DNA of 44,323 nucleotides from a virus: IMG/VR virus record IMGVR_UViG_3300020057_000415, positions 1 through 44,323 of that record; one strand, 5' to 3'. Each line of letters opens with the position of its first letter. Position 1 is the first letter of the stretch. Of this stretch, positions 1-44,323 are shown one piece after another. The position numbers and the translations under genes are program-made. The notes under the pieces were generated by a model that was not told the origin of the DNA, did no database searches, and saw only the letters and a program-made list of their open reading frames with translations.

Positions 1-133
1 TAAGGTTTATGGCTTGGGCGGGGCAAGTTAGTAGCAGTGTCGTTGCTAGGCAGATTGATAACTTGCGCATTGGTTGGCTCCGGCTTTGGTGGTGGTGGTG
101 GCGTCTCGATGGAGTGAACTGTCAGGTCTGGTG
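1..133. repeat. Terminal redundancy, left copy
   Basis: These 133 bases match 44191-44323 with one difference (T at 7, C at 44197). Genes on both sides stay intact when the two copies are merged, so the sequence closes into a circle of about 44,190 bp. This can be an assembly overlap of a circular or circularly permuted genome, or a true short direct terminal repeat. The mismatch changes codon 22 of the gene starting at 44260 from Asp (right copy) to Asn (left copy), and a Lys/Arg codon in the overlapping CopG gene. Confidence 0.95.
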
Positions 134-275
134 GGTGCGATTTGCGGAAGTTGTCCAGGTATCTGCGGAGCGCTTCTCTTATCAGGTCAGAACGTGTTCT
201 GTGCTCGCATGCGGCGATGTAATCTACCTGTTCCAACATGGCTGGTGGCAAAGCAATCAAGACTTTACGTTGCAT
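1..275 (-). CDS. CopG/ribbon-helix-helix DNA-binding protein, 3' end across the contig join
   Basis: This reading frame starts at ATG 275 and is open to base 1. Read through the redundant ends it stops at TAG 44190-44192, giving 91 residues. The N-terminus (MQRKVLIALPPAMLEQVDYI, then ACEHRTRSDLIREALRRYL) is a classic RHH pattern: a beta strand followed by two helices with a TRSDLIREAL signature. The family binds DNA as dimers and usually represses its own or neighbouring operons. The C-terminal half is proline-rich (five prolines in a row) and probably disordered. GAGGAAAG lies upstream as ribosome binding site, and the start overlaps the preceding gene's stop by 11 nt, which indicates coupling. 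The 3' end overlaps the signal-peptide gene that starts at 44260 (position 70 here) in another frame. Confidence 0.85.
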   Translation of the reverse strand, partial: MQRKVLIALPPAMLEQVDYIAACEHRTRSDLIREALRRYLDNFRKSHPPDLTVHSIETPPPPPKPEPTNAQVINLPSNDTATNLPRPSHKP

Positions 276-813
276 TGTTTTCTTTCCTCGCGAACAGTGT
301 GGGCTTTTTAGGGACTCCAAATAGCTTCGCCTTGGGTTTATCCACGGCTTGCTTAGCAATCGGTTCTGGGGCTGCCTGAGCGTCCTCAGATTTAGGTTCC
401 AAACTCTTTTGTTCTGCATGGTCGTAAGCCTCGTGAATTACAAGAAGGCAGTCACCGGCCCATGCGTATTCCATCGGGTCTGCCTTCTTGCCTGCAGCCC
501 ATTCCGCCATCTTCATCAGGAAGTCCGCGTGGTTCTCTTCCGAGGCAAATAGTTTCGCCATGCGCTCATCACAGTCCTTCTTCGACCAGACTGGCAGCTG
601 CCTCTCTTCGTCCTCGTAGACCTTGCGTCCGCAAATCAACTTGATTGTGTACTTGGCATCAGTTGTCATTAATTCGCTCTCTCTTGAATATATAAAGGAA
701 GAATCTTTGTCTATATCTATCTGTACTTTCGAGGAGGTTTTGGTGAAGTTGGTGAAGGTGTTGAAGGCATCCGCCACCGTTTGCGGATCGATAAATTTAG
801 AGAGCCATTTCAT
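265..813 (-). CDS. Hypothetical phage protein downstream of primase-helicase
   Basis: A 182-residue protein of unknown function. ATG 813 lies one base after the primase-helicase stop (TAG, 815-817), with GAAGGA ten bases upstream, so I chose it. A TTG at 852 would add 13 residues but lacks support, and an internal ATG at 669 preceded by GAGAG is a real alternative. The N-terminal ~45 residues (with AFNTFTNFTKTS) are encoded by one arm of a long inverted repeat, so they may be a by-product of a DNA element. The better-conserved-looking part starts at MTTDAKYTIKLICG and contains an acidic/aromatic central region. The C-terminus is Lys/Pro-rich. No domain recognised. Confidence 0.7.
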   Translation of the reverse strand: MKWLSKFIDPQTVADAFNTFTNFTKTSSKVQIDIDKDSSFIYSRESELMTTDAKYTIKLICGRKVYEDEERQLPVWSKKDCDERMAKLFASEENHADFLMKMAEWAAGKKADPMEYAWAGDCLLVIHEAYDHAEQKSLEPKSEDAQAAPEPIAKQAVDKPKAKLFGVPKKPTLFARKENNAT

Positions 814-854
814 GCTATGTGGGTCCTTCACTACCTTCACCAACTTCACCAAAA
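738..854. repeat. Long inverted repeat at primase-gene end, origin candidate
   Basis: Arms 738-767 and 825-854 are 30-base reverse complements with two mismatches, separated by 57 bases. Each arm is built from repeated GGTGAA/TTGGTGAAG units. The right arm codes for the C-terminus of the primase-helicase (FGEVGEGSEG) and the left arm for the start of the next protein (FNTFTNFTK). Short-unit inverted repeats beside a primase gene suggest a replication origin, primase recognition site or strong RNA hairpin. The structure is seen directly; the role is inference. Confidence 0.75.
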
Positions 855-2947
855 ACTTTTCTTGGCAACTCGGGATGCAGCACGTACTCAGTTTTTGGAT
901 TGCCTAGAGAAGGAAGAACATTGCGATGGACCCAGCCAGCTTCAGCCAGAACGGTGAGGGCTTCTGTTATCAGCTCCTTCCGTCCTAGCGATTGCCATCT
1001 GCGGTGCAGTACGTATCGGTAGTCAAAGCGCTCGGGCAGTAGTCCTTTCAGGATCTTCTCCGCAAGGATGGAGGCGGCTGTCTCTTCTCTTGCTCGGAGC
1101 AATCCGTATACGCGCCTGGCATGAAGTTCCAGGTAGTCGCACCAGGCTGCAGCAAGTTCGGCGTTCTGAACGCTGACTGCTCCATGCCTGTAAGTGGCAC
1201 AGCCAATCAGGTGGAATATCAGAGCCAGTGCGGGCATCAGCTTCTTGTACTTCGCTAGGTGCTCACGCATGAAGCTCTGTTCTTCACCAGCCATCTTCCG
1301 CTTCAGTTCGGTTTCCCACTGGTAGTAGACCTGCTGGGCCTCAGCGTCGAAGCGGAAGAATGGCTGCTTGCCACCATCAGCGCCGTGCTGCTCAAACTCC
1401 ATGGAAGCTAGATTTCTATAGATAGCCATTGCTCTCAGCTTGGCTTCTCGGTCTGGTGCCTCGTCGATGATGTTCATGTTCAGCGGCTTCGGATCCGGGT
1501 AGACCATCATCTGGAAGCGCTGGATCAGTCCATCGTTTTTCGTCTCGGCAATGCTGGACAGATACCGCCGCAGCATGTCTTCTTGAATGCCGCCAACGAT
1601 GCTGATGCAAAGCTTGTCGGCCATAATCGAGCCGCGTCCTATCCGGTCCTGACGGTACCGACCGTTGCCGGTCCAGCACTGCAGGAAGAATGAACGATCG
1701 GTTTCGTGATTGGACTTCTCCCAGGTGCCGAGCAAGTTGGTCAGCTCGTCCTGAAACATGAGCAGCCCGCGTGGGTTGTCTTTGAGCAGGTTCACCAGCG
1801 CTTCAATAGTGGAGTCATTTGCCACGAAGCGGTTAGCGGAAGGCTTCTCTGGCTGCTGGAGCTGCATTAGCTTCTCTTCGCAGATCGCCATGTCTGTCTG
1901 ACTTGCTCCGGCCTTCGCGCACTTGTCCATGTCGCTCTTGACTGCTTTCTCAAGCGAGTCATAGATAGCCAGCTTGGCGTCATATTCACGTTGCGCCTGG
2001 ACAGCATTCTCTGCAGAATCTTGCTCGAGCGCATCAAGTGCAAACATTGCCTCGCGGAGCGCAGGTGACTTCCCATCGCCGGGCGGTCCTATGACTGCTC
2101 CCCAGAGGTTTGGGTACACGGTCCAGTCATCGTTCATGCGTGGACGAATACCGCAACGACTGCCGATTGCAGATCCGGCCGCTACGAGCGCACCAATTGC
2201 CGGGTATTCGATAAGGACCTCAATGCGGTGAGCCGCATCCTTGATCCACGCCTGCAGTGGTTCAGGAATCATAGAGACAGCCAGCGGGACCACTGGAAGT
2301 AGTCTTGTCTCAATTGGTTGTGGCTCGGCCCAGGTGACCAACCACTCTGCCGGCACAGGCTTGCGCAAGTGCATCATCTCTGCCATGAGCCGCTTGAGCA
2401 CTTCCTCACGCTTCGGATGATCGGTCAGCGGATCATATTCATTCCAAGCCATGAGCTCGGGCTGACGCTTCAGCCAGTCACAGATGTCTGCCTTCTTCGG
2501 CATGTCCGGGAACCGTACAACATACTGCTCTGAGTCCATATCCTTAAGGATGTTGGCCAGTGCGCGGATGTACTTCTCGCCAGTCAGGTCATTGTCAGGG
2601 CAAAGATAGATCAGCCTGGCTGACTTGAGCGCGCTCCAATCGGTACCGCTTGCATTGCTACCACCGAGGATGCTGGTCACACACTGGAAGCCCAACGAGG
2701 ACCATGCTGCTTGCTTCTTCTGTCCTTCGCAAATCACTACTGGCTCATTGATGTCATTAAAAGAATCAAGGCCTAGCGGCTTCAAAGGCTTCTTGGCTTC
2801 AGGGATGCCTTTGGAGAATCCCTGAGCGTGAGCGGTATCTGTATAGAACGGTATGTCGGTCTTCTTACCGTTGTTGTCCACGTAGCGGCGGATCTCGCCA
2901 ATTACGGTGCCGTTAACAATGTGCGGCCAAGCGTAGATGTGGCTCAT
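815..2947 (-). CDS. Toprim/DUF3987-like primase-helicase
   Basis: A 710-residue replication protein. The start is ATG 2947, which forms an ATGA overlap with the stop of the upstream zinc-finger gene; a GTG two codons earlier is less likely. Residues ~70-140 look like a Toprim domain, with VICEGQKK (E74) and CPDND (D118, D120) as the metal-binding acidic motifs. The C-terminal two thirds look like a DUF3987/YfjI-type ATPase with Walker A GPPGDGKS (287-294) and a downstream MFQDELTNLL Walker B-like segment. Together with the adjacent CHC2 zinc-finger protein it forms a split primase: zinc finger in one chain, catalytic Toprim plus helicase-like ATPase in the other. Its role is priming and unwinding at the phage origin. 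Its 3' end lies in the inverted repeat at 738-854. Confidence 0.87.
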   Translation of the reverse strand: MSHIYAWPHIVNGTVIGEIRRYVDNNGKKTDIPFYTDTAHAQGFSKGIPEAKKPLKPLGLDSFNDINEPVVICEGQKKQAAWSSLGFQCVTSILGGSNASGTDWSALKSARLIYLCPDNDLTGEKYIRALANILKDMDSEQYVVRFPDMPKKADICDWLKRQPELMAWNEYDPLTDHPKREEVLKRLMAEMMHLRKPVPAEWLVTWAEPQPIETRLLPVVPLAVSMIPEPLQAWIKDAAHRIEVLIEYPAIGALVAAGSAIGSRCGIRPRMNDDWTVYPNLWGAVIGPPGDGKSPALREAMFALDALEQDSAENAVQAQREYDAKLAIYDSLEKAVKSDMDKCAKAGASQTDMAICEEKLMQLQQPEKPSANRFVANDSTIEALVNLLKDNPRGLLMFQDELTNLLGTWEKSNHETDRSFFLQCWTGNGRYRQDRIGRGSIMADKLCISIVGGIQEDMLRRYLSSIAETKNDGLIQRFQMMVYPDPKPLNMNIIDEAPDREAKLRAMAIYRNLASMEFEQHGADGGKQPFFRFDAEAQQVYYQWETELKRKMAGEEQSFMREHLAKYKKLMPALALIFHLIGCATYRHGAVSVQNAELAAAWCDYLELHARRVYGLLRAREETAASILAEKILKGLLPERFDYRYVLHRRWQSLGRKELITEALTVLAEAGWVHRNVLPSLGNPKTEYVLHPELPRKVFGEVGEGSEGPT

Positions 2948-3213
2948 GCCCACGCTCCTAAAGCTTTAGCAGCCTCTTGGAAGGACTGAGCGTATCGGCG
3001 CTTCTGAAAGTCGAGCACGTCCTTGCCTCTCTCCCCACACGAAAAACAGTTATAGGCACCAGTCAGTAAGTTGACAGCGAAACTCGGGTGGTCGTCGCCG
3101 TGGAATGGGCAGCACGAAGTAGCCCGGTCGTGCCGGTTCTTTAGCTTCGCCAGCTCTCCGGCGTAGTACACGGCCGGTTCTGGAAGTAAGTTGCGATTGA
3201 AGCCTCTAGTCAC
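2944..3213 (-). CDS. CHC2-type zinc-finger primase component
   Basis: An 89-residue protein with the bacterial primase zinc-finger signature: CPFH (C35, H38) followed by NCFSC (C56, C59), and the typical spacer HPSFAVN. This domain recognises template DNA in DnaG-type primases. Here it is a separate small protein ending in a 4-nt overlap with the Toprim/DUF3987-like gene, so the two very likely act together. GTG 3213 is the only reasonable start; it overlaps the stop of the RusA-like gene by 8 nt. Confidence 0.9.
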   Translation of the reverse strand: MTRGFNRNLLPEPAVYYAGELAKLKNRHDRATSCCPFHGDDHPSFAVNLLTGAYNCFSCGERGKDVLDFQKRRYAQSFQEAAKALGAWA

Positions 3214-3592
3214 TTTGCTCTCGTATGCGAACCAGTATTCGATTAGGAATATCTGGGCCGTAGACCCTCAGTGTTTCAATGTAATCAACCGAGGCATCGT
3301 CATGATAGGCGCGTCGGTTTAGAGCGTCTTCTAAAGACTTCAAAGCGTTGGACAGGTCGCCTGTTCGCTTGGTTGAAAGGAATAAGACCTGCAGTCCGAG
3401 CCGTCCTACTGGCAGAATTCTTGGCGCCTGTTCTTCAGTTGCCTCGAAAACGGTGTCCTGCCAGCTACGAGTGCTGAGTGTCCGCCCGTGCCGTTCCTTT
3501 GTTTGGGTCCAGATACTGAGGTCGTATTCACCGACCGGACGCTTGAACTGCTGCGGTTGCCACAGCTCCCACGGGCTACGGAAGGGGGGCAT
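3206..3592 (-). CDS. RusA-like Holliday junction resolvase
   Basis: A 128-residue protein. The signature is the segment KRTGDLSNALKSLEDALN followed by RRAYHDDASV, which matches the RusA pattern (D-x-DN ... DALN ... DD-x-V). RusA enzymes are small homodimeric nucleases that cut four-way junctions and help recombination-dependent phage replication and packaging. One usually conserved aspartate of the D-x-DN motif is serine here (GDLSN, S81), while D79, D89, D98 and D99 are present, so activity or metal binding may be altered. It lies next to primase genes and downstream of RecT in the same operon. Confidence 0.8.
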   Translation of the reverse strand: MPPFRSPWELWQPQQFKRPVGEYDLSIWTQTKERHGRTLSTRSWQDTVFEATEEQAPRILPVGRLGLQVLFLSTKRTGDLSNALKSLEDALNRRAYHDDASVDYIETLRVYGPDIPNRILVRIREQSD

Positions 3593-3950
3593 GTGGATAG
3601 AGCCCTAGCGCTTCCAGGGCTGCGTTATCAGAAGGATCCCCAGCCCCAGCCAGAGGAATGCCGCTGAGACTACTCCCTGATAGATCCTCACCTCTAAGAG
3701 CTGATTCGATATCTCCGGAGTCAAAGTCGGCCACATTCTTTTCGACCTCACGATCTTCAACCATGACCACCAGTCCATTAGGCACCTTCACGTAGGAGAG
3801 GAAGGCTCCCTGGTCAGTCGTTAGAACTTGGTCCGGTATCACCGCTGCTTTGATGAAGTCCTGATTCGTTCTCAACAGGTGAACTATGATCCGCGCCATC
3901 ATCGTTACTTGTGCTGTCTGCCTCGCATACAGGTCCTTTGCTGCTTTCAT
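3576..3950 (-). CDS. Hypothetical protein, overlaps upstream gene by 137 nt
   Basis: A 124-residue protein with no recognised domain. ATG 3950 has a GAAGGT ribosome binding site nine bases upstream, which supports this start even though it produces a 137-nt out-of-frame overlap with the preceding gene. The N-terminal half is helical and basic; the middle has an acidic stretch (VEKNVADFDSGDIESAL). It overlaps the following RusA-like gene by 17 nt. Recombination operon context only. Confidence 0.6.
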   Translation of the reverse strand: MKAAKDLYARQTAQVTMMARIIVHLLRTNQDFIKAAVIPDQVLTTDQGAFLSYVKVPNGLVVMVEDREVEKNVADFDSGDIESALRGEDLSGSSLSGIPLAGAGDPSDNAALEALGLYPHAPLP

Positions 3951-4218
3951 CCGTTTTTACCTTCGGGTCAATAGTGATAATCAGTTGGCCGGGTATCGAC
4001 TCGTCGTCACAGTTCAAGTCCATGTCCGCTTCAGCGATTTTGAGCAGCAGCTCCTTGGTGACGGTGAACTGCTTGTATCGATGTTTGCGCATCAGGGCGA
4101 TGAGTACCCATGTGCAGATGTCTAGTTGAACCTGAACCTTAAACCTCGCATCCTTCTCTGCCTGGAGCAGTAGGTTGGACACCATCGGCTCTGCTTCACT
4201 TACTGTGCTTTCCAACAT
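3814..4218 (-). CDS. Hypothetical acidic protein
   Basis: A 134-residue protein with no recognised domain. The N-terminal half (with VQVQLDICTWVLIALMRKHRY and KELLLKIAEADMDLNCD) looks folded and helical. The last ~45 residues are rich in Ser, Asp and Glu and look disordered; this tail is the part overprinted by the next gene. It starts at ATG 4218, 23 nt inside the end of the 371-residue gene upstream, indicating translational coupling. Confidence 0.6.
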   Translation of the reverse strand: MLESTVSEAEPMVSNLLLQAEKDARFKVQVQLDICTWVLIALMRKHRYKQFTVTKELLLKIAEADMDLNCDDESIPGQLIITIDPKVKTDESSKGPVCEADSTSNDDGADHSSPVENESGLHQSSGDTGPSSND

Positions 4219-5311
4219 ATTTCTCTGGGTCCTTCTTTACTGTGTCTAGGCTGGGTCTAATTGAGAAACGCTCTCCGGCTTCCTTCACAACGGTGCCGGG
4301 AATTACAGGCTTTGGATCCTGCTTATCCCACCACTCGTGGACGGCTTTCATGTCACGGTCGTAGACTTCGCGTACTTCGACTTTGAATGTCTTCTGCAAG
4401 TCTTCGTCCCGAGACCGGAGCCATTTCTCAAACTTGCTCTTGTCGGTTGGTGCGTCGCTCAGGGAGAAGGATGTGTTCTGATACTTCTCGCCCAGGTCGC
4501 CATAGACTGTGGTCAAAGTCTTCTTGCCTTCAGCCACATTCTTCTTGTAGTAGTCCTTCAGAGCATTGTCATAGACGGTGTCAATCTGTTCGATTTCTCG
4601 CTCCAGTGAGGCAAGCTCTTTGGCAGCTTCTTCTTTGACGTGGCAATACAGCAACAACGCAGCGGTCCTGCGCTTGAGCACGTGCAGCAGCTGCTCCCGG
4701 GTCTCGATCGTCCTGAAACCGATCCCGAGAGCAGCGCGCGCTTCCTCGCAGATACGTTCTTTCTCGCTGTCCTGCACTGCAGCTGACTGCGCTACAACTT
4801 CTCCGGTGTCCGTATTGACAGCGCCGGCTTCGGTCGCTTTCAGTTTGACGTTGGCAAATAGTCCCATCTTCTTTGGCTCTTCCTTCTTTTTGAGAACAAC
4901 GTCTTGTTTCTTTGGTCGCTTCTGCTTGAGGCTTTTGACCTGCTTCTCCATATCGGCAACGCACTGGATAACACTGTTCAGCCGCTGCCAGTCAAAGCCC
5001 TCAAGCGTGTCGCAGTTGATACCGTTGCGCGTGAGCTGGTTCTGTAAGAACAGATTGCCTTCAGCTTCGTCACCGTCGAACAACCGGATGCATCGCTGCA
5101 GGATTGGTTCTAGGTGGTTCAGCGTTGGTGGCTTCATTCCGGTGGAACCACCGGGGTGCATCAACATCGACAATCGGTCCTCCGCGCAGCGCTTCTTAGT
5201 TCGGTGTATTTCGTACTGGTACCAGTCCACACGAGGGTCCGAGAGAATGCGCCGAGCGCTCTCTATAGTGGCTGTCAGACCCTCGACGGAGTCTGGACTG
5301 ATGTAGGTCAT
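4196..5311 (-). CDS. Hypothetical protein next to RecT-like gene
   Basis: A 371-residue protein, highly charged, with likely coiled coils around residues 120-160 (MEKQVKSLKQKRPKKQD) and 200-260 (HVKEEAAKELASLEREIEQI). Its start codon shares a base with the stop of the RecT-like gene (TAATG), so they are co-translated. In many phages the partner of a RecT-like annealing protein is a 5'-3' exonuclease, but I see no clear exonuclease active-site motif here, so I leave it unnamed. A recombination accessory or nucleoid-type role is possible from context only. Confidence 0.75.
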   Translation of the reverse strand: MTYISPDSVEGLTATIESARRILSDPRVDWYQYEIHRTKKRCAEDRLSMLMHPGGSTGMKPPTLNHLEPILQRCIRLFDGDEAEGNLFLQNQLTRNGINCDTLEGFDWQRLNSVIQCVADMEKQVKSLKQKRPKKQDVVLKKKEEPKKMGLFANVKLKATEAGAVNTDTGEVVAQSAAVQDSEKERICEEARAALGIGFRTIETREQLLHVLKRRTAALLLYCHVKEEAAKELASLEREIEQIDTVYDNALKDYYKKNVAEGKKTLTTVYGDLGEKYQNTSFSLSDAPTDKSKFEKWLRSRDEDLQKTFKVEVREVYDRDMKAVHEWWDKQDPKPVIPGTVVKEAGERFSIRPSLDTVKKDPEKYVGKHSK

Positions 5312-6291
5312 TAGGCTGGTTTGTTAGCGACCACGAAGTTGATTGCTTCAGTCACGTGGTCCCATGTCCATGTAGCGAATATGGTGCCCATGTCAGCGCA
5401 ATCGACTCCCTTAGCTTCAAGGAACGGCAGCACCCAGACTTCTAGGTTCTCTTCGTTCCAGCCGTTGGGAGCACCAGCAGCAAGGATTTCACCGAGCTGT
5501 GTTTCACCTGGTGGCGTGATAACCGCGGACTCGGTGGCAGAAGCAGCCGCAGTGGATGTCGCCGGGGTAGCCGCAGCAGTTACCTCTGCAGACTTTTGCT
5601 CGGAAGGCTTTGGGTCAGCGGGCTTTTCCGCAGTCGCCGCAGCTGAGGCCTTGGTTGCTTTTGAGCCAGCGGTGGTAGGGTTGGCAGAAGCCGCTGAGTC
5701 CTTTTTTGCCGCTTCTACTTCGACAGCTGTCTCATTGCCGTATACCTCAGCTTCGGTTTGTTCGCCGAAGTCAGCGCCTGGTGAATAGATAGGTCCGCCG
5801 AAGATCTCACCACAGTATTGATTAGCACCAGTGGTCAGTGCCCGGGCAAATAGCATGGACTTCGGAATCTTGAGCCAAAGGCTGTTTCTTTTCTCAAGCA
5901 GTCCGGCTTTGCTGGCATCTTCGATGGTGTACTCGGAAGTACCGACACTGACACCGCCTTCAAAGAATTCCAGGACGCACTTCTTGTCGGTGTGCTCACC
6001 TTTCTTATAGTCATACTTGCCGCTGCGCTTGATGAGCATTCCAATCGTCTGATAGGAGAGCGTAGGGGTTCCGGAAATCATGTGAATGGCTTTCAGGCTT
6101 ATTGTCGGAGACAGCCCGTACTCCATGCCCATGAGGATCTTCATGCAGGCTGTTGCGATAGTCGCGTCGTCGTCATCAGCGAGACCGAAGCAACGGGAAG
6201 CGGCGGCAATTTTAGCGAGCTGGAACGCGCGCTCGGTGTACTCAAGTAAGGTAATCGGGCTGTGCGTTCGGACGTTCATCGAGGAGGTCAT
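5311..6291 (-). CDS. RecT-like single-strand annealing protein
   Basis: A 326-residue protein. Residues ~15-180 follow the pattern of RecT-family annealing proteins: ACMKILMGMEYGLSPTISLK, then IHMISGTPTLSYQTIGMLI, an EYTIEDASKAGL segment, and WLKIPKSMLFARALTTGANQ with a GEIFGGPIYSP end. Residues ~190-270 are a low-complexity Ala/Thr/Ser/Pro linker, followed by a small C-terminal region with NGWNEENLEVWVLPFL. RecT proteins anneal complementary single strands during phage recombination. AAGGG precedes ATG 6291. No obvious partner exonuclease is encoded nearby. Confidence 0.82.
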   Translation of the reverse strand: MTSSMNVRTHSPITLLEYTERAFQLAKIAAASRCFGLADDDDATIATACMKILMGMEYGLSPTISLKAIHMISGTPTLSYQTIGMLIKRSGKYDYKKGEHTDKKCVLEFFEGGVSVGTSEYTIEDASKAGLLEKRNSLWLKIPKSMLFARALTTGANQYCGEIFGGPIYSPGADFGEQTEAEVYGNETAVEVEAAKKDSAASANPTTAGSKATKASAAATAEKPADPKPSEQKSAEVTAAATPATSTAAASATESAVITPPGETQLGEILAAGAPNGWNEENLEVWVLPFLEAKGVDCADMGTIFATWTWDHVTEAINFVVANKPA

Positions 6292-6311
6292 TGATATCCC
6301 TTCTATATTGT

Positions 6312-6491
6312 TTAGTGGCTGGACTTAAACCGCTGAGGCAGTACAGGAAGAGTCACTACAGATGACACTTTCCGCACTGGATACCTAAGCGTTAGACGAT
6401 TGACCATAGAGAGCCAGCCTCTATCAGAGAGGTCGGGCGTAACTGGGGGCAATTTGGGCATAACAAAACGACTGCGACCTTCTCGGTCCAT
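6312..6491 (-). CDS. Small hypothetical ORF between regulator and RecT
   Basis: A possible 59-residue basic protein starting at ATG 6491, which has GAAGGA a few bases upstream. The frame is open further up to GTG 6566 (84 residues). No domain is seen. It fills the otherwise empty stretch between the RecT-like gene and the HTH regulator, in the same orientation as its neighbours. Coding status is uncertain. Confidence 0.4.
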   Translation of the reverse strand: MDREGRSRFVMPKLPPVTPDLSDRGWLSMVNRLTLRYPVRKVSSVVTLPVLPQRFKSSH

Positions 6492-6567
6492 CCGATCCTT
6501 CACGAAGGATGGAACGGTTTCCCGAATGTAGCCCACAGTCGATGCAACAATTGAACTCACAAGCACT

Positions 6568-6606
6568 CTCGCGTTTTTCTAGCCAGCCGGGCAACGCGAG
6601 CTTTTT
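6568..6606 (+). terminator. Hairpin with T-run, rightward terminator-like
   Basis: CTCGCGTT (568-575) pairs with AACGCGAG (593-600) in an 8-bp perfect stem, followed by CTTTTT on the + strand. The genes here run leftward, and on that strand no T-run follows the stem. It may stop a counter-transcript or be a structured RNA element behind the regulator gene. Confidence 0.4.
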
Positions 6607-6619
6607 GAAAGCTATGCGC

Positions 6620-7141
6620 TTAGCAGCCGGTTGTAATGACGTTTTGGAATTCCGTCATGTGAGTAATGGTAATGGGGGGTCCGTCACTGTGCAATACCTC
6701 AGTGGTGAACAAAATGTTAGAAAGCTCATCCAGCGTGCACGCCAATCCTCTTGAGATGTCTCGACACACCCGCAATTGTAGATGCTGATTAGATCTATCG
6801 AATATGCTGTGTATGTTGGATGGATCTAGTGACATTTTTTTTGCGAGTCCGCGAATGCTGATGCCGCGCTCTTGCAGAAGTGCGTCACGCCTGTTAATGC
6901 GCTGACCATAGCCGAGGTCTAACAGAATGTGCGCTAAGTCTTCCAGGCTGACGCCCAATGTTTCCGCCAGCTTGGCATGCGCCGCAAGCGGTTTGAGTTT
7001 CGCGCCACCGCCGAGAATGCGACCGACTGTCATCCGGGGGCGATGAATTTTCAAAGCCAAAGCGGCAAAGTGTGGAACACCCTGCCGCTTCATGAGTGAA
7101 TAGATTCGTACGTCTACTGGTCGCTTACATACTCCAGGCAC
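6620..7141 (-). CDS. Tandem double-HTH (XRE-type) regulator
   Basis: A 173-residue protein made of two diverged copies of an XRE/Cro-like helix-turn-helix domain. The first (~residues 10-65) ends in LAETLGVSLEDLAHILLDL; the second (~85-145) contains RGISIRGLAKKMSLDPSNIH and ends in ISRGLACTLDELSNILF. Both share the family ending 'L..ISLDEL..IL'. The likely start is GTG 7141 (AGAGG ten bases upstream), since it supplies the first helix of domain 1; ATG 7093 would cut it. It overlaps the recombinase gene by 28 nt. Position beside the integrase makes it the best candidate for immunity repressor or lysis/lysogeny switch. A covalent two-domain HTH could bind an operator as a pseudo-dimer. Confidence 0.75.
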   Translation of the reverse strand: MPGVCKRPVDVRIYSLMKRQGVPHFAALALKIHRPRMTVGRILGGGAKLKPLAAHAKLAETLGVSLEDLAHILLDLGYGQRINRRDALLQERGISIRGLAKKMSLDPSNIHSIFDRSNQHLQLRVCRDISRGLACTLDELSNILFTTEVLHSDGPPITITHMTEFQNVITTGC

Positions 7142-8013
7142 AGCTGATCAACCTCTCGTCCTTCAAATAGGATATGCCGGACCGATGTCTGGGTCCATTG
7201 TCCAGAGAAGTTTCTGATGTACGGCTTGCGCCTTGGGCGCTTCAGTTCCTTCCCGGCCTTCGGTCCCCATTTTAAGGCATCTTTCTCCATTAGCGTATTT
7301 AGTTTTCTTGTGATTGCCATTTGGCTGCAGCCTGCCCACTTGTATAGGCGTCGGATATATCGAATAACCATTTGCTCTTCTGGCACTGGAACAAGCTTCA
7401 TCTTGAAGTCCAGCGGATCACACTGCGAGCGGTAACCAAATGGCAATCGGTGCCCAATCCAAGAGCCTCGCTCGGTCTTTGATGTTCGTGCATCCACAAG
7501 CCGCTTCGTGATGGTGTCCCTCTCCCACTCAGCGAACATTAGGTTCATCTGAAATGCGGCTTTACCGGTCGTGTCATCGTCGCTGATGTTTTGTTCGACG
7601 CTCCGGATGGACTTGCCGAGCTTCTTTAACCGCTTCCGCATTGTTTCGCCTTCGCCCAGGTCCCGGAAGTACCGGCTTATGTTCAGCACGACAATCGCCG
7701 AGGCATCGCATGACGTCACGCGACTAAAAACCGGTTTGCCTTTCTCGGATTCGAACGGTAGTCCTTGCAAGAAAGCTACTGCGGCTTCTAGCCCGGGACG
7801 CTTCGCTTCAGAGCCGCTCTCTACATCGGAGAAGACAGCCACTAGCCTTAAGTTGTTTTCGTCGCAATAGCGTTGAATGCGGTTGTACTGATCAGTAAGT
7901 GATTCGCCGTTTAAATCCTGTCCCGCCGTTGAAACTCGCAGATAGCCGATGACTTCATTCGACTGTACCAACTGAAGTGAGGCACTGGTGGCCATTTTTC
8001 GTCGTACTTGCAT
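7114..8013 (-). CDS. Serine recombinase (phage integrase candidate)
   Basis: A 299-residue recombinase. The N-terminal resolvase domain shows IGYLRVSTAGQD with the catalytic serine S28, then SDVESGSEAKRPGLEAA, LNISRYFRD and a GKAAFQMNLMFAEWERDTI helix, all typical of serine recombinases. A 'recombinase' domain follows (RGSWIGHRLPFGYRSQCDP to the WTQTSVRHIL end). Large serine integrases are usually over 450 residues with a zinc ribbon and coiled coil that grip the attachment site; those are missing, so this is a short form or truncated at the C-terminus. GGGAG precedes ATG 8013. It heads the leftward early operon and is translationally coupled to the HTH regulator. It probably integrates and excises the phage. 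Confidence 0.88.
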   Translation of the reverse strand: MQVRRKMATSASLQLVQSNEVIGYLRVSTAGQDLNGESLTDQYNRIQRYCDENNLRLVAVFSDVESGSEAKRPGLEAAVAFLQGLPFESEKGKPVFSRVTSCDASAIVVLNISRYFRDLGEGETMRKRLKKLGKSIRSVEQNISDDDTTGKAAFQMNLMFAEWERDTITKRLVDARTSKTERGSWIGHRLPFGYRSQCDPLDFKMKLVPVPEEQMVIRYIRRLYKWAGCSQMAITRKLNTLMEKDALKWGPKAGKELKRPRRKPYIRNFSGQWTQTSVRHILFEGREVDQLCLEYVSDQ

Positions 8014-8200
8014 CTAAAGAATCTCCCTGACCCGGTGTGATACTTCCAGGATATCCCGCACCCGGATCTGTGTCTACCATATACGGATAACTCGCAATAA
8101 AGTCTGCAAACCCTTGAGGTGCTTGACTTCTAAAGCGGATGGTAGGCGCTAAACATATGCGCGTCTATCATCGTATTGGTGTAACTCTCTTGAGGGATGT
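8014..8200. promoter_or_regulatory. Divergent intergenic region with imperfect palindrome (attP/operator candidate)
   Basis: This 187-bp gap separates the leftward recombinase from the rightward gene at 8201 and must hold divergent promoters. It contains an imperfect inverted repeat: GATGGTAGGCGC (8138-8149) and GCGTCTATCATC (8161-8172), 10 of 12 positions pairing around an 11-base centre. Serine-integrase attP sites are short imperfect palindromes close to the integrase gene, so this is a candidate attP; an operator is equally possible. TTGACT (8123-8128) is a possible -35 for the rightward gene, but I see no convincing -10. Confidence 0.4.
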
Positions 8201-8839
8201 ATGAAATTTGCAGTACTGAGCTTGGTCGTTTGTTTCTTGACCTTATCCCCTGCTGCTCAGGCTAGTGACGTGCGTGAGGAGCTGAGAAGAGCCGATGCAA
8301 AATTGCATCTATATGTGTACGCGGATGGCTTTGTGCGCGGTTACCTTTCGACAAACCTTGGTCCAGAATTACTGATGGATAAGCTCGATTCTGGAAGGGC
8401 AGATTTGGCGGACGTTTTGCAAGAGCAAGCAACCGCGCAAGCGAGGTTTGAATTTGATGAGGGCTTCTTAAAAGGAGCGCAGGATGCGCACGTTGAAGCT
8501 AATCTCGGTCGACGCTTGCGTTCACCCTGGGAGTGCGAATTGAAAGACCGGGACGCCCAAGTGCCGACCATTACCGGAGGTTTTGATAGTTTCACACGCG
8601 GAAGATACGGCCATCCTAAAGCGAATCGAGCAATTACTCCAAGGGAAGCGGCTCGGCTACAAGGGTTTCCAGACTGGTTCCGATTTCATGGAAACAAATC
8701 TGAAGTGCGTGCCCAGCTAGGAAATGCAGTACCAGTCCCGTTAGGCGAAGCCATTGGTAACAGCATCTTTCATCTCTTGCAAGTTCATGACGGGCTGGCC
8801 AAAGCCACTTCGAAGGATTTGAAGCGAGAGGAACTCTGA
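8201..8839 (+). CDS. Secreted-type protein fused to C-terminal DNA cytosine methyltransferase motifs
   Basis: A 212-residue chimera. Residues 1-21 are a signal peptide (MKFAVLSLVVCFLTLSPAAQ). Residues 27-103 hold a two-fold repeat (YVYADGFVRGYLSTNLG and FEFDEGFLKGAQDAHVEANL). Residues ~120-193 match the end of C5-cytosine methyltransferases: VPTITGGFDSFTRGRYGHP, motif IX-like ITPREAARLQGFPD and motif X-like QLGNAVPVPLGEAIG. The catalytic PC loop and cofactor motifs are absent, so it cannot methylate by itself. It is the only rightward gene in the first 38 kb and sits beside the integrase, the usual place for morons or for host DNA picked up around an attachment site. GAGGG precedes ATG 8201. 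It may be an exported moron product, a remnant, or a host-gene end captured near attP. Confidence 0.7.
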   Translation: MKFAVLSLVVCFLTLSPAAQASDVREELRRADAKLHLYVYADGFVRGYLSTNLGPELLMDKLDSGRADLADVLQEQATAQARFEFDEGFLKGAQDAHVEANLGRRLRSPWECELKDRDAQVPTITGGFDSFTRGRYGHPKANRAITPREAARLQGFPDWFRFHGNKSEVRAQLGNAVPVPLGEAIGNSIFHLLQVHDGLAKATSKDLKREEL

Positions 8840-8841
8840 TT

Positions 8842-8878
8842 AAAAAAAACATGGGAATAGGGCTTAAATTCAGCCCAT
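8842..8878 (-). terminator. Possible terminator of the late leftward operon
   Basis: Read leftward, ATGGG (878-874) can pair with CCCAT (855-851), or an inner GGGCT/AGCCC pair forms (876-872 with 864-860), followed by a run of eight T (849-842). It lies between the end of the lysis genes (8909) and the end of the convergent gene at 8839, where a terminator is expected. Confidence 0.45.
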
Positions 8879-8908
8879 ATGGATCCTATATGTCGGGTAT
8901 AGAGATCG

Positions 8909-9229
8909 CTATTTCTTTGCTGCGCGCGCCTTTAACCACGTCCAGGCATTCAGTCCCCAAGGCGCCCAAATGAATCCAAGCACCCAATCTGGCAAGTACT
9001 CAGGCTGTCCGTGCGCGCGAGCGTACCAGTTCAGCGAGTACGCCATTACCGTCAAGATGTTTGACGTTAGCACCGTTGCCCGACTGGTAAACGGATCGCG
9101 CGGGTCTATTGCCGAAACAACACCAGCACCAGGAACATCACTCTCAGAGGAAGCAGCAGTAACTGCTTGGCTTCCGCTATCAGTATTCCTAGCAATAGTG
9201 CTGTCAGTGCTGCGGAGATCATCTGGCAT
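8909..9229 (-). CDS. Small membrane protein, holin candidate
   Basis: A 106-residue protein, last of the late operon. The first ~48 residues are polar and Ser/Thr/Asp-rich. Two hydrophobic stretches follow at ~51-70 (TVLTSNILTVMAYSLNWYA) and ~79-97 (LPDWVLGFIWAPWGLNAWTW), ending in a basic tail (LKARAAKK). Two membrane segments and a charged C-terminus, just behind the endolysin-like gene, fit a holin or holin-like protein. The assignment rests on topology and position, not on a family match. Confidence 0.55.
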   Translation of the reverse strand: MPDDLRSTDSTIARNTDSGSQAVTAASSESDVPGAGVVSAIDPRDPFTSRATVLTSNILTVMAYSLNWYARAHGQPEYLPDWVLGFIWAPWGLNAWTWLKARAAKK

Positions 9230-9237
9230 CCTCGTTC

Positions 9238-9483
9238 CTACTGTGCTGCGAATCTACGGGTCAACGCTGCGATGTCCGGGCCGCTTCTGCGGATTATTGC
9301 CTCTGCTCGTTCCATAACCGTCGCTGAGTCATGCTCCAGCACGGCAGCATGCAGTGCCTTTAGATCCTCGAAGTCCTCTAAAAGATCCGCCTTGCCGTTC
9401 TCATCGTTGTCATTGTTCTTCAGGTGTTCGTACAGGTCGAACGCTTCCTGGGCCAACTTCATTTTTCCGAAAAATCCAGACAT
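9238..9483 (-). CDS. Small helical lysis-cluster protein
   Basis: An 81-residue, mostly helical and charged protein (KMKLAQEAFDLYEHLKNNDN, then a long amphipathic helix) without membrane segments or recognised domain. GAGGAG eight bases upstream of ATG 9483 is an excellent ribosome binding site. It lies one base behind the endolysin-like gene and eight bases before the holin candidate, so it is part of the lysis cassette by position. Confidence 0.65.
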   Translation of the reverse strand: MSGFFGKMKLAQEAFDLYEHLKNNDNDENGKADLLEDFEDLKALHAAVLEHDSATVMERAEAIIRRSGPDIAALTRRFAAQ

Positions 9484-9484
9484 G

Positions 9485-10153
9485 TTACTTACTCCTCAAA
9501 TAGGCACTGATACTGATTGCACTCTTCTCTACAGCCACAGCACGGGCTACGACCTTGGAGTTCTTGCTGTCAGGGTTGCCGCTGTTGTAGGCGCGGTACA
9601 TGCGCTCCACGTCACCGGCAGGTCCAAGCAGGTCGTCGATCATTCCAGCTGCATACAGAAGCTGCAGCGGCAGGTCTGCGGCGAATCGCTGGATGAACAG
9701 GTCGGGGTCCTTCGCACCTTTGACTACGTTCGGTCCCATGAACTGAACCAGTCCCCAAGAGGACGACATGCGGAAACGCTCCACTTTCGGTAATGATCCG
9801 TAACGTTTCCAATAAGAATATTCAAAGCGAAACTTAGCGACCTTGCCAACCAGTTCCTTTGGAACACGCCAGCCGTCTATCTCGGCAGGGATGATTACTG
9901 CCTGCTTTATCTCCTGATCCGTCAGCCCTGTGTTCGCCCGTCCAATGATCTTGCCGTCACGGTCAAATATGGCTGGGTACTTTGCCTCGTACATGTTCGC
10001 AGCGAACAGTGAGCCGGGCTTCGTATCTATAAAGATGGCAACGCCGCTAGATTCCTGCATGACAACAGCAAGCAAAATGGCAGGTGTTACGAAGCGTCGT
10101 GGCTTGGTCTCCACCGCCCGCTTTGCCGTTGCAATGATTCCGAGGTCGATCAT
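9485..10153 (-). CDS. Lytic transglycosylase-like endolysin
   Basis: A 222-residue protein resembling SLT/lysozyme-like glycosidases: TPAILLAVVMQESSGVAI with likely catalytic E34, then SSSWGLVQFMGPNVVKGA (the 'S-x-GL-x-Q-x-M' type motif) and MYRAYNSGNP near the C-terminus, equivalent to the common AYNAG motif. These enzymes cleave the glycan strands of peptidoglycan. No signal peptide is seen, so release would need a holin; a candidate lies two genes downstream. AGGAG is close to ATG 10153. A virion-associated wall-degrading role is the alternative, but the position next to small membrane genes favours lysis. Confidence 0.75.
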   Translation of the reverse strand: MIDLGIIATAKRAVETKPRRFVTPAILLAVVMQESSGVAIFIDTKPGSLFAANMYEAKYPAIFDRDGKIIGRANTGLTDQEIKQAVIIPAEIDGWRVPKELVGKVAKFRFEYSYWKRYGSLPKVERFRMSSSWGLVQFMGPNVVKGAKDPDLFIQRFAADLPLQLLYAAGMIDDLLGPAGDVERMYRAYNSGNPDSKNSKVVARAVAVEKSAISISAYLRSK

Positions 10154-10160
10154 TTTTCTC

Positions 10161-10673
10161 CTATTTTAACGGCATGCTGCGCGCTGAAGCGTAGTCTTCG
10201 ATTTTGGTTATAAGGGCTGCACTTAGCCCTGCGGGTGGGTTTGCGGTTAGGCGCGCCCAATATGCTTTAAGCGCGGGAGGATAATTTACCAGCCGCAAAA
10301 GTGTCGAAGTTACGCGGTCCACCAAAGCGGTTGGGATTGCGCTATCGCTTGCAAGGTCCTGGATAAAACTGTCTACGTTTGGTGATGGCGGGATCGCTTC
10401 TCGACTTTTGACAAAATAACCGCTGCCGTTAACGTTAAGGCTGTACTCTTGCGCGATCATGTTGCCGTTTATCGCCACGAAGGGAAACCAACGGTCGGAG
10501 GGTTTCAGGTTCTCCGGCTTCGTGTAAACGATTTCGGGCTCTGGATTCGTGTCGTGAAACACTAATATCGGTTGCGTTCCGTCGAGGATTTGTGCTGACA
10601 CTGCTGACGGGAACGCCAGCACGAAAGCGATGATTACGATGATTTTCCTGATTTTCCTGATTTTCCTGATCAT
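10161..10673 (-). CDS. Exported hypothetical protein behind tail fibre
   Basis: A 170-residue protein with a signal peptide (basic IRKIRKIRK, then IIVIIAFVLAFPSAVSAQ). The basic part is coded by three exact 9-bp repeats (10642-10668). The mature part is unlike any family I know. Its start forms an ATGA overlap with the fibre gene's stop. It may be a fibre chaperone, a periplasmic lysis helper, or an exported virion-associated protein. Confidence 0.65.
   Translation of the reverse strand: MIRKIRKIRKIIVIIAFVLAFPSAVSAQILDGTQPILVFHDTNPEPEIVYTKPENLKPSDRWFPFVAINGNMIAQEYSLNVNGSGYFVKSREAIPPSPNVDSFIQDLASDSAIPTALVDRVTSTLLRLVNYPPALKAYWARLTANPPAGLSAALITKIEDYASARSMPLK
10642..10668. repeat. Three exact 9-bp tandem repeats
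   Basis: The unit ATTTTCCTG occurs three times without a gap inside the signal-peptide codons of the gene at 10161-10673, giving the repeated IRK tripeptide. Unit length keeps the frame. Confidence 0.9.
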
Positions 10674-13120
10674 GGTGCTGTCCTCACGTGCCAGACTACA
10701 GACTCAAGCGAAGTGGTGCCAGTGGCGCCCGCTGACGCTGCTACCGAGCCGTTAGCCCCTGCCGCACCACCGGTGACAGTGACTGTGCCAGAGTTGGTGA
10801 ACGTCGAACCATGCATCGCAATGTAACCACCACCACCGCCGCCGCCACCGCCGTTGCCAGCAGCCGCGCCGGCACCGCCTGCGCCACCGTTAGCTGATAC
10901 TGTGCGAGTGGTTTGAATAGTAACCGTCCCTAGACTGCGGATGTCGATTCCACCGCCAGAGCCGCCGCCACCGCCAGCTGAGCCTACGCCTCCTGTTCCT
11001 GCCGCACCAACGGCACCGGTTGCTGTTATGTTTGCGTCAATTGAGACGTTTCCAGTGGCTTCAACGTATAAGCTGCCACCGCCTGCGCCGCCCGCTGCGC
11101 CTGCCGCCGCAGAACCACAACCAGCACCACCACCGGAGCCTAGTAGTGACTGAAGAATGTCGTAAGTAGGACCACCGCGACCGCCGCGATCTCCTACGTT
11201 CGAACCCCCCTTACCGCCGACACCGCCGAACGATCCGCCACCACCGCCCAGGTTTGTGGCAGTGCTGTCTTGCGATGGTCCGGGTTCGCCACCGCCGGGT
11301 CCGCCGCCGCGTCCGCCAACTGCTATTGTCGTCGCTGGTCCGAGCCCGCCCGGCATTTCCGTGTTAATCGTAATTGCGTGAGTTAACGTTATCGTGCCAA
11401 CGACGTGCCACCGACAACGGTTGCACGTAATAACGTCAGTTGATGCCCAGTTGCCATAATGCCAGTATTCTCCGGTAAGCGTGCCGGACGTTGGTAGCGC
11501 GCGAACGCTAGTGCTACCGCCAGCGCCACCGAACATAGAGGCTCGCTGTGGTAGTTGTTCACCCGCTAACGACTGAAACGCTGGAGCTGCTGAACCGGAA
11601 GTGTTGTTACCAAAGACTGTGTATGCGGCTGCGTTGGTAAGCGCAAACGAAAGCGCTGGAGTGGTCGTAACAGTGGCTTCGGTTGTCGTGAAGAGCGGTG
11701 ACAGGTCGCCGGCTGAAAAGCTCGTTACTGTACCGGTGCCGCCGCTACCCCATTGCACGTTTGTCCCTGTGCCATCCATTTGGAGGCTTTGGTTGGCGGT
11801 CCCTTTAGCTAGCTTGCTCCAAGTGTTGGATGCTGCGCCTACCAGTAAATCGCCTGCTGTTGTCGTTGATTGTCCAGTGCCGCCGCCTGCTCCGGTGAGG
11901 ACATTGAACGCCGCTGTTCCGGCTCCTGCGCTGATCAGCGGCTGCCCCGATGTGCCAGCAGGCGTAAATATGATTTTGGTACCATCACCCTGAGCAATAC
12001 CGCCCGCGTTGGGAGTACCACTTTTTAGCGCAAAGTCTGCGTTTCCGTTCGCGTCATAGATGTTGTACGTGCGATCGCCGGCGCTGCCAGGATTGGCTGT
12101 GGTGATCAGGTAGTTGGCAGTGCTCTGGGTTATTGTGAGCGCTGGAGAGGAAGCACCAGTGATGGTGGCGCTGGTCAGCGTCTTGTTGGTTAGCGTCTGC
12201 GTCCCGGTCAGCGTGGCAACGCTATCGGTTGCGTTCGGAATAGTAACCGTAAGGCCAGTAGACGTAGTCAGCGTGTTCGTGCTGAGCTTCGGTGCCGCGG
12301 AAAACGTATAAGTCCCGGCAAGAGTTTGGGTGCCCTGGTCGAGCACAAGGTTGGCCGCGGTGGTCCCGTTGACCAAGGGAATCGTTATTGTCCCAGCACT
12401 CGCGCCCCAATCTGCCCACTTAAGGACAGCGTTGTTTGCTGATCCTTTGAGCGTTATGCCTGCCCCGCCATTCCACGAGAACGAGGGAGAGGTTAGCTCC
12501 TTGTTCGTTAAGGTCTGCACGCCAGTCAGCGTGGCTACAGTGCTGTCAATCGCAACGGTAGAAAGATTGGTGCCATTGGTGATGGTGATGCCGGTGCCAC
12601 CAGTCAGGACGTCGGCATTTGTCATAGTGCCATCAGCTACGCTGAGGATGAACTGAGCGCTAGCATTCGGGATGGATCCGCTTGAGCTCCATTGGATATC
12701 AGTGCCACCACCATTTACGGAGAGGATCTGGTTGGCCGAGCCTCTTGCGAGTCGAACCCAGTTAGCACCGTCGTACTTAACAATGTCGCCGGTCGCAGGT
12801 GTCGTCGGCATCAGGTTATTCAGTGCGGTTTGCTGCGTTGTCGCACCCGTTCCGCCGAACAGGATCGGTACCGTGGCAAGCTCCAGCACCCAGGAATTGC
12901 CGGGGCCGTTGTCTGTGATTGCGAACCGAGCCGTAGGCGCTAGGTAGCGCTCATTTTGCAACGTAGCGCTCGATCCAAGCGTCAGAAAGGACGCCAGCGG
13001 GTCCCAGTTCTGTGCGGAGTTCTGCGGAAATCCAAGCGGCAACGTGGCTGAATTTTGAGCTAGCGCCGCTTGGATGCAGAACAAAGATGCTAAAAACAGT
13101 AGGGATGTTAACTTTTTCAT
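10670..13120 (-). CDS. Tail fibre/adhesin with signal peptide and glycine-rich tip
   Basis: An 816-residue fibre. I prefer ATG 13120 because it gives a clean signal peptide (MKKLTSLLFLASLFCIQAAL, then AQ); ATG 13141 would add seven residues. The shaft has phage-fibre repeats such as VATLTGTQTLTNKTLTSATI and LTGVQTLTNKELTSPSFSWN. Residues ~590-790 are extremely glycine-rich (GGRGGGPGGG, GGGGGSGGGI, GGGGGGGGGY), with short beta segments between, resembling the polyglycine-sandwich receptor-binding tips of some phage adhesins. It probably recognises the host surface. The stop overlaps the next gene by 4 nt. Confidence 0.85.
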   Translation of the reverse strand: MKKLTSLLFLASLFCIQAALAQNSATLPLGFPQNSAQNWDPLASFLTLGSSATLQNERYLAPTARFAITDNGPGNSWVLELATVPILFGGTGATTQQTALNNLMPTTPATGDIVKYDGANWVRLARGSANQILSVNGGGTDIQWSSSGSIPNASAQFILSVADGTMTNADVLTGGTGITITNGTNLSTVAIDSTVATLTGVQTLTNKELTSPSFSWNGGAGITLKGSANNAVLKWADWGASAGTITIPLVNGTTAANLVLDQGTQTLAGTYTFSAAPKLSTNTLTTSTGLTVTIPNATDSVATLTGTQTLTNKTLTSATITGASSPALTITQSTANYLITTANPGSAGDRTYNIYDANGNADFALKSGTPNAGGIAQGDGTKIIFTPAGTSGQPLISAGAGTAAFNVLTGAGGGTGQSTTTAGDLLVGAASNTWSKLAKGTANQSLQMDGTGTNVQWGSGGTGTVTSFSAGDLSPLFTTTEATVTTTPALSFALTNAAAYTVFGNNTSGSAAPAFQSLAGEQLPQRASMFGGAGGSTSVRALPTSGTLTGEYWHYGNWASTDVITCNRCRWHVVGTITLTHAITINTEMPGGLGPATTIAVGGRGGGPGGGEPGPSQDSTATNLGGGGGSFGGVGGKGGSNVGDRGGRGGPTYDILQSLLGSGGGAGCGSAAAGAAGGAGGGSLYVEATGNVSIDANITATGAVGAAGTGGVGSAGGGGGSGGGIDIRSLGTVTIQTTRTVSANGGAGGAGAAAGNGGGGGGGGGYIAMHGSTFTNSGTVTVTGGAAGANGSVAASAGATGTTSLESVVWHVRTAP

Positions 13121-13121
13121 T

Positions 13122-13553
13122 TTATAAATCAGCGTTTGCATTGCCGTCGTACTTTTGAGCGCCGCCCATGTAGAAGTTATTTGCAGCAGCGGAGCCCTGG
13201 AAGAACAGTAGTGCCCCTTCAGGCGCCGTCACGCTGGCCGCTGAGTAAGGATCAACTGCAGTCTTCTGATATTCAGCAGCAACCGCGCCGAGGTGCACCC
13301 AGCCTTTAGCGCCAGCGCTTCCCTTAAAGACAGTGTCGCTCCAGTACCAGACGGTTATGTCCAGTGCCGCAGCGGCATCGTGAGCAAAACTGACTACGCC
13401 GCTGTGCCGCATCAAACCCATTGCGTTCGCGCGGTTTGGTCCACCAGTGAGCGCGTTAGGATCAGTTGTGCCGAGTGCTTTGGTAGCGGCAAATTGCTGG
13501 GGAAGTCTTCGGTTTAGAGTGTGCCCGACGTTGGAATGTACTCTTGTGCTCAT
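13122..13553 (-). CDS. Virion-module structural protein, unknown
   Basis: A 143-residue protein between the collar-type protein and the long fibre. It has a beta-rich look (ALDITVWYWSDTVFKGSAGA, GALLFFQGSAAANNFYMGGA) and no membrane segment or signal peptide, unlike its neighbours. The stop lies one base from the fibre's preferred start. Probably a fibre-attachment or minor tail protein by position. Confidence 0.7.
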   Translation of the reverse strand: MSTRVHSNVGHTLNRRLPQQFAATKALGTTDPNALTGGPNRANAMGLMRHSGVVSFAHDAAAALDITVWYWSDTVFKGSAGAKGWVHLGAVAAEYQKTAVDPYSAASVTAPEGALLFFQGSAAANNFYMGGAQKYDGNANADL

Positions 13554-13562
13554 CAGAAGGCC

Positions 13563-14375
13563 TCATGTTTTTTGGATTAGTGCCAGGGCGTAATATTTAG
13601 GCGTCACGGTTACACCAATCGCGGAGCCAGACTGCGCGGCCGGAGTTCCGCCAGTAGCGGCAAATACTGCGGGTGTACTTAGTGAAAGGCTGTGGACGTG
13701 GGTCGGACCGAGCCCGGCTCCGGCGCTGTTGTCGCCGGATGGACCGCCCGGTGATACCAAGCCCATTCCTCCAGTGGCAGCTGGTGACACGTTGCCAGCT
13801 CCGACAATGAATAGTCCCTGTAGGTTTGGCGTTCCGCTGGTGCCATCGCAAAGGTGATAACCACTTGGAATGGCAGCAATGGAGCCGGACCACATAAGGA
13901 TCCCGCCAGTAGGGATGCCACCAGATTCCCATGCGACGCCGTTGGCATTTGACGCTCGTGATGTGAGAACTTGCCCGTCAGTACCGACTGGTATCCGTGC
14001 CAAGTTAGCCGCGTATCCAAGCAGGTCGCCCTTGGTTGTTAAGGCAGTCGTGTTAGCTATCGCACTTAACTTCCAGCCTGGAGTCGTGGTGCTATCAAAC
14101 TGCAGGACTTTGTTGTTGTCCGCAGCACCAGCATTGGTGATTGCTGCATAGTTAGTACCGTCGAATGAAAGTAGGTAGCCCTTCGCACTGAGCAGATTCA
14201 GCGTTCCAATGACGTTGGTGTTGTAGTGCGCGATGAAGTTACCAAACTCGTTATTCCAGTCCGACGCCTGAACGACGTAACCGGTCGCCCGAGTCGTGAA
14301 CCCGGTGTAAGTCGCTATCGCATAGCAAGGGATTGCTATCAGGAATAGCGCCAGAACCAGATATAGTTTTTTCAT
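13563..14375 (-). CDS. Tail-collar-domain fibre with signal peptide
   Basis: A 270-residue protein that starts with a signal peptide (MKKLYLVLALFLIAIPCYA). The C-terminal part contains the phage tail-collar pattern GGILMWSGSIAAIPSGYHLC followed by DGTSGTPNLQGLFIVGAGN, then a glycine-rich stretch with THVHSLSLSTP, as found at the ends of short tail fibres. The N-terminal part has fibre-like ALTTKGDLLGYAANLARIPV. Its start overlaps the nozzle-like gene's stop by ATGA. Confidence 0.82.
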   Translation of the reverse strand: MKKLYLVLALFLIAIPCYAIATYTGFTTRATGYVVQASDWNNEFGNFIAHYNTNVIGTLNLLSAKGYLLSFDGTNYAAITNAGAADNNKVLQFDSTTTPGWKLSAIANTTALTTKGDLLGYAANLARIPVGTDGQVLTSRASNANGVAWESGGIPTGGILMWSGSIAAIPSGYHLCDGTSGTPNLQGLFIVGAGNVSPAATGGMGLVSPGGPSGDNSAGAGLGPTHVHSLSLSTPAVFAATGGTPAAQSGSAIGVTVTPKYYALALIQKT

Positions 14376-16990
14376 CGTGCGTAACCTCCACCACTGAGCG
14401 TATAAGCGAGTCCGTAGTAATCCAAGGCGTCGTCCGCTGAGCTGGAAATCAGTTCGACTTCCCAGAACTGTCCGTTGCCCGCTGGATTGAAGTCCAAAGG
14501 TTTGATGTGCTCCGACGGAAAAGCAGACAGTCCAAGCTGCCAGCTCCCGAGAGCCGTCTGCGCTACGATTGCGCCTGTGAGCGTAGCCTGCGGAGGCCTC
14601 GCTGCGATCTTTCTGAAGCCGCCACCTGATACCCGCTGATAAACGTTCGCGCGGATCTGACAGTGCTGATCACCGCCATCGGTGATGACAGTAATGTTGT
14701 GCATGCTCGCCGTCTGCGATGGGTTGCCCACCGTGATCAATGCCGACGTCATCTGCAGAATGATCGGGGTGGTGTCATGCAGCTTGCCGCTATACCAGGT
14801 CTGAAGCAGCCCGTCATAGCCGCCACCGTACTGAACGGATTTGAAGATGAACGAACAGGCTACAGATGTCCCGTCACGGGTGCTCCAGATTGGCTTGATG
14901 TTGCCGACTGCACTTTCGTCGTTGTTGTAATTGAGAACCAGTGCGTGTTTGCAAAGCCCGCCGTCACCAAGCATGGGGAGCCAGAACCAGATTTCTTGCG
15001 TCTTTGAGTGGTGGACTACGTGAGCCTTGTCCCAGTAGTCCTCATCGATCTGGTTGATCAGATCCTGAATAATGAAGCTCAGGCTGTTGGATGCCATCAC
15101 TGCGTTAGCTAGCAGTGACGAGAATGTTTTGATGCCGGCAGTGGAGAGAAATATCAGCTCATTGCCGAACTTGGCATAAGCGCGATTGCTCGGGATGCCA
15201 AATTCTTGCGTCAGAATATGCAGGGCAAAGGTGCTGGCTCCGTTCCCGTCAATGATGAAGATGCCGTTCAGGCAGCCGCCGATTATGATCTGGTCGTTGT
15301 TCTGGTTGTTCAGCTGGTGGACGCGAATTGATCTTAACGGACCGAGCTCCGGCGAATAGGTGAAGCTGCCGCCATCGGTTTGCTGCTGTGGTGCATTCGT
15401 CTCAAAAGACTCAGGGTTGCCCGCTTTTGAGATGAGAATATCGAATGCGGTGCTTGCATCAGGAAAGCCCCCGAACACTGCGCGATCCCCAAAGATCTCG
15501 CAGAACTTAGGCGTGTTGTAGCTCTTGCTGTTGAACTGCACCGGCCAAGCTGTGGTTGATGAAGCTGCAGCCAGCGTGACCGTCGCCGTGTTAGTGCTTG
15601 TTCCGACCGCAAGGGTCAGAGTGAATCCGGTGACAGTCCGGCTCCAGGTGATGGACCCAAGGCTGGACGGAGACGTGATTGTAATGACGGCAGCGTTTGA
15701 AGTCGCAACGATGCCGGCAGCTGCATAAGCGTAGTGACTGTTGATAGCCGCTGCCAATGCTGCTGCCACTGTAGTAGTGGTGTCGCCAGTGACAGCTGTA
15801 TAGGTTGCTGTAGCAGTCCCACCGGAGCCGACGCCAACAGCTAGCACGACCGTCGCGCCACCGCTGGATGACTGGGCAAAGACGACGGCTGCGGCTGCAG
15901 GATAACTGATAGTGACCACGTTGGTCGCAGCGATCGCGGTGATGCCGGCAGCTGCTAATCTCGGATTTGCGTTGATAAGCGCAGCCAGCCCGGTCGCCAC
16001 CGTGGTGGTGGTTTCAGCTGCGCCGTAGGTGTAGGTGATACTCTCTTGCCCGGTCGTTGGAATTGCCGCACTTGTGAGCTGCACGGTCGCCGTGTTGGCC
16101 ACGGTTGTGGAGCCACCGATGGTAGCTGTCTCTGTCGCGGTCACCGGAACGGCAGCAGTGATGGTTCCAATGTTGCCAGCAGCAACTGCTCCGCCGATTG
16201 TGGCGGTCTCGAGATTCTGCCCAGTCGAGAAAGTTATATTCAGGCTTCCTGGGTACGTGATTGACACCACGGGTCCGGACGAGGATGCCTTAACTCCGGC
16301 AGCCAGCAGCGTCGTGTTGGCGGTTATTGCAGCAGCCAGTCCGGCTGCAACCTTGTTAAGAGTGTCGCCAGCAACGACCGTATAGGACACACTGACGAGG
16401 TTGTTCAAAAAGGACGGGCTATTGAACGTTACCGAGGCAATGCTGCCGATACCCACAGTGCCACCAATTGTGGCGGTCTGCACGCTGAGACCATCGGTCC
16501 ACGATAGTGAAGTCGCAACTGTGGGACTGGTGATTTTGATCGGCTGTGAGACGCCGTTGCAGTAGATCGTGATTGCCTTGCCTGATACAGGCGAATAGAA
16601 TCCGCGCATGCAGGGCAAAGCTGTGGTGCTCAAGCCAGCTTGAAGTTCCGTCTCTGTCTGTGTCGTGGTGTTGTAGCTGTACAGCTTACTTCCGGCTTGA
16701 AAGAGCAGGGTCTGTACGCCAGCATTGTCGGTGTACTTACCGAAGTCCAGGAAGCCAGCGCCGCCGTTAAAGCTGCCCGCTCTCTGTCTGGTCCAGCCGA
16801 TACCTCTAGTGGTCCACACTCCGCGCACAAACATGTGCAGGTTGTTAAGCACTCGGCATTGATCCGCGCCGCGCTCAAGGCTGGCCACGTTCGTCGCCAG
16901 CCCGCCCTTCGCCGTGAGTAATCCAGCCTGGAGGGATTTACCCATTTGGCTGAGCGGCGTTTGCGAAACAGGTGCGCGGCTGTCCGTCAT
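14372..16990 (-). CDS. Tail nozzle-like protein with inserted repeat domains
   Basis: An 872-residue protein. The outer parts resemble the beta-propeller tail proteins of podoviruses (T7 gp12 or P22 gp10 type): ERGADQCRVLNNLHMFVRG at the N-terminus, and later FGDRAVFGGFPDAS, NELIFLSTAGIKTFSSL and HHSKTQEIWFWLPM. Between residues ~165 and ~480 there are at least three copies of a different beta domain, marked by YTVVAGDTLNKVAAGLAAAI, YGAAETTTTVATGLAALINA and YTAVTGDTTTTVAAALAAAI, with TATIGG repeats. Such repeats are common in fibres and unusual inside a nozzle. The start shares a base with the upstream stop (TAATG). The exact homology class is not settled from sequence alone. Confidence 0.72.
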   Translation of the reverse strand: MTDSRAPVSQTPLSQMGKSLQAGLLTAKGGLATNVASLERGADQCRVLNNLHMFVRGVWTTRGIGWTRQRAGSFNGGAGFLDFGKYTDNAGVQTLLFQAGSKLYSYNTTTQTETELQAGLSTTALPCMRGFYSPVSGKAITIYCNGVSQPIKITSPTVATSLSWTDGLSVQTATIGGTVGIGSIASVTFNSPSFLNNLVSVSYTVVAGDTLNKVAAGLAAAITANTTLLAAGVKASSSGPVVSITYPGSLNITFSTGQNLETATIGGAVAAGNIGTITAAVPVTATETATIGGSTTVANTATVQLTSAAIPTTGQESITYTYGAAETTTTVATGLAALINANPRLAAAGITAIAATNVVTISYPAAAAVVFAQSSSGGATVVLAVGVGSGGTATATYTAVTGDTTTTVAAALAAAINSHYAYAAAGIVATSNAAVITITSPSSLGSITWSRTVTGFTLTLAVGTSTNTATVTLAAASSTTAWPVQFNSKSYNTPKFCEIFGDRAVFGGFPDASTAFDILISKAGNPESFETNAPQQQTDGGSFTYSPELGPLRSIRVHQLNNQNNDQIIIGGCLNGIFIIDGNGASTFALHILTQEFGIPSNRAYAKFGNELIFLSTAGIKTFSSLLANAVMASNSLSFIIQDLINQIDEDYWDKAHVVHHSKTQEIWFWLPMLGDGGLCKHALVLNYNNDESAVGNIKPIWSTRDGTSVACSFIFKSVQYGGGYDGLLQTWYSGKLHDTTPIILQMTSALITVGNPSQTASMHNITVITDGGDQHCQIRANVYQRVSGGGFRKIAARPPQATLTGAIVAQTALGSWQLGLSAFPSEHIKPLDFNPAGNGQFWEVELISSSADDALDYYGLAYTLSGGGYAR

Positions 16991-17784
16991 TAGTCGATCA
17001 CCGCACCGTTATCGTCAACTGATCGTGGGCTGTTATAGCCTCGATTGCTCCGTCTTCGACTAGGGAGCCTCATCATGCGGAATGCTCTATTCGCATCCGC
17101 CAATCTGCCGGCAACCAGTTTTACTTCGTTGGCGGCTTGTGCAGCCATTCCAGAGATACTGCCTTCCTTGCCTTCACCGAGTCCGCGCTCAACAAGGTCC
17201 CATGCGAATTCCCACAGGACATGCTCGTATTCCGGCGGCCAGAGAAGAACGCTGGTTGCGTTTGCTAGCGGGTACGCGTTCAGGGCTGCCTGATATTCCA
17301 GCTTGTAGTTTTGATCAGGGTTTGGATAGATACGAACCTTATGCACTGGTGATTCTTCGGTCCGGTCGATCGGCAGTAGAATCCAGTGAGATGGAGCACC
17401 CGTAGTGATTTTGCTTGGATCAGGGAAGTCCGCCATAAAATTGGCGTACTCGTAGTACCTCAGCGGTCGATTTTGCGCAGCAGCGGTTCCGGTCGTGATG
17501 TTGAAGAACCGCTCCGGGCGTATGTGCTCGGGGTTCATGCCGGTGTCCAGCGGATAGACAGACGTGCCTAAGGTAATAGGAAGCTCAATGCGCCTGGTGG
17601 CGAAGTGCTTGTACGCGCGGACAGACAGATGCAAGTGCGCGAGCTTGATGTAAGCCCGCGCTGCTCGCTGTGGTTTGCTTAGGACGCCGGTGGGATTGTT
17701 GAAGTCGTTAGCGCTCGCAATCGGATCGATTTGCGATAGCTCTAGGACCTCATTGGTCGCCGTCATCCAAGTACTGTTCGCCAT
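16990..17784 (-). CDS. Head-tail adaptor / tail tubular-A-like protein
   Basis: A 264-residue protein with the composition and order typical of podovirus adaptor (T7 gp11, P22 gp4-like) proteins: an N-terminal helical region (TNEVLELSQIDPI), a central beta section with PLRYYEYANFMADFPDPS and VHKVRIYPNPDQNYKLEYQA, and a long C-terminal helix (AAQAANEVKLVAGRLADANR). It lies directly before the nozzle-like gene. The family call rests on position and general pattern. Confidence 0.65.
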   Translation of the reverse strand: MANSTWMTATNEVLELSQIDPIASANDFNNPTGVLSKPQRAARAYIKLAHLHLSVRAYKHFATRRIELPITLGTSVYPLDTGMNPEHIRPERFFNITTGTAAAQNRPLRYYEYANFMADFPDPSKITTGAPSHWILLPIDRTEESPVHKVRIYPNPDQNYKLEYQAALNAYPLANATSVLLWPPEYEHVLWEFAWDLVERGLGEGKEGSISGMAAQAANEVKLVAGRLADANRAFRMMRLPSRRRSNRGYNSPRSVDDNGAVID

Positions 17785-17796
17785 ACGACCTCATTC

Positions 17797-18450
17797 TTAG
17801 AAGTCGGTTGGTTCAAACTCGACTGTCACACAAACGCCTTTCGCCGCGGCACCTTGAGTACCTGCGCTGTATTCGCAATAGACCGATTGGGTGGCGGTCA
17901 CTGCAAGGTCTGCGCCGGTAGCGGTCAGGGTCGCAACTTGTCCGGTGTTGGCGGTGGCTCCGTTCAAAGAGACTGAGGCGGCGTTAAGCATGGTGTTGCC
18001 AACGCTTGATGCCTTCAGAACTTTGATGGTGTTGGTGCCAGATATCGGATCCACTTCAGTCGCGTAGGTGACAGCTTTCACTATCCCTGCTCTTCCGAAG
18101 AAGAGCGATTGAGAATAGACAGTGGCGTTAGCCGCGGTGCTAGTATTCGGGGCAAGCAGCGCCCTGATTGTTTGGCGCTTAGCGCTGCCAGTTTGGATGT
18201 TGGCTGCAGTCAAAGGAGTGGTTAGGGTTACCGCTCCAGTGACGCCCAGGGTGCCACCAACGGCAACGTTGCCACTGTTGGTTACAGTGCCCGTGTTAGT
18301 TACAGCGCCGGTGTGAGTGCTGGTACCGGTAACCACTAAGTTACCGGTGACCGTCAGATGATTCTTAAGCTTGCTGACCGTGACCTGGGCTGCTTCCGAT
18401 GGAAGCACCAGGCACATGGACGCAAGAAGGACAAGCAGAATCCGTTTCAT
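17797..18450 (-). CDS. Virion fibre/decoration protein with signal peptide
   Basis: A 217-residue protein located immediately after the major capsid gene. Residues 1-21 are a signal peptide (MKRILLVLLASMCLVLPSEA). Residues ~30-80 are a stalk-like beta repeat (LVVTGTSTHTGAVTNTG, TVTNSGNVAVGGTLGVTGAV) as seen in trimeric phage fibres, followed by a compact C-terminal domain. Probably a capsid or neck fibre; the signal peptide is unexpected there. Confidence 0.7.
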   Translation of the reverse strand: MKRILLVLLASMCLVLPSEAAQVTVSKLKNHLTVTGNLVVTGTSTHTGAVTNTGTVTNSGNVAVGGTLGVTGAVTLTTPLTAANIQTGSAKRQTIRALLAPNTSTAANATVYSQSLFFGRAGIVKAVTYATEVDPISGTNTIKVLKASSVGNTMLNAASVSLNGATANTGQVATLTATGADLAVTATQSVYCEYSAGTQGAAAKGVCVTVEFEPTDF

Positions 18451-18452
18451 GG

Positions 18453-19391
18453 TTATGCGAGTCCTTTGCTGCCGACCCAGCCTCTCCAGTCATGCCAGAC
18501 GATGCCGTAGCTGTCTTTGCACTGGTGGAGAACGCAGAGTGAGTTCTGGTCATCACGCATCCATGTCTCTGGCTCTTCGCGCTCATAGAACACGTTTTCT
18601 GCCATGGAGATGTCGCGTACGTACCATTGAGTCTGGTTAAACGCCGTCGGAGCTTCAGCAAGCAAAGGCAAGCTGACTACTTCAACGTCGTACTCGCCGA
18701 ACTGACCGCTGTACACGTTGACAGCGTTGTTCATCGTTTCTGGCTCGTGTGAGCTGCCTACGATTTGAAGCGCTTGCCGTGTGTTGTACGGAGGTACGAC
18801 GAGCTGCAGCTTCGCCAAGTCGGATGGAAGAACGTCGCCGTTCTCATCGACCATGGTGAGCATTTTGGTCACAGCCTGGTCAAAGCTGTCGGTGTTGAGC
18901 GCGGCGGTGAGCAAGTTGTCACCGGAGGCAAACGGTCCGATTGGATTGACGAGAGTGTGTGAGCCGCTGAATACAGGCTGACCGTCCGGTGAAGTCACCG
19001 CAGCGAATCCGCCGTGGATGAACGTCATCGCGTCCTTGTACCGCTTGCGCTGCATGGCCTTACCGAGACCGAATGCACCCTTCTCAATTTCAGGGTAACG
19101 GTTGTCCCGCATGTACTCGTGGGAGATCTTGATCTCACCAGTGAGCGTGTCAGGAACGACGTAGCTGTTGTAACCACGTCTGACCGTCAAGCGATTGAGC
19201 GGAGCGCCTTCCTTGGTGATGGCGACAACAGACGGGTGCACGAATTGATCTACTTCAACCCGGCGCTTGTCGGTCTTCTCCATGCGATAGACGCGCTGCC
19301 ATTTAGTGGCGTTTTTGAAACCGAGTCCAACCGTCTCTTTGAGGTTGTCCTCCATTTCGAGGATAAATTGGTCTCTTAATACGATAGACAC
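18453..19391 (-). CDS. Major capsid protein
   Basis: A 312-residue protein, best candidate for the HK97-fold major capsid protein. It has a long N-terminal helix region, GPL/EK-type extended segments, the DGQPVFSGSHTLVNPIGPF motif typical of Mu gpT-like capsid proteins, LQLVVPPYNTRQALQIVGSS, and a C-terminal beta section ending in CKDSYGIVWHDWRGWVG. It lies behind the scaffold candidate and another structural protein, in the usual head-gene order. Confidence 0.78.
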   Translation of the reverse strand: MSIVLRDQFILEMEDNLKETVGLGFKNATKWQRVYRMEKTDKRRVEVDQFVHPSVVAITKEGAPLNRLTVRRGYNSYVVPDTLTGEIKISHEYMRDNRYPEIEKGAFGLGKAMQRKRYKDAMTFIHGGFAAVTSPDGQPVFSGSHTLVNPIGPFASGDNLLTAALNTDSFDQAVTKMLTMVDENGDVLPSDLAKLQLVVPPYNTRQALQIVGSSHEPETMNNAVNVYSGQFGEYDVEVVSLPLLAEAPTAFNQTQWYVRDISMAENVFYEREEPETWMRDDQNSLCVLHQCKDSYGIVWHDWRGWVGSKGLA

Positions 19392-19411
19392 TGGTGCGGT
19401 TCCTTACGTCA

Positions 19412-20116
19412 CTACGAGAGATACGGAGCGGAGCTGTAAACGTTGTAGTTGGCAAGATCGACATCTTCGATCTTGTTCTGTCCACCGGACTTGCCTGCAA
19501 CGCTCGGATCAAGAAGCAGTCCGCCCGCGAGGAACTTCACTGCAGTTGAACCCTTTGCGAACGGCACGACGCGAATAGTGTGGGTGGTGGTCAGTGCGAT
19601 TGCGGCGCCTTCTGGACCTTGCGTAAAAGCAGTGTCGAGGTTGAGCGTATGCACGCCACCGGCGTAGGTAGACGAGGTTATCCTGCGGTGCTGGTTTAGC
19701 TCAACGCAGTAAACGGTGCCACCCGTAAAGTCGTCGTTAGCAGTCGTGGTGCCGTAAGTGACCAGACAAAGGGCAGTGTTCGCGTTAGCATTTGTGGCAG
19801 AGTTATTGATAGGTGGGGCCGCCGAGCCTTTCAATAAAGACTTGATGCTTAAGTCGCGTCCTTGAATCGGGATTGCAAGCGCGATTTGCTGCAATGTCGC
19901 ATGACTCTTATCGAGCGGAGACGGGCGCACCTGCGATGCCAATGTCTCCAGCGCCTGGTAGATGTGGCTTGCTTTATCAGTGGCGCCAACTACTTCAAGG
20001 TGACCCTGCACGAGCTTGCAGGCCATGCCGAAAGTAAACTGAGTGTTGATTTTGGCGGGAATCCCTTCCGTAACAGAAACGCCAGCCGAGCGATCTTGGG
20101 CTACTTCAAATGTCAT
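19412..20116 (-). CDS. Head-module structural protein, decoration candidate
   Basis: A 234-residue beta-rich, Ala/Thr-rich protein between the scaffold candidate and the major capsid gene, 20 nt from the latter. Segments such as TYGTTTANDDFTGGTVYCVE and THTIRVVPFAKGSTAVKFLA suggest a compact beta domain. In many phages this place holds a capsid decoration or stabilising protein. No family recognised. Confidence 0.65.
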   Translation of the reverse strand: MTFEVAQDRSAGVSVTEGIPAKINTQFTFGMACKLVQGHLEVVGATDKASHIYQALETLASQVRPSPLDKSHATLQQIALAIPIQGRDLSIKSLLKGSAAPPINNSATNANANTALCLVTYGTTTANDDFTGGTVYCVELNQHRRITSSTYAGGVHTLNLDTAFTQGPEGAAIALTTTHTIRVVPFAKGSTAVKFLAGGLLLDPSVAGKSGGQNKIEDVDLANYNVYSSAPYLS

Positions 20117-20132
20117 TCGGTCGGTTCCTTAC

Positions 20133-20960
20133 CTAGTCCTTGTGAAAACGCTTGCTGCCTAACTTTTCGACAGCCTTCTGCTTGCCCTCGCGGAACGTGC
20201 GAACTCCACGCAATGCAAACTCTTTGGCTTCTTTGCTCTCTGGGCGCATTCCTGCACGCTGAGCGGTTGAAATTTTTGCGTTATAGAGGCTCAACTCGCG
20301 GCCTTTCAGCTCGGTTGGATCCTCCGAGATGCCTTCACCGTCTTCGCTACCCACAGGCAGCTTGCCGTTTCCGGCTGCATCACTCTTGTTCAAGCCAGTA
20401 GGTCCTTTTACAGCCTTGTCGATACCTCTGAACTTGTTAAACTTGTTCACTTCAGCAAGTGACAACTTCTTAGCCAGCGAGTGATCGAAGACACCGGTCT
20501 GGTAGAAATTTCTGATTGACGGTTCGTTCTCAGACTTCTGGTACAACTCGCGTAGGACGCCGTCCTTGAGTGTTTCTCTGAAGCCTTGGAGTGCGGCGTC
20601 GTCGCCAATGTAGGCATCAACAGCTGCATAGATGTGGTTGAGTGCTTCGGCATTGCGGGTCTGGACTGTGACCTGTCCAAGCGCTTGCTCGTGGTCAGCC
20701 TTCAGCTGAGCGGTGAGCTTCTTGCCGTAAGCGTCGAAAAGCTTTTTGACACCAGCGAACGCGCCTTCGCCGCCCTCGGTGTTGGCTGCCATTTCTGCGA
20801 TGGCGGCTTGAAAGTGGTCAACTTCTGAGCCGGCTGCAGCAGCCTGTGCTCCCGGAGTAATGACCAATCCGTTTGCTTTTAAACTCTGTGAGAATGCATT
20901 AGCAATCGCGTTGGCGTCAACGACGGGTGCTGTATTCTCAGTTCCTTCTGTTATTGGCAT
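20133..20960 (-). CDS. Scaffolding protein candidate
   Basis: A 275-residue, mostly helical, charged protein: Ala/Glu-rich N-terminus, a central helical region (AYGKKLTAQLKADHEQALGQ), then a strongly basic C-terminus (FREGKQKAVEKLGSKRFHKD). This charge pattern, with a positive C-terminal helix, and the position between portal and capsid genes fit a capsid scaffolding protein, which binds capsid subunits during assembly and leaves later. No sequence family recognised. Confidence 0.6.
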   Translation of the reverse strand: MPITEGTENTAPVVDANAIANAFSQSLKANGLVITPGAQAAAAGSEVDHFQAAIAEMAANTEGGEGAFAGVKKLFDAYGKKLTAQLKADHEQALGQVTVQTRNAEALNHIYAAVDAYIGDDAALQGFRETLKDGVLRELYQKSENEPSIRNFYQTGVFDHSLAKKLSLAEVNKFNKFRGIDKAVKGPTGLNKSDAAGNGKLPVGSEDGEGISEDPTELKGRELSLYNAKISTAQRAGMRPESKEAKEFALRGVRTFREGKQKAVEKLGSKRFHKD

Positions 20961-20963
20961 GTA

Positions 20964-21281
20964 CTACCTTCTTGTAACGGTCCGGGTCGGCGCTTCTTGC
21001 TTGACTGGTGCGGCGGCAATCATTTCAACGGTGACAAATGTCTTGTCGATTAACCATTTCATCGCCGTGTAGGTTTCCCATTGAATGCGTTCTTCTTCGG
21101 TCTTCGGCGGCCGGCATGCGTATTCCGAAAGGAATACCGATGCAACGTCTTTAGCGTATTTCCAGCCGGGGAGTGACACAAGGCGTAGGAATTCTTCCCG
21201 CCGAATTTTTAGCCGCTCAAGCTGCTCCTCTTGATCCGGAGTCAATACGCTGAGCTTGTTCGATCTCGCCTGGTCCTGCAT
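20964..21281 (-). CDS. Small helical head-module protein
   Basis: A 105-residue protein with a charged helical N-terminus (DQEEQLERLKIRREEFLRLV) and no recognised domain. It overlaps the portal gene's end by 65 nt in another frame and ends a few bases before the scaffold candidate. It may be a small head-assembly or completion factor. Confidence 0.65.
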   Translation of the reverse strand: MQDQARSNKLSVLTPDQEEQLERLKIRREEFLRLVSLPGWKYAKDVASVFLSEYACRPPKTEEERIQWETYTAMKWLIDKTFVTVEMIAAAPVKQEAPTRTVTRR

Positions 21282-23211
21282 TGAATCCCTGTACCTGTTG
21301 CGCTATTGCCTGCATTACCTGTGGGTTCTGCATCCCTTGTTGAATTGCTGCCATCTGTACTTGCGGGTTGGTGGCAACAGCCTCCTCTGGTGTCATCTCC
21401 AGTTCAGGCGGCAGATTGATATTCAGCTTGCGTCCGAGCTTCTGAGCAATGAATAGCTTCACTGCGCTGGCCCAGGGGTCTTGGATCTGCGAAGCGATCT
21501 GGAACATCTGCAGCATGTTCTGTGTTTCTTGCTGCCGGTTTAGCTGCCCGTTGATGCCGCGCACTTGAATGCCGCGCTTGACTTGCAGATCTTTAATGCT
21601 CAATTGAGCCTGGATAACTCGGTCGCCCAGGTACTTCTCAAACTCGATGATGCTCGGGTTGTCATCGGAAGGCATCATATTCTGCGTTGACAGCTCATAG
21701 ATGCCCTGACAGAGCGAGGTCAGAAGCTCGTTCAGGTTCTCGGCTTGGTTGTCGAGGAAGAAGCTGCCGCTGGTTACGTCGCGGTTTACTTCTGTAGCAG
21801 TCTTAGCTTTGGACATTGACCGAGCGCCGTTATCCGGTGCCAGTCCGTCCACGCCTGCAGCTGCCCGCAATTCTTCAGCGTAGAAGCGCAGCACCTGCTC
21901 GCCGAGCATGGTTCCTTGCTCGTAGCCTGGTACGCTCTTAATCACGTCCAGCCCGAGTGGATTGTCTAGTACGGGGATGGCTCCGCCGGCACCGAAGTCC
22001 AGTTCTTCTGGATCGCGGAACGCCGATTCAAGCAGCAGCTTCGGCGGCATGATGGAGTGCGTTGCACCCGTGATCATCAACAGCTGCAGGAAGTTCTTCT
22101 GGTTGTACTTGGATACTTGGAACTCTACGCCAGACAGCCCGTACGGTGTTGGAACGAACCAATCAACGTAGTGGTCCATCAGCAAGTGATTCAGCCCGGT
22201 TGGGTTTTCTTCGACCTTGATGATGTGCGGGCGGAAGCCCTTCGATGACAGGGCAAGGTGGACATACGTGTCGAAAAGCTCAATGCCGTCGTCTGTCTTG
22301 TAGTACGGCAGGTAGAAGATATAGACCGGCACCAGCTTGACGCCGGACTTCATAGCCGTTGTAGGAGCACCGAATATGCGCTGAGAAGCAGGACGCCAGC
22401 CAGCTAGATCTCGGTTATGGTAAATTTCGGACAGCTCAAATGGCTCGATGTCTTCGAGGTTTGAATACACTGGCTCGTCGTTATCATCGACCTCGGACTG
22501 CAGCATCGCTAAGTGGCGGAAGCGTTGCAGGATTGTTGTTGGTCTGCGGGCGTTAATGACGTCGGTAAAGGGCTCGACCCATACGTCAAAAAAGTCGATC
22601 GGCGTGACTACAGGACCGTTGTACAGGACCTCTTTCGCGCGTCCCATTGAGAATTTTCTGGCTGCACTTGGTGGCAGCCCTTGCTCTTCTAAGAACTTCT
22701 TGATCTCGTGGCTGTGCTCAGCCTTGGTTATTCTGCGGAGCCTGTACTCAGTCTGCCAGTCAAAGTGGAGGTAAGTGCTGCCTCGCACGTAGCCCTGCTT
22801 GATGGTGCGTTGCACGTTGCGGCGGGTTCTCGCCTTGTGGTGCAAGAACATCTGCCAGTCCTGAATCGAATCAACAGTGCCTGGTGGTTCCTGCTCTGAG
22901 CATGAAGTCACGCTGAGCCATGGATCGTTACGAGGCATGAGCGACAGCGCAAGCCTGATGGATACGAGGTTGGCGTTGTCGTGGATGTCGGATTCACCGA
23001 ACTCACCGTCTTCAATCAGCTCAGCTGCGCCGGTGTCTGGAATGAATCGCTTGCAAAGATAGGCGTCGTCACTTTCTCTGACGAACTGCTCACGGCTGCG
23101 ACGGGCGTCGTGACAATACAGCTTGAAATTCCAAAGGTCATTGGCGAACTTCTTACCCCAGGCGGATTTGAAGGACGGCAGTTTAGATTGTTGGAATATG
23201 TACTTAGGCAT
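21217..23211 (-). CDS. Portal protein
   Basis: A 664-residue protein following TerL. I chose ATG 23211 (MPKYIFQQSKLPSFK) because it overlaps the terminase stop by 8 nt; an upstream frame extension to 23340 is unlikely coding. It has the size and composition of podovirus portals: early GKKFANDLWNFKLYCHDARR, central beta regions such as GSTYLHFDWQTEYRLRRITK, a TVLQRF/EDIEPFELSEIYHN section, and a long helical C-terminus (QETQNMLQMFQIASQIQDP) ending in a Gln-rich tail. It forms the dodecameric channel for DNA packaging and exit. Confidence 0.83.
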   Translation of the reverse strand: MPKYIFQQSKLPSFKSAWGKKFANDLWNFKLYCHDARRSREQFVRESDDAYLCKRFIPDTGAAELIEDGEFGESDIHDNANLVSIRLALSLMPRNDPWLSVTSCSEQEPPGTVDSIQDWQMFLHHKARTRRNVQRTIKQGYVRGSTYLHFDWQTEYRLRRITKAEHSHEIKKFLEEQGLPPSAARKFSMGRAKEVLYNGPVVTPIDFFDVWVEPFTDVINARRPTTILQRFRHLAMLQSEVDDNDEPVYSNLEDIEPFELSEIYHNRDLAGWRPASQRIFGAPTTAMKSGVKLVPVYIFYLPYYKTDDGIELFDTYVHLALSSKGFRPHIIKVEENPTGLNHLLMDHYVDWFVPTPYGLSGVEFQVSKYNQKNFLQLLMITGATHSIMPPKLLLESAFRDPEELDFGAGGAIPVLDNPLGLDVIKSVPGYEQGTMLGEQVLRFYAEELRAAAGVDGLAPDNGARSMSKAKTATEVNRDVTSGSFFLDNQAENLNELLTSLCQGIYELSTQNMMPSDDNPSIIEFEKYLGDRVIQAQLSIKDLQVKRGIQVRGINGQLNRQQETQNMLQMFQIASQIQDPWASAVKLFIAQKLGRKLNINLPPELEMTPEEAVATNPQVQMAAIQQGMQNPQVMQAIAQQVQGFNAGPGEIEQAQRIDSGSRGAA

Positions 23212-24904
23212 ATCGTCTCTTGCCTTGGCTAGGCCGCCATGATTTTTTTCCACGGCCCGGCTTTGTCGCGGCCGTTCGATCAGTATTCTCTTTGGAATAC
23301 GAATAGAACGCCTTGATAGCGAACATACCATGGCAGTCAACTACATCCGTGTGAGGACGAGACTGCACGATTTCGCCCTCTAATTCCTGCCCGCGTTCGT
23401 CTGTAGGGCGGCGGTACTTGCCTTTGAAGGCGTCCACTGTGTGCGGGCAAGTGTCTGGATTGATCAGCAGCCTTGGCGTTAGCTTGCCTTCCTCCAGTTC
23501 AATTTCTTCGCGCATTGCATCGCCAAGCAGCTCGATACGCTTCTCTCGGCGTTCGTGCGACTGGATCGCGTACATGAATGCGCTCTGAACTCTGATCTTG
23601 AAATGCTTCTTCAGTAGCTCAAATTCAGTTTCTTCCTTGCGCTGAGAGGACAGCTGCTGCCTGCTTCCGTAAGGGTCGCCGATGTCGATAATTTCCCAGG
23701 CATTGAAATGCTGCTCAGTGATCCGTAGCGCGTGCTCGGCAACCTTGTACAGCAGCGTCTCACCGCTCCCAATGTCTTCGACGTTCTTGGTCAGCTCGTG
23801 GAGTAGCAGCAGTCGCCCGTGACGGTCAACCTGTCCCCAGGTCACGGCAAAGGTCAGACCGGGGTCCCAAGATCTGTAGATAACCTGAACGCGGTCGTCA
23901 GGACGCAGCCCTGGTATGCAGCTTTCGTCAGCGCGGAACATCTTGAATACACGCCCGCCACTAGCGTTTTCGTGGTCGCGAAGGTATTCCTTAGCCACGA
24001 CCCGTAAGCTGTTGGTCTTAAGAACGTTGTCCATATACGGGCTACTGAGCGTGCCGTCAAGGCGGTAGTACAGCCCTTTGGCATAGTCTGGGTGCTTCCA
24101 CCAGTCCAGTTCGAATACGTGGAACTGCTCGCCGTCCAGGTGGCGCACAAGGTGGAAGAACTTGCAGTTAGGCGTATCTGGTGTGGAGAAGATGAAGCGG
24201 ATCCGGACGGTGCCGGCCGCAGCTTCCCAGCAAGGATAATCGTGCTCAACGAAAGCAAATTCATCGCCGAGCCAGATGAGTCCACGACCTTGGCGCATGC
24301 CGTTGCCGTCCGGAGCAACGGTAGCAATCTGCCCGCCGTTACCGAAGGACATGAGCCCGGTCTTGTTCTGCGAATCGTTTTGGTAATTGAATGTGGTGGG
24401 GAATAGCCAAGGGTGGCTTTCCCACTGATGCCTGACTTGCCAGCGAAGACGCTCCATCGGAGTGTTCATGTCTTCTTTCTTGTCAGCGTCAGCTTTGGAC
24501 TTGGACGTGACGATTGTCGAGATGCCGTGGAACTGGGCGAACCATTGGCAGACAAGCAGACCAGTGAAGGTGGCTGTCATCTTTCGGGCTTTGTCAGCGC
24601 CACCGTTCCAGCGGTAGTTAGGATCCGCTACAGCCAGCCAGACCTGACGCACCATCTCCAGCGCCATTTCTTTCTGGAACTCGTACAGCACCAACGGCAG
24701 GCGCTTTAGTTCGCCTACGGTTTGTTCATCAGCTGCCCAGCAGAAGTGCTCCGCCCAGAAAACAAAGTCAGAAGCGCACCGCTTCTTCATTTCCTCCTCT
24801 ATTTCGGGTTTGCTCCGAAGGAGGATGTCTAGAGTGATGCGCTTCTTTTTGTTTGCGAGTAGATCAGGCTGCGGGGGTTGCTTCGGTACTTGACGCGTTA
24901 TCAT
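23204..24904 (-). CDS. terL: Terminase large subunit
   Basis: A 566-residue packaging ATPase-nuclease. ATPase region: a deviant Walker A at 105-114 (KARKMTATFT), Walker B LIWLGDEFAF (209-218, D214/E215) and coupling motif FIFSTPDTPN. Nuclease region: RSWDPGLTFAVTWGQVD with its first catalytic aspartate, then DIGDPYGSRQQ and a late VDAFKGKYRR. It translocates DNA through the portal encoded by the next gene (8-nt overlap) and cuts concatemers. The start overlaps the preceding gene by 41 nt. No small terminase subunit is obvious beside it. Confidence 0.9.
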   Translation of the reverse strand: MITRQVPKQPPQPDLLANKKKRITLDILLRSKPEIEEEMKKRCASDFVFWAEHFCWAADEQTVGELKRLPLVLYEFQKEMALEMVRQVWLAVADPNYRWNGGADKARKMTATFTGLLVCQWFAQFHGISTIVTSKSKADADKKEDMNTPMERLRWQVRHQWESHPWLFPTTFNYQNDSQNKTGLMSFGNGGQIATVAPDGNGMRQGRGLIWLGDEFAFVEHDYPCWEAAAGTVRIRFIFSTPDTPNCKFFHLVRHLDGEQFHVFELDWWKHPDYAKGLYYRLDGTLSSPYMDNVLKTNSLRVVAKEYLRDHENASGGRVFKMFRADESCIPGLRPDDRVQVIYRSWDPGLTFAVTWGQVDRHGRLLLLHELTKNVEDIGSGETLLYKVAEHALRITEQHFNAWEIIDIGDPYGSRQQLSSQRKEETEFELLKKHFKIRVQSAFMYAIQSHERREKRIELLGDAMREEIELEEGKLTPRLLINPDTCPHTVDAFKGKYRRPTDERGQELEGEIVQSRPHTDVVDCHGMFAIKAFYSYSKENTDRTAATKPGRGKKSWRPSQGKRRYA

Positions 24905-25304
24905 CGTCCGCTTCGGCTTCCTTTTCCTCTGGCTCGTCCTTCTTCGGTTCAGCCTTCTTGCTGATCTCGATGATTTGGTCGATGATCAGACTGAGGTCGA
25001 GGATCGGCTCCCACTTGCCTGCGCGGACTTGCTCGTCATCCTCAAGCATTGGATTGTGGACGAACATCTCAACATCAGACTCGACAAGAACGCCACCGGA
25101 CAAGCCGTCAGAGAAGCCGACAAGATTGGCGGTGCCTTTCTTGCTTACTGCGGTGACGATTGCAAAGATCCGAACGCGATCATTCCACCAGAACCATGCG
25201 AACTTGGAGCCAAGCTCCTTCACGGTCTTGTTCACGATCGCTTGCTGGCTTTCGAGTCTGTTCAGCCGCTTCTGCAGCTCAAACATTGTGATTGCGCCAG
25301 CCAT
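24864..25304 (-). CDS. Hypothetical protein before terL
   Basis: A 146-residue protein. N-terminal helix (MFELQKRLNRLESQQAIVNK), a central aromatic beta section (FAWFWWNDRVRIFAIVTAVS), and a highly acidic C-terminal tail (KDEPEEKEAEADDDN). It starts in a TAATG overlap with the small basic gene upstream and ends inside terL. A small-terminase role is possible from position, but no DNA-binding motif is visible. Confidence 0.7.
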   Translation of the reverse strand: MAGAITMFELQKRLNRLESQQAIVNKTVKELGSKFAWFWWNDRVRIFAIVTAVSKKGTANLVGFSDGLSGGVLVESDVEMFVHNPMLEDDEQVRAGKWEPILDLSLIIDQIIEISKKAEPKKDEPEEKEAEADDDNASSTEATPAA

Positions 25305-25444
25305 TACTTGCCCTTCTTTTTGCTGCCACCGCGGGTCTTAAAATCGCCCGAGCTGGATGAGGGAGACATTTTGTTCTGTCCCTTCTCTTCCATCTTCTGG
25401 ATACGGGGCGGGGTGTCCTTCTTCTTGCTTTTCTTCTTAGCCAT
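25304..25444 (-). CDS. Small lysine-rich protein
   Basis: A 46-residue very basic protein (starts MAKKKSKKKDTPPRIQ, ends TRGGSKKKGK). ATG 25444 has GGAG six bases upstream; a longer frame to 25504 lacks this. Stop and next start overlap as TAATG. The composition suggests nucleic-acid binding or a disordered packaging-related peptide. It is too short for domain assignment. Confidence 0.65.
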   Translation of the reverse strand: MAKKKSKKKDTPPRIQKMEEKGQNKMSPSSSSGDFKTRGGSKKKGK

Positions 25445-25509
25445 GCGAACTCCATGGGGTGTAAACCGTATCCCCACGGTATCGGCAGGCATTGAGTCAA
25501 GCAACGCGT

Positions 25510-28500
25510 CTAGGTTTTCTGCTTCGGAAAAATGGATCCAAAGATCGTCGGCCCAGCTTTTTCGCGTCGCTTCTCTTTGATGAAAGCGGCAGCACGTGGA
25601 GACTTGCCGGGCAAAGTGGAATTCATGACAGCATCGAATGGTCCGAAGCCTTGGAATTTTTTACGACCAAGCAGGCTGTTGCCGCCAAGTAGACCCTGCG
25701 CTGGATTGGCTGCATGAGCATATACAGTCTCTTCTCCAGCCTGCGCATTCTGTGCTTGCCCGACCATGCGTCCCATTTGCGCACCACCACCACCGAGGAT
25801 CACGGACAGTCCCATGAGGAGCGCAATCTTTCCAACCTTGTCCCACTTCCGTCCTGCAAGCGCTTGCCCGAGGCTTTCTACTTGGGTCACTATCAGGTTA
25901 GCTTGAGCACCGCTGAGCAGTGGCAACAGGTCAACTTTCATCTTATCGACGAGGTCTCGCCCGATTATGTGCGAAATCGGGTTGTAATCGTCCAGCACGT
26001 CTTGCACTGTATATAGCAGCGCTCTTGTTTCAGCGGTGCCGTACTCCATCGCCCATTCAAGCTCTTTGTTGATGGCACTACGTCCGGCGAACAAGGCCTG
26101 CGCAGTCAGGAATGTGCCGATCGCACCGTAATTTCCTTCTGAAGACCATTGCTTGAGCAGCCTAGCCACGCGGTAAGGCTGGGATGCAAACTGAACGACA
26201 TAGCGCATAGCTGGATTTGCCTGGATGGGATCCTTGTCGAGCCCCATCGAGCCTGTGCCGGTGATGTCCATGGTGGATTGCAAGGCTTCTACATAGCCCT
26301 TAACGGTCTCATCCAGGGACAGCTTACTGTTGGCCATGTCGCGGAGGTACTGCTCTCCACCGCCCTTGTATTTGATTTTGTCGCCCTGGTGCATGATGGA
26401 TGCCGCAAGGCTGTCCTGAAAGTTCCAGGACTCGGACGGCAGGTCTGGGAGCTTCCCGCGGAAGTCCTTGAGTGCGTTCTTTGTTTTGCCGTACAGCGTT
26501 TCTTCAATGCCCTTGGCTGGTGGTCCACTCAGTCTGGAAGTCTCTGCGCGTAGTTCACCCAAAGGACCTTTTGCTTCATGACTGCGGATGAAGTTTTGAA
26601 CGCCCTTGTCCGTCTGCAGGAGGTACTTAGCTTTCACGATATTCATGAAGCCAGCGCGAGCACTGCCCACTACCAGTGGATCCAGTAAGTTCAGCGCATG
26701 GTAGGGAACGTTCCACTTGAACACGTAGTCATACAGCGCGTTCGTGATGTAGCGTCCGGCCTGACCGAACGTGTTGACGCCCTCAGTCGAACTAGCACCA
26801 GTCAAGGCTCTATGCAAGTCGTTCAGCACGTCTAGTGTGTGCTTGGCGCTTCCAGGTATGCTGGTCGGATCTCCGTAGTATTCGACGATCTTGTCCATGT
26901 CAGCTTTGACGTTCTTCGCGGATTCCTGACGGATGGCGCGTCTAGTGGCTAAGTAGTTCCGTTGCTTTGAATCGAATACATTTAGCCCGTCTGCCCCTGT
27001 GCGAATAGCTTCCGGCGTCATGGTCAGGGATTTATCAACAAGGAACTCCTGCGAGGGGTCGAACTTGAGGCCCCGGCCGAAGATGGTTTCTTTTGCGATG
27101 CCTTCCCAGATTTTTTTATGAAGGTCAGCGCTGTGATCCTTCACAATGTCGAGCGTTCTGCGCAGCGTGAATAAGCGGCTGATTACATCGGCATCCTGTG
27201 CAAAGTCTTTGACCTTGTCACTCTTGAGCGCTCCCTCTGCAATGGCTTCGGTAGCTGGATCAACCTTGCTGCCGAACGCTTTCTGTACTCCGGCTTCGAT
27301 GTCGGCCGTTGTGTATCGCTTGCCCAGTTTCGCTTTTGGTATCAACGGTCCAAGCACTGAAGCCTGCGATATACCAGACGGCTGGAAGGATTTCAGAAAC
27401 GTCTTGATGCCTGTGATCAGGTGATTGACTTCTTCTCGCTTCGGTACGTGCTGCTTGTCACGGACTGCGTTGGCTTCTGTCTCTAGCGGGCTACGTTGTT
27501 TCGGAACCGCGCGAATATTTACATCACCCTGAATGTGAGGGATGTTCACGGAGGATGGAATCTCACCGGATTCCATGCCGGATTGGAGACGAGGGACTAC
27601 CGTATCTCGAGCAGCCTGATATTTTTTGTTTGTCGCTTGAAGCTTCATGTACGCGTCATGAACTTTCTGCGCGGCCAGCATTTGATCGCTGGGCAGTTTC
27701 ACTGGCTCGGCTTGGTACTTCTTGCCGTTCTGCACTTCAAGCTGAACGTTCTCCGGCCGCTCGGCAAGCGCTTCTGCGGACATGCGTTCGATTTCTTCGA
27801 TGTACCGTGCGTCGTACCGGGTGTTCTTCGCTGCTGTGAGCTGGTCCTGTGGAATCAGTTTCAATTGCTGGAAGGACTCGTGAGCCGCGCGAAAGTCGGC
27901 CTCAGCCTGGTCCCGCTCGTGCTTCGCTTCGGCTAGCTTACCCAGCTGTGTCCGCGTTTCTGGAGCTACGGTATCTGGAATCGCTTGTCCGTTCTCCATG
28001 ACTTGCGCCCGAAAGTCGTCAGGCGTTTCTGCCTGCGGCTGAGGCTGGTGTCCTTTGGTCGCCTTGGTGGTTCCAGCGTTCAGATTATCTGAAACAGCCT
28101 GAGCCTGCCCCAGCGTTCTCTTGCTGCTGCTCTTGATCGCTCCAGTTTCGGTGTCGATGATCTCGTGATAGCCGGCCTTAGCTTTGGCGGGGTCAGCACT
28201 TCGTTGTGCTATGTAGCGCGGTTGTCCTTCCGCTTGTCCAGAAGTCTCCGGCGCTGCTGGCTGTTCTGGGGCTTTGGATATATCTTGATGACTTGACGCT
28301 TGGTTCGGATCAAAGCCTTCAAATGGTTGCATCTGACTAGGCACGATCTCGCCTGGTTGCGGCACGGAGGATTGTCCAAGACCGCGCGGCTCGGTGTTGC
28401 CTGCTGGCTGCTGATCAACCATCGAGCGTCGAGCGATCTCGCCGGTTACGTCCGGACTCGGTCCCATACCTTCAGCCCATACTTGCGGCTGCGGCTCTGC

Positions 28501-30126
28501 GTGGCTCGGTCCGGCAACAACAGCATCCTCTGTGATCGCGTTGATGATGGCTTGCTTAACGTCCGCCGGCGTCGTTGGATCTGCCAGCGCTTCTGTGATT
28601 TCTTCGTGCGACATTTGATTGCCGCCCACGTTCAAGCGACTGCGCTCCGGTGTAAGTGAGCGAGCTCCAGGCAGACCTCGATCCACTGCAGCTTGATCAA
28701 CGCTCAGAATGTCTCTATTGGCGGCGTCCACTTCTCCAGTAGGAGCCGCTGCGCCTGTTGCGATCTGCTGATCACGGGCATTGAGCGCAGCGTGAACTTT
28801 GTCTTTGAACTTCTGCGGCGTGTTTGGATCGGCTAGACGGTCATGCGCAACATCGACGTGCACTTTGTGTCCGTCAACTTCGATGTGATCCGGTACGTCG
28901 CCTACAGGGTTTCGTGCTGTAGCGTTCTTCTCGCTGGCGGCTTTTGCCGCATTACCTTTGTTCACCATAATGCCATGCGCGGCGCCGAACATTGCGCCGG
29001 CGGCCATGGAATCTACTCCGGCCTTCAATGCTGGTTGTGCGTGAAGTCCTTTGATCTTGCCTGTCTTAGCTTGCTCTCGTTGACGTTCCGAAGCTTGTTC
29101 CGCTAGATTGCTTTCCGCGCCATACAGAGCTGCGTTGATAACACCCTCTGCCATTTTCTGGGCAAATGGTACTTTCTTCATGACGCCGAGCGTGACGCCT
29201 GGAATCTTCCCGGTGGCGCCGAGCCCTAGCTGACCGAGTGTCTGCCCTACGCCAGCGTTTGCAGGATAGGCTTTCAGCAGCGGATCAAAAGGCCTTTGGA
29301 TAGCTTCCTTCACTGCTACTGGCTTGTTCTCGTCGCGCCCTGCTAGAACGTTCAGAGTGCGCGTACCCATGTCGATAGATTTGCGAATGCCCGCAGTGAA
29401 GTCAATAGGGCTGTCTGGAATCTGTCCCGCTTGTTGCTGCCTGGTGAGCTGGTTGCTCAGGTTCACTGCACCCTGCGGAATATCCACAATGCCTGGAATG
29501 ATATTGGCCAGCATTGCTAGCAGTGCTTCAGGTCCATGCCGTCCGATTTCTTCACCAGCGCGTTCAGCATCGCCGAGCACTGGAATATGGCTGATCAGCT
29601 CACCGCCCTTATTCACAAAATTTTCAGCGGTCGCCTTAAGACTGTGACCCAATCCGGCAATGTTCTCGCCTACTTTCTGCGCTGGTGTTCGTGGCTCACC
29701 AAGCTCCAATGGAAGCGGTTTGTTTGGTACGCGGAATGGTGGCGTTCCGTGAGCAACGGGCAGTGCGGTCGGCGCTGCAGCAGTTGGTGCTGCTGGCTGC
29801 GCAAACAGCGAATCGTAGGGGTTAGCTGGTTGCGCGGGCTGTGGCTGCTGTTCAAACAGCGCGTCATACGGATTGCTTGCTCCCTGTTGCGGCATCGCAG
29901 CAAGAGCACCCGTAGGCACGGGCATTGGTGGCGGTGGTGGGATCATTTGGTTCTTTGGATTTGCCACTAGATCGTAGGGGTTAGCTGGTTGCGCGGGCTG
30001 TGGCTGCTGTTCAAACAGCGCGTCATACGGATTGCTTGCTCCCTGTTGCGGCATCGCAGCAAGAGCACCCGTAGGCACGGGCATTGGTGGCGGTGGTGGG
30101 ATCATTTGGTTCTTTGGATTTGCCAC
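25510..30126 (-). CDS. Giant internal virion/ejection-type protein
   Basis: A 1538-residue protein, the largest of the genome. It begins with proline-rich repeats (two copies of a 53-residue block), then Ala/Gly-rich amphipathic segments (~130-360), charged coiled-coil regions (~680-870), and a long helical C-terminal half (e.g. YDYVFKWNVPYHALNLLDPL and a hydrophobic VGKIALLMGLSVILGGGGA near the end). Size, amphipathic helices and position among other low-complexity virion proteins fit a DNA-ejection (internal core) protein. I see no transglycosylase or protease motif. GTG 30126 has AAGGGG upstream and overlaps the previous stop by one base (TAGTG). Confidence 0.72.
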   Translation of the reverse strand: MANPKNQMIPPPPPMPVPTGALAAMPQQGASNPYDALFEQQPQPAQPANPYDLVANPKNQMIPPPPPMPVPTGALAAMPQQGASNPYDALFEQQPQPAQPANPYDSLFAQPAAPTAAAPTALPVAHGTPPFRVPNKPLPLELGEPRTPAQKVGENIAGLGHSLKATAENFVNKGGELISHIPVLGDAERAGEEIGRHGPEALLAMLANIIPGIVDIPQGAVNLSNQLTRQQQAGQIPDSPIDFTAGIRKSIDMGTRTLNVLAGRDENKPVAVKEAIQRPFDPLLKAYPANAGVGQTLGQLGLGATGKIPGVTLGVMKKVPFAQKMAEGVINAALYGAESNLAEQASERQREQAKTGKIKGLHAQPALKAGVDSMAAGAMFGAAHGIMVNKGNAAKAASEKNATARNPVGDVPDHIEVDGHKVHVDVAHDRLADPNTPQKFKDKVHAALNARDQQIATGAAAPTGEVDAANRDILSVDQAAVDRGLPGARSLTPERSRLNVGGNQMSHEEITEALADPTTPADVKQAIINAITEDAVVAGPSHAEPQPQVWAEGMGPSPDVTGEIARRSMVDQQPAGNTEPRGLGQSSVPQPGEIVPSQMQPFEGFDPNQASSHQDISKAPEQPAAPETSGQAEGQPRYIAQRSADPAKAKAGYHEIIDTETGAIKSSSKRTLGQAQAVSDNLNAGTTKATKGHQPQPQAETPDDFRAQVMENGQAIPDTVAPETRTQLGKLAEAKHERDQAEADFRAAHESFQQLKLIPQDQLTAAKNTRYDARYIEEIERMSAEALAERPENVQLEVQNGKKYQAEPVKLPSDQMLAAQKVHDAYMKLQATNKKYQAARDTVVPRLQSGMESGEIPSSVNIPHIQGDVNIRAVPKQRSPLETEANAVRDKQHVPKREEVNHLITGIKTFLKSFQPSGISQASVLGPLIPKAKLGKRYTTADIEAGVQKAFGSKVDPATEAIAEGALKSDKVKDFAQDADVISRLFTLRRTLDIVKDHSADLHKKIWEGIAKETIFGRGLKFDPSQEFLVDKSLTMTPEAIRTGADGLNVFDSKQRNYLATRRAIRQESAKNVKADMDKIVEYYGDPTSIPGSAKHTLDVLNDLHRALTGASSTEGVNTFGQAGRYITNALYDYVFKWNVPYHALNLLDPLVVGSARAGFMNIVKAKYLLQTDKGVQNFIRSHEAKGPLGELRAETSRLSGPPAKGIEETLYGKTKNALKDFRGKLPDLPSESWNFQDSLAASIMHQGDKIKYKGGGEQYLRDMANSKLSLDETVKGYVEALQSTMDITGTGSMGLDKDPIQANPAMRYVVQFASQPYRVARLLKQWSSEGNYGAIGTFLTAQALFAGRSAINKELEWAMEYGTAETRALLYTVQDVLDDYNPISHIIGRDLVDKMKVDLLPLLSGAQANLIVTQVESLGQALAGRKWDKVGKIALLMGLSVILGGGGAQMGRMVGQAQNAQAGEETVYAHAANPAQGLLGGNSLLGRKKFQGFGPFDAVMNSTLPGKSPRAAAFIKEKRREKAGPTIFGSIFPKQKT

Positions 30127-30129
30127 TAG
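29812..30129. repeat. Two exact 159-bp tandem copies
   Basis: Copies 29812-29970 and 29971-30129 appear identical and keep the frame (53 codons). They code for the block NPKNQMIPPPPPMPVPTGAL and following residues. The unit includes the gene's own GTG start, so copy one carries a former start codon as an internal valine. Confidence 0.93.
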
Positions 30130-31394
30130 ATCCCCTTCGCGGCTTTAATCGCTTGTTCGTAAGTCATGCCGCCTTTACGGATTGCAGCATCAATAAACAT
30201 TGCTTTTGCCCGATCGGGACTGTGCCCTTGCTGCTGAGCAATGGATTGGAACTGTGGCTTAAATGATGTCGCCGGTGCTGCTGCTTGAGCTGCAGGCTGT
30301 GCAGGCGCAGCAGTCGGCATCGAGTTTGCGAACTGGTCAACGTTGAAGTAATTCTGCTCGGTCGGCTCGGAGCTTTCCAGTGGTTCTGATGAATTGCCAA
30401 TGGTGCGCGCTTTGGTGTCATTGTAGATTTTGAGTTGTTGCGCTATCTGCTGGGCGAACTGGCTCTGCCTGATATCTTGCCCGCGAGCTTGCATCTGTGC
30501 AGATAGAATTGCGAGCTGCTTCTTCAGCTCCAGCTCTTCCGCGTCATCTTTTATGATTTGTGCCAGCCGTCCCTCATTCACGGCAATGCCGCGCGCTCTC
30601 AATGCTTGATTGCCTTCAGAGGTTTTAGTGATTTGTGCCAGCCGTCCCTCATTCACGGCAATGCCGCGCGCTCTCAATGCTTGATTGCCTTCAGAGGTTT
30701 CAGTGAGTCGGCTTTCGGTATCGCCCCACTTCTTCACCAGTTGTCCATGATAGCTGTGCGTTTCGTCCAGCTCGGCTTGCTTTTGCGCTTGGTCTGTCGC
30801 CTTCTGTTGAGCTTTGATCATTGCTTGGTACATTGCTTGGTATGGCTTATATCCGATCGTATTGCCAATGTCTGTCAAGCCTTTCAGTACGTCAACATAG
30901 TGCTTTTCTTCTTGTATTTTCCGCATTCGGTTGTTCTGGATTTCTTGCTGCGTATCTTTGATCATTTGAACTCCAGCCGAGCTGGTCCCCGCTCCGCCAA
31001 AGAGGGCGAGTGCGGGAGCAATCGTGCTGGCGAAAATTTGAGCACCCGTTTCGCTAGCTCGACCTCGTCGTAGCGATTTTTCATAGTCCGCCGCTGCCTG
31101 GTCAGCGAGCTTAGCGATTCTTTCTTGCCGCGCTGGATCAGCCATCGGACCCGGACCGGCTTGGGGTTGCATAGGGAAATAAGGAAGCGCTGGATCAGCC
31201 ATCGGACCCGGACCGGCTTGGGGTTGCATAGGGAAATAAGGAAGCCCTGGCATGTACCCTTGCGGGTAAGCTTCAGCGGTAGTCGTAAAGCCGTGAGCCT
31301 GCGTCGGTTGTTGTACCGCCGCAGTTGATGCTTGTGGTGGCGGGAAGGTTGATGCTTGTGGTGGCGGGAAGGTTGGCAATCCGAGAGTCTGCAT
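30126..31394 (-). CDS. Virion-module low-complexity protein, ejection candidate
   Basis: A 422-residue protein of the same style as its neighbours: a proline-rich N-terminus with two tandem repeats (TFPPPQAS twice; LPYFPMQPQAGPGPMADPA twice), a central segment with small residues and likely membrane-active helix (IFASTIAPALALFGGAGTSS), then coiled coil, and a duplicated 25-residue block (TSEGNQALRARGIAVNEGRL). The pattern suggests an internal virion protein that leaves the head with DNA. No enzyme motif. Confidence 0.7.
   Translation of the reverse strand: MQTLGLPTFPPPQASTFPPPQASTAAVQQPTQAHGFTTTAEAYPQGYMPGLPYFPMQPQAGPGPMADPALPYFPMQPQAGPGPMADPARQERIAKLADQAAADYEKSLRRGRASETGAQIFASTIAPALALFGGAGTSSAGVQMIKDTQQEIQNNRMRKIQEEKHYVDVLKGLTDIGNTIGYKPYQAMYQAMIKAQQKATDQAQKQAELDETHSYHGQLVKKWGDTESRLTETSEGNQALRARGIAVNEGRLAQITKTSEGNQALRARGIAVNEGRLAQIIKDDAEELELKKQLAILSAQMQARGQDIRQSQFAQQIAQQLKIYNDTKARTIGNSSEPLESSEPTEQNYFNVDQFANSMPTAAPAQPAAQAAAPATSFKPQFQSIAQQQGHSPDRAKAMFIDAAIRKGGMTYEQAIKAAKGI
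30555..30704. repeat. Two 75-bp tandem copies
   Basis: Copies 30555-30629 and 30630-30704 differ by one base (T625/C700). They encode the duplicated 25-residue block with GNQALRARGIAVNEGRLAQI in the gene at 30126-31394. Confidence 0.9.
31130..31243. repeat. Two 57-bp tandem copies
   Basis: Copies 31130-31186 and 31187-31243 are identical and encode LPYFPMQPQAGPGPMADPA twice. Confidence 0.9.
31324..31371. repeat. Two 24-bp tandem copies
   Basis: Copies 31324-31347 and 31348-31371 are identical and encode TFPPPQAS twice near the N-terminus. Confidence 0.9.
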
Positions 31395-31395
31395 C

Positions 31396-32355
31396 TTACT
31401 GAATTCCTATAGCGCCGGTGTTGCCCGCATACGGATTGATGGATATCGGTCCCATCGTAAGCGGACCGCCTGCGCTTCCAAGTGAACTTCCAGATCCGCC
31501 ACCCCCGAAGCCAAGGAACCTGCCAACGTTGCCGAAGGCGCTACCCACAGTGTTTCCGAGCGTTGCACCGGGATTGCTGTTCAGATATCCCATGCCTCCA
31601 CTCGCTAGCCCAAACGGGCCTTTAGCAATACCCAGAGCCCCGTAACCCTTATTGAAGGAATTTTCTTTCTGCTGGTTGTACTGCTGCATTTGATTGCCGT
31701 AGTTGTTCAAGCCATAGTTGTTCCGCATGCCGGCGTTGCCCATGTTGTAGTTGTTCATGGCATTGGAATTGTTCATGTTGAAGTTGTTCTGCATGCCAGC
31801 GCTGTTCATGTTGTAGTTGTTTTGCGCGTAGGCTCCTTGCTGCTGCAGTCTAGCTACTACCAATCCGCGATTAACGTCCATCTGATTCTGCTCAGAAGCA
31901 ACGCGGGGACCGCCGTTGAAGTAACTCGTACGGCCTTGCAGCTGATTGCCGAACAGTTGCTGGGCAAAGCCTAAGCCGGCACCGAACTTGTCTTGCGCGC
32001 CCTGAGCTGCGGCCTGCCCAAGTGCGGCACCACCAAAGCTGCCGTACTGTTGCCCGTTCTGTGTCAGTTTGGACTGCAGTGCAGCCATAACTGGTGCTAC
32101 GTTCTGGTTGAAGTAGTTATCACCGTATTGTCCTAACAGCTGAGGGTTCATTGGGTCGCGGTTGAGCTGCAGCCACTTGGGGAGCCCCGCCTCCAATGAT
32201 CCGCCGATGTTCATCACGTCCTGCGGGGAGTACGCTCCTGGAACCATCATCTGCGGGTTCGGTGCTTCCTGGTACGGACTCGGGTTCGTATACTGCGGGC
32301 TCTGGTAGCTCGGCGCTGGACTGTAGGTCGGAGGCTTCGGAATCTTGGGGCCCAT
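31396..32355 (-). CDS. Asn/Gln-rich virion-module protein
   Basis: A 319-residue protein if started at ATG 32355 (MGPKIPKPPTYSPAPSYQ); upstream ATGs at 32376 and 32385 are alternatives. N-terminus proline-rich; centre (~90-150) Ala/Gly/Gln-rich; residues ~175-235 are a repetitive Asn/Met region (NNYNMNSAGMQNNFNMNNSN); C-terminus glycine-rich. Related in style to the two following proteins, so probably also an internal or ejection protein. It overlaps the GNAT-like gene by 236 nt in another frame. Confidence 0.65.
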   Translation of the reverse strand: MGPKIPKPPTYSPAPSYQSPQYTNPSPYQEAPNPQMMVPGAYSPQDVMNIGGSLEAGLPKWLQLNRDPMNPQLLGQYGDNYFNQNVAPVMAALQSKLTQNGQQYGSFGGAALGQAAAQGAQDKFGAGLGFAQQLFGNQLQGRTSYFNGGPRVASEQNQMDVNRGLVVARLQQQGAYAQNNYNMNSAGMQNNFNMNNSNAMNNYNMGNAGMRNNYGLNNYGNQMQQYNQQKENSFNKGYGALGIAKGPFGLASGGMGYLNSNPGATLGNTVGSAFGNVGRFLGFGGGGSGSSLGSAGGPLTMGPISINPYAGNTGAIGIQ

Positions 32356-32947
32356 TAGACAGACTTTCCCCTGCATTAGGTGCAAAATAGGCTGGGTTTA
32401 GCAGCTCTAAAAGCACAGTATCGTAGGGTATGCCGTCATGCAACGCGTCACCGGGTGAGACTCCGATCGCAACGAAGCCGATCGCAATCGCTGCCCTGCC
32501 GGCGGCTAGATTCGCACCAGTGATATTTGCTTTCAGCTTCTGTAGTCCAAGGCCGAACGGTCCGAACGGAGCAAAGGCGTAATCAACGATTAGCTCCTTT
32601 CCGATCGCGTGAGTGACCGCTCTGTTGCCGCGGAAGGGTGGGCTGACCCATGCATCAAATGTGCCATGCCGCCCGGGCAGGATCTGGTTGATGGACAGGA
32701 ACGCCACCAGGGCTTCGCCAAGAAAACAAAAATAGACCTCGCCGTTGCTAAGCAAGTTCATCACCATGTCTACAGGTGTCATTTGCCTGTAAGCGTCATC
32801 GAGAAAAAACGGTTCCTTTGCGATAAGCTCCAGCACTGGTGCGTACTGCTCAACGCCTCTGCGGAGCTTGACCACTTGGAATGGATCGCTAGTCTTGCGG
32901 AAGCCGCTGAATCGCTTGATCTCGGGCTTTAGTTGGCTTTCGGACAT
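32120..32947 (-). CDS. GNAT acetyltransferase-like protein with overprinted tail
   Basis: A 275-residue protein starting at ATG 32947, which has GGAGG four to five bases upstream. Residues ~35-190 look like a GNAT fold: EVYFCFLGEALVAFLSINQI, then FDAWVSPPFRGNRAVTHAIG (the acetyl-CoA loop region) and NLAAGRAAIAIGFVAIGVSP. The fold seems to end near LLNPAYFAP. The remaining ~80 residues are acidic and low-complexity and are encoded out of frame inside the next gene, so they are probably a secondary extension. Phage GNAT-like proteins in the virion module are known but of unclear substrate. Confidence 0.72.
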   Translation of the reverse strand: MSESQLKPEIKRFSGFRKTSDPFQVVKLRRGVEQYAPVLELIAKEPFFLDDAYRQMTPVDMVMNLLSNGEVYFCFLGEALVAFLSINQILPGRHGTFDAWVSPPFRGNRAVTHAIGKELIVDYAFAPFGPFGLGLQKLKANITGANLAAGRAAIAIGFVAIGVSPGDALHDGIPYDTVLLELLNPAYFAPNAGESLSNGPQDSEASDLQSSAELPEPAVYEPESVPGSTEPADDGSRSVLPAGRDEHRRIIGGGAPQVAAAQPRPNEPSAVRTIR

Positions 32948-33816
32948 ATTTCCTCCACTACATTCGGCTCTCTGCGGCCGCAATGCTCACACGTAAACCA
33001 CAGTTTCGCCATGCCGGTCTTTGCTTCCGGCTCGTACTTGCCTTTCCACTTGTGCTTGACCGGGTCTGACTTCTCCGGTCGTCCGCCAAGTTCAAACACG
33101 TGACCGAAGCCAACCATGTCTGGACCCTTTGGGTTCTTCTTCATCGTTGCTGCTTCGCCGAGCGTCTTGCCAAACAGCTTGGACACTTGCGTTGGTGTCA
33201 TCGGCAGATCTGTATGCTCAGAGATAGCCGCAATGCCTTTCGCTGGAACCTTCACTGAATCTGGATTTATAGTTGCCGCCACGTCAATCACGTCGTTGTT
33301 CTTGGTGAGCAGCAGCTTTCCTTCCGTTTCCATCGAGGCCAGCATTTCAACTTTTACGGACTCGTTGCCGTTCAGGTAGCGGTCCATCATGGCTTCATCC
33401 ATCTGCAAACTAATAGATTGGCTCTTCTCCGTAATCCTGAGCGAGACGCCACCGGAACCGCCCGAACTCTCCAGCTCCTTCGCAATCTTGTAAGCAAACG
33501 GCAGGTAAGTGGAGAGTAGTGCAGCCTTGTCTCTTTTCAGGGTGCCTTTGATGACACCGTTGATAACCTTTTCGGTCAGAGCCTGAACGTCTTTTCGTGT
33601 CTTGGTTGGGAAGTAATCGAACTCGAATTCTTCAACAAGAGCTACCTGCTTTGCTACTGCAAGCTTCCGCTTTTCTTGCGACTCCTTGAGCCGTCCGGAA
33701 TGAAAGCTGCAGTACGGAGAATCCGTGATGTGGAATCCTCCGCACTTGCTGCCGTCTTCCTTGTCGGCGCTGCAGCGCTTATCGTCGTCTAGCAGTTCTA
33801 GCTGGTTGTTTGGCAT
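32929..33816 (-). CDS. Zinc-binding phage protein, packaging-related candidate
   Basis: A 295-residue protein. Residues ~14-40 form a Cys/His cluster (RCSADKEDGSKCGGFH, then SPYCSFH), a treble-clef-like motif. It is followed by a helical region (KDVQALTEKVINGVIKGTLK). Near the C-terminus a second pair occurs (WFTCEHCGRREP, with a final C). No enzyme motif seen. Its place upstream of the virion genes would allow a regulatory or small-terminase role, but this is only inference. Confidence 0.7.
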   Translation of the reverse strand: MPNNQLELLDDDKRCSADKEDGSKCGGFHITDSPYCSFHSGRLKESQEKRKLAVAKQVALVEEFEFDYFPTKTRKDVQALTEKVINGVIKGTLKRDKAALLSTYLPFAYKIAKELESSGGSGGVSLRITEKSQSISLQMDEAMMDRYLNGNESVKVEMLASMETEGKLLLTKNNDVIDVAATINPDSVKVPAKGIAAISEHTDLPMTPTQVSKLFGKTLGEAATMKKNPKGPDMVGFGHVFELGGRPEKSDPVKHKWKGKYEPEAKTGMAKLWFTCEHCGRREPNVVEEICPKAN

Positions 33817-34225
33817 TCGCCTTCTTCGCTGGTTGCTCTGGCTCTGGTTCCGGTGCTGGCAGCGTCGGATGCTTCATTTCTTTCAGCTCGTTCAGGATCG
33901 CTTGCTGTCCCTGGGCAATCATGGTGAGTGCCTGGGCAAGTGCGTCCATCGGTGCCACAGCTGCAGCTGGTGCGGCTGCTTTTGCTACAGGCTGCGCTGC
34001 TGATTCTGGTACGTCGTGCGTCCCAAGCTCTTTGTCCACCGCGTCATTGTGCGCCTTGATTAGAACTGCGCACTTACTGCAGGCGTTGTGCTGGTCGATA
34101 TGACCATCAATCCACATCGCATGGATCAGCTCGGGCTGAGCACCATACACTTGCTCGCCGCAGTTCGTGCACTTGTTCCCAAAGTAAACAGTGTTGTCGC
34201 GCATTGCATCGCGGCTCGATGTCAT
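33779..34225 (-). CDS. Small zinc-ribbon protein
   Basis: A 148-residue protein with two CxxC knuckles (KCTNCG at 19-22 and ACSKCAV at 49-52) and intervening His residues, then an Ala/Pro-rich linker, a short helix (DALAQALTMIAQGQQAILNE) and a basic tail (KKANAKQPARTARRR). The start overlaps the upstream stop by ATGA. Probably a nucleic-acid or protein-binding accessory factor. Confidence 0.68.
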   Translation of the reverse strand: MTSSRDAMRDNTVYFGNKCTNCGEQVYGAQPELIHAMWIDGHIDQHNACSKCAVLIKAHNDAVDKELGTHDVPESAAQPVAKAAAPAAAVAPMDALAQALTMIAQGQQAILNELKEMKHPTLPAPEPEPEQPAKKANAKQPARTARRR

Positions 34226-34662
34226 TCTTGCACCTTCCAGTATTGAACGCCTTTGATCTTCTTGCCGAGCGCCGCGGTTACTTCGCGGACGGCATGGAAG
34301 GCGCTGGCAATGTTGTGACGGCGGGCAGCTTTAGCGGCTTCAGCGTGGCGGCGGCAGATGTCGTCTACCTTCTCCAGCATTACTGCAGCTTCGGCTTCCA
34401 GTTGGTCGAGGTATCCGGCCTCAAGATCCGTATCCGGCAAATCCTCCGGTTCCGAATCCGTTGAGGAAGATTCTGAGGGCTCGTTGCTCTGCGCGTCTTC
34501 GGACTCGACACCAGGTACATCCGACTCCCCCGAGTCGAGCTTAGCTTCAACCTCGCGCTCTTTGATTTCTTCTTCGGAAAGTGGGTCAGTCACATGTGCA
34601 CCTGGTGTGTCAGGAATTGCCTTTTTTCGGCGCTTCTTTGGGGCTTGGTCCTCGGTAGCCAT
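34222..34662 (-). CDS. Acidic hypothetical protein
   Basis: A 146-residue protein: basic N-terminus (APKKRRKKAIPD), a very acidic middle (SEEEIKEREVEAKLDSGESD, on through ~residue 80) and a helical C-terminus (EAEAAVMLEKVDDICRRHAE). GGAG precedes ATG 34662. It overlaps the previous gene by 53 nt. Unknown function. Confidence 0.62.
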   Translation of the reverse strand: MATEDQAPKKRRKKAIPDTPGAHVTDPLSEEEIKEREVEAKLDSGESDVPGVESEDAQSNEPSESSSTDSEPEDLPDTDLEAGYLDQLEAEAAVMLEKVDDICRRHAEAAKAARRHNIASAFHAVREVTAALGKKIKGVQYWKVQE

Positions 34663-35089
34663 AAATTCTCCCTTCGTGTTTCAGTTCGTTGATCATCGGT
34701 GTGATCTTGTCCAAGTCCTTGCCTTGCAGCAAGTTCAGTACAGTCTGGCGACAATTCTCGGGGTCGTACCCGAGGTGCTTAGCGATCGTCTCAAAGATTG
34801 GCGTATGAACCCACGCAACAATGCGATCGTGAGCCCGTGCCTTCGCTGCTTCCGCATCAAAGCTTCTGTTTCCGCCACACACTTTGAATCGATTGGTATA
34901 GTCCGTCGCATAAGCGTGAGCGTCACGTAGAGTCTGGTAAAGAAGCTCGCGCGCCATGCGGAGGTAAGACTGGTCGATTGCGTTCTGTGCTGCGGCATGG
35001 CGGATCGCCTCGTCTTTCGAGCTGAAAACGTGCTGCGCTTCCGGTTTTCTCTCCACTACTGCGCTCCCGTATTCCATACGGCATATCAT
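34610..35089 (-). CDS. Hypothetical helical protein
   Basis: About 159 residues from ATG 35089; ATG 35077 or TTG 35116 are possible starts and no strong ribosome site separates them. Mostly helical (SYLRMARELLYQTLRDAHAY, KARAHDRIVAWVHTPIFETI), with a basic C-terminus. No recognised family. Confidence 0.6.
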   Translation of the reverse strand: MICRMEYGSAVVERKPEAQHVFSSKDEAIRHAAAQNAIDQSYLRMARELLYQTLRDAHAYATDYTNRFKVCGGNRSFDAEAAKARAHDRIVAWVHTPIFETIAKHLGYDPENCRQTVLNLLQGKDLDKITPMINELKHEGRIYGYRGPSPKEAPKKGNS

Positions 35090-35096
35090 TGTGCTG

Positions 35097-35339
35097 CTAG
35101 TCGTCACGATGTGCAAGGGCCTCGTCAGCTAATTTGTAAACCCTACTGGGACCGTGCCCGCTGGCTGCAAATGCCATGGCAAAGCGGTCACGTAGTGCCA
35201 TCTTCGGCTCTTTCACAACAGCCTCGTCTTCCAAGAGCTGTCCGCGCTTGAATTCTGCGTGTGACACCGGAGCGGAAAGCACTTTCTTGGCTTCCTTTTC
35301 CGCTTTGATCAGCTCTTCTTTCAGGTCGTTGTGGTTCAT
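35097..35339 (-). CDS. Small hypothetical protein
   Basis: An 80-residue charged protein starting MNHNDLKEELIKAEKEAKKV. GGAG lies seven bases upstream of ATG 35339, and ATG overlaps the upstream small gene's stop (ATGA). A longer upstream frame is not needed. No domain recognised. Confidence 0.65.
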   Translation of the reverse strand: MNHNDLKEELIKAEKEAKKVLSAPVSHAEFKRGQLLEDEAVVKEPKMALRDRFAMAFAASGHGPSRVYKLADEALAHRDD

Positions 35340-35476
35340 AAGTTCTCCGCAGGTGTGTCTGCAATTACTACGCCTGCCTTCACACTCTCCGTGATTTCGT
35401 GCGCAATAGAGCACAGGGTGGTGCTGAGTATCAATGTCACCAGAATTATGGTGACTGCTTTATCGGTGCCACTCAT
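35336..35476 (-). CDS. 46-residue single-span membrane protein next to patatin
   Basis: A short gene coupled on both sides by 4-nt ATGA overlaps: its ATG (35476) overlaps the patatin stop, and its TGA overlaps the next start. The product begins MSGTDKAVTIILVTLILSTT and continues LCSIAHEITESVKAGVV, giving one membrane span at ~8-24 and a short outside or inside tail. It may be a membrane partner of the phospholipase, a holin/spanin-like or exclusion peptide. The double coupling makes it very likely real. Confidence 0.7.
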   Translation of the reverse strand: MSGTDKAVTIILVTLILSTTLCSIAHEITESVKAGVVIADTPAENL

Positions 35477-36300
35477 ACAAGCGTTTTCAACCTCCGTAGG
35501 GCGACGTTAGCCAGCTCGCGCCCGTAGCCGAGCAGTAGTTTTCGGTCGAAGCCCTTCATGTCGAAGTCCAGGAGCCCTATGCCGAGCTTCTTGTCTGGCT
35601 TGACTATGATCACTTCGATTTTTTTGAAGCCTGGAACTTCGTTTAGCTTCTCCACCATGTACAGTTCGCGGGTCAGGTAGCCGTATTCAGGCGCAGCAAG
35701 CATGAATTCCGCCATATCCATCACGTTTTTGATGGGGCGATCTTCAGGAATGGTAGGCATGAGCAGAATCAGCCTGTCGCAGCCTTCTTTGATAGCGCCG
35801 GCAATGCCGTAGTTGTTCAAAATGCCGCCGTCTACGAAGCCGTTAAGCGGTGGAAACGCGATAGGGCAGGCGGTTGACTCCATCAGGAAGTCTTCCAGCC
35901 AGCTAGCATGCCACATTGGGCTGTTCAGGTGCTTTTGCGCAGCATACATGCCTGAAATTCGCGTAGTTGCGACGAAAAAAGGCTTAGGATTGGCTTTTAG
36001 CTTGGCAATATCCAATCGTTTCCGCAGGTTTTCCCGCATTGGACGGTTATCGTACAGGCAAGCTTCTGGCGTGAACAGTTTCCAAGGTGCCCAGCTGTAC
36101 ACGTCTTTGTTTTTGACCGACATCCACAGCTGGATCATCTCATCGACCATGCCGGCATGAAGCATGGCGCCGTTCAAGCTGCCGACCGATACTCCAAACA
36201 GCATATCGTACTGCAGCCCGAGGTCGTGGAAGGCTTGAATCATTCCAGCCTGGACGATACCGCGGGCACCGCCGCCGCTAAGCAAGAGAGCTGTCTTCAT
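35473..36300 (-). CDS. Patatin-like phospholipase
   Basis: A 275-residue protein with all landmark motifs of bacterial patatin-like lipases: oxyanion loop GGGARG (9-14), nucleophile elbow GVSVG with S38, and the DGG motif with D157 (NGFVDGGILNN), forming a Ser-Asp dyad. These enzymes hydrolyse ester bonds of phospholipids and also occur as membrane-damaging effectors in bacterial defence. There is no signal peptide, so it acts from the cytoplasm. It is translationally coupled upstream to an AbrB-like gene (ATGA) and downstream to a 46-residue membrane protein (ATGA). Possible roles are membrane attack during lysis, superinfection exclusion, or entry remodelling; the sequence does not decide. 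Confidence 0.9.
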   Translation of the reverse strand: MKTALLLSGGGARGIVQAGMIQAFHDLGLQYDMLFGVSVGSLNGAMLHAGMVDEMIQLWMSVKNKDVYSWAPWKLFTPEACLYDNRPMRENLRKRLDIAKLKANPKPFFVATTRISGMYAAQKHLNSPMWHASWLEDFLMESTACPIAFPPLNGFVDGGILNNYGIAGAIKEGCDRLILLMPTIPEDRPIKNVMDMAEFMLAAPEYGYLTRELYMVEKLNEVPGFKKIEVIIVKPDKKLGIGLLDFDMKGFDRKLLLGYGRELANVALRRLKTLV

Positions 36301-36491
36301 TCGGTGGTTTTTCCTCCAAACAGTTTGAACGTGGGCGGTTTTTCTGGTTGCACTGTTAGCTTGTCGCCTTCGATTGAAAGCTCCAGCTCTGTTTCGCCTG
36401 CTTTCCAGCCAAGCTGCTCAAGCAAGATCGGCGGCACCACAATCGCGGTGCTGTTTCCACACTTTGACAATTTGCGCGTGACGCTGCTCAC
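36297..36491 (-). CDS. AbrB/MazE-type DNA-binding protein
   Basis: A 64-residue protein with a SpoVT/AbrB swapped-hairpin pattern: KLSKCGNSTAIVVPPILLEQ then LGWKAGETELELSIEGDKLT. Such proteins are antitoxins (MazE) or transition regulators. It overlaps the RHH-like gene upstream and the patatin gene downstream by 4 nt each. No MazF-like toxin is nearby, so it may control this cassette or restrain the lipase. Confidence 0.8.
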   Translation of the reverse strand: MSSVTRKLSKCGNSTAIVVPPILLEQLGWKAGETELELSIEGDKLTVQPEKPPTFKLFGGKTTE

Positions 36492-36676
36492 TGGAGATAG
36501 ACTCCTTTCGAGGCAAAATATTCCTCAAGGTTCTTTACGCGCTGCTCAAGTGGCAGCTGCGCGGGCCTGGCAAAGTGTTCGCGGAGTAGCTGATTCACTA
36601 GGGCCGTCTTGTTCCGGACTGGCTTGAGCAACTCAAAAACGTCGTCATCGACAAGTACTGCTAATTGCTTGCGCAT
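36488..36676 (-). CDS. Small ribbon-helix-helix-like protein
   Basis: A 62-residue protein: MRKQLAVLVDDDVFELLKPV then RNKTALVNQLLREHFARP resembles a short beta strand followed by two helices as in RHH antitoxins/repressors, with a C-terminal helix. ATG 36676 shares a base with the upstream stop (TAATG) and the stop overlaps the AbrB-like start. A longer upstream frame is not supported. Confidence 0.68.
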   Translation of the reverse strand: MRKQLAVLVDDDVFELLKPVRNKTALVNQLLREHFARPAQLPLEQRVKNLEEYFASKGVYLQ

Positions 36677-36918
36677 TAGGGACCCCACGTGCTGTAGTCG
36701 TCGAGCTGGGCATGGGCAGCGTCTTCTTGGACGCGTTCCTTCTGCACCAGCGCTTCTTCCTTGTTGCCCCAAACTTCGTAGCAAAGTTCGCTGCAAAACA
36801 CGTGGTTCGCGATTTTTTTGAGCGGAGAAAGCAATGAATCCTCTTCGCGCTCAAACTTGTCCACGGAGTAGCGCGGCGGCTCGGAAAGCTCTTTCTGGCA
36901 TTCATGGCAAATCTGCAT
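36676..36918 (-). CDS. Small zinc-finger protein
   Basis: An 80-residue protein from ATG 36918 (AAAGG seven bases upstream). It has two Cys pairs: MQICHECQKEL at the N-terminus and HVFCSELCYEVWG at ~40, a zinc-ribbon/treble-clef layout like many small phage zinc proteins. It overlaps the upstream gene by 17 nt and the RHH-like gene by one base. Confidence 0.7.
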   Translation of the reverse strand: MQICHECQKELSEPPRYSVDKFEREEDSLLSPLKKIANHVFCSELCYEVWGNKEEALVQKERVQEDAAHAQLDDYSTWGP

Positions 36919-37306
36919 GCTTTCCGCCTTTCTTTGCTGGATAGTTTCTGCCGTATGCTTGCTGTGGTTGCTTGGCGTATTCCAAACCTTCACCCGGCTC
37001 AAGCTTGGTCGTCTTGAATTCAGGCTCTGGTGTTTGGACCGGCGTTTCAGGTTCGCTCAGGGGCACTGCTTCGGCTGCAAGGCAAGTGTCTATCGCGTTC
37101 TGGAGGGTTTGTGCTTGAACAGCCAGCCTTACCTTAGGCTTAGGACCGGGCTTCTTCTTCACCGCTTTCGCTTTCTTCGACTTCTTCACGTACTTGCTGA
37201 TCTGCGCCTTGACTGGCTTGGCTAGCGCTTTTGGTTCGTCCTTCACTGGCTTAGCCTGGACGACTTCAACACTCACGCGGATTACGATTTCAAATTCTTG
37301 TCGCAT
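36902..37306 (-). CDS. Lysine/proline-rich basic protein
   Basis: A 134-residue low-complexity protein with a strongly basic central stretch (SKYVKKSKKAKAVKKKPGPK) including an AT-hook-like PGPKPK, followed by acidic/Pro-rich and basic ends. GAGGA precedes ATG 37306. Possibly DNA-binding. Confidence 0.65.
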   Translation of the reverse strand: MRQEFEIVIRVSVEVVQAKPVKDEPKALAKPVKAQISKYVKKSKKAKAVKKKPGPKPKVRLAVQAQTLQNAIDTCLAAEAVPLSEPETPVQTPEPEFKTTKLEPGEGLEYAKQPQQAYGRNYPAKKGGKHADLP

Positions 37307-37318
37307 TAGTTAGTTCCT

Positions 37319-37543
37319 CTACTGTTCGTCTTCGACAGCACCATTCGTAGCCGCACAGACCAGCGGGTACGGTAACGCGACACAGCCGATGTAACGCAGC
37401 GGTTGGCATACCTTGTGCACCACCTTTATCGAACCGATAGTGCCGGGGCAGTAGTACATGCGCAATGGAATGTACGATGGCAGCGTTACCGGCAGCAGTG
37501 CCCACTGGGCTGTGTGTATTGCTAGGAAAATTATTTTGTGCAT
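37319..37543 (-). CDS. Small hydrophobic Cys-containing protein
   Basis: A 74-residue protein beginning MHKIIFLAIHTAQWALLPVT, which may be a signal or membrane segment, with four cysteines later. Its ATG follows the upstream stop directly (TAGATG), with GAAGG nearby, which supports this frame over a competing one at 37290-37505. Function unknown. Confidence 0.55.
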   Translation of the reverse strand: MHKIIFLAIHTAQWALLPVTLPSYIPLRMYYCPGTIGSIKVVHKVCQPLRYIGCVALPYPLVCAATNGAVEDEQ

Positions 37544-37747
37544 CTAACTGCCCTTCTTCTCAAACAGTGGTGCTTGCTTCGTTACGCGCAGCACAATCTC
37601 GCTAACCATTTTGCCGGGCTCGCCTTCAGCCTGCACTGAAACGTTATACCTGGTGCCGTCAGCTGGCACTACGGGTACTCGTATCTCCCCAGACTTCTGA
37701 TGCATAGCCAATCCAGCCATGAATGCTGCCAGTACTTGCTCGTCCAT
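37544..37747 (-). CDS. Small hypothetical protein, first gene of late operon
   Basis: A 67-residue protein (MDEQVLAAFMAGLAMHQKSG, then a beta-rich part with EGEPGKMVSEIVLRV). ATG 37747 has AGGAG seven bases upstream, a textbook ribosome binding site, so the long upstream frame extension to 37960 is rejected. It is the first secure gene behind the heptamer array and thus the likely head of the late leftward operon. Confidence 0.75.
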   Translation of the reverse strand: MDEQVLAAFMAGLAMHQKSGEIRVPVVPADGTRYNVSVQAEGEPGKMVSEIVLRVTKQAPLFEKKGS

Positions 37748-37770
37748 GCAATTTCTCCTGTCAGTGAACG

Positions 37771-37828
37771 GTATGACGTATGACATACGTATTACAACCG
37801 TATTACAACCGTAATACATCGGTAATAC
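37771..37828. promoter_or_regulatory. Phased heptamer operator array
   Basis: GTATTAC at 37789 and 37800, and its reverse complement GTAATAC at 37811 and 37822, start exactly 11 bp apart, about one helical turn, forming a symmetric 40-bp array. Two GTATGAC copies (37771, 37778) and CATAC adjoin it. It lies 24-81 bp upstream of ATG 37747, where a repressor or activator of the late operon would bind. Confidence 0.75.
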
Positions 37829-38181
37829 ATGGGGAAAATTTGGCACAAGCGTGGGGAGTTGATCCCATAGGGAACTGAAACGCCCACCAGGGGGGTACCT
37901 CGCGGTACTTGATGACTGAAGCCGGGGGGGTCCCACTGTTGTGGCTCGGATTGGCTGCAAGTGTCAGTAGTACTGCGATTGAGGGCAGTTATCTAAAAGC
38001 TCACACTTTTGAATAGGCTAGCGAGAACAGCCACCAGTGTAGCTTTCCCGGCTTTGCGGTATCGAATACGGTATCACTCTTGCAGGCTTGAAAAACGCTG
38101 AAAACGCCCAAGGCTGAGCAGTGTTTAAGTTCAATCGCTCGTAAGTGCTAGCCTTAATTAATGCCGTTTGCTGACAACTCA
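37829..38181. other. Gene-poor leader/control stretch
   Basis: I find no convincing gene in these 353 bases. It holds a direct repeat CGGTATC (38057-38063, 38069-38075; 12-bp period) enclosing a GAATAC segment, and G-rich runs around 37890 and 37925. It may be untranslated leader, further operators or part of an origin. Confidence 0.5.
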
Positions 38182-38424
38182 TTAGCGATTGCTCGGCGCT
38201 TCTATTTCAGCCGTTCTAAATCGAATGTGCATTCGCGTGCATTCGCTTGAACAAGTGGAAGCAGCGACCACTGAGCTGGCTGATTCAACGTATTCAACCA
38301 CCGTTGCCATGCAGTTGCGCTGAGGCTGCTCGGTCGGATTGCAGCTATCTGATTGCGGGAGCGCAAGGCAGGCGGGAGCCAAATCAGGTTGTTTAAAGCG
38401 CTGAAGGCGTCCTAATCTGATCAT
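38182..38424 (-). CDS. Possible small leftward gene in the control region
   Basis: An 80-residue frame starting MIRLGRLQRFKQPDLAPACL. The main support is AAGGA eight bases upstream of ATG 38424. Composition is unremarkable, with five cysteines; no domain seen. It would be the first leftward gene after the CGTYRACG array. Confidence 0.4.
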   Translation of the reverse strand: MIRLGRLQRFKQPDLAPACLALPQSDSCNPTEQPQRNCMATVVEYVESASSVVAASTCSSECTRMHIRFRTAEIEAPSNR

Positions 38425-38474
38425 AGTCTTCGTCCTTCTATCCCCTCATCCAAATCTGATCTGACGGAGGTAAG

Positions 38475-38604
38475 CGTCAACGTTTTTTGGTTTACAGATG
38501 TATTACACATTGCGTTGACGCTTTTAAAAACGTTAACGCTCTACGTTCCGTCAACGCTTGTTGGGCGTATGTCAATCGGAATACGCTGTATTACAGATGT
38601 AAAA
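38475..38604. promoter_or_regulatory. CGTYRACG array and heptamer sites before the rightward operon
   Basis: CGTCAACG (38475), CGTTGACG (38513), CGTTAACG (38531) and CGTCAACG (38549) form a family of palindromic-type octamers; the last three start exactly 18 bp apart. GTATTAC, the heptamer of the late-operon array, occurs at 38500 and 38588, inside TTTACAGATGTATTACA and an approximately inverted TGTATTACAGATGTAAA. The region drives the rightward operon and perhaps the leftward one; an iteron-type origin is the alternative. I see no clean -35/-10 pair. Confidence 0.65.
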
Positions 38605-38632
38605 CCGTATATAGACAACAAGAGGGATTGCT

Positions 38633-38842
38633 ATGACAGTCAAGAAGGAGCTACAGCCGCTGACTGATGCTGAGGTCGATGCACTTGCGAAGGACTTGAG
38701 CCCGGCTGATCAGAAGCAGCTACGGTCAGCGCTGGTGTGGATGAAGATAATGACTGCTGATGGTGCGCATGCTACAGCAGCACTCAATGCCTGGAATCGC
38801 TCTAAGCGCGTAGCTGAGAACGAGCACGAGTCAGAGTCATGA
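38633..38842 (+). CDS. Small hypothetical protein, first rightward gene
   Basis: A 69-residue helical, charged protein ([20 protein letters not shown]). AGAGGG precedes ATG 38633. The stop overlaps a 22-residue ORF by ATGA. Position directly behind the octamer array suggests an early regulator, but no DNA-binding motif is clear. Confidence 0.7.
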
Positions 38843-38907
38843 TTGGCATTCCGAACTGGCTGATTGCGCTGCTTGGTTGCGAAGTGGCTATAGGACTCGA
38901 TTTTTAA
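38839..38907 (+). CDS. 22-residue hydrophobic micro-ORF
   Basis: [20 protein letters not shown] plus two residues, coupled to the previous gene by ATGA and ending just before the AAAGG site of the pentapeptide gene. It could be a membrane micropeptide or simply a coupling leader. Confidence 0.4.
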
Positions 38908-38918
38908 AGGATACTGAC

Positions 38919-39707
38919 ATGATTGAAATTAAAAGCCGTTGGGCCGATTCAAAGGTCCTGTATAAAAGTGATACCGCTGGAACAATAAGACAGGCAGTAG
39001 AAGAAGCAGCCGCGCAGCGGGTGGATCTGAGCGACGCCAATCTGAGCGGCGCCAATCTGAGCGGCGCCAATCTGAGCTACGCCAATCTGAGCGACGCCAA
39101 TCTGAGCTACGCCAATCTGAGCTACGCCAATCTGAGCTACGCCAATCTGAGCTACGCCAAGCTGAGCGACGCCAATCTGAGCTACGCCAATCTGAGCTGC
39201 GCCAATCTGAGCGACGCCAAGCTGAGCGACGCCAATCTGAGCGGCGCCAATCTGAGCGACGCCAATCTGAGCGACGCCAATCTGAGCTACGCCAATCTGA
39301 GCTACGCCAATCTGAGCTACGCCAATCTGAGCGGGTTTAAGAATGATCTCTTCGAGATTTTGCTGAATGCACCGCTTGAAGTTGCAGGATTGCGCGAAAA
39401 ACTAATCGCTGGTGAAATCGACGGCAGTTGCTATTCAGGCGAGTGTGCTTGCCTTGTAGGAACCCTTGCGAAGCTTCGCGGTGTTTGCCTTCAAGAAGAA
39501 GACGGGCAGATGAAAGATGCAATCGTATTGCCTGGCATCAAACCGAAGGCTGGTCGTCCAGCTGAAGTTTGGTTCTCCAATCTCCATCCGGGCTGCACAC
39601 CAGATAAGAATGCTGTGGCCGCAATCACTCTTGATTGGATTCAAGAGTTTCAATTAAAGATGAGCGCCGCAGTAGCTGCGCTTACCGCTGTTGAATCTAA
39701 GGAGTAA
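38919..39707 (+). CDS. Pentapeptide-repeat protein
   Basis: A 262-residue protein from ATG 38919 (AAAGG eight bases upstream). Residues ~36-139 are about 21 uninterrupted five-residue repeats of the form A(N/K)LS(D/G/Y/C), which fold into a right-handed square beta helix that can mimic DNA. The C-terminal ~120 residues form a separate domain ([40 protein letters not shown]) that I have seen attached to pentapeptide repeats in phage proteins. DNA-mimic members inhibit gyrase or other DNA-binding enzymes; whether this one does is unknown. Confidence 0.9.
39024..39333. repeat. 15-bp tandem array coding the pentapeptides
   Basis: About 21 units of a near-perfect 15-bp repeat (GCCAATCTGAGCTAC and variants at the last codon). 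Identity at synonymous positions shows that the array expanded recently by DNA duplication, not only by protein selection. Confidence 0.95.
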
Positions 39708-39709
39708 AA

Positions 39710-40195
39710 ATGTCAGAAGTTGAATTAGAAGACATCCAACCAGCTGCCCGCAATGGACAGCTGAAGTACGTCAAGCTTCAAGACCTGAAGCCCGGCGAAA
39801 CATACAAAGGCATCTACCTGCGCAAGTTCAAGAACGAGAAAAGCAAGTACGACCAGCGCACATACGTCCTGTTCAGCTCAGAGCACGAGCTGCTAGGGCT
39901 GAACGGCACGTATGACCTCGATGGCTACTTCGAAGTGATTGAAGAAGGCCGCTATGTCGCAATCACGTACCTGGGTGAGAAATCGTACACAGGTAAGGAC
40001 GGCAAGGAAAAGACTCAGTACGAATGCAAGGTCCAGTGCGGCAAAGAAAATCAGTACACAGCAGACCTCCGTGCGCTGTCCACACAGGCTGACCGCAAGC
40101 AGAAGGAAGAAGAATCCAAGCCCGCAGCACCTAAGTCCACAGGCAAGCTTGAGGGACTGTTTGGCAAGACACCAAACACAGGGATACCACTCTAA
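39710..40195 (+). CDS. SSB-like OB-fold protein candidate
   Basis: A 161-residue protein. Residues ~15-115 look like an OB-type beta barrel (YVKLQDLKPGETYKGIYLRK, YVLFSSEHELLGLNGTYDLD, YVAITYLGEKSYTGKDGKEK), followed by a Lys/Glu/Pro linker and a short conserved-looking tip ending in GIPL, which recalls the interaction tails of single-strand binding proteins. A role in replication with the primase-helicase and RecT is plausible. It is followed by a TAATG overlap. Confidence 0.6.
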   Translation: MSEVELEDIQPAARNGQLKYVKLQDLKPGETYKGIYLRKFKNEKSKYDQRTYVLFSSEHELLGLNGTYDLDGYFEVIEEGRYVAITYLGEKSYTGKDGKEKTQYECKVQCGKENQYTADLRALSTQADRKQKEEESKPAAPKSTGKLEGLFGKTPNTGIPL

Positions 40196-40548
40196 TGGGT
40201 GCACGGATAGGATTCATGGAGTCCAAGAAGGCTGGACGGTGTTTCTACTGCAAGGAAGAGATACCGATCAGCAATCCGCCAGACAACAAGGTCATTTGCG
40301 GATACGACAACAACATCAAGCGCCGCATCTGCAATGACTGCGGCCACAAGATCTGCGCAACTGGTGGCGATGCTGTTGTCGCAACGCCACCAGCCGAAGA
40401 GAAGAAGTCCAAGCTGTTCAGCGGTGGCGTGTTTGGGGGTCGCATGTTTGGAGGTGATGACGAGGTAAAGAGGCTCGGGGATGCCATTGCCAAGCTTGAT
40501 GAACGCATTGCCTCGCTTGAACAAGCTGTTATGGGAGAGCAAGAGTGA
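40195..40548 (+). CDS. Zinc-ribbon protein with coiled-coil tail
   Basis: A 117-residue protein with CFYCKEE (~16-19) and CNDCGHKIC (~46-54) knuckles, a glycine-rich hinge (FSGGVFGGRMFGGDDE) and a C-terminal coiled coil (VKRLGDAIAKLDERIASLEQ). It starts in a TAATG overlap and ends in a GTGA overlap with the next gene. Probably an SSB- or helicase-associated accessory. Confidence 0.7.
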   Translation: MGARIGFMESKKAGRCFYCKEEIPISNPPDNKVICGYDNNIKRRICNDCGHKICATGGDAVVATPPAEEKKSKLFSGGVFGGRMFGGDDEVKRLGDAIAKLDERIASLEQAVMGEQE

Positions 40549-40844
40549 CGGTACATAGCGCCTTGAATGCTCTGCATGATCGTATCCGAAAGAAGCTCGG
40601 AGCATTGATTGCTGTTGATGACGACTGGGCTGCTTTGTTGGGTGACTTGGATAACATCCGGCTTGATGCTGCGCACCTGGCAGACGAACACTGTGAGCAC
40701 CGCTGTGGACCGTGCGACAACGTCATGCATGCAACGTCCCTGGGACCGTGCGACAACGTCATGCATGCAACGTCCCTGGGACCGAAGCGCAGCAAGCAGC
40801 ACGTCGCGCCAATGGTGCGAAGGGTGGACGCCCGCGCAAGGTGA
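40545..40844 (+). CDS. Hypothetical protein with duplicated 12-residue segment
   Basis: A 99-residue protein with GTG start at 40545. N-terminal ~50 residues are helical (ALNALHDRIRKKLGALIAVD). Residues ~54-79 contain two exact copies of GPCDNVMHATSL coded by a 36-bp tandem repeat, then a basic tail. Without the duplication the segment HRCGPCDNVMHATSLGPKRS is continuous, so the repeat is a recent insertion. Function unknown. Confidence 0.65.
   Translation: MTVHSALNALHDRIRKKLGALIAVDDDWAALLGDLDNIRLDAAHLADEHCEHRCGPCDNVMHATSLGPCDNVMHATSLGPKRSKQHVAPMVRRVDARAR
40707..40784. repeat. Two exact 36-bp tandem copies plus 6 bases
   Basis: Copies 40707-40742 and 40743-40778, then GGACCG. Each holds ATGCAT. 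The frame is kept. Confidence 0.92.
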
Positions 40845-40874
40845 AGGACTCCTAAAGCCCGGGAAATGCGAGCA

Positions 40875-40916
40875 ATAAAAAACGGCGCTTGGGGTATGAA
40901 CCGGCGCCGTTTTTTA
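40875..40916. terminator. Strong bidirectional terminator
   Basis: ACGGCGC pairs with GCGCCGT around a 15-base loop, flanked by an A-run on the left and a T-run on the right, so it works for both strands. It separates the convergent rightward operon (ending 40844) and the SNF2-helicase end of the early operon (41025). Confidence 0.92.
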
Positions 40917-41024
40917 CGTCTCAAGAAAGGTAGGATTTGTGGTGGTGGTTCAGCGATAGTATTCCAAACCGAATACCAAGTCAATCAGCAAGCCAGCTTA
41001 ATCGACGGGTCAGGTCTGCCCCAT

Positions 41025-42935
41025 TTAGCAACAAACAACAGGGTCAGCAGCGTCCTGTACTTCGCCCGGTCTGCTACTGATAAGCTCTGAATAAATGTCC
41101 TCAACTCTTGCAAGCCTCTCCATTAATTCGCTCAGTATGCCATGCTCCTGATCATCCGCCGGCCCACCGTCAAGCACTTGCTGGCAGATCGCCCGCTTCT
41201 CTTCAATCAGCTCTGCAATTGGTATCTCGATGGTGTCACGTCCTAGTAGGTAATGCGCAGTAACATTGTCCTCTTGCCCGATTCGGTGACACCGGTCCTC
41301 GCATTGATCATGTAGTGCCGGGTTCCATCCGAGCTGTAGAAAGAGCACGTTACTTGCGGCAGTAAGTGTGTGTCCAACTCCCCCAGGACTGTTTGTAGCG
41401 CTTGTACCCATTGCGCAGATAATGAGCTGGGGCCCGTTGTCAGATTGAAACTTCTTGACGTTGACTTGTCTTTCACGGTCGTCGTCCTCCGATATGATTC
41501 GTGCAGCTTTTGGATACTTAGTGATCAGTGCGCTCAAGATCTCTTTGTTCGTGGCAAATACAACTAGCTTCTCGCCGGACTCAAGGAAGTCATCGATCCA
41601 TTGCTTTGCTGCAGCCAGCTTGCCCCGTGCTGCAACGTTCTTCAGCGCAGATATGCGGACAACTACCTCAGCCTTCTTGGCTCTCTCAGCCTTGTCAGTC
41701 TGCCTCTCGTGGATAGCAGCAATGCGCATCATCTCTGGCAGGTGCGCGATGCTTTCCATGAATGCCTTGTCCTGGTGTACGCGGTCCTTGACCCATTCAA
41801 GCAGCTCCTTCTCTGCCTTCACGTACTCCTCACGGTTGTCTATGTCTATCTTGTAGTTCGTGCGCAGCTTCGGCGGCAGCTCCTTGAGCACGTCCTTCTT
41901 CAGCCTGCGTATGTAGAAGCTGGCTCTCATGCGGCGGTTCAGCTCGGCCGCATGGAATGCTGACTTTGCCTCGACACCGTACTTGCCTTTGCGCATACCG
42001 CAGAAGCGTTCCATGAAGGCGATGTATCCGCCGAACTCGTCACCGCGGTCCAGGAACTTCATGAGTGACCACAGCTCGGCCGGGCGGTTGAGCATGGCTG
42101 TACCGGTCAAGAGCAGCCTGTACGTGCATGAATGGCGTATTGCCATTGTCGCCATTGTTCGCCCGGTTGCGGGATCTTTGAGATAGTGCGCCTCGTCACA
42201 AATGATGGACTTGGCTCCAAGATCTCTGAGCTTCTTCGCAAGGGGAGATAGGAGCACTTCTCGCTTGGTAGCATCCTTCCAGCAAGTTCGCTTAAGTCCA
42301 TCGACGCTCTTATAGCTTCTGAATCCAACGAGCTGCTCGTAGTTTGTGACAATGACCTTGGCAAGCTGGAGAAGCATTAGAGGAGTATCTTTGTCTGCGA
42401 TGACGACAAATTTACCGGGAAACGCTCGGGGAATCTCACTTTCAGCCCAGTTGTATTTGAGTGATGCAGGGGTAACGACAATGCACGGAAATGCATTGGC
42501 AAGGTAGACGGTGCCAAGCCCTTGGATCGTCTTGCCGAGCCCCATTTGATCGCCGATAATGACGCGCTTGCGATCCAGTGCATACTTGATGCCGGCACGC
42601 TGGAAGGGAAACGGAGTGACTCCGAACCCTCGCAGGTCAAGATCTGCGTCGGAGGCTGCAGAAGCGGCAGCTCTATCGGATTCAATAAGCCGTACTTGTC
42701 TTGCATGTTCCTTTGCCTCCTGGGCGAACTTGAAGAAGCCATGGACAATCAGCCGTACTGTCTGCGTCCATGTGGACGGCACGTAGTAACCCTGAGCGTC
42801 ACTGTCCCACTTGGCGGACGGTGCTGCTTGCTTGAGCTGTTCCTTCCGTCCGTCGTCCGGAGGAAACTTCACGATGTAGTGTTCTCTGTCGTCCGAGAGC
42901 CGGACAACATCAAGGTTGCTGAATAGTTTGAGCAT
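41025..42935 (-). CDS. SNF2-family DNA helicase/translocase
   Basis: A 636-residue protein with a full set of SNF2 motifs: PFPFQRAGIKYAL, Walker A GDQMGLGKT (128-136), VVTPASLKYNWAESEI (Ia), CDEAHYLKD (II, DEAH, ~245), LLLTGTAMLNRP (III), FATNKEILSALITKYP (IV), and LFLQLGWNPALHDQCEDRCH plus RIGQEDNVTAHYLL (V-VI). SNF2 proteins translocate on double-stranded DNA and remodel protein-DNA complexes or forks. Phages carry them in replication modules. The ~100-residue N-terminus resembles the small region preceding the core in annealing-helicase-like members, but this is uncertain. Its start shares a base with an upstream small gene (TAATG). Confidence 0.92.
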   Translation of the reverse strand: MLKLFSNLDVVRLSDDREHYIVKFPPDDGRKEQLKQAAPSAKWDSDAQGYYVPSTWTQTVRLIVHGFFKFAQEAKEHARQVRLIESDRAAASAASDADLDLRGFGVTPFPFQRAGIKYALDRKRVIIGDQMGLGKTIQGLGTVYLANAFPCIVVTPASLKYNWAESEIPRAFPGKFVVIADKDTPLMLLQLAKVIVTNYEQLVGFRSYKSVDGLKRTCWKDATKREVLLSPLAKKLRDLGAKSIICDEAHYLKDPATGRTMATMAIRHSCTYRLLLTGTAMLNRPAELWSLMKFLDRGDEFGGYIAFMERFCGMRKGKYGVEAKSAFHAAELNRRMRASFYIRRLKKDVLKELPPKLRTNYKIDIDNREEYVKAEKELLEWVKDRVHQDKAFMESIAHLPEMMRIAAIHERQTDKAERAKKAEVVVRISALKNVAARGKLAAAKQWIDDFLESGEKLVVFATNKEILSALITKYPKAARIISEDDDRERQVNVKKFQSDNGPQLIICAMGTSATNSPGGVGHTLTAASNVLFLQLGWNPALHDQCEDRCHRIGQEDNVTAHYLLGRDTIEIPIAELIEEKRAICQQVLDGGPADDQEHGILSELMERLARVEDIYSELISSRPGEVQDAADPVVCC

Positions 42936-43021
42936 TACAGTTGGTACTCTGCTTCAACGTGAGTTACACCACGGTCATCAGTGCGCATTAGCACTGCGGT
43001 TGTCGCGCCGACACCCTTCAT
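42935..43021 (-). CDS. 28-residue ORF coupled to SNF2 helicase
   Basis: MKGVGATTAVLMRTDDRGVT plus eight residues, ending in a TAATG overlap with the helicase start. It overlaps the 49-residue ORF upstream by 44 nt. It may be a real micro-protein or only a coupling frame. Confidence 0.35.
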   Translation of the reverse strand: MKGVGATTAVLMRTDDRGVTHVEAEYQL

Positions 43022-43127
43022 AAGCCACCGACAAAGCCTGTCTAGCACGCTCTTTCTCAGTGAGATCCATGTAGCCTTCGCGGAATCCGCCATCCATCGA
43101 GAGCATCCATGTGTTATGAGGCGCCAT
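42978..43127 (-). CDS. Small hypothetical protein
   Basis: A 49-residue frame (MAPHNTWMLSMDGGFREGYM, then DLTEKERARQALSVAYEGCR) that starts 14 nt inside the end of the upstream gene and fills the gap before the helicase. The helical ending looks protein-like. No strong ribosome site; coupling is assumed. Confidence 0.5.
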   Translation of the reverse strand: MAPHNTWMLSMDGGFREGYMDLTEKERARQALSVAYEGCRRDNRSANAH

Positions 43128-43719
43128 GAGATACCAGGCGCTCAGACTCAGCGATCTTTCTATGCTTCAAGCGCACCAAGTCAGTGAGCGGACAGAATGC
43201 AATCTCACGCTCATACAGCAGGTCCTGATTCCAGATAGACTTCAGTGCCAGCGTGGCAGTGATCTCGCCTTTAGCATAGCGGTCCTTGTAGCCTTTCTTG
43301 GCTATCTCATAGCTCTTGATGAACGCATGGTGTCCCGTGCTCCGCATCTGGTACAGATAGAACGGAGGGTACTGCAGCACAGCCAGCATGATTCGTGGCG
43401 TTGATACCAGACTCTTGAACCAAGGATCGTTGGCTAAGATCTCGTAGCTTTCTTTTTCAACGGCCGTGAGGTTTTCTTTAAGGGTTTGGAGGTTGTAGAG
43501 CTCCGTGCGGATTTGGGTTTTGATGAACTCTGACTCTTTCGAGCGGTCGATAACATCGATGTCGAGGTCGTCGTCAAACTCGGCGATCGCGATGACGTTG
43601 TCGAAGTCCTGAATGCTGACATCTTCACTGCTCTCTGGTACAGCAGGCTCTCCGCATCCTCCGGGCTCATCAGCGCTCCGGTCTTCAGGGCGTATTCCAC
43701 GCACATTATCAATTTCCAT
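43114..43719 (-). CDS. Hypothetical protein, N-terminal half overprinted
   Basis: A 201-residue protein: acidic N-terminal third (IAIAEFDDDLDIDVIDRSKE), then helical segments and an aromatic stretch (ILAVLQYPPFYLYQMRST pattern around ~110-125). AGGGG precedes ATG 43719. The first 286 nt overlap, in another frame, with the preceding RHH-like gene. No recognised family. Confidence 0.65.
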   Translation of the reverse strand: MEIDNVRGIRPEDRSADEPGGCGEPAVPESSEDVSIQDFDNVIAIAEFDDDLDIDVIDRSKESEFIKTQIRTELYNLQTLKENLTAVEKESYEILANDPWFKSLVSTPRIMLAVLQYPPFYLYQMRSTGHHAFIKSYEIAKKGYKDRYAKGEITATLALKSIWNQDLLYEREIAFCPLTDLVRLKHRKIAESERLVSHGAS

Positions 43720-43814
43720 ACTAAATCCCCTGGGTAACGGTCAAGCTCGTCAAGAATCCTGACCGGCAGATTGAATGACGTTTTGCGGTAGGGCTCTTTC
43801 TTGGTGGCACCCAT
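43434..43814 (-). CDS. RHH-like small protein with overprinted basic tail
   Basis: A 126-residue frame with GGGAG six bases before ATG 43814. Residues 1-60 look like a real domain (RKTSFNLPVRILDELDRYPG, then a helix with VEYALKTGA), reminiscent of RHH repressors. The last ~65 residues are Ser/Thr/Lys-rich and correspond out of frame to the acidic start of the next gene, so they may be either an overprinted tail or a result of a frameshift. Confidence 0.6.
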   Translation of the reverse strand: MGATKKEPYRKTSFNLPVRILDELDRYPGDLVWKLIMCVEYALKTGALMSPEDAESLLYQRAVKMSAFRTSTTSSRSPSLTTTSTSMLSTARKSQSSSKPKSARSSTTSKPLKKTSRPLKKKATRS

Positions 43815-44013
43815 CTGGATCTCCCTGCGGGGAATTATCCGTATATGATACCGCCTTCTTCTTTCGAAGGTACTTCCGTGAAGCTCGGCTTCCAGCTTGT
43901 TTCCCCTGGTCGCTTTGCATGTAGACCTGTTGACGGGTCCGCCGGCACCGGGGGCACTCCCCCGGACCTTTGGCGTGTCCTTTCTGACATTCGTTAGATA
44001 AAGGCCTTCCCAT
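43750..44013 (-). CDS. Small zinc-binding protein
   Basis: An 87-residue protein with NECQKGHAKGPGECPRCRRT, a Cys/His cluster, and a basic helical region (SRASRKYLRKKKAVSYTDN). GGAGG lies upstream of ATG 44013. It overlaps the following gene by 65 nt and the preceding one by 20 nt. Resembles small phage zinc/HNH-associated proteins, but no HNH core is seen. Confidence 0.62.
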   Translation of the reverse strand: MGRPLSNECQKGHAKGPGECPRCRRTRQQVYMQSDQGKQAGSRASRKYLRKKKAVSYTDNSPQGDPDGCHQERALPQNVIQSAGQDS

Positions 44014-44260
44014 TGCCCCTCCTCAGCAACAAGTAGAGCAGCGCGTACTTCACAGTCGCAGCTGCAATCTCCTTCAATCGTTGTTTCGTTGTTTTGGGCT
44101 CTTCTTTGTATCCGTGGATGGTCATTACGACCGGTGGATCCGGAGGCTGCACTATCGCCAGCTGCTGATCTGTTTCCGTGGCTACGTAGCTAAGGTCTAT
44201 GGCTTGGGCGGGGCAAGTTAGTAGCAGTGTCGTTGCTAGGCAGATTGATAACTTGCGCAT
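43994..44260 (-). CDS. Small exported/membrane protein
   Basis: An 88-residue protein with a signal peptide (MRKLSICLATTLLLTCPAQA), a polar middle, and a second hydrophobic segment near the C-terminus (TVKYALLYLLLRR). LTCPAQ contains a cysteine but not a clear lipobox. It overlaps the CopG-like gene by about 71 nt in another frame. Its first 70 bases occur again at 1-70 in the redundant end, where residue 22 is Asn instead of Asp. Function unknown. Confidence 0.65.
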   Translation of the reverse strand: MRKLSICLATTLLLTCPAQAIDLSYVATETDQQLAIVQPPDPPVVMTIHGYKEEPKTTKQRLKEIAAATVKYALLYLLLRRGNGKAFI

Positions 44261-44323
44261 TGGTTGGCTCCGGCTTTGGTGGTGGTGGTGGCGTCTCGAT
44301 GGAGTGAACTGTCAGGTCTGGTG
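44190..44323 (-). CDS. 3' part of the CopG-like gene (redundant end)
   Basis: This is the end of the gene that starts at 275; the frame reaches TAG at 44190-44192. The protein ends in RPSHRP in this copy. Confidence 0.8.
   Translation of the reverse strand, partial: PDLTVHSIETPPPPPKPEPTNAQVINLPSNDTATNLPRPSHRP
44191..44323. repeat. Terminal redundancy, right copy
   Basis: Same 133 bases as 1-133 except C at 44197. Exact identity covers the last 126 bases. Confidence 0.95.

Follow-up and report, generated by a model that had tools for sequence, protein, structure and literature searches.

Tailed-phage particles are held to be finished in the cytoplasm of the host, whereas the coat proteins of filamentous phages are structural proteins that carry signal peptides and are exported before assembly. 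P22 tailspikes join finished heads in vitro, and late addition of fibres to a particle is therefore a reasonable proposition. In filamentous phages assembly is linked to secretion (PMC4823517); the entire virion is membrane-assembled and untailed, unlike that of the phages with leader-bearing fibres considered here. Podoviruses encode signal-peptide/SAR endolysins, among them JG068 gp47 (PMC3765740) and that of UFJF_PfDIW6 (PMC8951688), which, like leader-bearing fibres, are late phage proteins with an N-terminal Sec signal but serve in cell-wall lysis, outside the virion. Lambda Lom is exported and encoded between tail genes, as leader-bearing fibres are, but is an outer-membrane beta-barrel (PMC12309495). 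The tail of Agrobacterium phage Milano (PMC10811340) contains virion disulfides of the kind proposed here, but in sheath and baseplate; the term “periplasm” was looked for in the text of that paper without a match, so that export is not described there. Also close in kind are the collar-type or nozzle-attached fibres (7z47, 8vbx; Pseudomonas phage Pa193, 9b45), which resemble the leader-bearing fibres of the podovirus clade described below in domains, motifs and position behind the nozzle; no reported signal peptide was found for them, and the Cys pair conserved in the clade's leader-bearing fibres is missing from relatives without a leader. A description of Sec leaders on tailed-phage fibres was not found among open PMC papers, a scope that makes this absence weak evidence.

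The stretch of DNA analysed here (the window) comprises 44,323 nt, positions 1 to 44,323 of IMG/VR virus record IMGVR_UViG_3300020057_000415. Its virion module looks complete and runs along the minus strand with terminase, portal, scaffold, capsid, adaptor, an 872-aa protein, fibres and lysis genes. The features of concern, with the leader score of each, are as follows.

18453..19391, minus strand: control, major capsid protein (Mu gpT-like; PF10124, 1.5e-5), without leader
17797..18450, minus strand: 217-aa fibre-like protein, leader MKRILLVLLASMCLVLPSEA at 18391-18450, score 7.2, 2 Cys in the mature part
16990..17784, minus strand: control, SU10-type tail adaptor (PF24175, 2.5e-8), without leader
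14372..16990, minus strand: control, 872-aa protein in the tail nozzle position, without leader
13563..14375, minus strand: collar-type tail fibre, 270 aa, leader MKKLYLVLALFLIAIPCYA at about 14319-14375, score 8.8
13122..13553, minus strand: control, 143-aa protein between both fibres, without leader
10670..13141, minus strand: long glycine-rich fibre, about 816-823 aa, leader MKKLTSLLFLASLFCIQAALA, score 8.1-8.2 with either start
10161..10673, minus strand: 170-aa protein behind the long fibre, leader MIRKIRKIRKIIVIIAFVLAFPSAVSA at 10593-10673, score 8.7
8201..8839, plus strand: C-terminal end of a C5-cytosine methyltransferase after a leader and an unknown part, leader MKFAVLSLVVCFLTLSPAAQA, score 8.3
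43994..44260, minus strand: 88-aa protein distant from the virion cluster, leader MRKLSICLATTLLLTCPAQA, score 8.1

Leaders were scored with a home-made n-h-c model, run across every window ORF. In a trial on 19 E. coli signal peptides, 18 scored 6.4-8.8 and one was missed. Shuffled N-termini exceed 7.0 in 0.5% of cases and 7.5 in 0.2%, so that well under one leader would be expected by chance among the roughly 58 window genes; six were seen. The initial annotation had picked out four genes between 10161 and 18450 as bearing canonical signal peptides, with similar leaders at 8201 and 44260, and had called for signal-peptide prediction over all genes. The scorer selects precisely these six (7.2-8.8 for the four, 8.3 and 8.1 for the others), all remaining window ORFs scoring 6.7 or less. 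The window leaders combine a basic n-region and a hydrophobic h-region with a c-region of AxA type, as in substrates of Sec and signal peptidase I, and the four within 10161-18450 show this n-h-c architecture with AxA-type end sites. Among the window virion genes leaders are confined to those of fibre type; the portal, too, scores as leaderless.

The positions of the starts bear on whether they are real. The collar fibre start (ATG at 14375) and the nozzle stop (14372) share 4 nt, as do the start of the 170-aa gene (10673) and the long-fibre stop (10670); both junctions speak for the leader ATG being the true start. The 217-aa gene begins 2 nt past the capsid stop, with AAAGGA upstream. For the long fibre a start at 13120 (MKKLTSLL...), where the preceding gene has just ended, is more likely than one at 13141; it drops the seven residues before MKKLTSLL and leaves a clean leader at 13058-13120.

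The collar protein can be assigned as a tail fibre from its matches to PHROG tail-collar families (4.9e-13 and 8.5e-12; Pfam Collar weak) and its place behind the nozzle, whereas for the 823-aa and 217-aa proteins, which have no significant family match, only composition and position suggest a fibre. Database searches with the 217-aa protein gave no match, and the long fibre had a weak tblastn match, covering 9% of its length, in a part of an uncultured phage that has no annotation. Family searches returned no match for the 170-aa protein or for the 872-aa protein in the nozzle position, and no significant one for the 88-aa protein; gene order around the 872-aa protein is as in the podovirus clade described below. 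The gene at 8201..8839 carries PF00145 at residues 132-190 (5.5e-18) and lies outside the virion cluster on the opposite strand.

Searches with the window capsid, portal, terminase, collar fibre, long fibre and 217-aa protein recovered no close relatives. By tblastn, the only kin in GenBank phages were distant ones, matching the capsid at 22-27% identity or the collar core, and the collar-fibre kin whose starts were read open directly with mature-type sequence, without a leader. Among 80 IMG/VR loci retrieved by the collar core, the collar fibre has a leader in one, L094, where two more leader genes are its neighbours; one of these two is glycine-rich, as is the long fibre of the window. In 80 loci holding distant kin of the window capsid (degenerate scan), 2 of 857 ORFs pass the threshold, neither fibre-like. 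Such leaders are thus rare in general and represent an addition to fibre types already known. The N-terminal motif of the window collar fibre had no further members in the fetched loci. Bradyrhizobium phage ppBjS10J-1 was considered and set aside: it has a fibre stretch in common with a leader-bearing fibre, yet no leaders. None were found in StenR_269. As a separate observation, MW202637 gave two leader-scorer matches.

The capsid of L094 led to a large group of soil-type podoviruses unrelated to the window phage, present in IMG/VR and in Pseudomonadota genomes; at least 210 contigs are candidates, of which 80 were fetched. Membership of the window phage itself was rejected: by blastp and hhalign its portal matches that of the clade weakly, and capsid, terminase, adaptor, nozzle and scaffold show no relation. 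The comparison of leaders across related phages that the initial annotation had suggested gave a divided answer: the distant capsid and collar kin are mostly without leaders, and this unrelated clade has them.

Within the clade, leaders are absent from all 291 core virion genes over eight clusters (capsid 0/58, scaffold 0/52, portal 0/46, nozzle 0/42, adaptor 0/39, terminase 0/30 and two putative internal virion proteins 0/24) and present in 17 of the 27 members of the main fibre cluster. Leader-bearing fibre genes occupy two places, downstream of the nozzle gene or in the portal-scaffold interval, with several different ones per genome. Of the 29 loci that extend far enough to be judged, 24 have a leader gene no more than 5 kb behind the nozzle. 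In 30 of 50 loci the nozzle stop and the leader ATG share 4 nt, the same junction as at window position 14375, and in 39 of 50 the ATG lies within 60 nt of the stop. A home-made scorer and uncertain start codons in high-GC contigs might invite the reading that the leaders are gene-calling artefacts or chance hydrophobic stretches; we regard this as scarcely credible, given stop/start overlaps that fix the starts, the low pass rate of shuffled N-termini and the rarity of leaders among ORFs of other phages and their absence from the core genes. Gene-start error in particular is rejected as their source in view of the 4-nt junctions and the leaderless core.

Several lines of evidence point to the leader-bearing proteins of the clade as virion fibres. 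Their PHROG matches are mainly to tail and tail-fibre families, and Pfam finds Collar, S74, Gp53-like, lectin-like and glycine-rich domains. A profile of the clade fibres matches the solved tail fibres 7z47 and 8vbx, and an AlphaFold model of one mature fibre region (mean pLDDT 81) matches a Pa193 baseplate/tail-fibre entry (E 4.5e-4). They might instead be exported non-virion proteins, located in the periplasm or at the cell surface during infection or lysogeny and serving, for example, in receptor masking, superinfection block or debris binding. Phage proteins with signal peptides are normally envelope proteins, some of the clade leader proteins are enzymes, such as a GH18 hydrolase, and lambda Lom combines a signal peptide with a gene between tail genes (PMC12309495). 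We nevertheless consider this unlikely. The Collar, Gp53-like and S74 domains speak against it, and so does the fact that other members of the clade have a leaderless version of this gene in the same place, right after the nozzle. Furthermore, in several genomes, L136 and L161 among them, all recognisable fibres carry leaders, so that either the virion fibres are exported proteins or the virion would be fibreless. Clade members with leaderless fibres (L098, L127 and L171) indicate that export is not essential to the fibre type itself.

Whether the leaders behave as export signals was addressed with a cleavage-site test that anchors 63 clade fibres on a conserved Cys, independently of AxA. Alanine occupies position -1 in 56 of the 63 and position -3 in 44, position -2 being mixed. 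Leader sequences are nearly unconserved, with 25% identity (22% in the h-region, where composition predicts 15.5%) against 63% for the first 45 mature residues. Since the n-h-c design and the alanines at -1 and -3 are kept while the rest of the leader diverges, the pattern, as read from these sequences, marks selection for signal peptidase and not for a binding surface.

Cysteines in the mature proteins add to this picture. Even cysteine counts are typical of exported, disulfide-bearing proteins, and among dereplicated mature leader proteins having any Cys, 59 of 66 have an even count, whereas for core virion proteins the figure is 76 of 166 (p=2e-10). One fibre N-terminal domain, LPFNLTNGTTADASQVMANYNA, occurs both with and without a leader. 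A Cys pair flanks it in 63 members, all of them leader-bearing (52 leaders flagged by the scorer and the other 11 judged by eye from sequence), and in none of the 10 leaderless members (Fisher 7.6e-8); a further 10 members have the leader but not the pair. On a tree of these fibres the leader state changes about nine times, at least three of them on supported branches. The association of Cys pair and leader is not phylogenetically independent: two to three well-supported contrasts all run in the expected direction but are too few to reach significance. In the window the mature leader proteins have 2, 1, 3 and 0 cysteines, counts that are not consistently even, and the disulfide argument is therefore restricted to the clade.

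These data also bear on the suggestion that the leaders stay uncleaved and act as hydrophobic anchors at the N-terminus or as seeds for the trimer, perhaps holding assembly at the inner membrane. Such a role would suit the cytoplasmic virion assembly of known tailed phages, and Paraburkholderia prophages of the clade do have a capsid and scaffold with an 18-residue hydrophobic N-terminus that lacks an AxA site. We judge it quite improbable for the fibres, whose near-unconserved leaders keep the -1/-3 alanine pattern expected of signal peptidase substrates and are accompanied by Cys pairing. Function as Sec/signal-peptidase-I signals in the clade is, by contrast, well supported by these sequence patterns. 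Three fates had been offered for the leader proteins by the initial annotation. Retention of the leader as anchor or trimer seed is disfavoured on the clade evidence (leader sequence nearly unconserved, signal-peptidase pattern kept, mature Cys paired), and export with addition during or after lysis is tentatively preferred to a coating of the cell surface because the same fibre gene behind the nozzle occurs leaderless in other clade members.

Our preferred reading, that the fibres are exported through Sec, trimmed by signal peptidase I, folded in the periplasm and attached to tails at or after lysis, seems to us probable, though only somewhat so. Fibre proteins would be made late and exported by Sec into the periplasm of a Gram-negative host, where signal peptidase I would cleave the leaders and the fibres would fold and trimerise, with disulfide bonds forming in those of the leader-bearing clade. 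Capsids, portals, adaptors and nozzles would follow the usual cytoplasmic assembly. Holin and endolysin would then break the envelope and mix the two pools, allowing the mature N-terminal fibre domain to dock on the tail nozzle, so that virions would be completed at or after lysis. For the window phage we infer export from its own leaders and by analogy with the clade. The broader proposition, that some tailed phages send fibres through Sec (a few perhaps through Tat), fold them with disulfides in the periplasm and join them at lysis to particles made in the cytoplasm, in two lineages without detectable core-gene relation and with repeated gain and loss in one, has in our estimation an even chance of being correct.

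If exported, disulfide-bonded fibres prove real, tailed phages would have a second assembly compartment, and host Sec and Dsb would matter for phage infectivity. Fibres could also cover cells or debris ahead of release, and fibres stable in soil would have a simple explanation. Annotation would be affected as well. One study read the lack of leaders on phage DGR proteins as favouring their phage origin (PMC6199706); by that reasoning, phage fibres with leaders could be mistaken for host adhesins.

Contigs of the clade are binned to Acetobacteraceae, Burkholderiales and Methylococcaceae, and isolates of Paraburkholderia and Glaciimonas carry it; the main hosts are thus Gram-negative and a periplasm is available. 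Further matches come from MAGs assigned to Elusimicrobia, Eremiobacterota and Micrarchaeota, possibly through errors of binning. A Burkholderiales contig (L178) encodes a leader-bearing fibre with the Cys pair. Paraburkholderia tropica LMG 22274 has a clade element integrated in its genome, which encodes a leader-bearing glycine-rich fibre at L183:7147-8388, and offers a tractable system.

Twin-arginine motifs occur in leaders, the signal-peptide-like N-termini, of the following genes from loci of the podovirus clade in which many fibre genes carry leaders, and raise the possibility that phage proteins undergo Tat export.

L161, 5467-6915: motif SRRRFLLGS; a GH18 hydrolase, its gene lying between portal and scaffold
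L163, 13335-14201: motif SRRGFVSG
L143, 6764-9031: motif TRRKLLAA

Clade members residing in Paraburkholderia genomes share an additional 18-residue hydrophobic N-terminus (LLGLLFPGV), common to their capsid and scaffold proteins; the L182 capsid protein bears an extension that resembles it, and the remaining clade capsids lack it.

Capsid genes: L181:9950, L183:9950, L184:9950, L182:2843
Scaffold genes: L181:9196, L183:9170, L184:9189

Several window genes merit separate description.

8201-8839 (+): signal peptide and unknown domain joined to a C-terminal segment of C5-cytosine methyltransferase (PF00145 match at residues 132-190)
7114-8013 (-): serine resolvase (PF00239, 4.8e-24)
35473-36300 (-): patatin-like phospholipase (PF01734, 9.5e-22)
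25510-30126 (-): 1538-aa protein
30126-31394 (-): 422-aa protein
38877-39707 (+): ~20 units of pentapeptide-type repeats

The leader-methyltransferase gene, which lies on the strand opposite to that of the adjoining genes, is either a fusion or a decayed gene. The resolvase suggests that the phage is temperate; the phospholipase is encoded within the phage genome. At the start of the 1538-aa protein a stretch of ~53 residues (VANPKNQMIPPPPPMPVPTGALAAMPQQGASNPYDALFEQQ...) is repeated in tandem almost exactly, and the adjoining 422-aa protein contains internal tandem copies, TSEGNQALRARGIAVNEGRLAQI and PMQPQAGPGPMADPA.
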